From NCBI RefSeq assembly GCF_005048855.1, contig NZ_SUME01000004.1, positions 62,001 through 126,000 on the forward strand: a stretch of DNA of 64,000 nucleotides, in the 5' to 3' direction. Numbering within the stretch: position 1 is the first letter of the stretch; every line of letters starts with the position of its first letter. The translations under genes and the position numbers were made by a program. This stretch comes from Sphingobacterium olei. GTDB lineage: Bacteria > Bacteroidota > Bacteroidia > Sphingobacteriales > Sphingobacteriaceae. The notes below the pieces were generated by a model. It had not been told where the DNA came from. It searched no databases and was given only the letters and a program-made list of their open reading frames with translations. Shown here piece after piece: positions 1 to 64,000 of this stretch.

Positions 1-1
1 G

Positions 2-217
2 TATGCAAATGTATACCAACAGGAAATCATTGTCGTTATTAATCCGGAAACGGGAGCTGTGGAAGGACGCATCAATTTGGTAGGAATGAATACAGAAAAC
101 AGGCAGCCTGTGGATAATGAGTTGAACGGAATAGCGTACGATGTAGCAGGAAAGCGACTTTTTGTTACGGGTAAGCTTTGGCCGAAGTTGTATGAGATTA
201 AGACTGTAGAAAGATAA
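2..217 (+). CDS. Glutaminyl-peptide cyclotransferase, C-terminal part
   Basis: Only the last 71 codons lie in the window; the 5' part is to the left. The readable end contains NGIAYD followed by RLFVTGKLWPKLYEI, the signature C-terminal strand of the bacterial/plant-type glutamine cyclotransferase beta-propeller family, which forms N-terminal pyroglutamate on peptides. The stop codon is at 215-217. Family assignment rests on this tail only. In Bacteroidota these enzymes are usually exported lipoproteins, which cannot be checked here. Confidence 0.75.
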   Translation, partial: YANVYQQEIIVVINPETGAVEGRINLVGMNTENRQPVDNELNGIAYDVAGKRLFVTGKLWPKLYEIKTVER

Positions 218-220
218 TTT

Positions 221-289
221 AGGAGTTAGGTGTCAGAAATTAGGTGCTAGAAAAGAAACCTAGCTCCTAAAGCTTGCTTTCTAACTCCT
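221..289. repeat. Imperfect palindrome between convergent genes
   Basis: The 9-bp arms aggagttag (221-229) and ctaactcct (281-289) are exact reverse complements. A second inner pair, 240-250 and 261-270, matches with one mismatch. The element lies between the stop codons of two convergent genes, so it can act as a bidirectional terminator. The repeated ttaggag/taggtgc words suggest a dispersed intergenic repeat, but no second copy is in the window. Confidence 0.5.
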
Positions 290-291
290 GA

Positions 292-1509
292 CTAAGGTAA
301 AATACTACCGGATTCTATAGAAAAATTGATCTTATCCTGTAGTGGAATGCATTCTTTTTTTGCTTGTTCTTCCAGTCTATCAGGGTATAGGATGCCGTAT
401 AGATGATCTACTTCATGTTGAAAAATTACTGCCGTAAATCCTTCGATATTTTCTTCAACGACATTTCCTTTTTTGTCGATATGTTGTAATCGTATAGCGT
501 AGCTACGTTGGATCGTTTCCTTCCTGTCCGGAATGGACAAACAACCTTCTGCTCCTTCCCGTGTCAATTTGGAGCGCCAAATAATCTTGGGATTGATAAA
601 GAGTTCAAACGGCTTATCATCCTTGTCAAAGCGCTGTACCCATATCACATTTTTATTAACCCCGACTTGGGGTGCTGCAATTCCAACACCCGGATGGGCG
701 GAATCCTGTACGGTCAATAACATCCTCCGAGCTAGCGTTTCCAAAAGTGGATCGTTGTATTTTATATCTATAGATGATGTTTGTAATACGCTCAGTTCGT
801 TTTCATTCGTAATTTGATATACATGAAGTTTTGTTGCTGCATCACCCGACAAGATAAGGGAGGATTCTGCTTCGTTGAAATTTTTTGCATTAGCTTTATT
901 CACGGGTCTTTCGTTTTTAGGGCCAATATATTTTTTTTCTCCAGCTAAGATAGGGATTGTTAGTGTATTTTCAGCTGGAGGTTGCGGACAGCGGTATCCC
1001 GAGCTATAGGCACAGTATGGATTGTAAGCTCGGTTAAAATCGACAGTTATGCTGTTGTTCTTCATATTTGAAGCATCCAGTTCGATATATCTCCCTCCTT
1101 CATACGTCTGCTCGCCATTGGTGCTGTCCAAAAATGGCAGAAACAGGTAGTTTTGATATGTAGGGTTTTTGAATAAATCCACGCTTTGGTAAGCAGTAAG
1201 TGTATGCCTTTCGTTGTCAATGGTGAAATGTATTAGCGCATATCGTTTGTAAGGATTGCTTGTGCCGTCATAAGTAGGCATGCGAAAAGTGGGCTCAGCT
1301 TGTAATAATTCGACATCGGCATCAACAATATAATTATTATTGGCAGGATAGTAATCTAAATACGGAATGTTCTCTTTACGTAAGGGGCCAAAATCATCTT
1401 TAAGAAAAGTTTCTTTTTGCTGGTTGCGATAGTGTTCCAACGCACTGTGCGTTTGACTGAATCCCAAAATAGGAATGATGCAGCAGATAAAAGTGTAAAC
1501 TATTTTCAT
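292..1509 (-). CDS. Secreted DUF1684 domain-peptide deformylase fusion
   Basis: The 405-residue product has an N-terminal signal peptide (about residues 1-19, ending GFSQ). A DUF1684 domain follows (about 50-195), recognised by the EGGRYIELD and DFNRAYNPYCAY motifs. The C-terminal part (about 245-385) is a peptide deformylase with all three metal-site motifs: GVGIAAPQ (274-281), EGCLS (321-325) and HEVDH (365-369). Ordinary deformylases are about 180 residues and cytoplasmic, removing formyl groups from nascent N-termini. Here the enzyme appears to be exported. All catalytic residues are intact, so activity is plausible, but the substrate outside the cytoplasm is unknown. It is divergent from ruvX. 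Confidence 0.85.
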   Translation of the reverse strand: MKIVYTFICCIIPILGFSQTHSALEHYRNQQKETFLKDDFGPLRKENIPYLDYYPANNNYIVDADVELLQAEPTFRMPTYDGTSNPYKRYALIHFTIDNERHTLTAYQSVDLFKNPTYQNYLFLPFLDSTNGEQTYEGGRYIELDASNMKNNSITVDFNRAYNPYCAYSSGYRCPQPPAENTLTIPILAGEKKYIGPKNERPVNKANAKNFNEAESSLILSGDAATKLHVYQITNENELSVLQTSSIDIKYNDPLLETLARRMLLTVQDSAHPGVGIAAPQVGVNKNVIWVQRFDKDDKPFELFINPKIIWRSKLTREGAEGCLSIPDRKETIQRSYAIRLQHIDKKGNVVEENIEGFTAVIFQHEVDHLYGILYPDRLEEQAKKECIPLQDKINFSIESGSILP

Positions 1510-1528
1510 TGATTTGTAGAATATATAC

Positions 1529-1536
1529 CAAAATTA
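1529..1536 (-). promoter_or_regulatory. -7 promoter box of the DUF1684-deformylase gene
   Basis: The minus strand reads TAATTTTG, a perfect TAnnTTTG Bacteroidota -7 box, 20 nt upstream of the ATG at 1509. Confidence 0.45.
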
Positions 1537-1563
1537 TAGATTTTTATCTTCATTTCGTAATTG

Positions 1564-1571
1564 TACTTTTG
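1564..1571 (+). promoter_or_regulatory. -7 promoter box for ruvX-ybeY
   Basis: TACTTTTG matches the Bacteroidota -7 consensus TAnnTTTG. It lies 59 nt upstream of the ruvX start and is divergent from the deformylase-fusion promoter. Confidence 0.45.
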
Positions 1572-1630
1572 TAAAAAAATCAGGAAGGTTCGTGATGGCT
1601 TTTGCGAATAGACACTTTTAGAAAAAAGAT

Positions 1631-2044
1631 ATGCGTGTAATGGCTTTTGATTACGGAACAAAACGTATCGGTATCGCAGTGACCGACCCGTTGCAGATTA
1701 TTGCTACGGCGTTGACTACCGTACATCCCGAGGAAATTTGGTTATTTCTAGCCGATTATCTTCAGCGGGAGGAGGTGGAAACCTTTGTGGTAGGTAAACC
1801 TTTGCAGATGGATGGTTCTGATTCGGAATCTGGTCAACATGTTTTGGGGTTTGTACGAAAATTAAAGAAACTGTACCCTCATGTTCCTGTAGCTGAAATA
1901 GACGAACGGTTTACCTCAAAGATGGCTTCAGCCGTTATTGCGCAGAGCGGTAAGAAAAAAAGTAAGAGACAGGAAAAAGGATTGGTGGATACCGTTTCAG
2001 CGACGATAATTCTACAATCATATATGCAAAAAAAAGGATTTTAG
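1631..2044 (+). CDS. ruvX: RuvX/YqgF family Holliday-junction-resolvase-like / pre-16S rRNA nuclease
   Basis: The 137-residue product has the RNase H-like fold motifs of the family. These are MAFDYGTKRIG near the N-terminus with Asp7, VVGKP near residue 56, IDERFTS in the third quarter, and VDTVSATIIL near the C-terminus. Members process the 5' end of 16S rRNA in E. coli and were originally proposed as Holliday-junction resolvases. Length matches the family norm. It is followed after 2 bases by ybeY, another 16S rRNA maturation factor, so the two probably form an rRNA-processing operon. Confidence 0.92.
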   Translation: MRVMAFDYGTKRIGIAVTDPLQIIATALTTVHPEEIWLFLADYLQREEVETFVVGKPLQMDGSDSESGQHVLGFVRKLKKLYPHVPVAEIDERFTSKMASAVIAQSGKKKSKRQEKGLVDTVSATIILQSYMQKKGF

Positions 2045-2046
2045 AT

Positions 2047-2481
2047 ATGGCACTTAAAGATATTTCATTCTTCTCCGAAGATATTGATTTTACGATCAAA
2101 GAAAAACAAAAGATACGCGAATGGATCGGAACAACAGTTAAGGATGAGAGATTTGAACGTATCGCAGAGCTAAACTTTATTTTCTGTTCTGATGACTATC
2201 TTTTGGAAATCAATAAGCAGTATCTTAATCATGATACTTATACGGATATTGTAACATTCGATTCTTCTGAACATGAAGACGTTATTGCGGGGGATATATT
2301 TATTTCTGTTGATCGTATACGAGAGAATGCCGAAAAATTCGTAGTAACAGAGCGGGATGAATTGCACCGCGTCATCATCCACGGTGTACTGCATCTTTGC
2401 GGTTATTACGATAAGAAAAAAGAAGATAAGGAACTCATGACGAAAAAAGAAAATGACTATCTAGGGAAAAGAACATTTTAA
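2047..2481 (+). CDS. ybeY: Endoribonuclease YbeY (rRNA maturation)
   Basis: This 144-residue zinc-dependent RNase acts in 16S rRNA 3'-end processing and ribosome quality control. The metal motif reads HGVLHLCGYYD: His112 and His116 are present. The third ligand, His in the textbook H-x3-H-x5-H motif, is Asp122 here. I recall Asp at this place in other Bacteroidota YbeY proteins, so this is probably a lineage feature rather than a broken gene. The start codon follows the ruvX stop by 2 bases, which indicates co-transcription. Confidence 0.93.
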   Translation: MALKDISFFSEDIDFTIKEKQKIREWIGTTVKDERFERIAELNFIFCSDDYLLEINKQYLNHDTYTDIVTFDSSEHEDVIAGDIFISVDRIRENAEKFVVTERDELHRVIIHGVLHLCGYYDKKKEDKELMTKKENDYLGKRTF

Positions 2482-2577
2482 TAGTATCAAAACATTGTTA
2501 CAAGTGGCTTAGCGTGATTTCGGAGAGGATTCTTTACTTTAGAAACCGTTTCAATATTAATGATTTTACGCGAACCT

Positions 2578-3252
2578 ATGAAGTTTATTTTTACCTGTAT
2601 TTTTTTGTTTTTTTCCGTGTGGTCTTTGTTTGCACAGCAGCAGGCCCAGGGATGGTTAGTCTATTTTGGCAATACGGCCATCAAATCATCTAAGTTTTCC
2701 ATTCATCATGAACTACAGCTGCGGGATTATCAACTGGGGGGTGATCATAATCAGACCTTGCTGCGTGTCGGGTTGGAATATGCTGTAAAACCCTTCCTTA
2801 CTGTGACAGGAGGGTATGGCTTTATTTATACAGAAGCAGAGAATACACCGAATAATCCTTTTCTTGAGCATCGTATCTACCAAGAGGCCACACTTAAACA
2901 TACCGTCGATCGCTTTTTTATACGTCATCGGTTTCGTTTGGAAGAACGCTTTATAGAAGATAGGACCTTTAGGGGGCGGGGACGATATAGTTTATTTATG
3001 GATGTGCCCTTAACGAAAAGGGATTTAGGGAAAGGGGCAGTATATGCTGCTGTTTATGATGAGGTCTTTTTGAATATTTCGAAGGATGATAATCTAGATG
3101 TGTTTGATCGCAATAGATTGTATGGAGGGATTGGATATAAGGTGGCAGCTAATTTGGGTATACAGTTGGGATATATGCGGCAAAATGTCGAAAAGAAACG
3201 AGCGACGAATCACGTGTTACTTTCTTTGCATCATCGCATGAAATGGCAATAA
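2578..3252 (+). CDS. DUF2490 outer-membrane protein
   Basis: The ATG at 2578 is chosen because it starts a clean signal peptide (KFIFTCIFLFFSVWSLFAQ). An in-frame ATG at 2560 would add six residues in front. The mature part is rich in alternating aromatic and polar strands (GYGFIYTEAE, RHRFRLEERF, YGGIGYKV, LGYMRQN), as in a small outer-membrane beta-barrel, and ends with the typical strand HVLLSLHHRMKW. The RLEER-RGRGRYS segment is typical of DUF2490. Function is unknown. It stands alone, with its own upstream region after ybeY. Confidence 0.8.
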   Translation: MKFIFTCIFLFFSVWSLFAQQQAQGWLVYFGNTAIKSSKFSIHHELQLRDYQLGGDHNQTLLRVGLEYAVKPFLTVTGGYGFIYTEAENTPNNPFLEHRIYQEATLKHTVDRFFIRHRFRLEERFIEDRTFRGRGRYSLFMDVPLTKRDLGKGAVYAAVYDEVFLNISKDDNLDVFDRNRLYGGIGYKVAANLGIQLGYMRQNVEKKRATNHVLLSLHHRMKWQ

Positions 3253-3281
3253 AGAAAGGCGTCTAAAGAGTACTACATCGT

Positions 3282-3368
3282 CGTCATTGCGAACCGGAGG
3301 GACGATGGTGAAGCAATCTGACGATGTTAAAAACGCAGATTGCTTCGTCATTCTTCCTCGCAATGACG
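3282..3368. repeat. REP-like palindromic element (CGTCATTGCGA type)
   Basis: The ends are cgtcattgcga (3282-3292) and cgcaatgacg (3359-3368), an inverted repeat. Inside, a second pair (aagcaatctg at 3311-3320 and cagattgctt at 3336-3345) continues the stem. Elements beginning CGTCATTGCGA and holding GAAGCAATC are a common dispersed intergenic repeat in bacteria. It lies between convergent genes and probably terminates both. Confidence 0.7.
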
Positions 3369-3425
3369 CGTTTTTTCTTGTAGGTGATGATCTTTTTACG
3401 TAGCCTCTTTATGTCGAATTTTAAA

Positions 3426-3845
3426 TTAAAATCTTTCGAATTGGGAAAAGAAAAAATCACCCTCAATTTGTGCATTCTCGTCCGAGTCTGAACCATGAAC
3501 AGCGTTAGCTTCGATTGATTTCGCATATTTATTGCGAATAGTGCCTTCAGCGGCATCAGCAGGATTAGTAGATCCGATTAATGCACGAAAATCTTCCACA
3601 GCATTGTCTTTTTCTAAAATAGCTGCTACGATAGGTCCAGAAGTCATGAAATTAACGAGCTCACCATAGAAAGGCCTTTCTTTGTGTACTGCGTAGAAAC
3701 TTCCTGCTGTTTCGTTGCTTAACTGGATATATTTCAGTGCTATGATTTTGAAACCTCCAGCGATAATATCGTTTAAGATTGCTCCGATGTGTCCGTTTGC
3801 TACTGCATCTGGTTTTATCATCGTAAATGTTCTATTTGTTGCCAT
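3426..3845 (-). CDS. ndk: Nucleoside diphosphate kinase
   Basis: The 139-residue enzyme transfers the gamma-phosphate of ATP to nucleoside diphosphates. The N-terminal motif [10 protein letters not shown] and the active-site block NAVHGSDS, with phospho-acceptor His117, are intact. The start at 3845 (MATNRTF) gives the usual family length. An ATG at 3851 (MVMATNRTF) is equally close to the promoter, and a longer in-frame extension upstream would run through the promoter, so I reject it. It is divergent from ispH. Confidence 0.95.
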
Positions 3846-3861
3846 AACCATTAAATTTTTG

Positions 3862-3869
3862 CAAAGGTA
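3862..3869 (-). promoter_or_regulatory. -7 promoter box of ndk
   Basis: The minus strand reads TACCTTTG, a perfect TAnnTTTG, 10-16 nt upstream of the two candidate start codons. The ndk transcript therefore has a very short leader. Confidence 0.5.
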
Positions 3870-3905
3870 TGAAAAGTAAAAAGCAAAAAGAAAAAATCTA
3901 ATTGT

Positions 3906-3913
3906 TAACTTTG
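3906..3913 (+). promoter_or_regulatory. -7 promoter box of ispH, probable leaderless start
   Basis: TAACTTTG matches TAnnTTTG exactly and ends only 5 nt before the ispH ATG. Transcription would begin at or next to the start codon. No Shine-Dalgarno sequence can fit. Confidence 0.5.
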
Positions 3914-3918
3914 CATAT

Positions 3919-4767
3919 ATGTCTAAGAATCTACATGTAACAATTGACAAAGACTCCGGATTTTGTTTCGGTGTTGTCTATGCTATTGATATGGCTGAGG
4001 AAATCCTTGAAGAGGAGGGGTATTTATATTGTTTGGGTGATATCGTCCACAACGACGAGGAGGTAGCACGGCTGAAAGCAAAAGGCCTTCGAATTATTGG
4101 ACATGAAGCTTTGCCGGGTTTACAAAATGAAAAGGTGTTGATTCGGGCGCATGGTGAAGCTCCTGAAACCTACCAGATTGCTTTGGAAAACAATATCACG
4201 CTAATAGATGCATCCTGTCCGGTAGTTTTAAAACTGCAGAACCGGATCAAGACATCTCATGATGACAATGAGAAAATCTTGATTTTTGGAAAACATGGTC
4301 ATGCGGAAGTTATTGGTTTGCAAGGACAAACCAACAATCAAGCATTGGTGTTTCAAGATATTGCTGAGTTAGATGAGGTAGAATTGCCTCCCTCTTTTAC
4401 ATTATATAGTCAAACTACCAAAAGTGTAGACAAGTTCTACGCAATCAAAGAAGAATTGATCAATAGAGGGTATGAAGTAAAGGCGAATGATACGATTTGT
4501 CGCCAGGTATCCAACCGTTATGAAGATTTAGGTGATTTTGCGCGGCAATATGATAAAGTGCTTTTTGTCTCGGGCAAGAAATCGTCAAACGGCAAAGTCC
4601 TATATGATGTGTGCAAAGCCGCTAACCCCAATTCTTTCTTTATTTCTGCATCGGATGAGATAGACCCTTCTATTTTTCAAGAACACGAAACGGTAGGTGT
4701 CTGTGGAGCTACATCTACTCCGATGTGGCTTATGAAGGAAGTAAAACAGGTGCTCGAAGGTTTGTAG
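3919..4767 (+). CDS. ispH: 4-hydroxy-3-methylbut-2-enyl diphosphate reductase
   Basis: This is the last enzyme of the MEP isoprenoid pathway; it makes isopentenyl and dimethylallyl diphosphate with a [4Fe-4S] cluster. The three cluster cysteines are Cys16 (in GFCFGV), Cys100 (in DASCPVV) and Cys194 (in [10 protein letters not shown]). The substrate-binding residues RAHG (76-79) and KHGH (125-128) and the C-terminal GATSTP are present. At 282 residues it is a normal single-domain IspH. hemH follows 71 bases later. Confidence 0.96.
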
Positions 4768-4823
4768 TAGGTCATGTAATCTTCATATTCTATGAGATCT
4801 CATCTGATGGTATAAATTTTGAT

Positions 4824-4831
4824 TATTTTTG
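4824..4831 (+). promoter_or_regulatory. -7 promoter box of hemH
   Basis: TATTTTTG matches TAnnTTTG and ends 7 nt before the chosen hemH ATG at 4839. This supports that start over the upstream in-frame ATG at 4725. Confidence 0.42.
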
Positions 4832-4838
4832 TGTCGAG

Positions 4839-5867
4839 ATGAGTAAGCAAGCTACTAAAGGCGTACTATTGGTGCAATTGGGTACACCCGACTCCCCTAA
4901 AACTGCGGACGTACGGAGATATTTGACAGAGTTTTTAATGGATGGTAGGGTGATTGATATTCCTAGTTTAGGACGTAATCTACTCGTTAAAGGCGTTATT
5001 GTCCCGAAGCGGGCCGCCCAATCGGCCGCTACGTATGCAACAATATGGGATGAAATAAATGGCTCTCCGTTGATGTACTATAGTCTCCTACAGCAAAAGA
5101 TGCTTCAGGAAGAGTTGGGGGAAGAATATCATGTGGAATTGGCGATGCGTTATCAAAATCCTTCCATAGAATCTGCCTTGCAAAAAATGCAAAGCATGTT
5201 CTTAGAGTCTATTCGGATTATTCCTTTATTTCCGCAGTATGCTTCAGCTACTTCTGGTTCCGTTATTGAAAAGGTTATGGAGATTATGCGAACATGGCCT
5301 TATTTTCCGCAAGTTTCCTTTGTCAACAGTTACTGTGAAGATCCCGATATGATTGATACGTTTGTTGATCATGCATTGCGCCATGATATTGCGGCACATG
5401 ACCATGTTTTATTCAGTTACCATGGTCTCCCTGTACGGCAACTTGGTAAAGTGGATCCTACGGGCAATCTAGTGTGCCCAGAGACGGGATGTGACTCCTG
5501 TAAGATGGAAACAAATGCGTTCTGCTATTTATCACAATGCTATGGGACAACCCGGGCGATTGCCAAGAAATTGAATTTGACCGAAGATCAGTATACCGTC
5601 TGTTTTCAGTCTCGCCTTGGAAAGACGCCATGGATCCAACCATACACCTCAGATACATTGCACGATTTGGCGAGTAGAGGGGTTAAAAAACTATTGGTAT
5701 TCAGTCCAGCTTTTGTATCTGACTGCATCGAAACGATCGACGAAATTCAAGTGGAATATGCCAATGAATTTAAAGCATTTGGAGGTGAAGAGGTAACTAT
5801 GGTGGAAAGTTTAAATGACGATCCAAAGTGGATTCAGGCGCTGAAGCGACTAGCACTTAATAATTAA
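4839..5867 (+). CDS. hemH: Ferrochelatase
   Basis: HemH inserts ferrous iron into protoporphyrin IX, the last step of protohaem synthesis. The product from the ATG at 4839 is 342 residues and starts SKQATKGVLLVQLGTPDSP, the usual N-terminal strand. The catalytic His lies in VLFSYHGLP. After it comes a cysteine-rich stretch (CPETGCDSCK ... CYLSQC), resembling the CC-x-CYR region of many bacterial ferrochelatases. The open frame extends back to 4725, overlapping ispH, but that extension has no family similarity. Confidence 0.93.
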   Translation: MSKQATKGVLLVQLGTPDSPKTADVRRYLTEFLMDGRVIDIPSLGRNLLVKGVIVPKRAAQSAATYATIWDEINGSPLMYYSLLQQKMLQEELGEEYHVELAMRYQNPSIESALQKMQSMFLESIRIIPLFPQYASATSGSVIEKVMEIMRTWPYFPQVSFVNSYCEDPDMIDTFVDHALRHDIAAHDHVLFSYHGLPVRQLGKVDPTGNLVCPETGCDSCKMETNAFCYLSQCYGTTRAIAKKLNLTEDQYTVCFQSRLGKTPWIQPYTSDTLHDLASRGVKKLLVFSPAFVSDCIETIDEIQVEYANEFKAFGGEEVTMVESLNDDPKWIQALKRLALNN

Positions 5868-5881
5868 AACAAGAAAGAACG

Positions 5882-7138
5882 ATGTTGATTTTCAACGCAA
5901 TATTATTACTGGTATTTGATTTTTATATTTTCTTCGCATTACGTGCTACGAAAATAAAATTTGTTCATACAAAATGGTTTACGTTGATCTGGTGGGGGTA
6001 CGCCATAGGTCTGCTATTAGGATTAATTATAGCTGCCGAATTCAGTCTTCCATTAGCCTATCGGTCGGTGGTGTTGGTCGCGTTCTTTATGACAGCGGCC
6101 TGTAAGTTTATATTTATCCTTATTCTTTTGATCGATGATATACGTAGAGGTGGGGTATGGATAGCACGTTTATTTAAACCGAAAAACAAAATCGCACTTG
6201 CCGAGCATACCGAAGTATTGGAAGCTCCCCTTCCCGAACGTCCTAAAAATGGAATCTCTCGCTCGGAATTCCTGACGAAATCCGGTTTGGTTGTTGCTTC
6301 CTTGCCCTTATTTCCTTTATCTTGGGGTGTAATATCAAGTGCATATGACTATCGTATCAGGCGACAAAAATTGGTGTTGCCTAATCTGCCAAAAGCTTTT
6401 CATGGAATGAAGCTGGCACAGATCTCCGATGTTCACTCCGGATCGTTTTACAATCACAAGGCCGTATTAGGCGGAATAGAAATGGTGCTTGGCGAGAAAC
6501 CCGATATGATATTCTTTACCGGGGATTTGGTTAATAATGTAGCATCTGAAATGAGGGATTATCAAGATATATTTTCCAAGTTAAAAGCTGATCTAGGTGT
6601 GTTTTCTACTTTGGGTAATCACGATTATGGTGATTATTATTATGGTAAAGGGGATAGTCCGGAAAAGCGGACAAATCTACAGCATCTGATTGAAACCCAT
6701 AAAGTAATGGGCTGGGATTTGTTAATGGATGAAAATCGGACCATTAGAGTCGGAAATGATGAAATTTCGATAGTGGGTGTTCAGAACTGGGGCACAGGCC
6801 GCTTCCCGAAGAAGGGAGATCTGACGAAAGCCTTGATGGGAACGGAGGATAAAGCAGTAAAGTTACTTTTATCCCATGACCCATCGCATTGGAGAGCGCA
6901 GGTGCTTGATACCGATATAGACGTTATGTTCGCCGGTCATACACATGGTATGCAATTTGGTGTACGAGGCGAACATTTTCAATGGAGCCCGGCTAAATAT
7001 ATTTATAAAGAATGGGCGGGGTTATATAAAAAGGACGATAAGCAGCTTTATGTTAATACAGGCTATGGTTTCTTAGGGTATCCCGGAAGAGTAGGGATAC
7101 TGCCCGAAATTACTGTTTTTGAATTGGTGACGGGGTAA
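5882..7138 (+). CDS. Membrane-anchored calcineurin-like metallophosphoesterase (YkuE/YaeI type)
   Basis: The 418-residue product begins with about three hydrophobic segments (residues 1-20, 34-52, 62-82). A fourth segment (about 127-148) follows a cytoplasmic linker. The phosphoesterase domain has every metal motif in order: QISDVHSGS, FFTGDLVNN, TLGNHDYGD, LLSHDP and AGHTHGMQ. Related proteins such as YaeI/LpxG-type enzymes act on lipids, but the substrate here cannot be deduced. It starts 14 bases after hemH and may be co-transcribed. Confidence 0.88.
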   Translation: MLIFNAILLLVFDFYIFFALRATKIKFVHTKWFTLIWWGYAIGLLLGLIIAAEFSLPLAYRSVVLVAFFMTAACKFIFILILLIDDIRRGGVWIARLFKPKNKIALAEHTEVLEAPLPERPKNGISRSEFLTKSGLVVASLPLFPLSWGVISSAYDYRIRRQKLVLPNLPKAFHGMKLAQISDVHSGSFYNHKAVLGGIEMVLGEKPDMIFFTGDLVNNVASEMRDYQDIFSKLKADLGVFSTLGNHDYGDYYYGKGDSPEKRTNLQHLIETHKVMGWDLLMDENRTIRVGNDEISIVGVQNWGTGRFPKKGDLTKALMGTEDKAVKLLLSHDPSHWRAQVLDTDIDVMFAGHTHGMQFGVRGEHFQWSPAKYIYKEWAGLYKKDDKQLYVNTGYGFLGYPGRVGILPEITVFELVTG

Positions 7139-7150
7139 GGAAAAGGAAGA

Positions 7151-7618
7151 TTTATTTTAACAGTGTGTCGCTCGCAAATTCCAGACTATATTTACAAGCA
7201 TTAATATCGGTATTTTATCTTTTTGCCCTCATCGGCGGGCGGCCCTCCTTCTTTTGCTTGGTCAAAAGAAGCAAAAACCCAGACTGGGTCAATGTTACGC
7301 TAAAAGCTTTTGGATTTACTAAACAGCTCCGAGCCGTTTTCACTTCGGGGATCTGTTCTTAACGCAAATCCAAAAGTTTTCTTAACGCTACATCGACCTA
7401 GGTCGTCCTTTCTAAATTCAGCTGAGGTATACAAATATACACAACAAATGCACTGTCTGTTGATGCCCTACAAATATCGCCTTAACCATTTGCCAATAGC
7501 AGGAGGAGGCACTAGCCACTGTGGCAAATGGGTACAGCGATGACTTTTGCTTCTTTTGAGAGAAAAGAAGAAAGCCCTGCCATGGCCAATGGCGGCAAGG
7601 TAATGCGAGGGACATTCT
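7151..7618 (+). repeat. Dispersed non-coding repeat, copy 1 (plus orientation)
   Basis: About 470 bp that recur as the reverse complement at 12562-13031. Shared blocks include the opening tttattttaacag, tgtcgctcgcaaattcca, ttgccctcatcggcgggcgg, and a long block around aaagcttttggatttacta. Further shared words are ctgttcttaacgcaaatcc and gccctgcca near the end. The copy holds internal inverted repeats: tcaaaagaagcaaaa (7262-7276) pairs exactly with 7545-7559, and 7303-7317 pairs with 7366-7380. No reading frame is conserved between the copies. It fills most of the gap between the phosphoesterase and galT. Confidence 0.8.
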
Positions 7619-7817
7619 AAAAAATTGTATAAAAAATAGATTCCTTTAATTTTACATAAATTAAAAAAACATACCCCTTATTAATTAGCCTATTCCGTTC
7701 ATAAAAAGGCAAAAACAGTTCATTTTCAATATTTTTAAGCTGGTGTAAAAAATACACTTTGATAATTAATTGAAAACACCTATTTTTAGCATCTAAACCT
7801 TTGATTTAAATAATTAT
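7619..7817 (+). other. AT-rich region upstream of galT
   Basis: This non-coding stretch follows the repeat. The best promoter candidate is TACACTTTG at 7753-7761, one base too long for a perfect TAnnTTTG. I see no clear operator or RNA element. Confidence 0.3.
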
Positions 7818-8861
7818 ATGCTTTCATTTTTAGACCAACCGCATACTCGGGTAAACTTGTTAACAGGAGAAAAGATATTGGTTTCACCACATCGCAGTAA
7901 AAGACCGTGGCAAGGACAGGTAGAGGATTTGCCCGCTGATAATAGACCCCAATACGATCCGAAATGTTATTTGTGCCCTGGGAATTCTCGTGCAGATGGT
8001 ACGCAAAATCCTGATTATAAAGAAAGCTTCGTGTTTGTCAATGATTTTTCAGCATTGTTAGCAGAGTCTCCCGACGGAGCATATAATGAGGGTGATTTAC
8101 TGAGGGCAGAAACTGAACGCGGTATTTGCAAGGTCATTTCTTTTACGCCAAGGCATGATTTGACACTACCGGAAATGGATTTAGCTGCCATAAAGGCTGT
8201 TGTAGACTTGTGGCAATATGAATTTCGCGAGTTGTCAAATAAGGAATGGATAAAATATATTCAGATATTCGAAAATAAGGGCGCGATAATGGGCTGTAGT
8301 AATCCTCATCCACATGGTCAAATATGGGCACAAAGCAGCCTTCCCGTTGAAATTGAAAAGGAGGCATTGCAATTTTCAAATTATTATAAAGCGAATGCCA
8401 AATCCCTATTGAGTGCATATGTAGAAATTGAGCTGGTAAAGCAAGAGCGAATTATTATTGACAATACTCATTTCGTGGCTTTGGTTCCTTTTTGGGCTTC
8501 TTGGCCATACGAAACACTGGTAGTCAGCAAACGCCATGTGACCAATATTCTTGATTTTACGGAAGAGGAAAAGGAAGATTTAGGTAAAACACTTCAGGAA
8601 TTGACGATTCGATATGACAATATTTTTCAGACTTCTTTCCCTTATTCTGCAGGAATGCACCAAGCACCTGTAAATTCGGGCGATCAACAGGAATGGCATT
8701 GGCATATGCATTTTTATCCACCGCTGCTGCGATCTGCTTCGGTTAAAAAATTCATGGTTGGCTACGAAATGTTGGCGAATCCACAGCGTGATATAACACC
8801 CGAATTTGCTGCTGATGTATTAAGAAAACAATCGACTACACATTATAATAAGAAAAAATAA
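7818..8861 (+). CDS. galT: Galactose-1-phosphate uridylyltransferase
   Basis: GalT exchanges UMP between UDP-glucose and galactose 1-phosphate in the Leloir pathway. The 347-residue product has zinc-site cysteines Cys50 and Cys53 (CYLC). The active-site motif is NPHPHGQ (162-168), with His166 as the nucleophile that forms the uridylyl intermediate. A second histidine cluster, EWHWHMHFYPP, is near residue 292. The gene abuts galK with no space, so the two are translationally linked. Confidence 0.95.
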   Translation: MLSFLDQPHTRVNLLTGEKILVSPHRSKRPWQGQVEDLPADNRPQYDPKCYLCPGNSRADGTQNPDYKESFVFVNDFSALLAESPDGAYNEGDLLRAETERGICKVISFTPRHDLTLPEMDLAAIKAVVDLWQYEFRELSNKEWIKYIQIFENKGAIMGCSNPHPHGQIWAQSSLPVEIEKEALQFSNYYKANAKSLLSAYVEIELVKQERIIIDNTHFVALVPFWASWPYETLVVSKRHVTNILDFTEEEKEDLGKTLQELTIRYDNIFQTSFPYSAGMHQAPVNSGDQQEWHWHMHFYPPLLRSASVKKFMVGYEMLANPQRDITPEFAADVLRKQSTTHYNKKK

Positions 8862-10019
8862 ATGATAGAGACTACAGTACTTAAAAACAGATATAACGAA
8901 ATATTTGGATCGGATCCTGATTTGCTAGCCAAATCACCGGGCCGGATTAATATTATTGGCGAACACACAGATTACAACGAAGGCTTCGTTTTACCGACGG
9001 CCATTGATAAGGCAATTTACATTGCCGTAGGAAAACGTAACGATCAAGAAATTCATCTCTATGCGGAAGATTTCAACGAAAACTATTCGGTAAATCTTGC
9101 TGATCTAGCTATAACCGATAAAGGGTGGCCAAATTATATTTTGGGTGTGGTAGATCAATTACAGAAATTAAATCTTCCAGTAGATGGTTTCAACCTTTAT
9201 TTGGACGGGGATGTACCACTGGGAGCAGGTTTGTCGTCTTCGGCTGCGGTAGAATGTGCTACCGGATTTGCACTGAACGAGCTGTTTTCATTTGGCTTAA
9301 AAAGGGTAGATATCGCGAAAATAGGCCAATTGGCTGAACACACGTATGCCGGTGTAAAATGCGGCATCATGGATCAATTTGCTTCGGTATTAAGCAAGGA
9401 AGGCCATGTACTTCGACTCGACTGCCGCACATTGGAATATGAATATGTCCCCTTGGAGCTTGGAGCGTATGAAATTGTGTTGCTAAACACGAATGTTAAA
9501 CATTCCTTGGCCTCGTCGGCCTATAACAAAAGAAGAGAGTTGTGCGAGCAAGGGGTAGCTTGGGTAAAGGAGAAGCACGCGGATGTAAATAGCCTTCGTG
9601 ATATTACGGTCGATATGTTAGACGAGTTGGTAAAAGATCGTGACGTGGACACATATACGAAATGCAAGTATGTGGTAGAGGAGAATATACGCTTGGATAA
9701 AGCTTGCGAAGCATTGAAAAAAGGTGATATTGAAGAGCTTGGTAAGCAGTTGTTTTTTGCGCATGCTGCTTTGAGTGACGAATATGATGTGAGCTGCGAA
9801 GAGTTGGATTTTTTAGTGGATTTTGTAAAGGATATTCCTGAAGTAGTAGGTGCACGGATGATGGGAGGTGGCTTTGGCGGTTGCACGATCAATATCGTGA
9901 AAAAAGGTTTTGGACAGCAACTTGCTGATGCAATAGCTCCGGCTTATAAGACGAAGTTTAACCTCGAATTGGATCCAATATTTGTGAAAGCGGATGGAGG
10001 TTCACAACTTCTGAAATAG
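8862..10019 (+). CDS. galK: Galactokinase
   Basis: GalK phosphorylates alpha-D-galactose to galactose 1-phosphate. The GHMP kinase motifs are complete: the galactokinase signature GRINIIGEHTDYNEG (27-41), the ATP loop PLGAGLSSS (119-127), catalytic base Asp171 in GIMDQF, and GGGFGGC (335-341). Length (385) is typical. Its ATG follows the galT stop directly. A secreted GalM lipoprotein follows 30 bases downstream, which completes an operon for galactose released outside the cytoplasm. Confidence 0.96.
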   Translation: MIETTVLKNRYNEIFGSDPDLLAKSPGRINIIGEHTDYNEGFVLPTAIDKAIYIAVGKRNDQEIHLYAEDFNENYSVNLADLAITDKGWPNYILGVVDQLQKLNLPVDGFNLYLDGDVPLGAGLSSSAAVECATGFALNELFSFGLKRVDIAKIGQLAEHTYAGVKCGIMDQFASVLSKEGHVLRLDCRTLEYEYVPLELGAYEIVLLNTNVKHSLASSAYNKRRELCEQGVAWVKEKHADVNSLRDITVDMLDELVKDRDVDTYTKCKYVVEENIRLDKACEALKKGDIEELGKQLFFAHAALSDEYDVSCEELDFLVDFVKDIPEVVGARMMGGGFGGCTINIVKKGFGQQLADAIAPAYKTKFNLELDPIFVKADGGSQLLK

Positions 10020-10049
10020 AATATTAATATAACTTAATTATAAACAAAT

Positions 10050-11210
10050 ATGACAAAATTTTCATTACTTGGACTTGGTGTGCTATCACTGGCATTCGTT
10101 TCGTGCCAATCGTCAACCAACAGTTCTTCTTCGCAAGATTCAACCTCCCATACTGGAGTAGATACTTCCCATTCTTTTGCTGCTGAAATTGATGGCAAAA
10201 AGATAGATCTGTATACGATCAAAAGTCAGTCAGGTCTGTCGGCATCATTTACAAATTATGGTGCGCGTTTGGTATCGCTGAATGTACCCGATAAAAATGG
10301 GGCAACAGTGGACGTCAGTTTGGGATTTAACACGGCAACGGAATATAATAATCCCGCAGAAGCATATTATGGCGCTATTGTAGGTCCGTTTGGTAATCGT
10401 ATTGCCAACGGTAAATTCAAGCTCAGTGGTACAGAATATACCTTGCCACAAAATAACAATGGACACACATTACATGGCGGTTTAAAAGGAACTCATTTTC
10501 AGGCATGGGAAGGGCAGCAACTGAATGATAGTACAATCCAATTTGCTTACACCCTGCCCGATGGTAACGAAGGATTTCCTGGAAACTTGGACATCAAAGT
10601 TACTTATGGGCTACGGAATACAGGTTTGGAAATTGATTACATAGCAACGACTGATAAAGAAACCGTGGTAAACTTAACCAATCATGCTTATTTTAACCTG
10701 AACGGAGAAGGAAGTGGAACGATCCTCGATCATCAACTTCAAATTTTAGCAGATAAGTACACGCCTGTGGATGGTGGTTTGATTCCTACCGGAGAGTTGG
10801 CGCCGGTAAAAGGTACACCTTTTGATTTTACCCAACCCAAAACGATAGGTCAGGATATAGGTGTAGAGAATGAGCAGTTGACCTTTGGGAAAGGATATGA
10901 TCACAATTGGGCGCTAAATGGGACAAAAGTGGATGGATTGAACCATGCGGCGACTTTAATGGGGGATCAGTCTGGAATTGTAATGGATATTTATACGGCT
11001 GAGCCAGGTATTCAATTTTATAGCGGTAACTTCATGGCCGGTAAGGTAACATTGAAAAATGGTAAAAAGGATGATTTTAGAACGGGACTATGTTTGGAGA
11101 CGCAGCATTTTCCGGATTCCCCTAATCAACCCAATTTTCCATCAACGGTGTTAAAACCGGGAGATACGTACAAGACGAAAACAATCTATAGCTTTTCGGT
11201 AAAGAAATAA
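10050..11210 (+). CDS. galM: Aldose 1-epimerase (mutarotase), lipoprotein
   Basis: GalM interconverts alpha and beta anomers of galactose and other aldoses. The N-terminus is a lipoprotein signal with lipobox AFVSC near residue 22, followed by a Ser/Thr-rich linker, so the enzyme probably sits in the periplasm or outer membrane. Family motifs present are GNRIANGKF, NNGHTLHGG (substrate His), NLTNHAYFNLNG (catalytic His), and LETQHFPDSPN with the catalytic Glu. The length of 386 is normal. It is the last gene of galT-galK-galM. Confidence 0.93.
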   Translation: MTKFSLLGLGVLSLAFVSCQSSTNSSSSQDSTSHTGVDTSHSFAAEIDGKKIDLYTIKSQSGLSASFTNYGARLVSLNVPDKNGATVDVSLGFNTATEYNNPAEAYYGAIVGPFGNRIANGKFKLSGTEYTLPQNNNGHTLHGGLKGTHFQAWEGQQLNDSTIQFAYTLPDGNEGFPGNLDIKVTYGLRNTGLEIDYIATTDKETVVNLTNHAYFNLNGEGSGTILDHQLQILADKYTPVDGGLIPTGELAPVKGTPFDFTQPKTIGQDIGVENEQLTFGKGYDHNWALNGTKVDGLNHAATLMGDQSGIVMDIYTAEPGIQFYSGNFMAGKVTLKNGKKDDFRTGLCLETQHFPDSPNQPNFPSTVLKPGDTYKTKTIYSFSVKK

Positions 11211-11211
11211 T

Positions 11212-11243
11212 AAGTAAGAGGCTCCGTAAGGAGCCTTTTACTT
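11212..11243. terminator. Bidirectional terminator between galM and the metB-like gene
   Basis: The arms at 11212-11225 and 11230-11243 pair at 13 of 14 positions around a GTAA tetraloop. They are flanked by T- and A-rich ends, and the hairpin lies between convergent stop codons. Confidence 0.8.
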
Positions 11244-11246
11244 ATG

Positions 11247-12431
11247 CTAAATCATACGGATTGCCTGATCGAAATCTGCGATCAGGTCGTCAATGTGTTC
11301 AATACCTACTGAAATCCGAAGCATTCCTTTTGTAATACCGGAGGTTTGTTTTTGTTCCGCTGAATGATGCGAGCCCCACATGCTTGCCGGATGGACAACC
11401 AGAGATTCAACCCCTCCCAAGCTCGCTGCATTCGTAAATATTTTTAGGTTGTTGAGTATTCTTTGGGCATTTTGAAAGGCATTTTCTTCACTTTGTCCTA
11501 CCACTTCTATACACATCATTCCTGTGAAACCTTTCATCTGTTTCTTTGCTAGCTCATGCTGTGGATGTGAAGGTAACCCGACATAGGCGACATGCTGGAT
11601 AGCGGCATTTCTTTCCAGCCACTCCGCTAATTGTTGTGCGTTCTCGTTAATCTGTCTAACCCGAAGCGAAAGGGTTTTTAAACCTCTTAACAGCAGCCAA
11701 GAGTCAAATGGACTTAACGTGGCGCCCAATACTAGGGAACGGCTCCAGACTTTCTCAATATATTCTTTGGAACCACATACGATGCCTGCGGTTAAATCAG
11801 AATGTCCGCCCAGATACTTTGTGGCACTATGAATAACGACGTCGATACCAAATTCACTGGGCACCTGATTTATGGGGGAAGCAAATGTATTATCCACCAT
11901 AGTCGTGATACCTTTTTCTTTTCCTAATCTTCCCAATAGCTCAAGGTCCGTAATATCTAAATTTGGATTGGATGGTGTTTCTAAATAAATAAGTTTGGTG
12001 TTCGATTGTATGGCTGCTTCGAACGCATTGATATCCTTTTGGTCAACATGTGTGATTTCGATGCCATAGTCGATTAAGAATTGCTTGAAGAACAAGGTGG
12101 TTCCCGAATAATGCGCATGCTGGGCAATGATATGATCTCCAGCCTTGACAAGTGCGAGGATAGCCGTGCTGATGGCCGCCATACCCGTGGATAAAACCAA
12201 AGCATCTGCTGTTTTTTCCAAATTTGCAACAATGACAGCAACTTGACTATTCGTCGGATTGCCATGACGGTGATAAAATTCCGGGTATTTTGGCGCGGTC
12301 GCGGCAGTAATATAGGCGTCTATATCTTCGCTTGCCAGATATGTTGACGATTGATAAATAGGAGCTACTACGGCATTTGTTTTATTAAATTCTTCGCCGA
12401 TGTGAATAAGATTCGTTTCTACCTTTGCCAT
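11247..12431 (-). CDS. Cys/Met metabolism PLP enzyme (cystathionine gamma-synthase / gamma-lyase type)
   Basis: The 394-residue product is a fold-type-I PLP enzyme of the trans-sulfuration family. It has PIYQSSTY, YHRHGNPT, STGMAAIS, LETPSNP, VDNTFASP, and the PLP-binding lysine in HSATKYLGGHSD. The family includes cystathionine gamma-synthase, cystathionine lyases, O-acetylhomoserine sulfhydrylase and methionine gamma-lyase, which cannot be separated by eye. No other methionine gene is adjacent. It is flanked upstream by copy 2 of the dispersed repeat. Confidence 0.88.
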   Translation of the reverse strand: MAKVETNLIHIGEEFNKTNAVVAPIYQSSTYLASEDIDAYITAATAPKYPEFYHRHGNPTNSQVAVIVANLEKTADALVLSTGMAAISTAILALVKAGDHIIAQHAHYSGTTLFFKQFLIDYGIEITHVDQKDINAFEAAIQSNTKLIYLETPSNPNLDITDLELLGRLGKEKGITTMVDNTFASPINQVPSEFGIDVVIHSATKYLGGHSDLTAGIVCGSKEYIEKVWSRSLVLGATLSPFDSWLLLRGLKTLSLRVRQINENAQQLAEWLERNAAIQHVAYVGLPSHPQHELAKKQMKGFTGMMCIEVVGQSEENAFQNAQRILNNLKIFTNAASLGGVESLVVHPASMWGSHHSAEQKQTSGITKGMLRISVGIEHIDDLIADFDQAIRMI

Positions 12432-12449
12432 GTCATATGTTTAGTTTAT

Positions 12450-12457
12450 CAAAAGTA
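12450..12457 (-). promoter_or_regulatory. -7 promoter box of the metB-like gene
   Basis: The minus strand reads TACTTTTG, a perfect TAnnTTTG, 18 nt upstream of the ATG at 12431. I see no -33 TTG at the expected distance. Confidence 0.4.
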
Positions 12458-12561
12458 ATAAAATCTATTTGGTTAGTAGATATTCTTTGGTGTTTTAATG
12501 TCATGAAGTAAATGTTTAGTTTTGGGGAGTAATAATGAAGGTTTAAATTAGGCAATTAACT

Positions 12562-13031
12562 TTGTCCATTGCTTTTCCTCTCCGCCACTCGCCGTGGCAG
12601 GGCCTTCTTTTTTACCCTAAAAAAGAAGCAAAAAAATCGTCGCTGTACCGGCTCGACACCACGGCTCACCATTCCTGCTATTGTCGACCCGCTAAGGCGA
12701 CATTTTTCGTGAATGTATGGGTACTACGTTTTTTATTAAATATTTACTTTGAACTCCAGCTGAAATTAGAAAGGACGACCTAGGCCGATGTAGCGTTATG
12801 AAAGCTTTTGGATTTGCGTTAAGAACAGATCTACGAAGTGCAACGGCTTGGAGCTGTTTAGTAAATCCAAAAGCTTTTAGCGTAACATTGGCCCAGTCTT
12901 GATCTTTTGGTCCATTTTCCATCAAGGGAAAAGGACTAGGCCGCCCGCCGATGAGGGCAAAAAGATAAATAAGGATATTAATGCTTGTCAATATAATTTG
13001 GAATTTGCGAGCGACAAACTGTTAAAATAAA
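12562..13031 (-). repeat. Dispersed non-coding repeat, copy 2 (minus orientation)
   Basis: This is the reverse complement of the element at 7151-7618, with many substitutions and small indels. The best-kept block is 12775-12895: the word around aaagcttttggattt and its inverted partner near ctgttcttaacgcaaatcc. Its 15-bp stem is perfectly paired here as well. The outer stem (tcaaaagaagcaaaa) seen in copy 1 has decayed. Short open frames inside are not shared with copy 1. The element fills nearly all of the gap between the metB-like gene and mfd. Confidence 0.8.
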
Positions 13032-13065
13032 CCTTCATTTAAAATTATCACGCCCTGAGATCCGC

Positions 13066-16000
13066 TTACACCATTTCTTTTAACAGATTTAGCGCGTATT
13101 CGATACTGTTTACATTATTTACGGCTATACGTAGCTGTCCTTTTACCTCTTTTAGATTACTGACAGCGGGATGGGCTTGTACAAAAGCCAATACTTTGCC
13201 GAATTGATCGGATTCAAAGTAAGCAGATTTGGGATTGTTGATGAAATAGCCTTTTAACGCATTTTTCTTGAAGGATATTTTTTCTAACCCGATTTCCTTT
13301 CCCATCCATTGAAGCCTTAACGTATTGAATAATTCGTGTACTTGGGCTGGTACTGGTCCAAATCGATCTGTCAGCGATTGGATAAAGTCCTGTAGCTGCG
13401 ATTCGTTTTCAAGTTTTGCGATATCATTGTATAGATTGTAACGCTCTCCGATATTGGTAACATATTCATCTGGAATCAATACTTCTAAATCGGTATCTAT
13501 CTGTGTAAAAGTGACGTATTTATGATTTTTGTCATCGGCAAATAGGTCTGAAAATTCATCTTCTTTTAACTCCTGTACCGCTTCGTCAAGGATTTTATTA
13601 TACATTTCAAAGCCTATTTCTGCAATGAATCCCGATTGCTCCGCTCCTAAAAGATTACCGGAGCCGCGTATATCCAAGTCGCGCATGGCAACGTTGAAGC
13701 CTGATCCCAATTCAGAGAATTCTTCAATTGCTGAAAGTCGTTTATAGGCCTCATTGGTAAGGGTCGATAGCGGAGGACTTAATAGATAGCAAAATGCTTT
13801 TTTATTAGAACGCCCTACGCGGCCGCGCATTTGATGTAAATCACTCAAGCCAAACATATGCGCATGGTTGATGATAATAGTGTTGGCGTTAGGAATGTCT
13901 AGTCCGGCTTCAATAATAGTTGTCGCCACCAAGACATCGTAATCGTTGTTGATAAATTTCAACATCACATCTTCTAAATCATCTCCCTCCAATTGGCCAT
14001 GCGCTACACCGACCCGCGCTCCAGGCACCAGTCTTTGGATCATCGCACCCAATTGTTTTAGATCTGCTACGCGATTGTGGATAAAAAACACCTGTCCGCT
14101 GCGGTCCAATTCGTAAGATACAGCCTCCTGAATCAAGGTCTCATTATATACGTGCAATTCCGTTTGTACGGGTTGTCGGTTCGGGGGGGGAGTGGTGATC
14201 AAACTTAGATCCCGAGCGCCCATCAACGAAAAATGCAGTGTGCGTGGTATAGGTGTGGCGGTCAATGTTAAGGAATCAACATTGGCGCGCATCACTTTTA
14301 GCTTTTCTTTGACGGATACCCCGAATTTTTGTTCTTCGTCGATGATCATCAGTCCTAAATCTTTGAATTTCACATCCTTGCTTACTAGACGGTGCGTACC
14401 GATGATAATATCGATTTTACCATCCGCTAGTTTGCTGAGTGTTTCTTTGATCTGTTTAGACGTCTTGAATCGATTGATGTAATCAATATTTGCCGGGAGG
14501 CCTTGAAGACGTTCTTTAAATGTACGGTAATGTTGCAGCGCAAGGATAGTGGTTGGTACTAACACGGCTACCTGTTTGCTATCGGCTACGGCCTTAAAAG
14601 CCGCGCGGATGGCAACCTCTGTTTTACCGAAACCTACGTCACCGCATACTAATCGATCCATCGGATGCGGAGATTCCATGTCACGTTTTACATCGGCAGT
14701 CGCTTTCTCTTGATCTGGGGTGTCTTCGTAAATAAAAGAGGCCTCTAATTCGTTCTGTAGATAGCTGTCCGGACTGAAGGCGTTACCTGTCTGTGCCTTC
14801 CGTTTGGCATAGAGAACGATCAAATCGCGCGCGATATCTTTAACCTTCTTTTTAGTCGTTTTCTTAAGCTTGTCCCAGGTATCGGTTCCTAGCTTATTCA
14901 TTTTGGGAACAGATCCTTCCTTTCCCGAATACTTAGAAATGCGATTAAGGGAATTTATATTAACATACAATAGGTCGTTGTCGGCATAAACCAATCGTAT
15001 CATCTCTTGCGTTTTGCCATTCACGTCTACTTTTTCCAGTCCGGCGTATTTACCTACACCATGATCAATATGGGTGATGTAATCGCCCGGTTTGAGATCA
15101 CGCAGCTCCTTCAGCGTAATAGCTTGCGAGCGCTCATAGCCTTTCTTCCGTTTGTATTTGTAATATCGGTCGAAAATCTGATGATCTGTATAGCAAGCAA
15201 GTTGTATGGTGTCATCTCTGAAGCCTTCGCGTAAAGCGCGGTGTACCGGTATGAATGTATTGGACTTATCCAGATCTTCCAATATGGCATAGATTCGCTC
15301 TATCTGTTTGTTGGAATCTGAAAATATTAAATTGGTGATCTTATGCTTCTCATTCTCCTTCATATTGTGTGTGAGAAGCGTAAAGTCTTTATTGAAGGAG
15401 GGTTGGGGGTGTGTGTCGAAAGTAATCACCTCCGATGCATTATAGAAAAACTGTTTGCCAAATTCGATATTCGGAAATTCAAACAACAGGGAGGCAAAAT
15501 TTCGGTCATCGGTAAAGGTAAATCGGGGGTCAAGCCATTCGGGATTGTCTTTTATCTCTTTTTCGGACAGCGCTTTCCAAAACTGTGAAGCCTTTTTATA
15601 TCCTTCTTTGATAATATCGAAGGTAAATTGAACATCTTTAATCCATACCACCGTGTTTTTATCGACATATTCGAGTAGAGAGATGTGGTTATTCGCTAGA
15701 AACTTTGCTTGGACATTAGGAACAATCGTGACGGTGTGTATTTTGCTTACGGAGAGCTGGCTTTCAATGTCAAAAGTCCGGATGCTTTCTATCTCATCGC
15801 CAAAGAACTCAATCCGATAGGGGAGATCGTTGGAGAAGGAAAAAATGTCGACGATGCCTCCTCGAATGGCAAACTGCCCGGGTTCGTACACGAAATCGAC
15901 GCGGTCAAAGTCATATTCATAAAGGAATTCATTGATGAAATCAATACCAACTTTAATATTTTGGGTGATTTCGAGTGTGTTTTTCTCAAGATCACTTCGG

Positions 16001-16401
16001 TTGATGACCTTCTCCGCGATTGCCTCGGGATAAGTGACCACAATTTTCGGTAATTCGGACGTGTGATTTAAAGCGCTTAATGTTTCAGCGCGTTGCAATA
16101 CATGGGCGCTATCTAGTTGCGTGAATTCAAAAGCTTTTCGATAGGAGGCTGGGAAAAATAGGATCTGCTTGTCAAAGATACTTTCGAGGTCACTGAGAAA
16201 ATAGGAAGCGTCTTCATGGTTAGGCAAAATAAAAACATACGGACGTACGTGAAGATGATAAGCTGCCGAAGCAACCATCGCATCTGCGGAACCAATTAAA
16301 CCTTTAAGATGAACTTTTGGACTTTTGTTTTGGATCGATTTGACAAGTGTTTTTACCTGCTCGATCTCCCTGTATTTTTCTAAAATTTCTTGAATACCCA
16401 C
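13066..16401 (-). CDS. mfd: Transcription-repair coupling factor
   Basis: Mfd removes RNA polymerase stalled at DNA lesions and recruits UvrA. The 1111-residue protein has UvrB-like N-terminal domains. The RNA-polymerase-interacting CarD-like domain lies near residues 440-500 (HIDHGVGKYAGLEKV). The RecG-like helicase follows: Walker A GDVGFGKTE near 585, DEEQ near 688, TLTATPIPRTL near 713 and QMRGRVGRS near 857. The TRCF domain is near 960-1060. The start codon is GTG at 16399-16401; no upstream ATG is in frame before a stop. The upstream neighbour on the same strand is a hypothetical helical protein. Confidence 0.96.
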   Translation of the reverse strand: MGIQEILEKYREIEQVKTLVKSIQNKSPKVHLKGLIGSADAMVASAAYHLHVRPYVFILPNHEDASYFLSDLESIFDKQILFFPASYRKAFEFTQLDSAHVLQRAETLSALNHTSELPKIVVTYPEAIAEKVINRSDLEKNTLEITQNIKVGIDFINEFLYEYDFDRVDFVYEPGQFAIRGGIVDIFSFSNDLPYRIEFFGDEIESIRTFDIESQLSVSKIHTVTIVPNVQAKFLANNHISLLEYVDKNTVVWIKDVQFTFDIIKEGYKKASQFWKALSEKEIKDNPEWLDPRFTFTDDRNFASLLFEFPNIEFGKQFFYNASEVITFDTHPQPSFNKDFTLLTHNMKENEKHKITNLIFSDSNKQIERIYAILEDLDKSNTFIPVHRALREGFRDDTIQLACYTDHQIFDRYYKYKRKKGYERSQAITLKELRDLKPGDYITHIDHGVGKYAGLEKVDVNGKTQEMIRLVYADNDLLYVNINSLNRISKYSGKEGSVPKMNKLGTDTWDKLKKTTKKKVKDIARDLIVLYAKRKAQTGNAFSPDSYLQNELEASFIYEDTPDQEKATADVKRDMESPHPMDRLVCGDVGFGKTEVAIRAAFKAVADSKQVAVLVPTTILALQHYRTFKERLQGLPANIDYINRFKTSKQIKETLSKLADGKIDIIIGTHRLVSKDVKFKDLGLMIIDEEQKFGVSVKEKLKVMRANVDSLTLTATPIPRTLHFSLMGARDLSLITTPPPNRQPVQTELHVYNETLIQEAVSYELDRSGQVFFIHNRVADLKQLGAMIQRLVPGARVGVAHGQLEGDDLEDVMLKFINNDYDVLVATTIIEAGLDIPNANTIIINHAHMFGLSDLHQMRGRVGRSNKKAFCYLLSPPLSTLTNEAYKRLSAIEEFSELGSGFNVAMRDLDIRGSGNLLGAEQSGFIAEIGFEMYNKILDEAVQELKEDEFSDLFADDKNHKYVTFTQIDTDLEVLIPDEYVTNIGERYNLYNDIAKLENESQLQDFIQSLTDRFGPVPAQVHELFNTLRLQWMGKEIGLEKISFKKNALKGYFINNPKSAYFESDQFGKVLAFVQAHPAVSNLKEVKGQLRIAVNNVNSIEYALNLLKEMV

Positions 16402-16447
16402 CCGAAGAATTACTTTTTATGCGAAGTTACTAAAATAAATTTATAGC

Positions 16448-16993
16448 TCAACGCAGTCCATGTTTCATGCCAAATTCCGCTACGAATTCCATCTCATTCT
16501 GTAAGTCGAATTGTAAATCTTCATGTAACTTATCGAATTTTCCGTTAACATTTTTTATTCGACCTGCCGCATAATTTCGGAGCTTCAAACCGCTGCTCAC
16601 AGCCGTGGATTCGAAAAGTTTAGGAAACTTCTCAAAGGCTGTCTTTAACAGGTATATTCGACATTCAATCTCACTTATCTTGTCTTTTGTTACCTTTTCA
16701 TGTTCATTTATACTTCCGCTCGCTTGACGTAGAAGTATATTTAGTGCTCTATATTGGCTATAGGTAGGTATGTTTTTGATGGAGTTTTCAGCTTCGGACA
16801 TTAGATTTTCTAAACTTCCTTTCAGCTTTTTAATTCGATCTTCTAAGTCTAGTTCATCTTCTAGTAGCTGGAAATGTAGCTGTTTCAATAGCATTTTGTC
16901 TTTATTAATCAGACGTACAAGCAGCTTGTCTTTCTCTTTTTGTGAAAGCGAAAGAACAGCTTCTTTAAGGGTGTTGTTTTTATGTAAAGACAT
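16448..16993 (-). CDS. Hypothetical helical protein
   Basis: The 181-residue product is not recognised. It is charged, rich in Leu, Lys and Glu, and predicted almost entirely helical with heptad-like stretches (LEDRIKKLKGSLENL, ISEIECRIYLLKTAFEKF). It has no signal peptide or membrane segment, so it is probably cytoplasmic. It sits 46 bases upstream of mfd on the same strand and may be co-transcribed. I assign no function. Confidence 0.65.
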   Translation of the reverse strand: MSLHKNNTLKEAVLSLSQKEKDKLLVRLINKDKMLLKQLHFQLLEDELDLEDRIKKLKGSLENLMSEAENSIKNIPTYSQYRALNILLRQASGSINEHEKVTKDKISEIECRIYLLKTAFEKFPKLFESTAVSSGLKLRNYAAGRIKNVNGKFDKLHEDLQFDLQNEMEFVAEFGMKHGLR

Positions 16994-17119
16994 ATGCTAA
17001 TCTAAAAAAATATCTGCAAAAAAAACGTTGAATTTTGGTGGAAATAGTATTGAAATATAAATCCGTAAAAAGTACCATTGAAAAAGCTAAATGTACCATT
17101 CGATCTGGTAGTATTTAAA

Positions 17120-17127
17120 TATCTTTG
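17120..17127 (+). promoter_or_regulatory. -7 promoter box of the AraC gene, probable leaderless start
   Basis: TATCTTTG is a perfect TAnnTTTG and ends 5 nt before the ATG at 17133. This is the same spacing as at ispH. It argues against the in-frame GTG at 17127, which overlaps the box. Confidence 0.5.
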
Positions 17128-17132
17128 TGTCA

Positions 17133-17987
17133 ATGATTACAAGCGCCCCCATACTCGATCAATGTACTTTATCGGCCGATAAAGAAGGGGGAATTCTTGT
17201 TGAGCGTTTGTCGAGTTATCTGGAAAGGAATAATAATCTTGTTTTTCCTCACCAGCATAACTTTTATCATTTTGTAATATTTACAAATGGAGGAGGAAAA
17301 CATACCATCGACTTTGATGAATATGAGGTCCGGCCTTGGCAGGTTTATTTTATGATTCCTGGGCAAATTCATACGTGGAATTTCGAAGGCGCGGTAGAAG
17401 GGTATATTGTTAACTTTAGCGTGGATACATTCCAAACTTTTCTACTGCAACCAGATTATCTTTCAAACTTCCCATTCTTCTTAGGTCTTAAGCATACATG
17501 TGTTTTTATGATTTCCCATGAATATCAGGATACCATTTTGCGGGTAATGGATAGGTTGATTCAAAGATCCTTCGGTATGGATTTTATAAAGGTGTCCTTG
17601 CTGTATTTTTTTATGGTATTAGAACAGCAAATGGAGCCAAATGAAAGGCATGAAGCCTCGTCATATAATTATACATTACTTAAAAATTTTAGAGCGCTGG
17701 TCGAAAAGAAATATAAAGACTTACATTTACCGAAGCAGTACGCGGCGCTTCTTTATATTACGCCCAATCATCTTAATGCACTTTCAAAAGAGTATCTGGG
17801 CCTTTCGGCTGGAGAACTTATTCGTAATAGGATTTTGCTGGAGGCGAAGCGCTTATTGGTGGTACATCAGCACAGCATTAGTGAGATAGCGTACGAATTG
17901 AATTTTAGTGATAATTCGTATTTCACGAAATTTTTCAAAAAAATGGAGGGAATTACACCGGAGGAATTTAGAAGAAAGAAGCAGTAA
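17133..17987 (+). CDS. AraC-family transcriptional regulator with cupin sensor domain
   Basis: The 284-residue protein has an N-terminal AraC-ligand-binding cupin (about 30-130), with the HQHNFYHFVIFTNGGG and PGQIHTW motifs. The C-terminal double helix-turn-helix domain (about 188-284) includes LGLSAGELIRNRILLEAKRLL and LNFSDNSYFTKFFKKMEGITPEEFR. It probably senses a small molecule and activates a nearby or distant gene. The ligand is unknown. It is followed after 15 bases by a DUF983 gene. It is divergent from the helical hypothetical gene. Confidence 0.9.
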   Translation: MITSAPILDQCTLSADKEGGILVERLSSYLERNNNLVFPHQHNFYHFVIFTNGGGKHTIDFDEYEVRPWQVYFMIPGQIHTWNFEGAVEGYIVNFSVDTFQTFLLQPDYLSNFPFFLGLKHTCVFMISHEYQDTILRVMDRLIQRSFGMDFIKVSLLYFFMVLEQQMEPNERHEASSYNYTLLKNFRALVEKKYKDLHLPKQYAALLYITPNHLNALSKEYLGLSAGELIRNRILLEAKRLLVVHQHSISEIAYELNFSDNSYFTKFFKKMEGITPEEFRRKKQ

Positions 17988-18002
17988 GATATAGAAGAAA
18001 TT

Positions 18003-18434
18003 ATGGAAGAAGCAAAATATATTATTCCCAGTGAGCTGAAAAGCGCTGCAAATGGAAAGTGTCCTCGGTGTAGAAAAGGGGATATGTTCGAAGGGCCGCT
18101 ATTTAGTTTTTCGTCTAAAAAGATGCGAAATACCTGTCCGCATTGTGGTCTTAAATTCGAGAAAGAGCCTGGTTATTTTTACGTAGCGATGTACGTGAGT
18201 TATGTATTTGTCGTAGCGGAGTTAGTGAGCGTATGTATAGGGACATATATCATTACACGGAATATGGAATCGCCATGGCTTTACCTTACTGTAGCCGTAT
18301 TAGCGACCATCCTCTTGGCGCCATTTAATTATAGGTACTCCCGCATTGTATTGATGTACTGGCTAACACCAGCATTCAAATATAGACCGGAGCGCTATGC
18401 TGATGTGAAAGAAGGAGAGGGTGTTAACAGATAG
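18003..18434 (+). CDS. DUF983 membrane protein
   Basis: The 143-residue product begins with a zinc-ribbon-like module, CPRCRKGDMF and CPHCGLKFEKEPGYFY. Two transmembrane segments follow (about 60-80 and 88-106), and then a conserved tail LMYWLTPAFKYRPERY. This architecture defines DUF983, a family of unknown function common in Bacteroidota. It is probably in one transcript with the AraC gene. Confidence 0.9.
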   Translation: MEEAKYIIPSELKSAANGKCPRCRKGDMFEGPLFSFSSKKMRNTCPHCGLKFEKEPGYFYVAMYVSYVFVVAELVSVCIGTYIITRNMESPWLYLTVAVLATILLAPFNYRYSRIVLMYWLTPAFKYRPERYADVKEGEGVNR

Positions 18435-18449
18435 GCCGGTGTGCAAATA

Positions 18450-18485
18450 CGCGGATTCGCAAATTCTCAAATAAGCGAATCCGCG
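18450..18485. terminator. Hairpin between the DUF983 gene and galE
   Basis: The 11-bp arms cgcggattcgc (18450-18460) and gcgaatccgcg (18475-18485) pair perfectly with a 14-nt loop, between convergent genes. There is no U-tract. Words of the type gcggattcgcaaatt also resemble dispersed intergenic repeats. Confidence 0.6.
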
Positions 18486-18497
18486 AACAACTTCTAA

Positions 18498-19526
18498 TTA
18501 TTCAATCGGATTTTCTTTCAGATAATTTTCCCATTTCCAAGCGGAAGACATCATCTCCTCAATGCCGAGCTGGGCTTTCCAACCTAGTTCGCTGGATGAC
18601 TTGGTGACATCTCCATATACTTTTACAATATCGCCTTCTCGTCGTGGACCAACCTCATAATTTAACGTCTTACCGGAGACTTTCTCAAAAGCCTTGATTG
18701 CTTCAAGGACAGAGTATCCTTTTCCGGTACCGACATTGAATACATCGTATTTTCCGTTTGGATTACCTTTTTCTAAAAGTTGAATCGCAGCAACGTGTGC
18801 TTTTGCCAAGTCTACAACATGAATAAAATCCCGTATACAATAGCCATCAGGTGTATCAAAATCATTTCCAAAGACGGTTAACTTTTCGCGTTTTCCGATG
18901 GCGGTCTGCGTGATGAAAGGCAGGAGGTTTTGGGGTACACCCAGTGGTAATTCGCCGATTAAGGCCGACTCGTGTGCACCTACCGGATTGAAATAACGTA
19001 GTGCGATTATGTTGTAGTTGTCGTATGCAGCGGCAGATTCCGCGAGGATTTCCTCTGCGATCTGTTTGGTGTTGCCGTAGGGAGAGCTGGCTCTCTTCAC
19101 TGGCGCAGATTCTGTAACGGGTAATGCATCTGGCTCGCCATATACCGTACAGCTTGAAGAGAATACAAAATTGATTTTCTTCTCCTGATAAGCTTCCAAC
19201 AAATTGATTAGGGAGAAAAAATTGTTGTGATAATATTTTAATGGTTTTTGAACGGATTCACCCACGGCTTTTGAAGCCGCAAAATGAATAATGCCACTGA
19301 TATCGGGATTGTTATTGATGAATGCTGTGGTTTGTTCGGTATCGCATAGGTCAAATTGATGAAACTCGGGTTTTACGCCGATAATTTTTTCGATCTGTGC
19401 TAAGATCTTGCTGCTTGAATTGGATAAATTGTCAATAATTACAGGTGTATACCCTGCTTTGTAGAGTTCCACTACTGTATGGGAACCAATATAACCTGTG
19501 CCTCCGGTAACTAATATTTTGCTCAT
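18498..19526 (-). CDS. galE: UDP-glucose 4-epimerase
   Basis: GalE interconverts UDP-galactose and UDP-glucose and closes the Leloir pathway begun by galT/galK about 8 kb away. The 342-residue short-chain dehydrogenase/reductase has the NAD motif GGTGYIGSH (8-16) and the catalytic YGNTK (Y-x3-K). Typical motifs are SSSCTVYGEP, RYFNPVGAHES, DGYCIRDFIHV and NVGTGKGYSV. Its ATG abuts the stop of the UXS-like gene upstream, so both belong to one nucleotide-sugar operon. Confidence 0.95.
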   Translation of the reverse strand: MSKILVTGGTGYIGSHTVVELYKAGYTPVIIDNLSNSSSKILAQIEKIIGVKPEFHQFDLCDTEQTTAFINNNPDISGIIHFAASKAVGESVQKPLKYYHNNFFSLINLLEAYQEKKINFVFSSSCTVYGEPDALPVTESAPVKRASSPYGNTKQIAEEILAESAAAYDNYNIIALRYFNPVGAHESALIGELPLGVPQNLLPFITQTAIGKREKLTVFGNDFDTPDGYCIRDFIHVVDLAKAHVAAIQLLEKGNPNGKYDVFNVGTGKGYSVLEAIKAFEKVSGKTLNYEVGPRREGDIVKVYGDVTKSSSELGWKAQLGIEEMMSSAWKWENYLKENPIE

Positions 19527-20504
19527 TTATATGTTGATTTGTTGTTTTACTCCGTCTTTTAATTTTTGTTTGTAATACGCTATCGTTTGTATTAAGCCTT
19601 CTCTTCTCGACACCTGTGGTTCCCACCCCAGTATTCGTTTTGCCTTTGTAATATCGGGTCTTCGCTGCTGCGGGTCGTCTACAGGTAACGCTTCATAGAT
19701 GATCTTTGACTTGCTTTCAGTTAAGGCTATGATCTCTTCTGCAACCGCCTTGACAGACAGCTCTTCTGGGTTACCAATGTTCAATGGCTCATGGTATTCG
19801 GTATGTAATAATCTATAAATACCTTCAATTTGGTCGGAAACATAGCAAAATGAACGCGTCTGTTCGCCGTTACCAAATACGGTTAGGTCGTCCCCTCTAA
19901 GGGCCTGTGCGATAAAGGTAGGTAAAGCTCTTCCGTCTTCCAGTCGCATACGGGGGCCGAATGTATTGAATATGCGTACAATCCTAGTATCCAGTCCATG
20001 AAAATTATGGTAAGCCACTGTCATAGCCTCCTGAAAACGCTTAGCTTCGTCGTATACTCCTCGCGGGCCGACAGGATTCACGTTTCCCCAATACTCCTCC
20101 GATTGGGGAGAAACGGTGGGATCACCATATACTTCAGAAGTAGAGGCAACCAAAATGCGTGCTTGCTTATCTTTAGCTAATCCTAAAAGATTGTGCGTAC
20201 CCAATGAACCAACTTTCAAAGTCTGTATAGGAATGCGCAAATAATCTATTGGACTGGCTGGAGACGCAAAATGAAGAATATAATCCAACTTTCCCGGAAC
20301 GTGCACAAATTTGGAAACATCATGATGATGGAACTCGAAATTTGCCATATGAAAAAGATGTTCGATATTTTCCAGAGCTCCGGTAATCAGGTTATCCATC
20401 GCAATAACATGATAATTTTCCTGAATAAATCGATCACAAAGGTGTGAACCTAAAAATCCTGCTGCACCGGTTATAAGTATTCTTTTTTGAGCCTTCTGTT
20501 GCAC
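19527..20504 (-). CDS. NAD-dependent sugar epimerase/decarboxylase, UDP-xylose synthase-like
   Basis: The 325-residue extended SDR has [10 protein letters not shown] (14-23), [20 protein letters not shown], and Y-x3-K in GVYDEAKRF. It also has [11 protein letters not shown] and the tail [16 protein letters not shown]. The ASPASP and [11 protein letters not shown] motifs mark UDP-glucuronate decarboxylases, which make UDP-xylose; related dTDP-glucose dehydratases are less likely. The start is GTG at 20502-20504, since no in-frame ATG lies upstream. It is coupled to galE and divergent from the Kdo transferase gene, which suggests a role in envelope glycan synthesis. Confidence 0.85.
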
Positions 20505-20538
20505 TTTGTCGTGAATTAGAAAAGGTTTAATATCTTTG
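20505..20538 (+). promoter_or_regulatory. Promoter of the Kdo transferase gene
   Basis: The -7 box TATCTTTG (20531-20538) matches TAnnTTTG. A TTTG at 20505-20508 lies 22 nt upstream, a good -33 element for this phylum. The ATG is 26 nt downstream of the -7 box. Confidence 0.55.
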
Positions 20539-20564
20539 ACGAAGATAAGTATTATTTCATTAAT

Positions 20565-21809
20565 ATGCGGATACTCTACGATCTGGGAATTGTTTTTTAC
20601 GGTATGATACTACGGTTGATAGCTCCTTTTCATACCAAGGCACAACGTTGGGTAGACGGACGAAAAGGACTGTTAAAACACATAAAACACACGGTTGAAA
20701 AAGGTCAGGAACACATCTGGTTTCATTTTGCTTCCTTAGGAGAATTTGAGCAAGGAAGGGCTGTTTTGGAACAGATCAAAAAAAAATATCCAAATGAAAA
20801 AATTGTAGTAACTTTTTTTTCTCCCTCAGGCTATGAGATTCGCAAAAATACCCCATTGGCGGATTATGTGTTTTATTTACCTGAAGATTCTGCGAGGGCC
20901 GCACGTGACTTTGTGGAAGCGATCAACCCTAAATTTGCCGTTTTCACCAAATACGAATATTGGTACCATTATTTTAATGAACTCCATAAACGCAAGATTC
21001 GTTTGCTTATGATTTCGGCTATTTTTCGAGAGGAACAACTGTTTTTTAAGCCGTATGGCGGATTTTACCGTTCTATTCTCAAAAAAGTTTCCTTTTTCTT
21101 TACCCAAAATACGGATAGTGTCCATATGTTAAAATGGATTGGAATTACGCATGCAGGTTTGGCGGGAGATACCCGATTTGACCGGGTGGTGGAGTTGCCC
21201 AAGAAACATCAGGAAATCCTTCCCATAAAGCAATTTGTCGGAAATCAGCATGTACTTGTTGCGGGGAGTACCTGGCCAACGGATGAAGCGCTATTGCAGC
21301 AACTTGCCATGCAATATCCATTGTGGAAATTTATAGTTGCCCCACATGAGGTGGATGATAATCATATACATAGCCTGCTTAAACTCTTTCCTCAGGCCAT
21401 TAATTTTTCCGAATTTTCATCGTATACCGCTGCCAAAATTGAAGCAGCGCAAATATTGCTCATTGACAATATTGGCATGTTATCGTCTCTCTACTATTAT
21501 GGCGACGTTGCATATATAGGAGGTGGCTTTGGTGTCGGGATCCATAATACATTGGAAGCGGCCACCTATGGTATGCCGATTATCTTTGGTCCAAAATATG
21601 AAAAGTTTCAGGAAGCGGTAGATCTCGTCACGTTAACGGCTGGATTTTCTATTGCCAACTACAACGACTTGCAGGGTGTTTTTAGATCGCTGAACGAACA
21701 GGAACGCCGGAAGATTTGTGGGGAAGCCGCTAGTGCGTATGTGAAACAACGTGCTGGTGCGACGCAGATCATTATGAAATACCTGGAAACCGAAAAGCTT
21801 TTGGGATAA
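20565..21809 (+). CDS. waaA: 3-deoxy-D-manno-octulosonic acid (Kdo) transferase
   Basis: WaaA (GT30) adds Kdo to lipid A precursor at the inner membrane. The 414-residue product has a short N-terminal membrane anchor (about 4-22) and the active-site segment [13 protein letters not shown], with the catalytic Glu near residue 63. It also has [37 protein letters not shown], and the nucleotide-sugar loop [20 protein letters not shown]. All are typical of the family. It is monocistronic, with a terminator immediately downstream. Confidence 0.95.
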
Positions 21810-21812
21810 ATG

Positions 21813-21847
21813 AAGAAGGTACCGGCTACTGAAACCAGTACCTTCTT
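21813..21847 (+). terminator. Rho-independent terminator after waaA
   Basis: The 10-bp arms aagaaggtac (21813-21822) and gtaccttctt (21838-21847) pair perfectly. The hairpin starts 3 bases after the stop codon. Confidence 0.75.
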
Positions 21848-21908
21848 AACACTCGATTAGGACAGCTTAAACAGTGCACTGTAAACTAAATTTTTGCGAC
21901 AACCTATT

Positions 21909-23642
21909 TTATTGTTTACCATCTAATAAAGTGCCCTTTTTTAATGACTTAACGGCGTGGTCCACTGCTCTCGCGGTAAGTGCCATATAGGTCAATGTCG
22001 GGTTTTGCGTCGCTGTTGATGTCATACATGCGCCATCTGTTACATAAACATTCTTACAGAGGTGGAGTTGATTCCATTTATTCAATAACGAAGTCTTCGC
22101 ATCGTTGCCCATCCTAGCCCCACCCATCTCATGAATATCGTTTCCGGGTCGACGGGAATCATTGGACGTTCTGATGTTCTTAAATCCGGCAGCCTCATAC
22201 ATCGCAGTCATCTGTTCGTAGTAATCTTTACGCCTTTGCCAATCGTCTTCGGCGTAATCTACAGAAATATGTAAGAGTGGCACGCCCCATTTATCGGTTT
22301 TACTTGCGTCTAACCACACTTGATTACTTTCCTTGGGGATAGTTTCCGCCATCATATGAGAATGTATGCGCCAGTTACTCCATTTTGAATCATCGAGTAA
22401 TGCATTCTTGAGCGCATCACCCACACCGTTGGTGTCCCGAACCTGTGAACGATTGGCACTGAAAGCTGCTGCCCAACCGCGCAAGAAATCTGTTTCCTGA
22501 CTATCCACATTACGGAAGTTAGGGATATACCCCCCACCGGCTGGATTTCGACCATCTGTTCGATATTCGAGAAGACCATCATATTCCGCACTGATACGTG
22601 CGGTGTAGTTGTGAAAAGCAATATATTTTCCTAGCAGTCCGTTGTCATTTCCTAGTCCTTCTGGAAAACGGTCCGACTTAGAGTTGAGTAGAATAAGATT
22701 GGTATTTAAAGCCGCAGCGTTAACAAAAATTACCTCAGCGAAGAAATCTATTTCCTCCAGTGATTCGGTGTCAATCACTTTTACACCTTTCGCTTTGCCC
22801 GATTCTTGGTCGTACAGTATCGAATGCACTACCGAATGGGGACGTAAGGTGAGATTACCCGTTTTTTGTGCCCAAGGAAGAGTAGAGGCATTGCTGCTGA
22901 AGTAACCTCCAAAAGGACAACCACGCTGACACAGTACGCGGTGCTGACATTTTACACGTCCCTGCTGAAGATGGATAGGCTGTGGATCGGAGAGGTGTGC
23001 GCACCTCGCACTGATGACGTGCCTGTTTTTAAAGTGCTGATTGACGGATTGACGGAAATAATCTTCCGCCGCATTCAACGGGTAACCCGGTAAAAAATCA
23101 CCATCCGGGAGTGTAGATAGCCCATCCTTATTGCCCGCAATACCAACGAAACGTTCTACGTAACTGTACCATGGATCGATATCATGATACCGGATAGGCC
23201 AATCCACCGCAAAGCCGTCACGTGCAGGTCCTTCAAAATCATATTCGCTCCAGCGCTGCGTTTGTCGTGCCCATATCAATGATTTTCCACCAACCTGATA
23301 TCCGCGAATCCAGTCGAAATCTTTCTCCTGAATATAAGGATGTTCCTCATCTTTCGCGAAAAAATGTTGCGTGTCCTCTCTGTACGCGTAACATCTGTTG
23401 GCAATCGGATTCGTTTGCTTATCGGCATAGGTTATTTCATTACGGTGTTCCAATTCATATGGATAGAGGTTAGTCGTTGGGTAGTCTTTGACATGTGCCA
23501 CGTCGCGTCCGCGTTCGAGGACGAGGGTTTTTAAACCTTTTTCGGTGAATTCCTTTGCCGCCCAACCTCCACTTGCTCCGGAGCCGATTACAATAGCATC
23601 GAAAACGCGCGTTTTTACATCATCTATATTTAAGTTTGCCAT
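21909..23642 (-). CDS. GMC-family oxidoreductase (glucoside 3-dehydrogenase-like large subunit)
   Basis: The 577-residue FAD enzyme has the dinucleotide motif GSGASGGWAAKE (21-32) and the GMC features GYQVGGKSLIWARQ, CQRGCPFGGYFSSNAS, HEMGGARMG and TDGACMTSTATQNPTLTYMAL. The upstream gene encodes a subunit-3 partner, as in gluconate 2-dehydrogenase and glucoside 3-dehydrogenase complexes that oxidise sugars in the periplasm. There is no signal peptide; such large subunits are carried out with the Tat-targeted small subunit. The electron acceptor (a cytochrome c) is not encoded nearby. Confidence 0.88.
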   Translation of the reverse strand: MANLNIDDVKTRVFDAIVIGSGASGGWAAKEFTEKGLKTLVLERGRDVAHVKDYPTTNLYPYELEHRNEITYADKQTNPIANRCYAYREDTQHFFAKDEEHPYIQEKDFDWIRGYQVGGKSLIWARQTQRWSEYDFEGPARDGFAVDWPIRYHDIDPWYSYVERFVGIAGNKDGLSTLPDGDFLPGYPLNAAEDYFRQSVNQHFKNRHVISARCAHLSDPQPIHLQQGRVKCQHRVLCQRGCPFGGYFSSNASTLPWAQKTGNLTLRPHSVVHSILYDQESGKAKGVKVIDTESLEEIDFFAEVIFVNAAALNTNLILLNSKSDRFPEGLGNDNGLLGKYIAFHNYTARISAEYDGLLEYRTDGRNPAGGGYIPNFRNVDSQETDFLRGWAAAFSANRSQVRDTNGVGDALKNALLDDSKWSNWRIHSHMMAETIPKESNQVWLDASKTDKWGVPLLHISVDYAEDDWQRRKDYYEQMTAMYEAAGFKNIRTSNDSRRPGNDIHEMGGARMGNDAKTSLLNKWNQLHLCKNVYVTDGACMTSTATQNPTLTYMALTARAVDHAVKSLKKGTLLDGKQ

Positions 23643-23691
23643 TCTTTTATGTGTTCTCTCTTATTTTGTTTCTGTTCTCTTCTATGTGCCG

Positions 23692-24219
23692 TCAGGCCAT
23701 TTTTACATAGCCATTATATCGACCGGGAACTAACTCGTATTTTTTTAAGTCAGTCATCACATACTTCGAATTCACAAACCCCTGTATGGTTCGGCGTTTC
23801 GTAATGGCATAAAACCGTTTTATCGGTTCATCTTTTACTTCCTTCATCTCTTCTAAAAAAGCAAGGCGCTTATCTGGTTCCAGTTTGATAAAATCCTTTC
23901 CCATTTTCTCGCGCGCATAAGTAGAAAATGACGTCAATCCATCCATAAAAGCTGCTTGATCTTCTGGATTATGACAATCATCCACCATTTTCAAAACAAA
24001 GAGGTGTAGTAATAATTCCTGTCCTCCAGAGGTATTAGAAGAGGGTATAATCGTCTCAACTAGCTCGGCTAGCAAATTTTCATGTTCTTCCTCTATCACC
24101 AAATGGGTCAGTTCAATAGTTGGCTTGCCCGATTTTCGATAGCAGGCTGGAAGCAAAAGTGTACCGCCCGCGATAAACAGTAACCTGCGAAGGGCGATTC
24201 TTCTGTTGATCAAATCCAT
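23692..24219 (-). CDS. Gluconate 2-dehydrogenase subunit 3 family protein
   Basis: The 175-residue small subunit carries an N-terminal export signal with NRRIALRRLLFIAGG, twin-arginine-like, and a Cys at PAC that could be a lipobox. The mature part has the LLAELVETIIPSSNTSGG motif that opens this family, and the C-terminal PGRYNGYV. It pairs with the GMC subunit 49 bases downstream and would chaperone or export it. This pairing is what suggests a periplasmic sugar dehydrogenase for the locus. Confidence 0.85.
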   Translation of the reverse strand: MDLINRRIALRRLLFIAGGTLLLPACYRKSGKPTIELTHLVIEEEHENLLAELVETIIPSSNTSGGQELLLHLFVLKMVDDCHNPEDQAAFMDGLTSFSTYAREKMGKDFIKLEPDKRLAFLEEMKEVKDEPIKRFYAITKRRTIQGFVNSKYVMTDLKKYELVPGRYNGYVKMA

Positions 24220-24278
24220 ATATATAATCCTTTCTGTTTGAAATTACGATTTAATTCTTAATATCCTACATATTTTGC

Positions 24279-25925
24279 TTATGGTTTGGATAAGATCTGT
24301 TTATTTTCCAGCAGCATCTTTTGAAGAGCACTATAGGGTACATCTTGCACGCCGATACCTTGGTCAATAGCCAAAGATGCGGCTAAAGCTGCACTTTCGC
24401 CCAGTATCATGAATACCGGTTCCATACGAATGCTACCAAAGGCAATATGTGAACTGGAGACACATACCGGAACAAGAAGATTTACGCATTCTTCTTTCTT
24501 GGGTACGAGTGAGCCATAGGATATTTTATAAGGCCCCTTCTTGGGCTTTACACCGATATCCCCCTCATTCTGAACATACCCGTCAGCCTTTACGTATCGC
24601 TGTACATTGTGCGAATCTAGCGAATAAGACCCCATGCCTACAGGGTCAGAAATCTCAGTTTCGCTGAATGTATCGTGTTCGGTCATTATGTGCTGGCCTA
24701 CCATGCGACGTGCCTCTCTGATGTATAACTGATGGGGCCAATGTCCATTGTCTGTAAACTCGTCTTTCGCTAAGCCCCATTGCGCCATTTCCCTGCGCAC
24801 ATCAACCGGTACTTTCTCGTCGTTAGCCATGAAATACAGCAGTCCTTTTTGATAATCTTCATGTTCTTTGATTAGCTCTTTACGACGTTCGTAACTCGCT
24901 TCAGGATAATCGTAATTCATACCAATAAAATCCGTGCTAAAGGGGCCATGGTTGTTGGTGTCCGTTTTGCGATTGGGGATTGGGTCGAATTTACGAAAGG
25001 TCTCGCGCCAGCCCGATGTGAAAACGCGCGCCAGTAGCTCATAATTTTCCGGTTTATAATAATCTGGTTTCGGAAAGGGCACGCGGTTATCGGGGTGGTT
25101 ACTTAAACACATCCGGAAGCAATAGGCCTGCAACCGATGATCGCCCTCCCCATAGACACCTGGATCCTCAGCTGACACGCCGTATAAAAGCCCACTCGTG
25201 CTATCACCCGCTATTACGTATGGACTAATGTCGCTCTTAAACCAGTGGTCGTGGTGTAATACTCCAGTCTGTATGCCATTCCATTTCTCTCCGTATACAC
25301 TATTCCCCTCACGTCCCACGTGGTAGCTCACATCTGCAGCCTCCATTAAATCACCCTCGTACGTGGCATCGATAAACATCTTTCCCTTAAACGTTTTCCC
25401 GCTTAAGGTCGTAATGGAAACGATACGGTCGCCCTTCTTCATCACACCACTCTCCCGATCTAACCATTCATCTCGCCAAACTTCCAGCTCGTACTCTTTT
25501 ACATAATCCTCGAAGACTTGTTCGGCTACATGGGGTTCGAAAATCCACATCGTACGCTCGCTACCATCTATTGCTGCTGTACCTTGGCCTTTGTTGCCGT
25601 ATTCCGACTGACCTTGCCAGCGCCAAGCTGCGCTATCCTGATAGTGCAGATACACACGATGATAGAAATCGCGTGCTAGCCCCCCGATGACCGATTTATC
25701 ACCTGTATCCGTAAACCCAAGCCCCCCCGATGACAATCCGCCCAAGTGTTTGTCCGGCGATATGACGATGACCGATTTCCCCGATTTTTTTGCCTGTACC
25801 GCAGAAATAATACCCGCTGATGTGCCGCCATAGACAATCAGGTCTGCTTGATATTCATTTGAATGCAATTGGTTGCAAGAAACAAGTAGCGCTATGATAA
25901 CCATAGCCAATAGTGTTTTCCTCAT
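24279..25925 (-). CDS. FAD-dependent oxidoreductase lipoprotein (PF12831 type)
   Basis: The 548-residue product has a lipoprotein signal (LLVSC near residue 17) followed by an FAD-binding Rossmann motif VYGGTSAGIISAVQAKKSG (about 31-50). Next come HLGGLSSGGLGFTD, FIDATYEGDLMEAADVSYHVGRE and, near the C-terminus, VPVCVSSSHIAFGSIRMEPVFMILGESAALAASLAID. This family is common in Bacteroidota carbohydrate loci and its substrates are mostly unknown. It starts 5 bases after the SGNH hydrolase stop, so the two are co-transcribed. Confidence 0.85.
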   Translation of the reverse strand: MRKTLLAMVIIALLVSCNQLHSNEYQADLIVYGGTSAGIISAVQAKKSGKSVIVISPDKHLGGLSSGGLGFTDTGDKSVIGGLARDFYHRVYLHYQDSAAWRWQGQSEYGNKGQGTAAIDGSERTMWIFEPHVAEQVFEDYVKEYELEVWRDEWLDRESGVMKKGDRIVSITTLSGKTFKGKMFIDATYEGDLMEAADVSYHVGREGNSVYGEKWNGIQTGVLHHDHWFKSDISPYVIAGDSTSGLLYGVSAEDPGVYGEGDHRLQAYCFRMCLSNHPDNRVPFPKPDYYKPENYELLARVFTSGWRETFRKFDPIPNRKTDTNNHGPFSTDFIGMNYDYPEASYERRKELIKEHEDYQKGLLYFMANDEKVPVDVRREMAQWGLAKDEFTDNGHWPHQLYIREARRMVGQHIMTEHDTFSETEISDPVGMGSYSLDSHNVQRYVKADGYVQNEGDIGVKPKKGPYKISYGSLVPKKEECVNLLVPVCVSSSHIAFGSIRMEPVFMILGESAALAASLAIDQGIGVQDVPYSALQKMLLENKQILSKP

Positions 25926-25930
25926 GTTTT

Positions 25931-26617
25931 CTATTTATCTGTTACATTTAAGTTTAAAAATTCTATTATCTCCGGTGCAATGACCTCTTCTCCACCCTTC
26001 TTATTGGGATGTAAGCCATCCGGAACGTACTGCCTGAAAACCTCTTCCCCCTGATCTAAGATGTTCTGCCAATTGGTGTAATGGTCGATAAGCATAACCT
26101 TTTTTTGCCGTGCTACTTCCCGATACATCGCATAATACGCTGATAGATCGGGTCTAAAGGCAGCAGATTTTCCGATAGGCATATTCATAACCTGTAAAAA
26201 GATGTCGCAGGAATCGCTATAAAGTCGTACGCGGTCAATCATATATTCCAGATTCAATTTAGCAAGCGCAACCGATGTCCCGTATTCTTTAAATGCGTCG
26301 TTCATACCAAACTCTATAAACACGGCATCCGGCTTTTTGGCAATGACACTATCTTCGAAGTTTTTGACGCCCCAGACAGACCACATCCCGCCCTTACCGG
26401 CGAGCGTATAATGGACGAGATTATCGCCATACTCCTCTGCAATACGTGCCTTGACCACGTCCATCCAGGCCCTTCCGTTTCCACCACTGGACAAACTGGT
26501 TCCATATACCACGATATGCTGGTGCTTTCCTTTCTGTAAGCGCTTTAGGAAATTTGGCTGGCAAAATGCCGATAAGCAAAGCAGCAAGGTGGCCAAAAGA
26601 AATATTGTTCTTTTCAT
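25931..26617 (-). CDS. SGNH/GDSL-type hydrolase, secreted
   Basis: The 228-residue product has a signal peptide (about 1-19, ending AFCQ). Block I is YGTSLSSGGNG with Ser as nucleophile (GTS instead of GDS), block III FIEFGMND contains the Asn, and block V DGLHPN supplies Asp and His. It is probably an esterase or deacetylase for a carbohydrate substituent in the periplasm. It is first in an apparent operon with the FAD oxidoreductase and the GMC pair. It is separated from susD by a hairpin. Confidence 0.85.
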   Translation of the reverse strand: MKRTIFLLATLLLCLSAFCQPNFLKRLQKGKHQHIVVYGTSLSSGGNGRAWMDVVKARIAEEYGDNLVHYTLAGKGGMWSVWGVKNFEDSVIAKKPDAVFIEFGMNDAFKEYGTSVALAKLNLEYMIDRVRLYSDSCDIFLQVMNMPIGKSAAFRPDLSAYYAMYREVARQKKVMLIDHYTNWQNILDQGEEVFRQYVPDGLHPNKKGGEEVIAPEIIEFLNLNVTDK

Positions 26618-26787
26618 TTTTAGCAGTAGGTTTTATAATGATAAGTAGCAATATTAAAAAAAGATACCGGGAATAAACCGTTAAATCATCTTATTTTATT
26701 GCATTAATGTATCAATTCACAATAACCTTTATTTTTTATCTTATTTTATGTATCCGATTTCTATTATGAGCCTTCCAAATTAAAACA

Positions 26788-26811
26788 GGCGTACGCCAGA
26801 TGTTGTACGCC
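26788..26811 (-). terminator. Terminator after susD of locus 1
   Basis: The arms ggcgtac (26788-26794) and gtacgcc (26805-26811) are complementary. Read on the minus strand, the hairpin begins 20 nt after the susD stop and is followed by TGTTTT. It separates susCD from the SGNH-oxidoreductase genes. Confidence 0.6.
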
Positions 26812-26831
26812 CGTATAGTCTAAACAAGTGA

Positions 26832-28583
26832 TTACATATTTTCCCACCCTCCAGGTTGTTGTGGATAGGGATCGCCTGCAATAACAGACTCGATTTGTTT
26901 CTGTGGAATTGGGCGCAATACGTGGAAATCCTGTATATTATCCTTAGGCAGGGTATGGTTTGTCCATTTTGTCGTAAAGAACCCATGCTTCCGTACACGC
27001 TCAACTAATTTTTGTGTGCGAACAAGGTCAAACCAGCGCAACTGTTCTCCACAAAGCTCGCGTGTTCTTTCATCAAGAATATAATCGATGGTTATATCTC
27101 CGGGAGCAATCATCAGGTCGTCAATATATTCTTCCTTCGAGGCAGCTCTTTTACGAAGTTCATTGATGTAATAAGCAGCTCCGTTGCTTGTAGAATTATT
27201 GCCCAGTTTAAAAGCAGCTTCGGCAGCGATAAGGTATGTTTCGGCCAAACGATATACGATGATTGAACGCTGGGAGTCGAATGAAAGACTTGCACGATTG
27301 GGATCCAAAAATTTCTTCATTGTTGGGAATGAAGGATCTGTGTAGTTTTCGGGCGTCAGTATATAATAATTTGTCGCCCCTATTTCTTCTCTGGTCATGT
27401 TTTTGCCCGGAAGATAACCTGCAAGGTTTCCTTTTGTTCCACTTCTAATAGCAGAATACTTGGTGTTGCCAACATAAAATTCCTGGGTTCTATTCTGAAA
27501 ATCGACCGGAGCTTTCCACTCGCTTTGGAATGTAGCGTAATAGCGCGAATCTTTGTCTACATCACCAAAGGCTTCATTATAAAGCCAGGTTGTTCCGTGA
27601 TATCGCGCATAAACACGTCCATCTTCTATCTGTTGAACATTACCGCTACCATTAAAATTAAAATAACCTGCAACAAAGACATGTGAAAGATGATTCATAT
27701 TTGCATCCGATTCAGGTACACCATAAATCGGATCGTTTGTCATCTGTACACTATACAGTATTTCCTGATTATTTTCATTGCCAGGTTTATGGATATCTGC
27801 ATATTTTGGCATAAGCTTGACGCCTATTTGCTCGCCATCCTCAATTAGTGCTGTTGCTACATCATATGCCTGCTGAAAATCGGTAGATTGAGCAGCACTG
27901 CTCCATCCACGGGTGAGATATACTTTTGCTAGTAGATGACGGGCTAAAGCTTGTGTAACACGGCCTGTATTTGTATCTTTCGATCCTGCGGGCAGGTTGC
28001 CCGGCGTTGTACAATACAAGAGGTCTTCGATAATAAAATCGTACACATCAGCCATAGGGTCACGCTTAGCCTCTTTTATAACCCCATCATTATATGTACG
28101 GTTCAATGTCACATCGCCAAAGAATTGCACCAAACGAAAATAAAGCAAAGCCCGGAAGAATTTGGTCTCCGCCAGCATAGTTGTTTTTTTAGTTTCTGTA
28201 ATGCCCGTCATGTCTTGCCCAAAGTGCACAAGACCATTGCAGGTATTGATCAATGTATACGAAGATCTCCAGTAGGAATAAATATAGTCCGAACTGGGTT
28301 TGTAATTTGCCGTATAATTACCAAAATTATAAATGTCACCCGAAGCACGGCTGTAGAACTCATCGGTTCCAGTCACCGTCAACATATGGATAGCACTAAT
28401 GGGACCATAAAAAGCGCGCATTCCGCCATAAACACCATTTAATCCAAGTTCAAATCCCTGTGGTGTATTAAACGACTCGGGTGTAATTTTCGAGTGATTT
28501 TCCTCTTCCAGAAAATCCTTGCACGCCGTGACGAATAGTAACGGTATACATATTAATAAAAATATTAGATTTTTCATTTTCAT
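26832..28583 (-). CDS. SusD/RagB-family surface glycan-binding lipoprotein (locus 1)
   Basis: The 583-residue lipoprotein (lipobox FVTAC near residue 21, then KDFLEEENHS) has the SusD family features: an N-terminal ITPESFNTPQGFELGLNGVYGGM segment, TPR-like helices with ETKFFRALLYFRLVQFFGDV, and a C-terminal ILDERTRELCGEQLRWFDLVRT block. SusD partners cap the SusC channel and bind the imported ligand. It follows its susC after a structured gap of 95 bases. Confidence 0.95.
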   Translation of the reverse strand: MKMKNLIFLLICIPLLFVTACKDFLEEENHSKITPESFNTPQGFELGLNGVYGGMRAFYGPISAIHMLTVTGTDEFYSRASGDIYNFGNYTANYKPSSDYIYSYWRSSYTLINTCNGLVHFGQDMTGITETKKTTMLAETKFFRALLYFRLVQFFGDVTLNRTYNDGVIKEAKRDPMADVYDFIIEDLLYCTTPGNLPAGSKDTNTGRVTQALARHLLAKVYLTRGWSSAAQSTDFQQAYDVATALIEDGEQIGVKLMPKYADIHKPGNENNQEILYSVQMTNDPIYGVPESDANMNHLSHVFVAGYFNFNGSGNVQQIEDGRVYARYHGTTWLYNEAFGDVDKDSRYYATFQSEWKAPVDFQNRTQEFYVGNTKYSAIRSGTKGNLAGYLPGKNMTREEIGATNYYILTPENYTDPSFPTMKKFLDPNRASLSFDSQRSIIVYRLAETYLIAAEAAFKLGNNSTSNGAAYYINELRKRAASKEEYIDDLMIAPGDITIDYILDERTRELCGEQLRWFDLVRTQKLVERVRKHGFFTTKWTNHTLPKDNIQDFHVLRPIPQKQIESVIAGDPYPQQPGGWENM

Positions 28584-28678
28584 CTATTTAATTTTTTCTA
28601 ATGGCTGATGAGAGCTCGAGTAAATAATCATTCTCCTGTGTGTTAATGATTATTTATTCTCTCGGTTTCATCTCGTAC
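28584..28678 (-). ncRNA. Structured susC-susD intergenic element (type A)
   Basis: Perfect 11-bp arms at 28622-28632 and 28645-28655 (aaataatcatt / aatgattattt) are enclosed by GAG/CTC and GATGA/TCATC pairs. Read on the minus strand, the gap has the blocks GATGAAACCGAGA, AATGATTAT, GAGCTC and CTCATCAGCCA in the same order as the GH43-GH43 gap at 54892-55006. It is probably an mRNA structure that tunes relative susD expression; a separate sRNA is possible. Confidence 0.5.
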
Positions 28679-31600
28679 TTAAAAAGTTATATTAATACCA
28701 AATAACATTTGCCACGATGGAGGAACCACTGTACCCATCACACGGTTGGTCTCCGGATCGAGACCTTTATATTTGTTCACATATTCTGAAAAGAAGGTCA
28801 ACGGGTTTGTAGCGGTTGCGTATATGCGGGCCTTGCTTAATCCTATTGATCTAAGGGGCTGATCGGGTAAAGTATAACCCAACGTCACTGTCCGTATCTT
28901 GAGGTAAGACGCATCGAATAGTGTAAGCGTTCCTTTATAAGGTATGCTCTGTACCCTATTATTTGGAGCTGGCCAACGCGCACCTGTATTTTCCGGGGTC
29001 CAATAATCCACATCCAGATTGTTTGTATAACCACCTAACAGAGAGTTTTGTCCGCCGCCATAGAGTTCAGACCTAAGTAGACCTCCTTGGCGGAAATTCA
29101 TCACCACGGTAAAGTCAAAGTTCTTATACGCTAGGGTATTTGTCCATCCACCTTCGAAGTTGGCCTGATGGCTTCCCAATACTTTGCGGTCATTGTCGTT
29201 GATTATGTTATCAGGCACACCATCGGGTCCACTGATATCGGACACTTTAATAGTCCCTATCACGGATTCGTCGCCCGAGGTTTTAAGTCCGAAGCTTTCG
29301 GCCAGCGCCCGGTCTTCAGGAGTGTCTTGCCAGATACCTAATCCTACATATTCGTAAAAAGATCCTAGCGGATGACCGACAAAGAGGTTGTCGGAAATCA
29401 GTTGGTCTACTCCTTCAGTAAGCTGCACAACCTTATTCCGGTTAAAGTAGATATTGAGATCCGTACTCCATTGGAATTTATTCTTGCCGTCGCCATTGAA
29501 AATATCCATACGGACATTCGTCTCAAACCCTACATTTTCTGTTTTACCTACATTGTAAGGGATAGCTGTACTGACACCACTTGTTGCAGGAGGAGTGAAA
29601 TTCATCATCAAATTGTTGGAGTATTGTTTGTAGGCTTCAATAGAACCAGTAACCCGGTTTTTCAGAAAACCAAAATCTATACCGGCATTATAACTGGCTG
29701 TACGTTCCCACTTCAGTTCACTGTTGGAGGCCGCAGTCGGATAATATCCCAGTACGCCCTGAGAACCAAAGATGTACCTGTTGCTACTCATATTGCCTAT
29801 GGTATCATAAGGATTCACGTTGGTGTTACCGACTTCACCATAACTGAGACGCAGTTTCAACTGGGACAATATATGAGCCGTTCTGTCCATAAACTGTTCA
29901 TGGCCTATGTTCCACGCAAGGGCAGCAGAAGGGAAATAGTGCCATTTATTACCTTGGGCCAGACGGGAAGAGCCATCCCCACGAAACGTTGCGGTCAGGT
30001 AATAACGTTGGTCAAAGTCATAATTAAGGCGCCCCATATAAGAAAGCATGCTCCATTTGCTGTAGCCTCCACCTCCTTTATGGTTCTCAGCCGTACCCGG
30101 ATTGTAATAACCTACCTGATTGGTCGGTACGTTTTCATAGTTTAGATCGAAATCCTGCGATTCTCTTTCTTCAGCACTAAACAAAGCGGTGACATTGAAG
30201 TTGTGCTTATCCACTTTCTTGTCATAAGTTAAAAGATTCTCAAGCGTATAATTCATCAATGAGGCTGATTCATTATACCCATAGTTTGATGACTGCCGGC
30301 GCTTACTTGTCCCTTGCTGATAGTAGCGTTGCAGGGTAGTCTGCGATAGCTGTACACCTGCATTGAGCCTGTATTTAAAGCCATGCGTGAAATCGACATC
30401 TAAATAACCTGTCGTAAATGTTGACAACCGTTTGCGGTCATCCTGAATCGCTCCTGGACGAAGATCCATGAGGGGATTACTCATTAGGTCATTTGGATGT
30501 ACTTTTTCCCGTATCGATCCATCGTCCAAATAGGGCGATAGGAGCGGACTGAGTGAAAGCGCATCGCCCATCGGATTCAGGCTTTCTCCTCTACTTATAT
30601 AGTAGGTATTCAATGTGTTAAACCCTAATTTAAGGTACTTGTTTATGGCATGATCCACAGACAATTTCAGGGTTGCACGCTCCATCGACTGTAAATCGTA
30701 TATACCTGTCGATTTAAAATATCCCAACGATGTAGCATATTGGGTATTTTTCGATCCGCCTGCTATACTGATCTGATGATTGTTGATGACTGGATCCTTA
30801 TCATACAACTCTTTTTGCCAGTCGGTATATACACCTCTGTCATAACCTTCGATTTCTCCATCGAGTCCTCCTTCGAATACACGTTGTAATACCCTGGGAT
30901 CGTCGATACCTGTGTAACTGTCCGAATTTTTGTAACGATTGTACATGGACCATTTCCGTAGTTGCATATACTCATCCGAATTCATAGCATCATAAAATCC
31001 CAACGGCTTGCTAACCCCTACGTACCCATTATAAGTCACTGCCGCTTTTGCCGCTTCTACTCCACGCTTGGTCGTCATCAGTATAACTCCATTGGCTCCA
31101 CGCGAACCATAGATTGCTGTTGACGAAGCATCTTTAAGAACGGTAACTGAAGTGATATCATCTGGTGAAATATTGTTTAGCATACCTAAATCGTAAGGAA
31201 TACCGTCCACAACCAAAAGAGGGTCATTGCCTGCAGCGATCGATCGCGTACCGCGGATACGGATCTCAGGAGTATGTGCCGGATGTGTTGATCCTCCACT
31301 TCTCTGTATGTTCACCCCTGATCCTGCACCTTGCAGCGCCATTGCAATATTTGCGGCAGGCGTATTACGGATCGTTTGTTCATCGATTACGTTGACGGCA
31401 CCTGTTAAATCAGATTTCTTCACCGTACCGTACCCCACAACGACCACTTCATCCAAATCACTGATTTCTTGCTCCAAGGTTATATCTATAACAGATCTAC
31501 CTCGGACGGCTTCCTCTTTGCGTACGAAACCTACAGACTGAAAAATGAGAGTTCCGTCTGATTTAACAGCTATGCTGTAGCTTCCATTATCCGATGTAGC

Positions 31601-32110
31601 TACGGCGGAAGTTGTTCCTTCCGCCGATACAGAAATCCCCGCCAATACAGTTCCATTTGCATCGCTGACGGTGCCTGTTACCACATTTTCTTGAATATGC
31701 ATATTGGATTCCCTTTCCTCCGATTGTTGGTGGATAGGTTTGCTTCTTTCAGTCTTCTTTTCTTTCAGTACGATCGTTTTATCCATAATAACATACGTCA
31801 GGGGCAGTCCTTTAAGACATTCGTCCATCACGGTTTCGAGCGTAGCATTTTTAAGATTAATATTAACTTTCCGGGTATCATTCACTCGTTTTGCTGAATA
31901 AAAAACCGTTCGGTCGGTCTGCTTCTTGATTTCGCGAAAGACTTCCTTCATGGAAATGCCGTTTTGCTGAAGCGTAACGTGGTGTTGTGCCACACTTCTC
32001 GCTCCCACCTGCATAACGAAGAAGATAATGATAGTTAGCGTAAGCTGTATGCGCATAAGCACCTGAGTTTTTAACACCCGCTGAAGCGGGAAAGTAATTT
32101 TTTCGTACAT
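28679..32110 (-). CDS. SusC/RagA TonB-dependent transporter with STN signalling domain (locus 1)
   Basis: The 1143-residue outer-membrane importer has a signal peptide, then an STN domain (about 55-120; GISMKEVFREIKKQTDRTVFYS). A carboxypeptidase-D-like regulatory domain follows (about 140-215; GTVSDANGTVLAGISV). The plug has VVVVGYGTVKKSDLTGAV and RIRGTRSI, and the barrel ends in a terminal aromatic strand (MLFGINITF). The STN domain is what contacts FecR-type anti-sigma factors in trans-envelope signalling, which fits the fecR and sigma genes directly upstream. The substrate is unknown. Confidence 0.96.
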   Translation of the reverse strand: MYEKITFPLQRVLKTQVLMRIQLTLTIIIFFVMQVGARSVAQHHVTLQQNGISMKEVFREIKKQTDRTVFYSAKRVNDTRKVNINLKNATLETVMDECLKGLPLTYVIMDKTIVLKEKKTERSKPIHQQSEERESNMHIQENVVTGTVSDANGTVLAGISVSAEGTTSAVATSDNGSYSIAVKSDGTLIFQSVGFVRKEEAVRGRSVIDITLEQEISDLDEVVVVGYGTVKKSDLTGAVNVIDEQTIRNTPAANIAMALQGAGSGVNIQRSGGSTHPAHTPEIRIRGTRSIAAGNDPLLVVDGIPYDLGMLNNISPDDITSVTVLKDASSTAIYGSRGANGVILMTTKRGVEAAKAAVTYNGYVGVSKPLGFYDAMNSDEYMQLRKWSMYNRYKNSDSYTGIDDPRVLQRVFEGGLDGEIEGYDRGVYTDWQKELYDKDPVINNHQISIAGGSKNTQYATSLGYFKSTGIYDLQSMERATLKLSVDHAINKYLKLGFNTLNTYYISRGESLNPMGDALSLSPLLSPYLDDGSIREKVHPNDLMSNPLMDLRPGAIQDDRKRLSTFTTGYLDVDFTHGFKYRLNAGVQLSQTTLQRYYQQGTSKRRQSSNYGYNESASLMNYTLENLLTYDKKVDKHNFNVTALFSAEERESQDFDLNYENVPTNQVGYYNPGTAENHKGGGGYSKWSMLSYMGRLNYDFDQRYYLTATFRGDGSSRLAQGNKWHYFPSAALAWNIGHEQFMDRTAHILSQLKLRLSYGEVGNTNVNPYDTIGNMSSNRYIFGSQGVLGYYPTAASNSELKWERTASYNAGIDFGFLKNRVTGSIEAYKQYSNNLMMNFTPPATSGVSTAIPYNVGKTENVGFETNVRMDIFNGDGKNKFQWSTDLNIYFNRNKVVQLTEGVDQLISDNLFVGHPLGSFYEYVGLGIWQDTPEDRALAESFGLKTSGDESVIGTIKVSDISGPDGVPDNIINDNDRKVLGSHQANFEGGWTNTLAYKNFDFTVVMNFRQGGLLRSELYGGGQNSLLGGYTNNLDVDYWTPENTGARWPAPNNRVQSIPYKGTLTLFDASYLKIRTVTLGYTLPDQPLRSIGLSKARIYATATNPLTFFSEYVNKYKGLDPETNRVMGTVVPPSWQMLFGINITF

Positions 32111-32184
32111 TTACAGTAATGTTTGGTTCAATTGAATAACTAGCTTTATGGTTTGTCCTGAACATTTTCTGCCTTGCAGATATT

Positions 32185-32211
32185 GCCGAAAGTGTTGGTC
32201 GCACTTTCGGC
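32185..32211 (-). terminator. Hairpin between fecR and susC
   Basis: The 10-bp arms gccgaaagtg (32185-32194) and cactttcggc (32202-32211) are perfectly complementary. Read on the minus strand it lies 58 nt after the fecR stop. susC would then need its own promoter in 32111-32184, perhaps one recognised by the ECF sigma factor. Confidence 0.6.
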
Positions 32212-32269
32212 TTCTTGTTCACTTGATTGTTGTCAAATTATAACATACACTATTTTTTAAATTTTATCA

Positions 32270-33454
32270 TTAGTTTCCGATTTTATTGCGGATGATCACG
32301 GTTCTATTTTTAACTTCGAATGTTAAACCGCCCGCCTCCTGCATAATATCCAGCACCGTCCGTAGGTTACCGTACCTCGAAATACTTCCGGAAAATACCT
32401 CATTGGAAGGCACATATTTGCTGCTATCAATTTCGAAGTCGTACCAACGGGCTATCCTCTCCAATACCTCTTCTGCGGTCTCATCCCGAAATACAAATTC
32501 GCCGTTCTTCCAATCGACATAATCGTGTACATCCACCTTACTTTTTTGAAGTCCATTCTTTCCATTTTTTCCCTGTTCCCCTGGAAGAAGTGTCAACGCT
32601 TCACCAGATCGAGGTGTTTCGACACGAACTTTACCATCCACCAAGGTGGTCTTCGTTTCCTCTTCATCGTGATAAGCCGAAATATTAAACTCTGTACCTA
32701 AAACGGTAATCGTTTGGTTGGCGCTAACAACTTTAAATGGTTTAAAATGTGCAACCGTGTTATCAGTTTGTACACGTTTTACATCGAAATAAGCCTCTCC
32801 CTCCAATTCCACGATGCGCTCTCCTTTAGCAAAATGGGTAGGATATTTTAGCGTTGATTCGGCGTTTAACCACACCGTTGTTCCGTCGGCTAGCGTAACT
32901 TTATATGTTCCGCCACGTGGTGTACTGAGCGTCAACCATTGCGGAGAAGATGATTCCAATGCTACAACAGTGGATGTTCCATCATTATACGTGATCTCTT
33001 TTTCATCGACGATAATGCCATTACGACTTTCGTCCAAGGTAAGTGTCCTGCCGTCGGCAAGTATTATCTTTGCTTTATTTCCGCCCGGCATAATATCTAT
33101 TTCAGAGACAACGGTATCATCAGCTTTCGGTGAGAATATAAACCATGAAATCCCGATCATCCCTGATATAAATACGGCCGCAACATAAGGAAGCCAGCGA
33201 TTTAAATCTGATTTCTTTTTCGATGCGATATGTTTTCTCAACTTTAATTTTACCTTATCGGTTAGGTCCTCTGCTTCCCTAGACGGATTGTGCGCGATCG
33301 TGTTCGAGAATTCTTTACGCAAAAGATGATCAAATGCCTCAGGTATACCATAGTCTTTGAAATAATCCAGCATCGCCTTCAACTCTTCCTCAGAAATAGA
33401 AAGGTCTATATATTTTCTACATAATACTTCGATATCGTACTGGCTCTTACCCAT
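32270..33454 (-). CDS. FecR-family anti-sigma factor
   Basis: The 394-residue inner-membrane protein has a cytoplasmic N-terminal sigma-binding region (about 1-85) and one transmembrane helix (about 86-107; WLPYVAAVFISGMIGISWFI). The periplasmic FecR domain follows, with LTLSTPRGGTYKVTLADGTTVWLNAEST, LEGEAYFDV and VLGTEFNISAY. A DUF4974 tail (about 310-390) contains EVLERIARWYDFEI and VFSGSISR. It should hold the neighbouring ECF sigma inactive until the SusC STN domain signals substrate. Confidence 0.95.
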   Translation of the reverse strand: MGKSQYDIEVLCRKYIDLSISEEELKAMLDYFKDYGIPEAFDHLLRKEFSNTIAHNPSREAEDLTDKVKLKLRKHIASKKKSDLNRWLPYVAAVFISGMIGISWFIFSPKADDTVVSEIDIMPGGNKAKIILADGRTLTLDESRNGIIVDEKEITYNDGTSTVVALESSSPQWLTLSTPRGGTYKVTLADGTTVWLNAESTLKYPTHFAKGERIVELEGEAYFDVKRVQTDNTVAHFKPFKVVSANQTITVLGTEFNISAYHDEEETKTTLVDGKVRVETPRSGEALTLLPGEQGKNGKNGLQKSKVDVHDYVDWKNGEFVFRDETAEEVLERIARWYDFEIDSSKYVPSNEVFSGSISRYGNLRTVLDIMQEAGGLTFEVKNRTVIIRNKIGN

Positions 33455-33540
33455 TATAATTTTTGGCTAACTGTATAATTACACCTCAAATGCAAAAAGC
33501 AAGCAACAGGAATAGGGCTTATTTTGCAAATCGCTGGTAA

Positions 33541-34149
33541 TCAGGAAGAAAAAATATCAAAAATAAAAGTGAGATATAAAATATTGATGAGTTCAGTTTG
33601 ATTTTTCAGTTCCCCTTTTAAGAAAATGTTAGCATTTCTGATGTGGCTATTAACGGTAGTTATGGAAATTTTAAGTCGTTCACTTACCTCTTTGTAGCTT
33701 AGTCCTTCAAGCTTACAAAGCTCATAAACTTTTTTCTGTTGAGGTGGTAAGCGATCTAACAATGTTTGTAGCAATTGTTGCGTTTCCTTATGTTCTATCC
33801 ACTCCTCCACCATGTTATTATCCGTCGACCTAAAGTATCTCAGAAATTCCTCTCGCAGACGACTGTCATTCGCCAATTTACGAAATACATTTTTTGATTT
33901 ATTTATTGCACTCCGGTACAAGTAGGCTGGAACGGACTTTGATGCATCCATCGCATGGCGCTTCTCCCATAACATCATAAACACCTCTTGCAACACCTCC
34001 TCAGCTAATTCATAGGAACGCAACAGCCGAATGAGATGCGCCGCGAGTTCATTTTTATAGCGATCATAAATCTCCAAAAAAGCTTTTTCGTCATCATCAT
34101 TCAATAGGATAACCAATGCTTCATCCGTATGATTTCTTAGGTTTTTCAT
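33541..34149 (-). CDS. ECF RNA polymerase sigma factor
   Basis: The 202-residue sigma-70 family protein has region 2 (about 24-90; EIYDRYKNELAAHLIRLL and EVLQEVFMMLWEKR) and region 4 (about 128-180; LPPQQKKVYELCKLEGLSYKEVSERL). It is the Bacteroidota polysaccharide-locus type. With FecR (86 bases downstream) and STN-SusC it forms a complete surface-signalling cascade. Its probable targets are the locus-1 genes. Confidence 0.95.
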   Translation of the reverse strand: MKNLRNHTDEALVILLNDDDEKAFLEIYDRYKNELAAHLIRLLRSYELAEEVLQEVFMMLWEKRHAMDASKSVPAYLYRSAINKSKNVFRKLANDSRLREEFLRYFRSTDNNMVEEWIEHKETQQLLQTLLDRLPPQQKKVYELCKLEGLSYKEVSERLKISITTVNSHIRNANIFLKGELKNQTELINILYLTFIFDIFSS

Positions 34150-34265
34150 ATCCCATTGTTACTAACAAGAAGTTGTTATTTACGACTTTTGATTTATAAT
34201 ATAGCGATCTCTAATTGCGCGCTGTGAATATACGAAATTATGCTATCTTTTAGTAACTTTTAACT

Positions 34266-35753
34266 TTACCGCACATCCTTAATATGGCGAGGGCCTTTTT
34301 CTTTTGTTTTTAAAGCACCCTTAGCCACCCCGGCCCTTTCCCCCTTTTTCCATTCTCCCGGAAGCCGGTTTCCATAAACATCATCTCGATCGGGTGTTGG
34401 GTTCTGCGGCACAGAATCTCCTGTTTCGGCAACCCATTGATCCATTACTTTTCGCAAATAAACGAGGGAATTTTGGTGTTTTTTATCGAACACGAGATTG
34501 GTAAATTGATATGGATCAGCAGGGAGATAGTATAATTCTTCGTGTTCGCGGGGTACAAGAAACACATCTTCCTGTTCCGGGACTGTCAATCCGCGATCAT
34601 GGGCATCCCACAATTCGCTTCCTGCGGGAAACTGCCGTGTAGATTCGCCTACCAAATTCTGATGCTCGGGGAAAGCATTTCTGATATATACCCAGTCTTT
34701 GTGCCTAACCATTCGTTCATGGGCTTGAAAGACGTGCCAATTGTGTTCGGCAAACGCAAAATCACGGTGTTCCGATCTTCCGCCGTCGACTAAAATGGAA
34801 TGAAAGCTCACGCCCTGTATATTATCATGGACGTCATTACCTGCCAATGTTAGAACCGTAGATGCAATATCTATTGCGCTTATTAAAGCGTTAGTTTTAC
34901 CTTGATGTACATTAGGACCATAGACAATAAAAGGCGTTTTTATTCCGCTGTCGTATAATCTTCCTTTGCTTCGAGGGAACGGTCTTCCGTTATCACTCAT
35001 AAAGATGATATAGGTGTTCTCCAACATGTTCTGCTTCTTTAATTCCCTGACAATTTTCCCTAGGTAATAGTCGGCGCGCGACACTTCGTGGTAATATGCG
35101 GCAAGATCCTGACGTGTCTTTGGGCCATCGTATAACATCGGTGGCACGATGATATCATCGGGATTGTATATGGGGCCCTTATCGTTAATCTGCCAGTCTC
35201 GATGCGCATCGAGACTGGCAAACCAAAAGAAAAAAGGCTGATTTTTCGGTCTGTTTTTTATAATCTGGTTCCAATCTCCTTCGCCACCTGGCCCCTTGCC
35301 CGGTGAGATCGTATCAAATGCATGCTTCGTTTGTGGCCCCATATGGTTTTTGCCGGATAACACCGTATAATAGCCGGCTTCCTTCAGGAGCTGCGGAAAC
35401 ATTACCTGTCCGCTAGGAAGTGGATCGTGTAGTTCGGGTGCTCCGGTATTGTGGGGGTATCGCCCCGTAATGATACTAGAACGACTTGGGCTACAACTGC
35501 TGGTCGTCAGATATGCATTTTCGAACTTAAGTCCTAACTTAGCCAAACTGTCGATATTTGGCGTCTTGACATTTGGATCTCCGTAGCAGCCTAAATCGTC
35601 CCAACCAATGTCGTCAGTGATGAAAAATATAAAATTTGGCTTTGTTGTTGTTTCTTTATTTGCTGCATATTGTGCAACTGCTTGGGTTGGTTGCTGTAAA
35701 GCCAGCCCTACAGTAAGGGAACCTAAAATTTTAGAAATAGCCTTTATCTTCAT
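34266..35753 (-). CDS. Secreted sulfatase (S1 family, N-sulfoglucosamine sulfohydrolase-like)
   Basis: The product from the ATG at 35753 is 495 residues with a signal peptide (about 1-28); an in-frame GTG at 35780 would add nine residues. Metal ligands Asp47-Asp48 (FITDDIGW) are present. So is the maturation motif C-S-P-S-R (Cys87, Cys type), with the following TGRYPH. The DNGRPFPRSKGRLYDSG motif is seen in heparan N-sulfatase-like enzymes. Formylglycine maturation is needed, and no maturase gene is in the window. A proposed split-two-component operator lies upstream at 35929-35957. Confidence 0.9.
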   Translation of the reverse strand: MKIKAISKILGSLTVGLALQQPTQAVAQYAANKETTTKPNFIFFITDDIGWDDLGCYGDPNVKTPNIDSLAKLGLKFENAYLTTSSCSPSRSSIITGRYPHNTGAPELHDPLPSGQVMFPQLLKEAGYYTVLSGKNHMGPQTKHAFDTISPGKGPGGEGDWNQIIKNRPKNQPFFFWFASLDAHRDWQINDKGPIYNPDDIIVPPMLYDGPKTRQDLAAYYHEVSRADYYLGKIVRELKKQNMLENTYIIFMSDNGRPFPRSKGRLYDSGIKTPFIVYGPNVHQGKTNALISAIDIASTVLTLAGNDVHDNIQGVSFHSILVDGGRSEHRDFAFAEHNWHVFQAHERMVRHKDWVYIRNAFPEHQNLVGESTRQFPAGSELWDAHDRGLTVPEQEDVFLVPREHEELYYLPADPYQFTNLVFDKKHQNSLVYLRKVMDQWVAETGDSVPQNPTPDRDDVYGNRLPGEWKKGERAGVAKGALKTKEKGPRHIKDVR

Positions 35754-35928
35754 GCGTATGTTGTTAGTTTGTATCGGCACGTTGGTTTTAATTTTACGAA
35801 TCTACAGTGAAATCCTTTTACATGAAGTAGCTTATTCTTTTTCGAATTAGTATTAGGTGTCGTTTATAAAAATTAGCCAATTTAATACTCAAATTTCCCA
35901 AATGTCTTCCGGAATAAAATATCTCTCT

Positions 35929-35957
35929 GTATCAATAAAATGTGAAATCGTCTCAAT
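35929..35957 (-). promoter_or_regulatory. Direct-repeat operator 1 (sulfatase)
   Basis: Read toward the sulfatase, the site is ATTGAGAC-N13-ATTGATAC, with half-sites 21 bp apart. The gap to the -7-like GAAATTTG (35890-35897) is 31 nt. Confidence 0.65.
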
Positions 35958-36002
35958 ATGTTTTTTGATAGCATAGACGATTGCTGCTTAATTACATTTG
36001 CT

Positions 36003-36031
36003 GCTGAGACAAAAAATCAATTAATTGATAC
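36003..36031 (+). promoter_or_regulatory. Direct-repeat operator 2 (GH130)
   Basis: The site reads GCTGAGAC-N13-ATTGATAC, with half-sites 21 bp apart. The gap to TAATATTTG (36062-36070) is 30 nt. The GH130 ATG is at 36110. Confidence 0.65.
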
Positions 36032-36109
36032 AATTAACGGGTTTTCTTAGGTAAATATTAGTAATATTTGTATGGTCGAGTGACCATAATCGAACAAAAA
36101 GACCCCATT

Positions 36110-37243
36110 ATGAATTATATCAATTTACGACTACAAATTCTTATAGCTTTTCTTTGTTTTACTTCTTTTGCGAATGCACAGCACCAGCTTCCTGATTGGG
36201 CATTGGGTCCTTTCATACGTCCAGAAGGGGCCAATCCAGTGATATCGCCTAACCCGGAAAGCACTTTTTTCGACCCAATGAGCAAGCAAAATATAGCTTG
36301 GGAAGCGAGCGATGTGTTCAATCCAGGAGCGGTGGTGAAGAACAACCGGATTTACGTGCTGTATCGTGGGGAAGATAAATCCGGTATGGGTATTGGTAAA
36401 CGCACATCGAGATTGGGTATCGCCGAAAGTAAAGATGGAATCAACATGAAACGAAGCAGCAAGCCGATCTTTTATCCCGACGAAGACACACAAAAGGAAA
36501 ATGAATGGCCGGGTGGATGCGAAGATCCACGTATCGCTGTTACCGATGGTGGCTTATATGTGATGATGTATACGCAATGGAACAGAAAAGTAGCACGCCT
36601 AGCCGTGGCCACATCTAGGGACTTGAAAAATTGGACAAAGCACGGCCCCGCATTTCAACAAGCACACAATGGAAAGTTTAAGGATATGTTCTGTAAATCC
36701 GGCTCAATAGTGACTAAAGTCGAGAACAATAAGCAAGTGATCACCAAGGTAGACGGAAAATACATGATGTACTGGGGTGAGCGCTTTATGAATATTGCTA
36801 CTTCTGATGATTTGATTAACTGGAAACCCACCTTGAATGAAAGGGGTGATCTGGACCTGGTTGTAAAACCAAGACAGGGGTATTTTGATAGTGATATGAC
36901 GGAATGTGGCCCTCCTGCAATTATTACTGATCAGGGCATCCTGGTCTTATACAACGGCAAAAACAAAGGCGGCGACGGGAGAGATACAAACTATACCGCC
37001 GGAACGTATGCGGCAGGACAGGTACTGTTTGATTTAGAAAATCCATCCAAAGTTATTGGTCGTTTGGATAAGCCATTTTTTGTACCCACCGAGGCGTTCG
37101 AAAAAAGTGGACAGTATCCGGATGGTACGGTATTTATCCAAGGACTTGTTTATTTTAAAGACAAATGGTTTTTGTATTACGGTTGCGCAGACAGTCAGGT
37201 GGGTGTAGCGATTTTTGATCCCAAAAGCTTGGACACACGCTAA
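36110..37243 (+). CDS. Secreted GH130-like glycosidase/phosphorylase
   Basis: The ATG at 36110 starts a clear signal peptide (LQILIAFLCFTSFANAQ); an earlier in-frame ATG at 36068 lies inside the promoter. The 377-residue five-bladed propeller has FNPGAVVKNNRIYVLYRGED, SRLGIAESKDGI, and GGCEDPRIAVTDG, the conserved E-D-P-R with the catalytic Asp. Further motifs are GPPAII and LYYGCADSQVGVA. GH130 enzymes act mainly on beta-mannosides, by phosphorolysis or hydrolysis. Export argues for hydrolysis. Exact specificity is unknown. Confidence 0.85.
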   Translation: MNYINLRLQILIAFLCFTSFANAQHQLPDWALGPFIRPEGANPVISPNPESTFFDPMSKQNIAWEASDVFNPGAVVKNNRIYVLYRGEDKSGMGIGKRTSRLGIAESKDGINMKRSSKPIFYPDEDTQKENEWPGGCEDPRIAVTDGGLYVMMYTQWNRKVARLAVATSRDLKNWTKHGPAFQQAHNGKFKDMFCKSGSIVTKVENNKQVITKVDGKYMMYWGERFMNIATSDDLINWKPTLNERGDLDLVVKPRQGYFDSDMTECGPPAIITDQGILVLYNGKNKGGDGRDTNYTAGTYAAGQVLFDLENPSKVIGRLDKPFFVPTEAFEKSGQYPDGTVFIQGLVYFKDKWFLYYGCADSQVGVAIFDPKSLDTR

Positions 37244-37246
37244 TAA

Positions 37247-37292
37247 GCAGAATTAATTGGGCAGGCACGATAGCCTGCCCAATTAATTCTGC
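37247..37292. terminator. Bidirectional terminator, GH130 / GH43
   Basis: The 20-bp arms (37247-37266 and 37273-37292) are perfectly complementary around a 6-nt loop, directly after the GH130 stop and 12 bases beyond the convergent GH43 stop. Confidence 0.85.
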
Positions 37293-37304
37293 AGGGAGAG
37301 TTCC

Positions 37305-38615
37305 TTATTTTACCAACACCGGATTGATTGCTTCTCCGCTAATACGAATGACACCATCTTCAGAAATTGTCATGTCGTTGATGTAGGAAGTCCTTGGACC
37401 TATGCTATTCATATTTGCATGTGCGTGATAGATGTAGTTATAACTTCCATCAGCAGTGATAAAAGGAGCGCCATGACCTGTGCCGACTAATCCGGAAGCA
37501 GCAGGTTTATCCCTTCGTAGAATCGGATTGCCATTGTATTTTTTCCATGGACCCTTAGGTGAATTTGATGTGGCATAACCCACAGCATAATCTTGGCTCT
37601 CAAAATGGTTAGCAGAATACATGAGGTAATACATGTTGCCATGCTTGATCACGGAGGGACCTTCAGCAATCGTTCCTTGCTTCCGTTCCCAAGGTTCTTC
37701 GGCGGAGATACATTTTGTCAATGTTTCAGTTTTAATAGTTCTTAAATCATCATTCATCTCAGCCACCCAAATGACGTTTCCACCTGTAAAACGCACATAA
37801 TATAAGTAGGGCGTACCATCCTCATCAATATACAAATGGGTGTCAATTGCTTTTTCGCTCACAATAGGTGTTTTTTCCTGCTGTATAAAAGGGCCTTCAG
37901 GTCTATTTGATGACGCTACGCATATATGCTCGTCAACGGAATAAAACATATAAAATCGATTTTTAGATGCCACATAGTAGACTTCGGGAGCCCAATACCA
38001 TCTCGTCCCCCACGAGTTTTCGGGCGATAAGGCAAGATTTGTGCTGCGCTTCCAATGTTTCAGATCTTCCGATATATAAATTTCAAAACCATTAATCCGG
38101 GTTCCGTAGGCATAATATCTACCTTCGTGATACAAAACATAAGGGTCAGCAATAGGTAATTTATCCCCGATTATCTCGTAGGATCGGGGAGCGTCCTCCT
38201 TGGCCGGAGTAGCTGTTACCGTGAGGGATTCTGATTTTCGTCCATAATTATCCATGGCGACGGCGGCAATTTTATAAGTCGCATATCGTGGTAATTTTAA
38301 TACATAGGAGCTTCTGTTTTCTCCTTCTGTACGTATATGAGGCGTAACAGTATGTTCCTCATCCGTTCCCTCCTCTGTATAGGAAATCATCACGGATACC
38401 GTCGCTGTTGGATTATTCCAAGTGATCTTCAGTTCGTTCTTCTTATCGGTTTCTCCTGCGGCTAAATTCGACACGGATGCTACGACGACGGTCTTTTTAT
38501 CGTCTTCTTCTTTTTCCGTGGAGATCGCATTGCTACTGCTTTTGCAAGACCAAAGCAGTGCAATCGCCAACATAAAATATTTGCTTATCATGAAGTTGAA
38601 TTTAGTGATATTCAT
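37305..38615 (-). CDS. GH43 lipoprotein with N-terminal Ig-like domain
   Basis: The ATG at 38615 follows the upstream GH43 stop by 7 bases and begins a lipoprotein signal (FMLAIALLWSC); the ATG at 38591 is also possible. A fibronectin-like domain comes first (about 45-130). The GH43 propeller follows, with base Asp in PIADPYVLYHEG, WYWAPEVYY, pKa-modulating Asp in AIDTHLYID and acid Glu in IAEGPSVIKHG. The late segment YAVGYATSNSPKGPW is typical of exo-acting arabinofuranosidase/xylosidase members. It is probably attached to the outer membrane. It is the last gene of its operon. Confidence 0.88.
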   Translation of the reverse strand: MNITKFNFMISKYFMLAIALLWSCKSSSNAISTEKEEDDKKTVVVASVSNLAAGETDKKNELKITWNNPTATVSVMISYTEEGTDEEHTVTPHIRTEGENRSSYVLKLPRYATYKIAAVAMDNYGRKSESLTVTATPAKEDAPRSYEIIGDKLPIADPYVLYHEGRYYAYGTRINGFEIYISEDLKHWKRSTNLALSPENSWGTRWYWAPEVYYVASKNRFYMFYSVDEHICVASSNRPEGPFIQQEKTPIVSEKAIDTHLYIDEDGTPYLYYVRFTGGNVIWVAEMNDDLRTIKTETLTKCISAEEPWERKQGTIAEGPSVIKHGNMYYLMYSANHFESQDYAVGYATSNSPKGPWKKYNGNPILRRDKPAASGLVGTGHGAPFITADGSYNYIYHAHANMNSIGPRTSYINDMTISEDGVIRISGEAINPVLVK

Positions 38616-38622
38616 TCTATTA

Positions 38623-40275
38623 TTAAAATTCAGGCATTTGGGTAAGTACAGCAGACGGTGTGCCGTTATCAACTTTAGGCCAACCTTCATTATCCCAATT
38701 CACTTTGCCAAGCAGTAGGTTACGGGAACCAACGGCATTATTCTCTTTGATATAGGCGTGATACAGCATCCAATCTACTCCGTTCTTATCTGTGAGGATT
38801 CTCGCATTGTGACCCGGACCAATGTATGTACCGTCGCCTTGTAATACGATCGGATCAAAGCCTGGTGCATTCCATGAATTTACGGTATTCATATCTGTAC
38901 CTGTGCGCCCCAAATAAGGGCCTGCAAGATTTTTCGATCGTCCGACTACCACCTTATAAGAACTGTTCAAACCATCGCAACAACCGCCTACGGACGCAAA
39001 GAGATAGTAGTAATCGCCTTTTTTGTGGATATAAGTGGCTTCAAAAGCGTTACCGGAAACTTTGGTCTTTTTACTTAAATCCTTTACCGCCATACCATCG
39101 GCAGTTAGTTCTGTCATATATAATCCATGGAAGCTTCCCCAAAAAAGGTATCGTTTTCCATTTTCTTCGTAAAAGCAAGGGTCGATGGAATTGTGTACCC
39201 CGATTTCTGTACTGATGAACAGTTTACCATTGGGATTACCGGCCGGTGGCACAAAAGGCCCTTGAGGTAAATTCGAAACACCTACACCTATTCCACATTT
39301 TGCTCCTTCACCCCACTGGGAAATGGAATAATACATCACATACTTGCCATCAAAATAATTAATGTCGGGTGCCCACATGCCAGGGCCATCTTTTCCCGCG
39401 ACAACTTCGACAAAATCAGGTCTAGTTGTAAAAACTTCGCTGACTGTACCGATACGGCTCCAGTTGATCAAATCGGAGGATTTATACCCTCTTACACGGC
39501 CCGATGTCACATATGCATAGAATTCGTTACCCACACGGATTACTGTCGGATCTGCATAACTCCCGGACATAACAGGGTTTGTAATCGCTATTACGTTGCC
39601 TCGTTTTAAGTTGACGGTGTAGCTTCGGGACGAGCCGTCTTCGCCTTCAATGGTGTACACCACAGGTTTGGAAAAATCATGACGTTGTACACCACTTACT
39701 TGTTTTACACCGTTTACTTTGACGGTAGCTTTGCTTTCGGTAAGGGTAAATATAGCCTGTAATGCGGTAATATCGACATTTTTGGGAATTTCATTCTCAT
39801 TGGAAATCTCGCTCGCTTCTTCATCTATCACAAGCGGAAAAAGCGACATTGTTTGATCCGAAAAAGCAAATGTTCGGAATGTGTTTGCCATGGCTTCTTT
39901 CGTGATGTTGACGGTGTAAGCGCGCTGTCTTACATCGCCAACATATAGATCATAGCCAACTTCATCTGTAAAATCGGTTTCTCCCTTGCCACTTTGCTGC
40001 GGCACGCCATTGACTTTAAGAATAGCATCCGCACTATTCGTTTTAAATTGAGCAATTAGACGCGATAGATTAACATGCGGTGGAAAGGTCTCCCTGTTCG
40101 TAATTGTATTTTTTGCATTATTTACATTTAATTCGTGATTTGTTCCATTTTGATCCACGACCGAAAAACTGGTAATTTCCCTTTCAATCGTTTTTTCTTC
40201 TGTGCCTTTACACGATCCAATAAATGGAATAACAATCCATAACAGCAGTATATTAGTCAGTAATTTTTTTAACAT
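38623..40275 (-). CDS. GH43 endo-alpha-1,5-L-arabinanase-like lipoprotein
   Basis: The 550-residue lipoprotein (FIGSC near residue 22) carries two tandem DUF5018-like beta domains (about 30-130 and 130-225), each ending in a Y-V-N strand. The GH43 catalytic domain follows, with YADPTVIRVG, MWAPDINYFDGKYVMYYSIS, NSIDPCF and AFEATYI. The segment GGCCDGLNSSYKVVVGRSKNLAGPY plus GPGHN is characteristic of endo-arabinanases. It probably cuts the arabinan backbone at the cell surface before import through the SusC/SusD pair upstream. Confidence 0.9.
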   Translation of the reverse strand: MLKKLLTNILLLWIVIPFIGSCKGTEEKTIEREITSFSVVDQNGTNHELNVNNAKNTITNRETFPPHVNLSRLIAQFKTNSADAILKVNGVPQQSGKGETDFTDEVGYDLYVGDVRQRAYTVNITKEAMANTFRTFAFSDQTMSLFPLVIDEEASEISNENEIPKNVDITALQAIFTLTESKATVKVNGVKQVSGVQRHDFSKPVVYTIEGEDGSSRSYTVNLKRGNVIAITNPVMSGSYADPTVIRVGNEFYAYVTSGRVRGYKSSDLINWSRIGTVSEVFTTRPDFVEVVAGKDGPGMWAPDINYFDGKYVMYYSISQWGEGAKCGIGVGVSNLPQGPFVPPAGNPNGKLFISTEIGVHNSIDPCFYEENGKRYLFWGSFHGLYMTELTADGMAVKDLSKKTKVSGNAFEATYIHKKGDYYYLFASVGGCCDGLNSSYKVVVGRSKNLAGPYLGRTGTDMNTVNSWNAPGFDPIVLQGDGTYIGPGHNARILTDKNGVDWMLYHAYIKENNAVGSRNLLLGKVNWDNEGWPKVDNGTPSAVLTQMPEF

Positions 40276-40305
40276 TTTTCTTTTGTTTTAAGTTGTGCAA
40301 CTTCC

Positions 40306-40375
40306 GCTGTCATTCTGACAATAGGAAGAATCTAAAGAACGGTCTCTTGAAAGATCTCTCAATGCTGGGGTCAAG
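40306..40375. repeat. Possible fragment of a dispersed intergenic repeat
   Basis: The words gctgtcattctgaca and aggaagaatct resemble the left half of a common dispersed palindromic element in Bacteroidota. No matching right half is present, so the assignment is weak. It lies between the terminator at 40400-40441 and the GH43 gene. Confidence 0.3.
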
Positions 40376-40399
40376 CGATAGGCAATTAGTTAATGGAGC

Positions 40400-40441
40400 A
40401 AAAAATGGGGTTGTCAGCGAATTTACGCAACCCCATTTTTT
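40400..40441 (-). terminator. Terminator inside the SusCD operon, before the GH43 genes
   Basis: The arms aaaaaatggggttg (40400-40413) and caaccccatttttt (40428-40441) are perfectly complementary. On the minus strand the hairpin begins 2 bases after the DUF4973 stop and ends in a T6 run, so it is a classic intrinsic terminator. Confidence 0.85.
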
Positions 40442-40442
40442 G

Positions 40443-41453
40443 TTACCATTGAATTTGCTGATCCTCGTCTGGGATCAGGGTATTCAGATCACGTTGCATG
40501 GACATGGTACCTTTCGTATCATACTTTAACCGCAAGCCCGGCGCAGTTGTGTAGTCTTCAAATTTATAACCGAAAAAAAGTGTAAAGTAAATATGCTTCA
40601 AGTAAGGCCTGACTTCGTCCATTTCTTGCTGTACTGTATAGTAAGCTTGCTCAGCACCTAATTCAAATTTATTATTCGCCGCATTATCACTCCATATTTC
40701 CAATTTTTTCTTTATATTTTGTAGATCTAGAGATTCATCGGTAAAGCGTACAAATACCTTGTAGTTCTTTCGGTCAAGGTAATCAACATCCCGCGTTCCC
40801 GCGTAGAAAAAGACGGTCTCATCATCGACCACATACGCACGATGCCGATCTATTGTAAGGGGAGTTGTAGTGTTACCTTCTAAAGTTATTTGAAACTGTG
40901 TGGCGTTATACATCCCTGAATATTCATTAAATGACATGATACGCAGCATAGCTCTTTTGTAATGTTTATGGGGATTAACCTGATAATTCCCTCCTGGATC
41001 GTCTAAAATCTGTAAAGGAAGCACCCATTTTTCCACTTCGTCTATGTCCGCTAGCGAAAACTCAATCGGAATATTCACTTGGCTTTGACCCGCAGGGATC
41101 GTGATGGTCTCGGGCATACTGTAGTGTTTCTGCTCCAGCAGCTGGTAAAAAAGCTCTTGTCGTTGCCCGAACTGTTCCCGGTTCATAATGGACAAAGTGT
41201 CCAGATCAAGACCGATCCGCACCGTGCGGTCCTGCGTGTTGGGCGTAGATCCGCTCACGATCAGGGGCAAATTAAAGGTTACTTTTCCATTTCCCTTGTA
41301 CCGCACGTAGATCCAGTTCACACCTTCCGTATTGGGTGGAGCCTTGAACGATACCAATTGCTCATACTGTTCATCTTCCCATTCATTGTTGCAGGAGGAA
41401 AGTATGAAAATGCTGGCTGTCATTGCTAAAAGTAGGATATATATCTTTTTCAT
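40443..41453 (-). CDS. DUF1735/DUF4973 surface lipoprotein
   Basis: The ATG at 41453 begins a lipoprotein signal (IFILSSC), which places the lipid at about Cys20; an earlier in-frame ATG would overlap susD. The 336-residue protein has an N-terminal beta-sandwich (EQLVSFKAP ... VWIYVRYKGNG-like, DUF1735 type) and a C-terminal DUF4973-like domain (YSGMYNATQFQITLEG onward). Such proteins are encoded right after susD in Bacteroidota loci and are thought to bind glycans at the surface. An intrinsic terminator follows. Confidence 0.82.
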   Translation of the reverse strand: MKKIYILLLAMTASIFILSSCNNEWEDEQYEQLVSFKAPPNTEGVNWIYVRYKGNGKVTFNLPLIVSGSTPNTQDRTVRIGLDLDTLSIMNREQFGQRQELFYQLLEQKHYSMPETITIPAGQSQVNIPIEFSLADIDEVEKWVLPLQILDDPGGNYQVNPHKHYKRAMLRIMSFNEYSGMYNATQFQITLEGNTTTPLTIDRHRAYVVDDETVFFYAGTRDVDYLDRKNYKVFVRFTDESLDLQNIKKKLEIWSDNAANNKFELGAEQAYYTVQQEMDEVRPYLKHIYFTLFFGYKFEDYTTAPGLRLKYDTKGTMSMQRDLNTLIPDEDQQIQW

Positions 41454-41473
41454 GATCTTCTGTTTATAGTGTA

Positions 41474-43564
41474 TTATTCCGGCATGGTCCAACCCGGATT
41501 TTGCGTCAGTTCTTTGTTGCTTCGCAGCTCATTCCAATCGATAGGCCAAAACCACATTTTCAAGGAGAAAATGGTCGGTAAAGACGGTACGGGTACCGGT
41601 GTATGAAAATAATCTGGATTATTGGACGTCAGTAAGGTGTTACAACCATAGATAGGTGCAGCCTCTTCCACTGGTGCATCCGCCCAGCGGCGCAGGTCGT
41701 AGAATCGCTGCCCTTCGGCAAAGAATTCGATCTGACGTTCGCGTTTCATCTGGGTACGGAATCTGTCTGGATTGCCGTATACTTCACTGGTATAATCCGG
41801 CAAGCCGGCACGGATTCGGATGGGTTGGATCCCTTGCTTCATTTCCGCGATATCGCGCATAATGGTATGCGTTTTCGTCCCGTCATACGATGGGATGCTA
41901 TAACTTCCTGTCAATTCGTTCAAGGCTTCGGCGTAGATCATCAATACTTCGGCGTAGCGAATCGCCGGATCAACCTTCGGCTCTATATTACTTAAATCAT
42001 AGCCCGTATTGGTAGATATCACGCGCGTATCGTTTGGGTGTACGTATTTTTTGATGCCTATGCCAGTTCGCAGCCAATACGTCACACCTGGTCTGTATCC
42101 ATTTACCGCATCAAAATAATAAAAGATCTGCTTGTTTTTATTGGCAACATCTTCCGGTAACGTGGCATTGTCCAGATGCCATACCGAACCGTTGTAGGCT
42201 ACCGAGGCATAAAAACGGGGCTCGCGGTGCGCATATTGCTTGTGCACGCCGACACCTTTACCCACTCCCAATTCTGGATAGTCGATTTGTTCCGCTGCTG
42301 TCACCACACCTGTCGGACGTGGCAGGTCACTGTATCGACCGGCATAGCCGGCCTGGTTTTGATACATACTGTTCATTCCAGGGAGATCGCTGCCGTCGTT
42401 CATGTAATAGGCATCAGCCTGCTTCTGGGTCATGCCGTGCGAATTGTACCCTCTAGCCTCCGAACGGGGTAATTGGTGCAACACCATGACCGCAATGCTT
42501 TCGGATCCTTGGTTTTTACCCCGCGTAAAAATAAGCTCTGGATTTTGAAATTCCTGGACATCACCGTTGAACAAAGCCCGATAGGACTCATAGGGATCAA
42601 TATCACGCCAGCCAAATGGCCAGTTATTATCCGAGAAAGTCGGATCATATGGCGGTGTGATTGTTGCAGGATAGAGCACGTTTCCTGTTTCCTTGCGGTA
42701 CGCGACATACAACTGGTAACGGCCCATATCGATTACATCTTTGGCTGCTGCTGCTGCCCTAGCCCATTTGGACTCGTCATAGGTCTCAGACAAAAGTCGT
42801 TTACCTTTTTTATCCACAAGCCCGGCAGCCACATCCGCCGGTGCTTTCCCGTTGAATAAGGGGCTAGCCGCAAAAAGGTATATTTTAGCCCTAAGTGCCA
42901 ATGCCGCGCCCCGTGTAGGCCGGGTAATATTGGTCGTTCCCCGAGTAAGCGGCAGGGCCTTGGCGGCTTCTGCCAATTCACTGCTCAGGAAATCGACACA
43001 TTCATCATACGTATTTCGGGGCAAGGCGAGGTTATCGTAGCTTTCGGTATAATCCAGCCCTTCGTCGGGTAGAAGAGGTACAGGGCCGAAGTTACGAATC
43101 AGGATCCAATAGAAATATGCACGTAAAAATCGAGCTTGGGCTTTCATATCTTCCTTTTCGACGTCCGAAAATGCCTGATTGAGGTGGATATTCTGTATAA
43201 ATATGGAGCTTTGGCGAATACCGTCGTATCCGACGTTCCATATCCCACCACTTTCACCGCTTAAACCAGTCTCTACATATTGGCCACGCTTCCATCGCGC
43301 ATATTCTTCATTCTCATCGCCATAATACATGTCGTCCGCAAAATTGAACATGACGGACTTTTTACTGCTGACATCTTGCATGGCATTGCTGCCCAAAAAG
43401 CTATACGCTCGAGCTAGCCATCGCTCCGTATAATCCCGGTTGGTAAACACATCTTCGGTGGACATCCTTTCATCAAACAGGTAGTCCGAGTCCAAATATT
43501 TCTTACATCCAGCCAGGATAAATAGTAACCCCAGTAAGGGGAAAATTATCGAAATTCTTTTCAT
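41474..43564 (-). CDS. SusD/RagB-family glycan-binding lipoprotein (locus 2)
   Basis: The 696-residue lipoprotein (lipobox ILAGC near residue 20, then KKYLDSDYLF) is at the long end of the SusD range. It has the FTNRDYTERWLARAYSFL start, AQARFLRAYFYWILIRNFGPVPLLP in the TPR region, and the C-terminal MKRERQIEFFAEGQRFYDLRRW block. It lies 12 bases after its susC. Together they would import arabino-oligosaccharides, judged from the flanking GH43 genes. Confidence 0.95.
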   Translation of the reverse strand: MKRISIIFPLLGLLFILAGCKKYLDSDYLFDERMSTEDVFTNRDYTERWLARAYSFLGSNAMQDVSSKKSVMFNFADDMYYGDENEEYARWKRGQYVETGLSGESGGIWNVGYDGIRQSSIFIQNIHLNQAFSDVEKEDMKAQARFLRAYFYWILIRNFGPVPLLPDEGLDYTESYDNLALPRNTYDECVDFLSSELAEAAKALPLTRGTTNITRPTRGAALALRAKIYLFAASPLFNGKAPADVAAGLVDKKGKRLLSETYDESKWARAAAAAKDVIDMGRYQLYVAYRKETGNVLYPATITPPYDPTFSDNNWPFGWRDIDPYESYRALFNGDVQEFQNPELIFTRGKNQGSESIAVMVLHQLPRSEARGYNSHGMTQKQADAYYMNDGSDLPGMNSMYQNQAGYAGRYSDLPRPTGVVTAAEQIDYPELGVGKGVGVHKQYAHREPRFYASVAYNGSVWHLDNATLPEDVANKNKQIFYYFDAVNGYRPGVTYWLRTGIGIKKYVHPNDTRVISTNTGYDLSNIEPKVDPAIRYAEVLMIYAEALNELTGSYSIPSYDGTKTHTIMRDIAEMKQGIQPIRIRAGLPDYTSEVYGNPDRFRTQMKRERQIEFFAEGQRFYDLRRWADAPVEEAAPIYGCNTLLTSNNPDYFHTPVPVPSLPTIFSLKMWFWPIDWNELRSNKELTQNPGWTMPE

Positions 43565-43576
43565 TTTTATTGTTCC

Positions 43577-46500
43577 TTATAGATTAACCTGTAAACCCAA
43601 TGACAATGTCTGACTCAAGCCATATACCTTCCCATCGGGATTGCCCATCTCGGGATCCCAAAGTTTAAATTTGGAGAAAGTAAGCAGATTCGTGCCGACA
43701 AAGAAAACCCGCGCCGTATTGATATGTGCTCTATTGACCCAATGTTTTGGTAGTGAGTAGCCGATATCCAGGTTTTTGAGCCGCATATAAGACCCATCCC
43801 GCAGCCAGAAAGTCGACGCCCTGTAGTTGTTTGAATTTGCACCATAACTCAGCCGCGGATAATCTGCATTCGGATCTTCGTTGACCCCGAGAATCCAGCG
43901 GTTGCTGTTGGCCAATTCCGTAAGTACATTTCCCCAGCCGTCACCCCCTTGAAACATGTAAACAGAGGAACCGTTGATAAAGTAGCTGGATTTACCCGCT
44001 CCTTGGAAAAGAACATTGAGGTCAATACCCTTCCAGCTTATCGACATCCCAAATCCGTAAATTAGGTTAGGCCGTGTAGTTGCACCAATTGCGGTCACAT
44101 CTGTAGCATCGACAATCCCATCACCGTTGATATCTTTATATTTAATATCGCCCGGCATGACCTCGCCAAATTGTTGCGTCGGGCTGTTGCGGATATCGTC
44201 ATAATCCTTAAATAAACCCAAGGCTACTAGACCACGAGCCTGATCGACCCGATGCCCTTGTTGTAGTCGGTAACCGTATATTGAATTTTGCTCATCGCGC
44301 GCCAGAATCTCATTTTTACTGTAGGTCATATTGCCGCGAAGGGTCAGATCGACCGCATTAAATTTCTGTTTGTAATCAATGTTTCCGTCAAATCCCCTGG
44401 ATTTCACAGAGCCAACATTGGCTTGCGGGTTGCTTTCCAAACCGACCATATTAGGTAGGAAATTACGCTGCATATAAATTCCATCGCGTTGCTCATCAAA
44501 TAGGTCAAACACTCCTGAAAATTTATCACCTAAAAAGGAAAAATCAAATCCTAGATTTTTCTTGGTCGCTACCTCCCAAGTAACATGGGGAGATGCCACA
44601 GACGAATACCGCATACCACTCCTCCATGGCTCACTACCCAAAGGAAGTTGTGTACTTCCAAATAAATAACCCCCAGTAGGATTGCCGTCACCATCGACCA
44701 TGGTTTCTATATCGTACAAGTACGGAAAACGGATGGGATTGTTAGAAGGTCCCATTCTGTCATTTCCGGTTCTACCATGCGAGTAGCGGATTTTGAACAT
44801 ATCAACCCAGTCGGAATCTTTTAGAAAAGCTTCCTCCGCAACATTCCACGCACCTGAGAAAGCTGGAAAGAAACCATACCGGTTGTCACGATGGAAATTT
44901 TCCGAACCGGTATAACCAAAGTTGAAATCCACAAAATAGCGGCTATTGAAATTATAGTTCACACGTCCAGAAACCCCTTGTATACGTCGAGCAATGCCGC
45001 GCTTCAGATCACTTCCAATTCCTTGCGTAAAGACTTCGGATGATTGCATGTACTTAGCGACAGCCCCAAAATTATGTTTGCCTAAGTTTTTGTTGTACAA
45101 TAAATCCCATTCAAAAAAATCTCTTCTCGATCCGTCAGAACTGGAAGACTGCGTCATTTTTTGTTCTTCATTATTTCGTGTAAAAATCAGCTCACCTTGA
45201 TTACGGAATCGGTCAATCCTCCAGGTTTCCGGCTTCTTTATGCGATTTATCGAACTCCAATTTTTGGTATCATAACCGAAACGTCCTATAAATCGTAGGC
45301 CTTTCGTTATAAAATCTAATTTCTGTTCTAAATTGAGGTTTGTCTGTATATTATTATCCCAGTTTTCGCGATATCCAGTCATCGTACCTTGTATCCAAGG
45401 GTTGAGGTTATCATTGTTGCCTGTCCAAGAAGCAACGCGTCCATCGGTATAGGTTAAAGGCATCATGACCGGATTATAGCCCATCAGGGATGTCCAGATG
45501 GCATTGGTGCCGACGCCCGGGTCATTTTCTTTGCGTAGGGATCCCGAAACACCGACACGCAATAAGGTCGTCGGCGTGACGTCCATATCCACATTCAACC
45601 GATAGGTATAACGTCTGAAATTCGTATTTGTATTATAATCACCAAGGGCGTCGTCCACCTTATACATGCCTTGCATATTATGATAAGATCCGCCTACATA
45701 GTAGCGCGCGGTCTTGCCACCGCCGCTCATACTGAGCTGGCTACGGTTGCTGAATGTATTGTCTCGCAGCAATACGTCCATCCAGTCTACATTGGGTAAT
45801 AGATCGGGATCTAAACCAAGGCGTAGAATTTCCAGTTCAACGTTCGAATATAATGATTCTTGGTTACGCGTAGTTTTAGCCTCATTTGCCATGGAAGCGT
45901 AGGTATATCCATCCGCAAAACTAGGCAGTTTGGTAAATTGACTGCGAAAGCCTTCCAACTTTGCATTGATCGCGATCTTTCCTTCCTTACCTCGCTTGGT
46001 ATTTATCAACACTACCCCATTTGCTCCGCGGCTACCGTAAATAGCCGTGGCAGAAGCATCCTTAAGAACTGTAAAGGATTCCACATCCTCTACGTTTATC
46101 TCATTCATATCCCGCTCAAAGCCATCCACTAAAATTAATGCTGCACTGCTCGCACCAAAGGTGGAAATACCTCGGATCCAGAATTCGGAAATTTCGCCCG
46201 GTCTACCGGAACGTTGCATCGCCAGGATACCGGGTACTTGACCGGCCAGTGCATCCGCCATCGAAGTCGAGGGGTTGGATTTCAATCGCTCCACATCGAC
46301 CGTGGTGATTGCACCAGTGACTGCTATCCGCCGTTCATTGCCCGTAGCTGTAACTACGACTTGATCTATAATAGAAGACCCTGACTCATTCATCGTCACA
46401 TCGATCGTTGGCTGCGCAGTAAGCAATACTTCCACTTTGTCGTAGCCCACATAAGTGAATACTAATGTTTGGTACCGCCGTACTTTTAAACTATACCGGC

Positions 46501-46702
46501 CTTCCTCGTCGGTACGTGCACCTAACCCAGGCGCATTGCTGATCGATATACTCACCCCCATAAGAGGATCGTTATTTGTATCGGTGACCTTACCCGTGAT
46601 CGTCACCTCTTCCTGTACCACTTGCTCTGTTCCCTGTTGGGCATGGGCATGCTGTCCCATGGCCAGCACAGCAAAGCCGATACATAGTATGTATTTTTTC
46701 AT
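43577..46702 (-). CDS. SusC/RagA TonB-dependent transporter (locus 2)
   Basis: The 1041-residue transporter has a signal peptide (ending AHAQ), a carboxypeptidase-D-like domain (about 33-110; TITGKVTDTNNDPLMGVSISI), and the plug with VVVTATGNERRIAVTGAI and WIRGISTFG. Next is VLKDASATAIYGSRGANGVV, the SusC signature, and then the barrel. Unlike the locus-1 SusC it has no STN domain, consistent with control by a two-component system instead of sigma/anti-sigma. It follows the NHL-repeat lipoprotein by 28 bases. Confidence 0.96.
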   Translation of the reverse strand: MKKYILCIGFAVLAMGQHAHAQQGTEQVVQEEVTITGKVTDTNNDPLMGVSISISNAPGLGARTDEEGRYSLKVRRYQTLVFTYVGYDKVEVLLTAQPTIDVTMNESGSSIIDQVVVTATGNERRIAVTGAITTVDVERLKSNPSTSMADALAGQVPGILAMQRSGRPGEISEFWIRGISTFGASSAALILVDGFERDMNEINVEDVESFTVLKDASATAIYGSRGANGVVLINTKRGKEGKIAINAKLEGFRSQFTKLPSFADGYTYASMANEAKTTRNQESLYSNVELEILRLGLDPDLLPNVDWMDVLLRDNTFSNRSQLSMSGGGKTARYYVGGSYHNMQGMYKVDDALGDYNTNTNFRRYTYRLNVDMDVTPTTLLRVGVSGSLRKENDPGVGTNAIWTSLMGYNPVMMPLTYTDGRVASWTGNNDNLNPWIQGTMTGYRENWDNNIQTNLNLEQKLDFITKGLRFIGRFGYDTKNWSSINRIKKPETWRIDRFRNQGELIFTRNNEEQKMTQSSSSDGSRRDFFEWDLLYNKNLGKHNFGAVAKYMQSSEVFTQGIGSDLKRGIARRIQGVSGRVNYNFNSRYFVDFNFGYTGSENFHRDNRYGFFPAFSGAWNVAEEAFLKDSDWVDMFKIRYSHGRTGNDRMGPSNNPIRFPYLYDIETMVDGDGNPTGGYLFGSTQLPLGSEPWRSGMRYSSVASPHVTWEVATKKNLGFDFSFLGDKFSGVFDLFDEQRDGIYMQRNFLPNMVGLESNPQANVGSVKSRGFDGNIDYKQKFNAVDLTLRGNMTYSKNEILARDEQNSIYGYRLQQGHRVDQARGLVALGLFKDYDDIRNSPTQQFGEVMPGDIKYKDINGDGIVDATDVTAIGATTRPNLIYGFGMSISWKGIDLNVLFQGAGKSSYFINGSSVYMFQGGDGWGNVLTELANSNRWILGVNEDPNADYPRLSYGANSNNYRASTFWLRDGSYMRLKNLDIGYSLPKHWVNRAHINTARVFFVGTNLLTFSKFKLWDPEMGNPDGKVYGLSQTLSLGLQVNL

Positions 46703-46730
46703 TATCTATATGTATTTAGTAATTGGTTTC

Positions 46731-48131
46731 CTATTCTCCTTCCAGCGCAATTTTTCGGATAATCCAATTGCCTGTATCACCGACATAAAAACAGTTCCGG
46801 GCCTCATCATGAGCAATGGCGCAGGGACCTTTAAAGCGCGCCTCCAGGCGTAGATCCCCGTTAGAATACCCACTTGTACCGTTGTTGCCTCTGCCTGCAT
46901 AAGTTTTTACCCGGCCCAAAGGTGTCAACGTACGAATACAGTGGTTGTCCCGATCACAGAAGTAATAATCATATTGATCTCCTCCCTGCTCTTCATAATC
47001 CGGATTCTTGACAAAGACACCCTGCATCGGACGATTAAGGCGCCCATTCGTGCCTACACCATCCACCCAACCCGAGGTACTTGCCGCACCAGCAACCGGA
47101 TAGGGCGCTTTAAAGATCTTTCTGTCATAATCGTAATCGCTCTTTAGGATATAATGCCGTTCCGAATTGGTAATATATGCATAATCACCGCTCGGGTGTA
47201 TAACTATATAAATGGCAAGTGCGGAAAAGGGGTTTTGAAAAGCCAACTGATCAGCTCCAGTCGTTAGATCATGACGGCGTACCTCTCCTGCGCGAAATAG
47301 CGAATAATACATTTCCCCATTAACCGGATGGACGGCAGCCCCATTCACACCACGTGCCACACGGTTTATCACCTGACTTGAAGCAAAATTGGAGGACCTG
47401 GAATAGACATGAAATGCATTGCGGGTGTCTGAGGAATGGTTCTCTGCTGTGATCAGGTCTTGATCCCCATCCGGCTTCCAAAGGATAACAGACTTTCTCC
47501 CCACCCCTGGTGTCCGAAAATAAGACACATACCTTTGTTCCAGATCCACTATCCGCGCAGCAGCATTTTCAGCGGCGAAATACATGCGATTGGGGTTCTT
47601 TGGATCGAAAGTAAACCAGTTCATTTCCTTGAACGCACCACAGTCACCAAATGGCCCTTCCTTCTCTTCAAACATCGAACCAACCTCGTAATATGTTCCT
47701 ACCAGATCGCTCACAATCCATTTTGGTATATAAACAAATATTTCCCGCGCCTCTGCATGTGCGAGTTCTTCTTCTCGCTGCTCATCTAGTACATATACTT
47801 TAATATCACCTTCTGTAGCCAACGAAGGTACAATACAATATAAGGAAGTGCCTTTGACACTGATCACCTTGGCTATTTTGCCACCGATGACAACCTTAAT
47901 CCTGGATACATCATTGCCAAAATTATCCCCATAGATCACCATATTACTTCCGGATCCTCCCTCTTTCGGAAGAAAGTCTGTGACAGAAACTGGTTTCGAA
48001 GGGTCAAATAAACCCGCAGGTTGTTCGTCAGTGCTACTCTCCTTACACTGTATAAAGAAAAGCGTTATCAGTGCCAACAGTATCCCCTGAATGGGCCAGC
48101 ACGTTATTTTAAGTTTGTTTTTCATTTCCAT
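46731..48131 (-). CDS. IPT/TIG and NHL-repeat surface lipoprotein
   Basis: The 466-residue lipoprotein (LFFIQC near residue 29) has an IPT/TIG Ig-like domain (about 50-135; VSVTDFLPKEGGSGSNMVIYGDNFG ... VVIGGKIA). A beta-propeller follows, with repeats such as NRMYFAAENAA, GEMYYSLFRAGEVRRHDL, YAYITNSER, YYFCDRDNHCIRTL and CFYVGDTGNWIIRKI. Proteins of this make-up commonly accompany SusC/SusD and bind glycan at the surface. It is the first gene of the NHL-susC-susD-DUF4973 operon and has a leader of over 400 nt. Confidence 0.85.
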   Translation of the reverse strand: MEMKNKLKITCWPIQGILLALITLFFIQCKESSTDEQPAGLFDPSKPVSVTDFLPKEGGSGSNMVIYGDNFGNDVSRIKVVIGGKIAKVISVKGTSLYCIVPSLATEGDIKVYVLDEQREEELAHAEAREIFVYIPKWIVSDLVGTYYEVGSMFEEKEGPFGDCGAFKEMNWFTFDPKNPNRMYFAAENAAARIVDLEQRYVSYFRTPGVGRKSVILWKPDGDQDLITAENHSSDTRNAFHVYSRSSNFASSQVINRVARGVNGAAVHPVNGEMYYSLFRAGEVRRHDLTTGADQLAFQNPFSALAIYIVIHPSGDYAYITNSERHYILKSDYDYDRKIFKAPYPVAGAASTSGWVDGVGTNGRLNRPMQGVFVKNPDYEEQGGDQYDYYFCDRDNHCIRTLTPLGRVKTYAGRGNNGTSGYSNGDLRLEARFKGPCAIAHDEARNCFYVGDTGNWIIRKIALEGE

Positions 48132-48612
48132 TTACATTTATTGTTATCCAATTGGATTTGGTTAATTTAGTCTTATTAGCGCATCTCAATAGCCAAGGTG
48201 GGTGGTTGATTTTGTCGATAATTTGCATAGGCATGTTGGTTTAAATTCTAATTTAGTTTGTAAATAATTGTTCTCGGCCAGTCATAGCGTATGAATCCTG
48301 TCCATTTTCAATAGGGCATGGAATAGCTAGGGCGATTGCTCTTTCGCCTTTAAAATGACAACGATTGATTGGCTAAGATGTATTCTTAATCGCTTTGCGC
48401 TTTGATGAGAAAGATATTCTCCATCATGAAATTTTTTAGTCCATTACGATCTACTTATTTTTAGTTGTTTATTATTGATTAATCCAAAAAAGGTTCAAAA
48501 GCAAAACGTATTTCTTTTTCGAATTACGCTGGGCTTGCTGCTTATAATTTAGTTGTTACACAATTCAATATTCAAATTTCCAGAATGTTTAATAGAAAAA
48601 AATATCTGTCTC
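48132..48612 (-). other. Long 5' leader of the SusCD operon of locus 2
   Basis: From the -7-like GAAATTTG (minus strand, 48573-48580) to the ATG the leader is about 430 nt with no open frame of note. A small hairpin (ggcga/tcgcc at 48331-48348) is visible. Two blocks, TAATTCGAAAAAGAA and AAACCAACATGCC, are shared with the sulfatase leader. I recognise no known riboswitch. Confidence 0.4.
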
Positions 48613-48641
48613 GATCAATAAATTGCTAAATCGTCTCAATG
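48613..48641 (-). promoter_or_regulatory. Direct-repeat operator 3 (NHL-susC-susD operon)
   Basis: Read toward the operon, the site is ATTGAGAC-N13-ATTGATCG with 21-bp spacing. The gap to GAAATTTG (48573-48580) is 32 nt. Confidence 0.65.
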
Positions 48642-48865
48642 TTACATTTTCCTATTAAATAACATCATTGCCAGTGTGAACAACAATGCTTATATGCAGA
48701 GATCTGCTTGTTTAGGTTGCTATTGGATATGCTCTTGTGCAGATAAATAGAGGTGTATGTAATATGTCCTGTTTCGAGGGTTTGCATAGCGGGATGTTAA
48801 GCCACCTGAAACAGTACGGTGCTGGTAATAATCGTTGGAGTATCTCATGATGAATAGTATCAGTT
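48642..48865. other. Non-coding stretch
   Basis: No gene, repeat or promoter is recognised here. A 75-codon open frame on the minus strand (48720-48947) has no start context and overlaps a hairpin; I do not consider it a gene. Confidence 0.4.
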
Positions 48866-48912
48866 TTATAGAGCACATGAGCAAATAATTTGTTTTCTCA
48901 TGCACTCTATAA
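48866..48912 (-). terminator. Hairpin downstream of GH105
   Basis: The 16-bp arms (48866-48881 and 48897-48912) pair at 14 positions. On the minus strand it lies 88 nt after the GH105 stop. It lacks a U-tract, so termination may be factor-assisted or the hairpin may protect the 3' end. Confidence 0.5.
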
Positions 48913-49000
48913 GATAGACTGACTATTGGCTTAAGATTTGTTTCCAATTTACGACTGTCATTAGTTCGCGAATTGGATTAGCAGCGCAACTAAAGCCGTA

Positions 49001-50104
49001 TTACTCTCCTAAAAGAGCGGCTGCACACCACAGATAGGGTGCCTGTCCGTGAAGATCTCCGGCATTGCGCGGACGATTGTTATAGTGTTGTTTGTCGTTC
49101 TTTTTTCCGGTTCCGATACAAACCTCAGTTACGTTATTACGTTGATCGATGTAAGGAATCATCGCTAACCATGCCTTACGTGCGGCCGGAGCATATTCTG
49201 CAGCATCCAGCCAGCCCTCCTGCACACCGACGATAAAAGCGTAGGTGAACATGGCCGTTCCAGATGTTTCTGCCCAAAAAGTAGGCTCATCAATCAACTG
49301 ATTCCACATCCCACTGGGCTGCTGATAGTTTTTTAAACTTTTCATCATCTTCAGATAACCTTCCATTATACGTGGCCGGTCTTTGTGGTCGTCAGGCATC
49401 ATGCGCAACAGATTCGGCATGCCTACAGCCATCCAGCCGTCGCCACGTGCCCAATAATAATGCACGTCAGGCGCATGATAGAATAATCCGTTAGGACGCT
49501 GCAACTCGTCTAGGTACATTACCATTTCCTTGGCTGCGCGATCAAGATATTTTTTGTCACCTGTCACTTTATAGGCTTCGCCTTGAACCACGGTAATCAT
49601 GTACATGTCATCAATCCATAAACGCGTCTGCCAGGAATATCCTTTGTCTGCCCAGGATTTTTGTTCAGGTTTGGCGTTAGCGGGCAGTGTCCACTGTGTA
49701 TCGGCGTATTCCAGCCCCATTTTTTTATATCGCTCGTCTTTCGTAATCTGGTAGAGTTTCAACGCGAGGCTCCCAAACATGTTGTAATCTACATGATTCA
49801 TAGGAGGTAGCAGTGCTTTTTCGGTCGTAAAAAGAGGTTCGAATTTGTCCTGCAAGTGCTTGATGAGCTTTTTGTCGTTGACTTCCAGGGCGTAGTCCAA
49901 CGCGCCGTTCCAAGTGCACACTTCAGCGTAATGGATCGATCTATCGTAAAGTTCATGTTTTCCATTTATAAAGTGATAGGCCAATTGCTTGCCAATCTCT
50001 TTAGGAGTTGATCCTTTAGGAAATCGTGTCAATGGGTTTGGTTGTGCCGATAAAAGCTGAAAAGAACATATTGTTAACAACAATAAGGAGATTTTTTTTA
50101 ACAT
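49001..50104 (-). CDS. GH105-like unsaturated rhamnogalacturonyl hydrolase
   Basis: The 367-residue product has a signal peptide (ending LLSAQ) and an (alpha/alpha)6-barrel with the family features: TWNGALDYALEV, RLWIDDMYMITVVQGEAYKVTGD with the catalytic Asp, YWARGDGWMAVGMPNLLRMMPDDH, and SGMWNQLIDEPTFWAETSGTAMFTYAFIVGVQEGWLD. GH105/GH88 enzymes remove the 4,5-unsaturated uronic acid left by pectin or glycan lyases. No lyase is in this window. An operator lies 155 bp upstream. Confidence 0.9.
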   Translation of the reverse strand: MLKKISLLLLTICSFQLLSAQPNPLTRFPKGSTPKEIGKQLAYHFINGKHELYDRSIHYAEVCTWNGALDYALEVNDKKLIKHLQDKFEPLFTTEKALLPPMNHVDYNMFGSLALKLYQITKDERYKKMGLEYADTQWTLPANAKPEQKSWADKGYSWQTRLWIDDMYMITVVQGEAYKVTGDKKYLDRAAKEMVMYLDELQRPNGLFYHAPDVHYYWARGDGWMAVGMPNLLRMMPDDHKDRPRIMEGYLKMMKSLKNYQQPSGMWNQLIDEPTFWAETSGTAMFTYAFIVGVQEGWLDAAEYAPAARKAWLAMIPYIDQRNNVTEVCIGTGKKNDKQHYNNRPRNAGDLHGQAPYLWCAAALLGE

Positions 50105-50259
50105 AGGGTTTATATTTATTCAGTGATGACGGATTACTTTACAGATTCGTTGTGTAAGGCTTGTGTTAATAATATAAGTAATGTATGTTTATAATGGCTC
50201 CTCAACGGAAACTTAGTTGACAAAGTTTGTGAATATTTGCCGATAGAAAGTGCTTGATT

Positions 50260-50288
50260 GTATCAATAAATTGTTTTTTTGTCTCAAT
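50260..50288 (-). promoter_or_regulatory. Direct-repeat operator 4 (GH105)
   Basis: Read toward GH105, the site is ATTGAGAC-N13-ATTGATAC, the best match to the consensus, with 21-bp spacing. The gap to the -7-like AAACTTTG (50221-50228) is 31 nt. Confidence 0.65.
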
Positions 50289-50393
50289 CTATCGTTCTTA
50301 AACCTGTCTCTCGATAATAGGTAACAGCTCCAATTTTTGAGATCGCCTAACATCTGTGTTGTAGATGTCAAATGACAATCCAAACGGTTTTTT

Positions 50394-53300
50394 CTATGAA
50401 TTATTTTCGATGTTTAACGGAATCTCTAAAACAAATACATTTAGATTTTCTTTATTTTTATCGTAATGTAGAGAACCACGGTGTATTTCGGCAAAGGAAT
50501 AGGCGAGGGCTAATCCCAGACCGGATCCTTTGATCCTATAGTGGGATGACGCGCGCTGAAAAGGTTTAAAGATTTGCTGTACTTCTTCTTCAGTTAGCAA
50601 TACCCCATCATTTTTGACTTGAATGATAAAAGTGTCCCGTGCTGAATTTTTATGCAGGCCTATGAGAACTTTATGTTCGGCATATTTGATCGCATTCGAT
50701 AGCAAATTCGATAGGATTTTATAGATAGTCTCAACGTCGATATACGCTTCAAGTTCTTCGTCCATATCCACATCTAAACTCAACTTTTTACTCTCTAACA
50801 AGGGAGCGAATTCCTGCAGCGTAATATGTATTAAGTCACTGATCTTTTGTGTTTGCAGTTGTAGTGAAAACTCGCTACTTTCTATCTTACGGAAGTCCAG
50901 TAAATTGTCTGTCAACGTAAGGAGTTTTTCTGTGTTTTGCTGGATGCTATGTAACCACTTTTCTGTTTTCGTAGCGTCAGCACCCAGAAGTATTTTCTCT
51001 AACGGAGCTTTTATGAGGGTTAACGGTGTTTTGATATCATGTGTGATACGCATGAAAAAATCCATTTTTGCCTTGTACAATTCCTGTTCTTTATGGTTCT
51101 TGATCACTTCAAGGCGTCGTCTGTTCTTTTCCTTAATACGCTGGTCGTAGATCGACAAAGCATAGTACAAGAAGAGGAAGGTTAGAATGGCATAGACAAT
51201 AAAGGCGGGGGTACTTGCCCAAAAAGGCGGCTTTATAGTGATATGCAATTGTTTTTGTTCAGAGATAGGCGTACCATTGGCATCGGTAGCCATCACCTCA
51301 AATCGGTATTTACCGGGAGGGATCTTTGTAAAGTTTGCTTTCCCATTTGTGCGTAAAAATGTCCAAGAGGTATCTAGTCCGACCAATCTGTAACGGTACG
51401 AAGTCGATTTAGCTGACACAAAGTTTAAGGCTGCAAAATCAATGCTTATCGTTGATTCATCATGATTTAATGTAATTTGATTTGTATAGATAACTGATTG
51501 ACTTAGATTGCCATTGTGTCCACCAATTGTTAGTTCCCGTTGATGGGTTTGAATACCAGTAATAAATACTGGAGCGCGTAGGTCGGTGTTGAAATGCTCT
51601 GTCATTCGTTCGGGATCGAAGCGAACTAATCCTTTCGACGAACCAAAATAGAGGAAACCTCGACTGTCTTTAAAGACCGAATTGTAATTGAACTGTAGTC
51701 CCAAAAGCCCCAATTCAGTGTCAAATAAATCGATCTTTCGGGTGTGGATATTCATTTTAACGAGTCCGCGGGAGGTGCTAATCCACAGGTTTTTATGTGC
51801 ATCCTCTTCGAATCCGAGAATCAAATTACTTGGAAGTCCATCATGTTTAGTGATTCGATGGAAATTATTTGTTTTCTCCTGCCACACCGCCATTCCGCTT
51901 TCTGTGGCAATCCAGATATTGCCTTCGGAATCCTGAAATACTTTATTCGCGCGGTTGCTGTTAAGCGATTGACTATCTTCTTCCTCGTGTTTATAGCGAA
52001 CGACTTCTCCCGTTGCTGGCGACAATTTTATCAGGCCGTCTCTCCAGGTGGTAAACCAAAGACACCCTTGTTTATCTTCATAAATAGAGGTATACCAAAT
52101 ATGACGTTCCAAATGCCTTAATGTTTGGAACCGATCTTCTCCCGGGAAAAATTCATAGGCTCCACGGGAAGTTGCTACTAGAATTCTGCCTGCCCGTGTT
52201 CGATATATAGAGAAGACAAAATTATCACCAAGTCTGCCTTGTGTATTCTTGTTGTCGAAATGTCTGATCACCTTCTTCGTGCGGACATTTACGACATCCA
52301 TGCCCTGATGAAAGGTTCCGACTAAGAGGCTGTCGCCAGCAATCGCCAACCCATGAATGTTACTGTGTGCGAGATTTGCATCTTGTCCCAGTGTAAGGAA
52401 ACTATTGTCATGTTGATTCCACATGGTGAGACCATGGTCTTCTGTCCCTATCCAAATATTTTGATAGCGATCTTCTATAATTTCCCGTATGGCATGGCCT
52501 TGAATGGAATTGGAGGTCGATCTGGGGAATATTTTTTCAAAGTAGGTATGTTGCGGATGATAGTATTGGATGCCTCCAAAATAAGTGCCCACCCACATGC
52601 CGCCCTGATGATCTCGGCGGACTGTATAGATTGCATTGTCGGTAAGACTCCATGGGTTATCTTTTTCATGGCGTAAGATGTGGTACTGATCCGTTAATGT
52701 GTTGTAGATTATTAAACCTGCCTCAGATCCAATCCAAAGTGATGTGTCGTTAAATTGTGCTATATCACGGATGTACAGGGGGCTAAAAGGGAATGGAGAG
52801 CGGATAAGGTGCTTAATCGTGTGCTTTTCGGAGTCATATTTAAATAGTCCTTCTTTAGAGGTTCCCATCCAAATGTTGTTTTTTTTGTCTACAAATAGCT
52901 CTTTGATTTCGGTAGTTGTTGTAGAAATAAGGGGCAGGGTGTATGTATATTGCGTATTTAATGAAATGAGTTTTTTTTCCGCTCCGATCCACACTTCCTG
53001 GTTATTATCAAATGTGAAACTCGAAACCACGTATTGTTTGCGGTAGGTTTTTTGCACCAGTGTTTTTGTCGTAACCTCATAGCAAAAGAGTTCATTATTA
53101 GCAATGAACCAGATATTTCCAAAAGAATCTTCTTCAATTTTTACAATTTCCCTACTACGCACATCCGGTAAATCAGTGAATTGCTCGGTTCGCGGATCAA
53201 GTATATAGACCCCTTGGTCAGTTCCTATCCAAAGTTGATTATCCCGGCTAACGGTAATGCTATGAATAAAGTTACTGCCAAGTCCACCTCTGGTTTCCAT

Positions 53301-53537
53301 GTCGGCATAAAAATGTCTGAAATTGTACCCGTCAAACCGATTCAATCCGTCGCGTGTACCAAACCACATAAAGCCGTCTTTATCTTGTACACTGCATAGT
53401 ATGGCATTATTAGAGACACCATCTTCGACCTGATAGTGGTTAAAATAATAAACCTGTGCGGAGGTTTGACAAATGGGAATAAATAGCAGTGTAATAATGA
53501 TTATAAAAAGCAGTGCTAAATATCGGTGAATTTTCAT
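50394..53537 (-). CDS. Sensor histidine kinase with periplasmic propeller (kinase half of a split hybrid two-component system)
   Basis: The 1047-residue product has a signal peptide (ending SAQ) and a large periplasmic double propeller of two-component-regulator repeats (about 30-690; repeated W-x-G-T and NLWISTSRGLVKM motifs). A Y_Y_Y domain follows (about 690-760), then one transmembrane helix (about 770-790), HisKA with His833 (MRITHDIKTPL), and HATPase with N-box LSNAIKYAE (near 945) and GSGLGLALAYS (near 1004). It then stops at a TAG. The receiver and AraC domains that usually complete this architecture are missing here but occur as a separate protein at 60031-60810. The likely ligand is an arabino-oligosaccharide. 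Confidence 0.93.
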   Translation of the reverse strand: MKIHRYLALLFIIIITLLFIPICQTSAQVYYFNHYQVEDGVSNNAILCSVQDKDGFMWFGTRDGLNRFDGYNFRHFYADMETRGGLGSNFIHSITVSRDNQLWIGTDQGVYILDPRTEQFTDLPDVRSREIVKIEEDSFGNIWFIANNELFCYEVTTKTLVQKTYRKQYVVSSFTFDNNQEVWIGAEKKLISLNTQYTYTLPLISTTTTEIKELFVDKKNNIWMGTSKEGLFKYDSEKHTIKHLIRSPFPFSPLYIRDIAQFNDTSLWIGSEAGLIIYNTLTDQYHILRHEKDNPWSLTDNAIYTVRRDHQGGMWVGTYFGGIQYYHPQHTYFEKIFPRSTSNSIQGHAIREIIEDRYQNIWIGTEDHGLTMWNQHDNSFLTLGQDANLAHSNIHGLAIAGDSLLVGTFHQGMDVVNVRTKKVIRHFDNKNTQGRLGDNFVFSIYRTRAGRILVATSRGAYEFFPGEDRFQTLRHLERHIWYTSIYEDKQGCLWFTTWRDGLIKLSPATGEVVRYKHEEEDSQSLNSNRANKVFQDSEGNIWIATESGMAVWQEKTNNFHRITKHDGLPSNLILGFEEDAHKNLWISTSRGLVKMNIHTRKIDLFDTELGLLGLQFNYNSVFKDSRGFLYFGSSKGLVRFDPERMTEHFNTDLRAPVFITGIQTHQRELTIGGHNGNLSQSVIYTNQITLNHDESTISIDFAALNFVSAKSTSYRYRLVGLDTSWTFLRTNGKANFTKIPPGKYRFEVMATDANGTPISEQKQLHITIKPPFWASTPAFIVYAILTFLFLYYALSIYDQRIKEKNRRRLEVIKNHKEQELYKAKMDFFMRITHDIKTPLTLIKAPLEKILLGADATKTEKWLHSIQQNTEKLLTLTDNLLDFRKIESSEFSLQLQTQKISDLIHITLQEFAPLLESKKLSLDVDMDEELEAYIDVETIYKILSNLLSNAIKYAEHKVLIGLHKNSARDTFIIQVKNDGVLLTEEEVQQIFKPFQRASSHYRIKGSGLGLALAYSFAEIHRGSLHYDKNKENLNVFVLEIPLNIENNS

Positions 53538-53796
53538 GGATGATACAATTTGAGTTATTTTTGAATTAAAATGACAATTTTTTGCAAGGTGTATTTTTCA
53601 ACTTTGCTCTCACTGATCGACAATTCAGCGTGATAGTATATTCTTTCGAATGAATATCACAATTGTGGTTCATAATTCGTATCCGATTACAATTATAAGC
53701 AAAAGATAGAATAAACAAAATGATCTTTCACATTTACAATTTGCCAAAAGTCGCATGTACTGCATGCAACGGGTATATAACAAACAATAAAAGATA

Positions 53797-54891
53797 ATGA
53801 TGGCAAATAGATATATATATAGCATTTTTGTGATTAGCCTAATAGGATTTATCTCTGTATTGCTGTCTTTTCAGATTCTGGATCAAAAAGGAGAAGGAAT
53901 AGCATTGGATACTGCTGGTACTTCGCTTTACACCAATCCGGTATTCGAACCAATTTTAGCAGATCCAACAGTTATTAGAGATGAAAGCACAGGTTTTTTC
54001 TATGCCTATGGAACCGAAGATAATTGGGGGGATGGAAAAGGAAACCGTTTGATGCCAATCCTGCGGTCTAAAGACCTGGTTACTTGGAGCTATGCCGGCA
54101 ACGTATTTAATAAAAAACCGACATGGAAAGATCAAGGTGGATTATGGGCGCCGGATATTAATAAGATCAACGGCAAATACTATTTATATTACTCCTATTC
54201 GCTATGGGGAGATCGTGATCCTGGTATTGGCCTGGCAATAGCGGATAAGGCGGAGGGACCTTTTGAAGACAAAGGAAAGCTATTTACAAGTCATGAAGTC
54301 GACGTGCCAAATTCAATTGATCCATCATTGTATGAAGAGGATGGGCAGCGCTTTCTTTTCTGGGGAAGTTTTGGAAATGGACCATCCCAGGGGATTCATG
54401 GTATTCCGTTGTCTGTAGATGGAACAAGTGTGCCGGACTTGAAAAAGAAATTTAAGGTTGCAGCTGGCGATTGGGAAGCAGCAATGATTCATAAGCGGGA
54501 TGGGTATTATTACTTCTTTGGATCTAAGGGAAGCTGCTGTGATGGAGCCAATAGTCAATATCATGTATTGGTTGCCAGAGCTACATCCCTCAAAGGGCCA
54601 TATCTCGATAAATCTGGTAAAAATATTAATAGACGTGGTGCGGGAACAGTTTTATTGAAAGGTAATGATTGGATGGTAGGACCGGGGCATCACAGCAAAA
54701 TAATTAAAGATGACAATGGCTCCAATTGGTTATTATATCATGCGATTCAGAAGGATAAGGCTAAAGTAACCGGTGGAGCTAGTAGACGTGTATTGATGTT
54801 GGATAAAGTATCATGGGAAGACGGTTGGCCGGTTATCGGACAAGGATTTCCGACAATGAAATCGGATATTAAGCCTGTGTTTAAAAATTAA
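53797..54891 (+). CDS. GH43 endo-alpha-1,5-L-arabinanase-like enzyme
   Basis: The 364-residue exported enzyme has an N-terminal hydrophobic anchor or signal (about 5-27). Catalytic residues are Asp in LADPTVIRDE, Asp in NSIDPSLYEEDG, and Glu in DWEAAMI. LWAPDINKINGKYYLYYSYS and SKGSCCDGANSQYHVLVARATSLKGPY plus VGPGHH are endo-arabinanase features. It is divergent from the sensor kinase and separated by 259 bp in which I find no direct-repeat operator. A structured gap links it to the next GH43. Confidence 0.9.
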   Translation: MMANRYIYSIFVISLIGFISVLLSFQILDQKGEGIALDTAGTSLYTNPVFEPILADPTVIRDESTGFFYAYGTEDNWGDGKGNRLMPILRSKDLVTWSYAGNVFNKKPTWKDQGGLWAPDINKINGKYYLYYSYSLWGDRDPGIGLAIADKAEGPFEDKGKLFTSHEVDVPNSIDPSLYEEDGQRFLFWGSFGNGPSQGIHGIPLSVDGTSVPDLKKKFKVAAGDWEAAMIHKRDGYYYFFGSKGSCCDGANSQYHVLVARATSLKGPYLDKSGKNINRRGAGTVLLKGNDWMVGPGHHSKIIKDDNGSNWLLYHAIQKDKAKVTGGASRRVLMLDKVSWEDGWPVIGQGFPTMKSDIKPVFKN

Positions 54892-55006
54892 TGAATGATG
54901 AAACCGAGATGTAAATAATACAGATAAACAATAATGATTATCTTCGATGAGCTCGCAAGCTCGGTTATTTACATCGCGCGCTCATCAGCCACTGAAAAAA
55001 ATAAAA
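54892..55006 (+). ncRNA. Structured GH43-GH43 intergenic element (type B)
   Basis: The fold is GATGA (54896-54900) with TCATC (54982-54986), then an 11-bp perfect stem of gatgtaaataa (near 54907-54917) with ttatttacatc (54965-54975), and an inner gagctcgcaagctc hairpin. The blocks GATGAAACCGAGA, AATGATTAT, GAGCTC and CTCATCAGCCA match the susC-susD gap at 28584-28678 in the same order, although the pairing arms differ in sequence. Confidence 0.5.
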
Positions 55007-56086
55007 ATGATGAAAAAGAGTATTTTAATGTTGTTGATATGCAGCTTATGTTGCATTTCCACTGGTTTTGCACAATCCAATAATCCGTTAGAAGTGGCTT
55101 TTGGTGACCCATTTATCGTGTATGACGAAACCTCCGATCGCTATTATATGTATGGCACCGGAGGTGTAGAAAATGGATTTATGGCTTATGCTTCCGACGA
55201 TTTGAAAAACTGGGAAAGTCAGGGTGCGGTGTACACTTCAAAACAAGATAAAGCGTGGGGCACAAAGGACTTTTGGGCTCCCGAGGTGTATAAACGGGAC
55301 GGTAAGTTCTATATGTTCTACAGTGCACATTGGAAAGAAAACCCGACGAACGAGCTGGAAAACTACCGGATCGGTATAGCCGTATCGGATAGTCCTATCG
55401 GTCCGTTCATAGATATGACGGGAGCTCCCTTATTTGATCCGGGATATCCGATTATAGATGGCAATGTTTATTTTGGGGAAGACGGTAAACTATATCTGTA
55501 TTACTCGAGATGCTGCTATAAACATCCTGTACAATCTGAAATCGCGGATTGGGCTAAAAAAGAGGGCTTGTATCAGGAAATTGAGGAAAGTTGGATTTAC
55601 GGAGTGGAGCTCGCTGCCGATTTCTCTGCTGTTATTGGTGAGCCGAAATTGCTACTGCGTCCTCCCGTATCTTTAGCGGATAAGCAATCTGAATGGGAAA
55701 GTCGTTCGGTGACTTCACGCGAAGTAAATAGAAGATGGACAGAAGGTTCTTATCTTTTTAAAAAAAATGATGTATATTACATGATGTATTCGGCAAATCA
55801 TTTTGGAGGCGAGAACTACGCTGTGGGTTATGCAACTGCGTCACATCCGCTAGGGCCTTTTGAGAAGTCTGCAAGTAATCCAATTTTGGAAAAAAATACA
55901 GATGAGGGGGGTGTCGTGTCGGGCACGGGACATAATAGTATACTAAAAGACCGTGATGGAAAAATATGGTGCGTATACCATGCTCGAACAAAAGAAACTG
56001 GTAATGAAAGACTGGTTTTTTTAGATGCATTGGAAGTGTTGCCCGACGGTAAGCTAGTCGTACACGGACCAACAGTTAAACCTTAA
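55007..56086 (+). CDS. GH43 glycosidase, exo-acting type
   Basis: The ATG at 55007 (another follows at 55010) begins a signal peptide (SILMLLICSLCCISTGFAQ); an in-frame ATG at 54947 lies in the structured gap and would spoil the signal. The 359-residue enzyme has base Asp in AFGDPFIVYDE, DFWAPEVYKRDGKFYMFYS, pKa Asp in IIDGNVYFGEDGKLYLYYS and acid Glu in WTEGSYLFKK. YAVGYATASHPLGPF and GTGHNS are also present. Specificity is probably alpha-L-arabinofuranosidase or beta-xylosidase. It is followed by a Gfo/Idh/MocA gene after 71 bases. Confidence 0.88.
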   Translation: MMKKSILMLLICSLCCISTGFAQSNNPLEVAFGDPFIVYDETSDRYYMYGTGGVENGFMAYASDDLKNWESQGAVYTSKQDKAWGTKDFWAPEVYKRDGKFYMFYSAHWKENPTNELENYRIGIAVSDSPIGPFIDMTGAPLFDPGYPIIDGNVYFGEDGKLYLYYSRCCYKHPVQSEIADWAKKEGLYQEIEESWIYGVELAADFSAVIGEPKLLLRPPVSLADKQSEWESRSVTSREVNRRWTEGSYLFKKNDVYYMMYSANHFGGENYAVGYATASHPLGPFEKSASNPILEKNTDEGGVVSGTGHNSILKDRDGKIWCVYHARTKETGNERLVFLDALEVLPDGKLVVHGPTVKP

Positions 56087-56119
56087 ATTAAAGCCGCATA
56101 CTATTTGTTTAACACAATC

Positions 56120-56140
56120 TCTCGTTGTAGCATCGAGAGG
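56120..56140 (+). other. Small hairpin before the Gfo/Idh/MocA gene
   Basis: The arms ctctcg (56120-56125) and cgagag (56135-56140) are complementary, 17 nt upstream of the ATG at 56158. It may influence ribosome access or mark a processing site. Confidence 0.3.
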
Positions 56141-56157
56141 ATAAATTTTATTAAAAA

Positions 56158-57441
56158 ATGAATAGAAAAGATTTTTTAAAGGCTTCTGCTATTTTTGCGG
56201 CTTCCAGTATGTATTCGGGCGTAAATGCTTTCACGTTACAAGATGGAAAAATTAGAGTAGGCGCTATTGGGGTGAACGGTATGGGCTGGTCTAACTTGAA
56301 CGCTTTGTTGAAGGATGATAGGGTAGTATGTACTGCTTTATGCGATGTGGATGAGAATGTTCTCCAGAAGCGAAGCGACGAACTCGCACAGCGAGGTATA
56401 ACCGTAAAACGGTATGTCGATTACAGGGAGTTGTTACGAGACAACGTGGTAGACGCCATTATTATCGCGACTCCCGACCATTGGCACACATTACAGATGG
56501 TAGATGCGGTAAATGCAGGAAAACATGTATACGTAGAGAAACCTATCGGTAATTCGATTAAAGAATGCGAAGTAATGGTAGCTGCTGCACAGCGTAACAA
56601 GAGCATCGTGCAGGTTGGACAATGGCAACGCAGCCAGAAACATTTTCGGGATGCAATCGATTTTGTACATTCTGGGAAGCTCGGCAAAATACGACAGGTG
56701 AAAGCATGGTCATATGTAGGCTGGAAGAAAACTATTTCAAACAAACCTGATGCACCTATTCCTGCAGGGGTACATTACGATAAATGGCTAGGACCTGCAC
56801 AGAGTAGACCATTTAACCCAAATCGGTTCCATTTTGAATTTAGGTGGTTTTGGGATTACGCCGGTGGATTGATGACGGACTGGGGAGTACATATGCTCGA
56901 TTATGCGCTTTTAGGGATGAAAGTGTCAGATCCGATCTCCATCATGGCTTCTGGAGGTAAGTTTGCGGATCCTAATGGTGCAGCAGAAACCCCGGATACG
57001 TTGACTGCAGTGTATCAATTTGATGATTTTAACATACAATGGGAACATGCGCTCGGATTGGATTTGGGGCCGTATAACCGCACGCATGGGGTCGCATTTA
57101 TTGGGAATAATGGTACCTTGGTCTTGGATCGAGGAGGATGGGAGGTCATTTCGGAAAAAGATAAGGGGATTACCATACCGTTACAGAAATCATCAGATAA
57201 TGGGTTAGAAAAGCACATGGTTAACTTTGTGGATGCCATCATTAAAAAAGATGCCAGCACGCTAAATGCACCGATCGAAGCTGGAGCACATATCGCGACT
57301 TTTTCACAAATGGGAAATATTGCATATCGAACTGGGAAAAAATTATTTTGGGATAAGAAATATAGAAAATTTACCGATCGTGAAGCCAATACGTATTTGG
57401 TGTCCGAGTATCATAATGGGTATAAATTACCAAAGACATAA
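56158..57441 (+). CDS. Gfo/Idh/MocA-family oxidoreductase, exported
   Basis: The 427-residue protein starts with NRKDFLKASAIFAASSMYSGVNA, a Tat-like export signal common for this family in Bacteroidota. The Rossmann motif is VGAIGVNGMGWSNL (about 34-47), followed by the E-K-P motif in HVYVEKPIGNS. The C-terminal domain has WFWDYAGGLMTDWGVHMLDYAL with the catalytic Asp-x3-His. Exported members can act on sugars such as 3-keto-glycosides or remove modified hexosamines. The substrate here is unknown. The neighbouring GH43 and DUF4965 genes suggest a glycan role. Confidence 0.88.
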   Translation: MNRKDFLKASAIFAASSMYSGVNAFTLQDGKIRVGAIGVNGMGWSNLNALLKDDRVVCTALCDVDENVLQKRSDELAQRGITVKRYVDYRELLRDNVVDAIIIATPDHWHTLQMVDAVNAGKHVYVEKPIGNSIKECEVMVAAAQRNKSIVQVGQWQRSQKHFRDAIDFVHSGKLGKIRQVKAWSYVGWKKTISNKPDAPIPAGVHYDKWLGPAQSRPFNPNRFHFEFRWFWDYAGGLMTDWGVHMLDYALLGMKVSDPISIMASGGKFADPNGAAETPDTLTAVYQFDDFNIQWEHALGLDLGPYNRTHGVAFIGNNGTLVLDRGGWEVISEKDKGITIPLQKSSDNGLEKHMVNFVDAIIKKDASTLNAPIEAGAHIATFSQMGNIAYRTGKKLFWDKKYRKFTDREANTYLVSEYHNGYKLPKT

Positions 57442-57457
57442 AAATCTCTTCGATGAG

Positions 57458-57477
57458 GCTTTCTTTTTAAAGAAGGC
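57458..57477 (+). terminator. Possible weak terminator after the Gfo/Idh/MocA gene
   Basis: The arms gctttcttt and aaagaaggc pair at 8 of 9 positions, 16 bases after the stop. A -7 box for the next gene follows. Confidence 0.35.
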
Positions 57478-57500
57478 TTTACCGAAGAAATTTTCCAAAG

Positions 57501-57508
57501 TATTTTTG
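57501..57508 (+). promoter_or_regulatory. -7 promoter box of the DUF4965 gene
   Basis: TATTTTTG matches TAnnTTTG, 24 nt upstream of the ATG at 57533. It supports that start over the long in-frame extension into the previous gene. Confidence 0.4.
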
Positions 57509-57532
57509 TTCACTAACCAACAACTTTTTATA

Positions 57533-60013
57533 ATGATAAAGAAATCCAAAATTATCTTCGCGGTAGTGGGAGTACTTTTGTCGAACTGTAACGCTCAAAA
57601 GGAGGAAACTCACTTGGAGAATAGCTTAAGAGCTCCAGCTTATCCGCTAGTTACCATTGATCCAAATACCAGCGCTTGGTCGTATGCCGATAACCTATAT
57701 GACGAATCTATTAAACATTGGACGGGAAAAAATTTTCCGTTGCTAGGGGTTATTAAAGTAGACGGACAGTTATACCGGTTTATGGGGAAAGAGGAGGTAG
57801 AATTGTTGCCATTGTCACCGACGGGGGACAATTTAGCGTGGGATGCGCGTTATGTCACCTCTACCCCGGGGGCAAATTGGAATAAATTAGATTTTGACGA
57901 CAAGGGATGGCGTTCGGGAAAGGCACCTTTCGGAACAAAAATTAACGAACCCAGAACGGTTACAAATTGGGAAGACGAAAAGATATGGGTTCGCAGGGAA
58001 ATCATATTAAACGAAGACCTGACAGATAACGATGTTTATCTGGAGTTTACACATGATGATGATGCTATATTATATGTAAATGGAATGGAAGTGGTAAATA
58101 CCGGAAATAAGACGGGCAAGAATACCAAAATCAAATTATCAGATGAAGTCGTTAAAACACTAAAGAAAGGTAAAAATTTACTCGCAGGATATTGTCATAA
58201 TAGGGTAGCGAATGGCTTTTTTGATTTTGGATTGTCCAAAGAGAAGGAAGGACAAACGTTTTTTGCCAATACAGCAAAGCAGACGTCAGCAGATGTACAG
58301 GCTACACAAACGCATTACACATTTGCCTGTGGACCGGTCGATTTAAAAGTAACTTTTACTGCTCCTATGTTCTTGGACGATTTGGAATTAATGTCACGCC
58401 CCGTTAACTACCTTACTTACGAAATTAAAGCAAGTGATAACGCAGAACATCAGGTAGAAGTCTATTTTGAAGCCTCACCCAATTGGGCGCTGGATTCTCC
58501 GTTGCAAGAATCAACGACAGAAGCTTTTGAAGACAATAACTTGGTTTTTTTAAAGACCGGCAGCAAAAATCAGGATGTATTAGGGAAGAAAGGCGATGAT
58601 TTGCGGATTGATTGGGGCTATTTTTATATGGTGGCTGATAAGCAGAATACGACCTATCAGATTGGTGAAAGCAGTGTAATTCGTTCATCTTTCATTAAGA
58701 ATTCCGAAGCCGATGTGAAAAATGGGGAGGGTAAAAATCAGTTGTCGCTAACAAAAAAAATTACACTTAAAAATACGCATACCGATAAGATTATGTTGGG
58801 ATATGATGATGTTTTCTCTATCCAGTATTTTGGGGAAAATCTTAGACCTTATTGGAACGCAGGCGGTAAATCTTCTATTGTGGAAGCTTTTCATAAATCA
58901 TATACACAGTACAAAGATATCAAGGCAAAAAGTACGGCTTTTGATCATAAACTGATGTCAGACTTTACTAAAGAAGGTGGTAAAGATTACGCAGAATTAT
59001 GTGCTTTGGCGTATCGACAAGCTATTGCAGCACATAAACTGGTTAAAGCTCCCAATGGCGATTTATTATTGTTGTCAAAGGAAAATGATAGTAACGGTTC
59101 TATCGGGACAGTGGATGTTACTTATCCTTCTGCACCATTATTTTTGTACTATAACCCTGAATTGGCAAAAGCACTTTTAAATTTTATCTTCTATTACAGT
59201 GAAAGTGGTAAATGGACGAAGCCCTTTGCAGCACATGACATTGGTACTTACCCGCTTGCAAATGGACAGACTTACGGCGGCGATATGCCAGTCGAAGAAT
59301 CTGGAAATATGTTAATCTTGACAAACGCTATTGCCGAGATGGAAGGAGACGCAAAATATGCGGAAAAACATTGGTCTGTATTGACCACATGGGTCGATTA
59401 CCTCGTCGAGAATGGCTTGGATCCAGATAATCAACTATGTACAGACGATTTTGCTGGTCATTTTGCCCATAATGCAAACCTTTCAATCAAAGCTATTTTA
59501 GGTATTGCTTCGTACGGTAACTTAGCAAAGATGCTTGGGAAAGATGATGTTGCCAGTAAATATACAAATATTGCAAAAGGGATGGCCAAAGAATGGAAGC
59601 AAATGGCCAAAGATGGGGATCATTACAAGCTTACCTTTGATAAGCCGGACACGTGGAGCCAAAAATATAATTTGGTATGGGATAAAATATTCGATATGGG
59701 AATTTTCGATGCGGATATCGCACAGGACGAAATCGCGTATTATCTGACCAAACAGAATGTATATGGACTTCCACTTGACAGCCGTGAAGCCTATACGAAA
59801 TCAGATTGGATATTTTGGACGGCGACATTAGCCCCTGATTTGTCAACTTTTCAGAAATTTATCTCTCCAGTGCATCAGTTTATGCATAATACAACAGATA
59901 GAGTGCCAATGTCGGATTGGATTTATACAGATAAACCAGAAAGAAGAGGCTTTAAAGCTCGGTCTGTAGTAGGTGGATATTTCATTAAGATGTTAGCAGG
60001 AAAAGTTAAATAA
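57533..60013 (+). CDS. DUF4965/DUF5127 (glutaminase A-like) secreted protein with jelly-roll insert
   Basis: The 826-residue lipoprotein (VLLSNC near residue 18) opens with a DUF4964-like strand (LRAPAYPLVTIDPNTSAWS). A carbohydrate-binding-like jelly roll follows (about 95-235; DDKGWRSGKAPFG, DAILYVNGMEVVNTG, KKGKNLLAGYCHN). The DUF5127 (about 240-480) and DUF4965/DUF1793 helical domains complete it, with EESGNMLILTNAIAEMEGDAKYAEKH, DDFAGHFAHNANLSIKAILGI and LYTKSDWIFWTATL-like segments. The fungal relative GtaA is a glutaminase, but bacterial members in glycan loci are probably glycosidases of unknown specificity. The C-terminus lies in a terminator palindrome. Confidence 0.85.
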   Translation: MIKKSKIIFAVVGVLLSNCNAQKEETHLENSLRAPAYPLVTIDPNTSAWSYADNLYDESIKHWTGKNFPLLGVIKVDGQLYRFMGKEEVELLPLSPTGDNLAWDARYVTSTPGANWNKLDFDDKGWRSGKAPFGTKINEPRTVTNWEDEKIWVRREIILNEDLTDNDVYLEFTHDDDAILYVNGMEVVNTGNKTGKNTKIKLSDEVVKTLKKGKNLLAGYCHNRVANGFFDFGLSKEKEGQTFFANTAKQTSADVQATQTHYTFACGPVDLKVTFTAPMFLDDLELMSRPVNYLTYEIKASDNAEHQVEVYFEASPNWALDSPLQESTTEAFEDNNLVFLKTGSKNQDVLGKKGDDLRIDWGYFYMVADKQNTTYQIGESSVIRSSFIKNSEADVKNGEGKNQLSLTKKITLKNTHTDKIMLGYDDVFSIQYFGENLRPYWNAGGKSSIVEAFHKSYTQYKDIKAKSTAFDHKLMSDFTKEGGKDYAELCALAYRQAIAAHKLVKAPNGDLLLLSKENDSNGSIGTVDVTYPSAPLFLYYNPELAKALLNFIFYYSESGKWTKPFAAHDIGTYPLANGQTYGGDMPVEESGNMLILTNAIAEMEGDAKYAEKHWSVLTTWVDYLVENGLDPDNQLCTDDFAGHFAHNANLSIKAILGIASYGNLAKMLGKDDVASKYTNIAKGMAKEWKQMAKDGDHYKLTFDKPDTWSQKYNLVWDKIFDMGIFDADIAQDEIAYYLTKQNVYGLPLDSREAYTKSDWIFWTATLAPDLSTFQKFISPVHQFMHNTTDRVPMSDWIYTDKPERRGFKARSVVGGYFIKMLAGKVK

Positions 60014-60043
60014 AAGGGGACATCCCCCTTTTATTTAACTTTT
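60001..60043. terminator. Bidirectional terminator overlapping two convergent stop codons
   Basis: The 19-bp arms (60001-60019 and 60025-60043) are perfectly complementary with a 5-nt loop and A/T-rich outer ends. The last codons and TAA stops of both the DUF4965 gene and the receiver-AraC gene lie inside the arms. Confidence 0.9.
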
Positions 60044-60810
60044 GAATCCGCATATTCTTTTGGAGATACGCCAAATTGTTTTTGAAAATTTCGGGTAAAA
60101 TGAGAAGAAGAATTGAACCCTACCGTAGTAGATATTTCATAGATTTTCAATTCACCTTCGATCAACAGGTCAGCTGCTTTTTTAAGTCGTGTGATGTTAA
60201 TAAGCTCATTGGGAGAAAGGTTCGAAATCCCTTTGATTTTTCGATATAATGTTGGTCGGCTCATATGCATATGATCAGCCAGCATATCAACACATAAGCC
60301 CTGTTCTGAAATGTTTTCAATAATGAGGGTGTTGAGTTTCTCGAGGAATGCTTGATCTGCTTTGTTCAGCGCGATACTGTTCAATGGTACTAAAGGTGAT
60401 TTGCTGTAATGTTCCCGAACATGCTGTCTATTGCGCAACAAACTGTCGATCTGCGCCTGTAGAAAAGAGGGAGAAAACGGCTTTTCGATATAAGCATCGG
60501 CACCGTATTTTAGACCTTCAATTTTAGATTGTAGATTGTTTTTCGCCGTGAGCATAATAAATGGAATATGACTATAGCTAAGATTCTCTTTTAGACGGGT
60601 GCATAATTCGTATCCATCGACGTAGGGCATCATAATATCGCTGACAATAAGGTCTACATGTTGTGTAACTATAAAGTCTAATACTTCTTGGCCATTATTG
60701 GCCTTGACCACATCGTAATGCTCTCCCAGATCGTCCGCAAGAAAATCTAAAATATCTTGGTGATCGTCTGCAACAAGTATAGTGAAACGTGTGGTAACGT
60801 TATTATGCAT
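60031..60810 (-). CDS. Response regulator, receiver-AraC (output half of a split hybrid two-component system)
   Basis: The 259-residue protein has a receiver domain (about 8-125) with acidic pocket DD (15-16), phospho-acceptor Asp58 (IVSDIMMP) and Lys110 (YIEKPF). An AraC-type double helix-turn-helix follows (about 155-255; CVDMLADHMHMSRPTLYRKIKGI and TTVGFNSSSHFTRNFQKQFGVSPKEYADS). This is exactly the module order at the C-terminus of hybrid two-component regulators. The nearby kinase at 50394-53537 lacks it. AraC-type domains bind direct repeats about 21 bp apart, matching the five sites described. It may also autoregulate from the shared region upstream. Confidence 0.93.
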   Translation of the reverse strand: MHNNVTTRFTILVADDHQDILDFLADDLGEHYDVVKANNGQEVLDFIVTQHVDLIVSDIMMPYVDGYELCTRLKENLSYSHIPFIMLTAKNNLQSKIEGLKYGADAYIEKPFSPSFLQAQIDSLLRNRQHVREHYSKSPLVPLNSIALNKADQAFLEKLNTLIIENISEQGLCVDMLADHMHMSRPTLYRKIKGISNLSPNELINITRLKKAADLLIEGELKIYEISTTVGFNSSSHFTRNFQKQFGVSPKEYADSKVK

Positions 60811-61180
60811 AGGGAGTACAGATTGGTGCTTTTTGTACGAATATATCGATTTTTTTTAAATAGTCATAATGTTTAAGCTACCCGTAGTAAAAAAAAGTTA
60901 GAAAAATGTTTAGAGAATCCGGGAGATAATTATAAAACTATTGACGAGACAATTTAATAATTTAATGAGACAAAATGTCAATGAGTTGATGTGAATATTT
61001 GATAAATTTAGAGATTCGTTGATTGAGTAGTAAACCACATTATAATTAGAAGTGATATTTACGATCGCTCGTTCAAGATGACAAGAAAAGAAATTATGTT
61101 TATTCGGATATTTAGCGAACCTGTGGGAATCAGGCCCTATATAGACAAAAGAAACTAAACTTAAATAACAATAAAAAAGT
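60811..61180. other. Divergent regulatory region, response regulator / GH2
   Basis: This 370-bp non-coding region contains the fifth direct-repeat operator. The remainder is AT-rich; I recognise no gene or other repeat. Confidence 0.5.
60943..60971 (+). promoter_or_regulatory. Direct-repeat operator 5 (GH2)
   Basis: The site reads GACGAGAC-N13-AATGAGAC with 21-bp spacing. The gap to the -7-like TAAATTTA (61003-61010) is 31 nt. A third half-site-like word, GTTGATGT, lies another 21 bp on (60985-60992). Confidence 0.5.
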
Positions 61181-63031
61181 ATGATGAAAAAAACTATTGC
61201 CGTTGCTGTTGTCATAGCAGCTACATTATCAGAAGGTTTTTCTCAGCAGTGGAAACCTGCAGGTGAAAAGATACTGACCTCTTGGGGAGAAAACCTGGAC
61301 GCTACAAAACCACATCAAGAGTATCCGCGTCCGCAGTTGATACGTAAGGATAACTGGCAAAATTTAAATGGCTTATGGAAGTATGCCATTACAACCAAAG
61401 ATCAAAAGGAAATACCGAACGAATGGGAAGGAAATATATTGGTACCTTTTGCGGTGGAGTCTGCGTTATCGGGGGTAGGAAAAGAGGTAGGAAAAGATAA
61501 GGCACTTTGGTATAATAATGAAATTAGTCTAGATCTCAAAGTCGATAAAAATAACGTGATCCTTCATTTTGGTGCTGTTGATTGGCAATGTGATTTATAT
61601 GTCAATGGTCAACTGGTTGGGCGTCACGAAGGTGGATTTGACCCTTTTTCATTTGATGTGACCTCATTTCTGAAGAAAGGTAAAAAGCAGAATATTGCCA
61701 TGCGCGTGTGGGATCCTACAAGCGAAGGCCCTCAGCCCCGCGGTAAGCAAATTAACAACCCGCATGGTATATGGTACACACCGGTAACGGGTATTTGGCA
61801 GACCGTATGGATAGAGTCAGTGCCTAAAACGTATATCGTAAGTACCAAACACACACCTGCTGTGGATGACAAAGCACTGCATTTCGAGGCGCAAGTAGAA
61901 GGTGCTCTGCAGGGTGATCAAATTGTGGTAGAAGCGTACGACGGGCCTACTAAAATCGCAGAAGGGAGCACTCCTACGGGTTCTGTTCTTAAACTTGCGG
62001 TACCGCAAGCTACATTGTGGTCACCAGATAATCCAAAGCTTTATGATTTACAGATCAAAGTCCTCCGCAAAGGTAAAGTAATCGACAGGGCGACAAGTTA
62101 TTTTGCCATGCGAAAAATCACGATGAAACCAGATGAGAAGGGAATTCAGCGTATGTATTTAAACGATAAGTTTGTGTTCCATTATGGACCTTTAGATCAG
62201 GGCTGGTGGCCAGATGGCTTGCATACAGCCCCTTCTGATGAAGCACTGAAATTTGATATCATCAAAACAAAGGAGATGGGCTTTAATATGATAAGGAAGC
62301 ACATCAAGGTAGAACCTGCGAACTGGTATCGCTATTGCGATAGCATCGGTATATTAGTATGGCAGGATATGCCAAGTGGCGACCTCGGAGGAAACGTATG
62401 GGATATGCAGCCCGGAAAGATATCTGGAGGTCTTCATGACAAGGTGCGTTCATCTGATTCTGAAGCAATATACCGTAAAGAGTGGAAAGCTATTATGGAT
62501 GTACTGCATAATTATCCAAGTATAGTGGTATGGGTGCCATTCAACGAAGCTTGGGGGCAGTTCAAAACTAAGGAAATTACCGAATGGACTATAAAACAAG
62601 ATCCTTCTCGTATCGTCAATAGTGCAAGTGGAGGTAACTTCGCCCACACTGGCCATATGCTCGATATTCATAATTATCCGGACGCCGCAATGCCTGATCC
62701 ACAGATATTTGGTAAAGATTATATATTGACTTTAGGAGAGTTTGGTGGATTAGGCCTGCCTATCGATGGACACAGCTGGCAGCAAAAAGATAACTGGGGA
62801 TACCAATCATTTAAAAATAAGGAAGAACTGAAAAAGAGATATGAAGAGCTTATAAATAATCTAGCAAAGCTTATTCCACTTGGACTATCTGGCGGTGTGT
62901 ATACACAAACAACGGATGTAGAGGTAGAAACAAACGGGTTGATGACGTATGACCGTAAAGTAATTAAAATTTCGGAATCAGATCTGAAAAATATACACCA
63001 AAAGTTGTATGATGCAAAGATAGGTAAGTAA
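61181..63031 (+). CDS. Secreted GH2-family glycosidase
   Basis: The 616-residue enzyme has a signal peptide (ending GFSQ), a sugar-binding jelly roll (about 45-210; NLNGLWKYAI, DLYVNGQLVGRHEGGFDPFSFDVT), an Ig-like domain and a TIM barrel. Acid/base Glu456 is in VPFNEAWG and nucleophile Glu520 in LTLGEFGG. The GH2 family covers beta-galactosidase, beta-glucuronidase, beta-mannosidase and arabinopyranosidase activities. In an arabinan/pectin setting beta-galactosidase or alpha-L-arabinopyranosidase is most likely, without proof. A second ATG follows the first immediately. Confidence 0.9.
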   Translation: MMKKTIAVAVVIAATLSEGFSQQWKPAGEKILTSWGENLDATKPHQEYPRPQLIRKDNWQNLNGLWKYAITTKDQKEIPNEWEGNILVPFAVESALSGVGKEVGKDKALWYNNEISLDLKVDKNNVILHFGAVDWQCDLYVNGQLVGRHEGGFDPFSFDVTSFLKKGKKQNIAMRVWDPTSEGPQPRGKQINNPHGIWYTPVTGIWQTVWIESVPKTYIVSTKHTPAVDDKALHFEAQVEGALQGDQIVVEAYDGPTKIAEGSTPTGSVLKLAVPQATLWSPDNPKLYDLQIKVLRKGKVIDRATSYFAMRKITMKPDEKGIQRMYLNDKFVFHYGPLDQGWWPDGLHTAPSDEALKFDIIKTKEMGFNMIRKHIKVEPANWYRYCDSIGILVWQDMPSGDLGGNVWDMQPGKISGGLHDKVRSSDSEAIYRKEWKAIMDVLHNYPSIVVWVPFNEAWGQFKTKEITEWTIKQDPSRIVNSASGGNFAHTGHMLDIHNYPDAAMPDPQIFGKDYILTLGEFGGLGLPIDGHSWQQKDNWGYQSFKNKEELKKRYEELINNLAKLIPLGLSGGVYTQTTDVEVETNGLMTYDRKVIKISESDLKNIHQKLYDAKIGK

Positions 63032-63039
63032 GGGTAAGA

Positions 63040-63082
63040 GGTTGTCTCCTATGTTTGTCTTGGACAAAGGTAGGAGACAGCC
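63040..63082. terminator. Bidirectional terminator, GH2 / hemW
   Basis: The 20-bp arms (63040-63059 and 63063-63082) pair at 17 positions and lie between convergent stops, 8 bases from each. Confidence 0.8.
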
Positions 63083-63089
63083 CTACTAA

Positions 63090-64000
63090 TTAAAGTTGCG
63101 TTTCATCGATCAGAAATAATGTCGAAGCAATATGATCAGCAACCAATTTCCCCACCGAGGTAAGGCGTAAGGTATGATCCGTTAATTCAACTTCTCCCTT
63201 TTCGACAAATTGCCGTACTTCTTTTGTCAAATAGTTTTCGGTATCGGCTCCAAAATCGTTTTTCACTTTGTCTAAGTCTATTCCCCACATGGTACGAAGA
63301 GAGGTCATAATGTATTCATTGACACGATCTTCTAATGAGAGTTGCTCTGTTTCCAAATGAAATGAGTTTTCCAATATCCCTGTACAATATTTCGCATTGT
63401 TGGCGACGTTCCAAGCGCGCGAGGTACCATTAAATGAATGAGCGGAAGGCCCAATTCCTAAATAGTGCTTGCCTTTCCAATAATTAGTGTTGTGTTTAGC
63501 ATATTTGCCAGGCTTTGCAAAGTTGGATATTTCGTAATGTTCAAATCCCTTGCTAATTAAAGTCTCTATCAAAATCGACATTTGTTCTGCACTTTGGTCT
63601 TCATTTAGAGGAGCCGTTGTTCCTTGTTTGATAAAGTGATCCAAAGCAGTCCGATTTTCTACAGTCATTGCATAGGAAGAAATGTGTGGAATTTCAAAAT
63701 CGATCAATCGTTGCATGTTAGATTTCCATTTTTCGTCAGTGAGTAACGGATAGCCATAAATTAGATCACAGGTTATATTTTCAAAGCCTGCATCTTGCAC
63801 GCGCATAATTGAAGACTGGGCTTCTAATGCGTTATGAGCCCGATTCATCCATTTCAGGTCTTCTTCATAAAAGGATTGGATACCGATACTAAATCTATTG
63901 ATTGGCGTGTTTCGTAATGCTTGAACCTTAGCGCTATCTAGGTCATCTGGGTTTGCCTCCAAGGTAATTTCCGCTTCGGAATCAATGTCGAAATAGCGTC
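63090..64000 (-). CDS. hemW: Radical SAM protein HemW (partial)
   Basis: The N-terminal part, with the CxxxCxxC cluster motif, lies beyond the right edge. The visible 302 codons begin RYFDIDSEAEITLEANPDD, the HemW/HemN segment after the SAM site. They continue with NRFSIGIQSF, LIYGYPLLTDEKW, ISSYAMTVENRTALDHF, EHYEISNFAKPGKYAKHN, YWKGKHYLGIGPSAHSFNG and the C-terminal HemW domain (about the last 85 residues). HemW delivers haem or acts in anaerobic haem metabolism and lacks HemN oxidase activity. An apparent TTG start at 63962 is internal, since the family motif continues upstream. Confidence 0.93.
   Translation of the reverse strand, partial: RYFDIDSEAEITLEANPDDLDSAKVQALRNTPINRFSIGIQSFYEEDLKWMNRAHNALEAQSSIMRVQDAGFENITCDLIYGYPLLTDEKWKSNMQRLIDFEIPHISSYAMTVENRTALDHFIKQGTTAPLNEDQSAEQMSILIETLISKGFEHYEISNFAKPGKYAKHNTNYWKGKHYLGIGPSAHSFNGTSRAWNVANNAKYCTGILENSFHLETEQLSLEDRVNEYIMTSLRTMWGIDLDKVKNDFGADTENYLTKEVRQFVEKGEVELTDHTLRLTSVGKLVADHIASTLFLIDETQL

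Follow-up and report, generated by a model that had tools for sequence, protein, structure and literature searches.

Can the kinase and the DNA-binding output of a hybrid two-component system (HTCS) work as two separate proteins? The question is raised by a locus of Sphingobacterium olei, contained in a 64,000-nucleotide stretch of DNA (the window), in which a receiver-less sensor kinase and a free receiver-AraC regulator are encoded by distinct genes. HTCS are viewed as single-chain regulators, in which the tether stands in for docking specificity and makes an inhibitory clamp necessary. A split lineage that exists beside fused hybrids in one cell offers a natural experiment on the reason for fusion in HTCS, since it allows the clamp and docking residues to be considered without a tether, and a free regulator to be considered as serving distant operons. 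We propose, with a probability of about 0.86 that covers the mechanism set out below, that the two proteins are a cognate two-component pair derived by fission of an HTCS; they appear to activate a common set of genes for carbohydrate degradation. Two-component genes are generally known to undergo fusion and fission, and a survey reportedly carries the subject in its title; a description of a split HTCS lineage was not found in the open-licence literature that we searched.

Domain architecture of the locus

The kinase gene (50394..53537, minus strand) encodes 1047 residues, in which Pfam identifies Reg_prop propellers, Y_Y_Y, HisKA and HATPase but no receiver; the HATPase_c match ends at residue 1042, five residues before the C-terminus. 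A single transmembrane stretch was read from the sequence at approximately residues 778–797, and H833 of HisKA is correctly placed as the phospho-His position. A periplasmic Reg_prop/Y_Y_Y sensor followed by HisKA and HATPase is the sensor half of an HTCS, and the best solved relative by sequence is indeed an HTCS-type sensor (4a2l, E 3e-87). The regulator gene (60031..60810, minus strand) encodes 259 residues comprising a Response_reg domain and an AraC-type HTH_18 domain of the HTCS kind, with an HTCS REC-AraC fragment as its best solved relative by sequence (12aw, E 4e-52). The receiver carries D15, D16, D58, T88 and K110, with D58 correctly placed as the phospho-Asp position. An AlphaFold model of the regulator has a mean pLDDT of 88 and a pTM of 0.61, its individual domains being good, and a PDB fold search with the regulator returned mostly isolated receiver domains. 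The initial annotation had described a kinase that stops just past its HATPase domain and a regulator consisting of exactly the missing modules, and it was correct in both, as it was in the coordinates and in the lengths of both proteins. Its observation that the two together have the length of a normal hybrid also stands, at 1306 residues versus ~1245–1440 in hybrids of the genome and genus.

The genes lie 6,493 bp apart, in agreement with the ~6.5 kb first given, and four genes, all on the plus strand, intervene. These encode a GH43 enzyme whose nearest solved structures are endo-arabinanases (53797..54891, the first gene of the operon between the regulator genes), a second GH43 enzyme (54947..56086, by Pfam), a Gfo/Idh/MocA oxidoreductase (56158..57441, by Pfam), and a GtaA six-hairpin/DUF5127/DUF4964 protein (57266..60013, by Pfam), the start of which is more likely at 57533 because the mechanical reading frame overlaps the preceding gene. 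The first three had been recognized as GH43/Gfo-type genes, and the fourth had been called a DUF4965 gene, a label close to the present one. A GH2 gene (61181..63031, plus strand) diverges from the regulator gene. On the minus strand lie genes for a GH88-type hydrolase (49001..50104, by Pfam), an IPT/TIG protein (46731..48131) that begins the susCD operon, a SusC-like TonB-dependent transporter (43577..46702, assigned by its sequence without a Pfam scan), a SusD-like lipoprotein (41474..43564), and a sulfatase (34266..35780) with a predicted regulator site upstream.

Distribution and gene order in relatives

We searched 60 relatives, including 37 Sphingobacterium genomes, scoring presence or absence at the thresholds used. 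The lone regulator is found in 29 of the 37, together with an intact lone kinase in 28; in one genome with the lone regulator, G005, the kinase is broken into four frames, and at these thresholds eight of the 37 have neither gene. The comparison of domain order in orthologous loci, suggested at the outset, showed separate genes across the genus that are mostly directly adjacent. Among 50 pairs located on one fragment, the regulator directly follows the kinase gene in 40, with a gap of -52 to +24 bp and often an overlap; it lies upstream in nine and on the opposite strand in one. Close REC-AraC matches in a class-wide sample of 295 genomes are almost all in fused frames, and the split form is therefore lineage-restricted. 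Going beyond the initial annotation, we conclude that the split is old and lineage-wide, not a local event.

The regulator precedes the kinase in two clades, one of which contains the window. Within that clade the distance between the genes is 2.5 kb in DW12, 4.1 kb in S. pedocola, 6.5 kb in the window and 20 kb in S. alkalisoli, and the genes between them are GH43a-GH43b(-Gfo-GtaA). In S. alkalisoli an additional PUL with its own complete hybrid HTCS has been inserted between Gfo and GtaA, despite which both genes are retained, with 88% and 86% amino acid identity. In the second clade the regulator is 30 bp to 2.4 kb away, and the same GH43 genes intervene in three members. From these gene orders, the wide spacing is most likely a later rearrangement of genes that were already split and adjacent.

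Partner specificity

Separation of the two genes raises the possibility that each has a different partner, the lone regulator being served by one or more other kinases and the receiver-less kinase by another regulator, with their vicinity incidental. The convergent enzyme genes between them, the different nearest species of the two genes (see below), and lone regulators in G007 (L137) and G285 (L287) that have no kinase in the DNA examined are consistent with this. The genome as a whole points the other way. Within its 5.4 Mb, no HisKA kinase of the Reg_prop/Y_Y_Y type other than the window kinase lacks a receiver, the remaining Y_Y_Y proteins being fused hybrids, LuxR/sigma-type proteins, a LytS-type kinase and a TonB receptor, and no lone HTCS-type response regulator other than the window regulator occurs, all further close REC-AraC matches residing in large fused proteins. 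Since all other candidates are fused or of other types, the genome holds a single lone kinase and a single lone regulator of this kind. A nearer cognate kinase or regulator outside the window, named at the outset as a finding that would refute the pairing, does not occur among proteins of this type in the genome.

Docking residues provide a second argument. We compared 52 pairs at kinase position H+15 and at the regulator position 11 residues after the second receiver acid (D16), positions (H+15 and RR alpha1+11) known as specificity residues in HK853-RR468. All 48 pairs with a basic H+15 (K or R) have D, E, S or N at RR+11, and all four with a non-basic residue (W, L, L or Q) have a hydrophobic partner (V, V, F or I). 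The four swapped pairs are one from Chitinophaga, those of G007 and G029, and that of DW12, which belongs to the window clade and has its two genes separated by 2.5 kb; with swaps in four lineages, the joint change happened more than once. The association of basic H+15 with D or E at RR+11 gives a Fisher p of 5.5e-5, ignoring phylogeny. Co-varying docking residues are a property of classical two-component pairs, and here they occur in fused hybrids as well, with identical coupling, as would be expected of a real contact. The window pair has K848 in the kinase and D27 in the regulator, and because the seven hybrids of the same genome that were checked all have a non-basic residue at H+15, the regulator should, judging from these residues, be poorly matched to them. 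Given matched and co-varying residues, direct adjacency in four-fifths of the pairs (40/50) and a genome that holds no alternative partner of this type, we consider different partners improbable. Relative rates at docking sites showed no significant difference between split and fused proteins (p 0.08–0.26). We had considered that purifying selection was restored at these sites after fission, as striking raw entropies seemed to indicate, but given the depth-normalized rates we do not claim it.

The clamp motif

Gao, Wu and Stock described an S/CHIP-DK motif by which HTCS keep their DNA-binding domain attached to the receiver, explained by the need to silence tethered, pre-dimerized domains, and found phosphorylation-independent binding in HTCS with deviant motifs (PMC11253607). 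The window regulator has the complete SHIP-DK clamp (S80, H81, I82, P83, D152 and K191). All of the 54 free regulators compared retain HIP, K is present in 51 and D in 43, and the first position is S or C in 30 and A in 17, the latter mainly in one clade (AHIP); the corresponding numbers for 52 fused sequences are 50 for K, 46 for D and 40 for S or C. Its retention in free regulators implies that the clamp outlives the tether, although it is perhaps somewhat relaxed in one free-regulator clade.

By analogy with the deviant HTCS (PMC11253607), a free regulator might work partly without phosphorylation or a kinase, for example as a constitutive or repressing DNA-binding protein, and 26 of the 54 free regulators, mostly from the one AHIP clade, do depart from the strict motif. 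The window regulator, however, combines the full consensus with every phospho-site residue, and all 54 free regulators share D58, T88, K110 and the acids at D15/D16. This alternative seems to us even less probable than that of different partners.

Evolutionary origin

A recent disruption of a hybrid gene, or an assembly artefact, would account for the summed length equal to that of a hybrid but has practically no chance of being correct, being refuted by orthologues that have the two-gene form in dozens of species, with intact starts and stops, no remnant and differing gene order. A whole-genome search with the regulator as query found no receiver remnant between the kinase stop and the GH88 gene, so that the early reading of a normal stop and no recent frameshift is upheld by this search as well as by orthologues.

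Phylogenies of both parts against fused hybrids, also proposed initially, agree in broad outline within a group nested among fused hybrids. In both trees fused hybrids surround the split proteins and make up the outer branches as well, so that fission of a hybrid is the likely direction of change. The regulator tree fits a single origin (AU p 0.45). The kinase tree does not reject a single clade (AU p 0.11) but needs five changes, with three forced by starred branches, so that fission may have happened repeatedly or been reversed by re-fusion. At the nucleotide level the window kinase is 82.5% identical to that of S. alkalisoli and 72.4% to that of S. pedocola, and the regulator 78.4% and 88.8%, respectively. 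With different nearest species, the two genes have not been inherited strictly together, and they were probably reassorted by recombination between closely related species. The Olivibacter regulator is placed away from the window regulator in the regulator tree, and the kinases of both are grouped in the sensor tree. The trees thus suggest a partner swap between deep lineages, joining an Olivibacter-type kinase with the regulator of another clade, but with an AU p of 0.051 in the regulator and 0.44 in the catalytic part of the kinase we do not claim one.

Predicted binding sites

Alignment of intergenic regions from up to four species revealed a single shared element. The derived pattern, GAKACRATTTRNNNATTTWWTGA, with at most three mismatches has six matches in the window versus 0.43 expected, and all six are intergenic in DNA that is ~90% coding. 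A 44-bp weight matrix, whose training set excluded the window's clade and consisted of relatives only, gave five intergenic sites in the window scoring 25–40, compared with a best score of 21.4 in 30 simulated windows. The highest-scoring site, a 21-bp direct repeat, precedes GH2 and adjoins the regulator gene (60946..60989, plus strand, 40.2). The second lies between the kinase and the GH43 operon, adjoining the kinase start (53542..53585, plus, 35.3), and the others precede the TIG-susC-susD operon (48594..48637, minus, 29.5), the sulfatase (35911..35954, minus, 26.8) and GH88 (50242..50285, minus, 25.2). The majority consist of half-sites repeated in tandem every 21 bp (GAKACRATTT...), and direct repeats of a similar 20–21 bp period are reported for Bacteroides HTCS (PMC3878776); like those of HTCS, the predicted repeats stand before PUL operons. 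Split loci have 40 pattern matches, 39 intergenic and one inside a gene, versus two for the reversed pattern, and fused-hybrid loci have three versus none. In S. alkalisoli the pattern sites flank the inserted PUL, with none inside it.

In the rest of the genome, a SusC/SusD operon, a gene for a GH63-like enzyme and a second GH88 gene are preceded by matches with two mismatches or fewer, and three more such matches lie inside genes. These remote pre-gene matches, with two remote matrix scores (35.5 and 22.2) above the random maximum, make it likely that the free regulator acts on distant loci through the predicted sites, which supply a testable regulon. A galactose operon (site at 7751) was rejected as a member, its score of 12.2 falling inside the random range.

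Proposed mechanism and relation to known systems

We regard the pair as an ordinary phosphorelay derived from an HTCS. The periplasmic propellers of the kinase would sense a glycan fragment released by the locus, and the kinase dimer would autophosphorylate at H833 and then transfer the phosphate to the freely diffusing REC-AraC protein at D58, with docking mediated by DHp helix 1 (K848) and REC alpha1 (D26/D27). Phosphorylation would break the SHIP-DK contact between receiver and DNA-binding domain, allowing the regulator to bind the 21-bp direct repeats that precede the susCD, GH88, GH43, GH2 and sulfatase genes as well as a small number of remote PUL genes, and bound regulator would activate the PUL. 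Both regulator genes may themselves be controlled through two divergent promoters. The domain split, conservation, co-occurrence, docking co-variation, retained clamp residues and shared motif are the sequence support for this scheme; the ligand, phosphotransfer, activation as opposed to repression, and the regulator as binder of the motif are steps that we infer.

The window pair shares with Bacteroides HTCS such as BT4663 and BT4124 (PMC11253607, PMC3878776) its domain set and order, SHIP-DK residues, PUL context and repeat period. In contrast to those systems, with all modules on one polypeptide, its kinase and regulator are separate, and the regulator is untethered from the membrane and the kinase dimer. 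Separate genes and co-varying H+15 and RR alpha1+11 residues are common to classical systems of the HK853-RR468 type, from which the pair differs in its very large periplasmic propeller sensor, AraC-type output and fused-hybrid ancestry. It is conceivable, though we hold it only tentatively, that untethering represents a stable alternative HTCS design, with a fused ancestry, a retained clamp, a co-varying docking charge pair instead of the tether and a regulator that acts in trans on remote PUL genes. If so, the clamp evolved not only to tame a tethered, pre-dimerized DNA-binding domain, and fused and split systems in one cell offer a ready experiment on tether-based insulation.

Propeller sensors of a like kind occur in the same genome in Reg_prop/Y_Y_Y LuxR-type regulators and a LytS-type kinase; unlike the window pair, both lack AraC output, the LuxR/sigma type also lacking HisKA and the LytS family having His_kinase. 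As for the substrate, the nearest enzyme structures, of arabinan and galactofuranose type, hint weakly at an arabinose- or galactose-containing plant polysaccharide.

Possible regulator exchange and regulator-kinase pairing

The regulator gene of the split pair (60031-60810) is closest to that of S. pedocola, with 88.8% nucleotide identity. Since the nearest species for the window kinase, GH43b, Gfo and GH2 genes is instead S. alkalisoli, this pattern suggests that the regulator alone has been subject to gene exchange. At the S. alkalisoli locus, a second PUL, which encodes a complete hybrid HTCS of its own, has been inserted between the Gfo and GtaA genes (fragments L282:11134-20000 and L283:1-4650).

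Lone REC-AraC paralogues are present in genomes G007 (L137:9511-10329) and G285 (L287:7707-8510), in each case with no kinase on the retrieved DNA. Both carry valine at the docking position, and so does the regulator of the G007 kinase on fragment L136, approximately 20 kb from the L137 paralogue. This shared residue hints that one kinase may serve two regulators.

Fused, rearranged and possibly disrupted relatives

Fused hybrids grouping near the split pairs (L284:5301-9284 and L263:4062-7991; Pedobacter ginsengisoli, G136) are candidates for split genes that have been re-fused. One Chitinophaga has its kinase gene and its regulator gene tail to tail on opposite strands, with an overlap of 38 bp (L250:9986-13874). 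The split kinase of G005 is broken up over four reading frames (L132:9619-13560), with the regulator intact, and may represent a pseudogene or a sequencing error; contamination of this assembly is 7%.

Matches to the regulator motif

A sulfatase with a predicted upstream site belongs to a cluster (32270-35780) in which FecR is encoded along with an STN-type SusC/SusD pair, and ECF-sigma/anti-sigma control and the split-pair regulator may therefore meet there. A weak motif match (7751-7794), 67 bp upstream of galT-galK-aldose epimerase, scores 12.2, within the random range.
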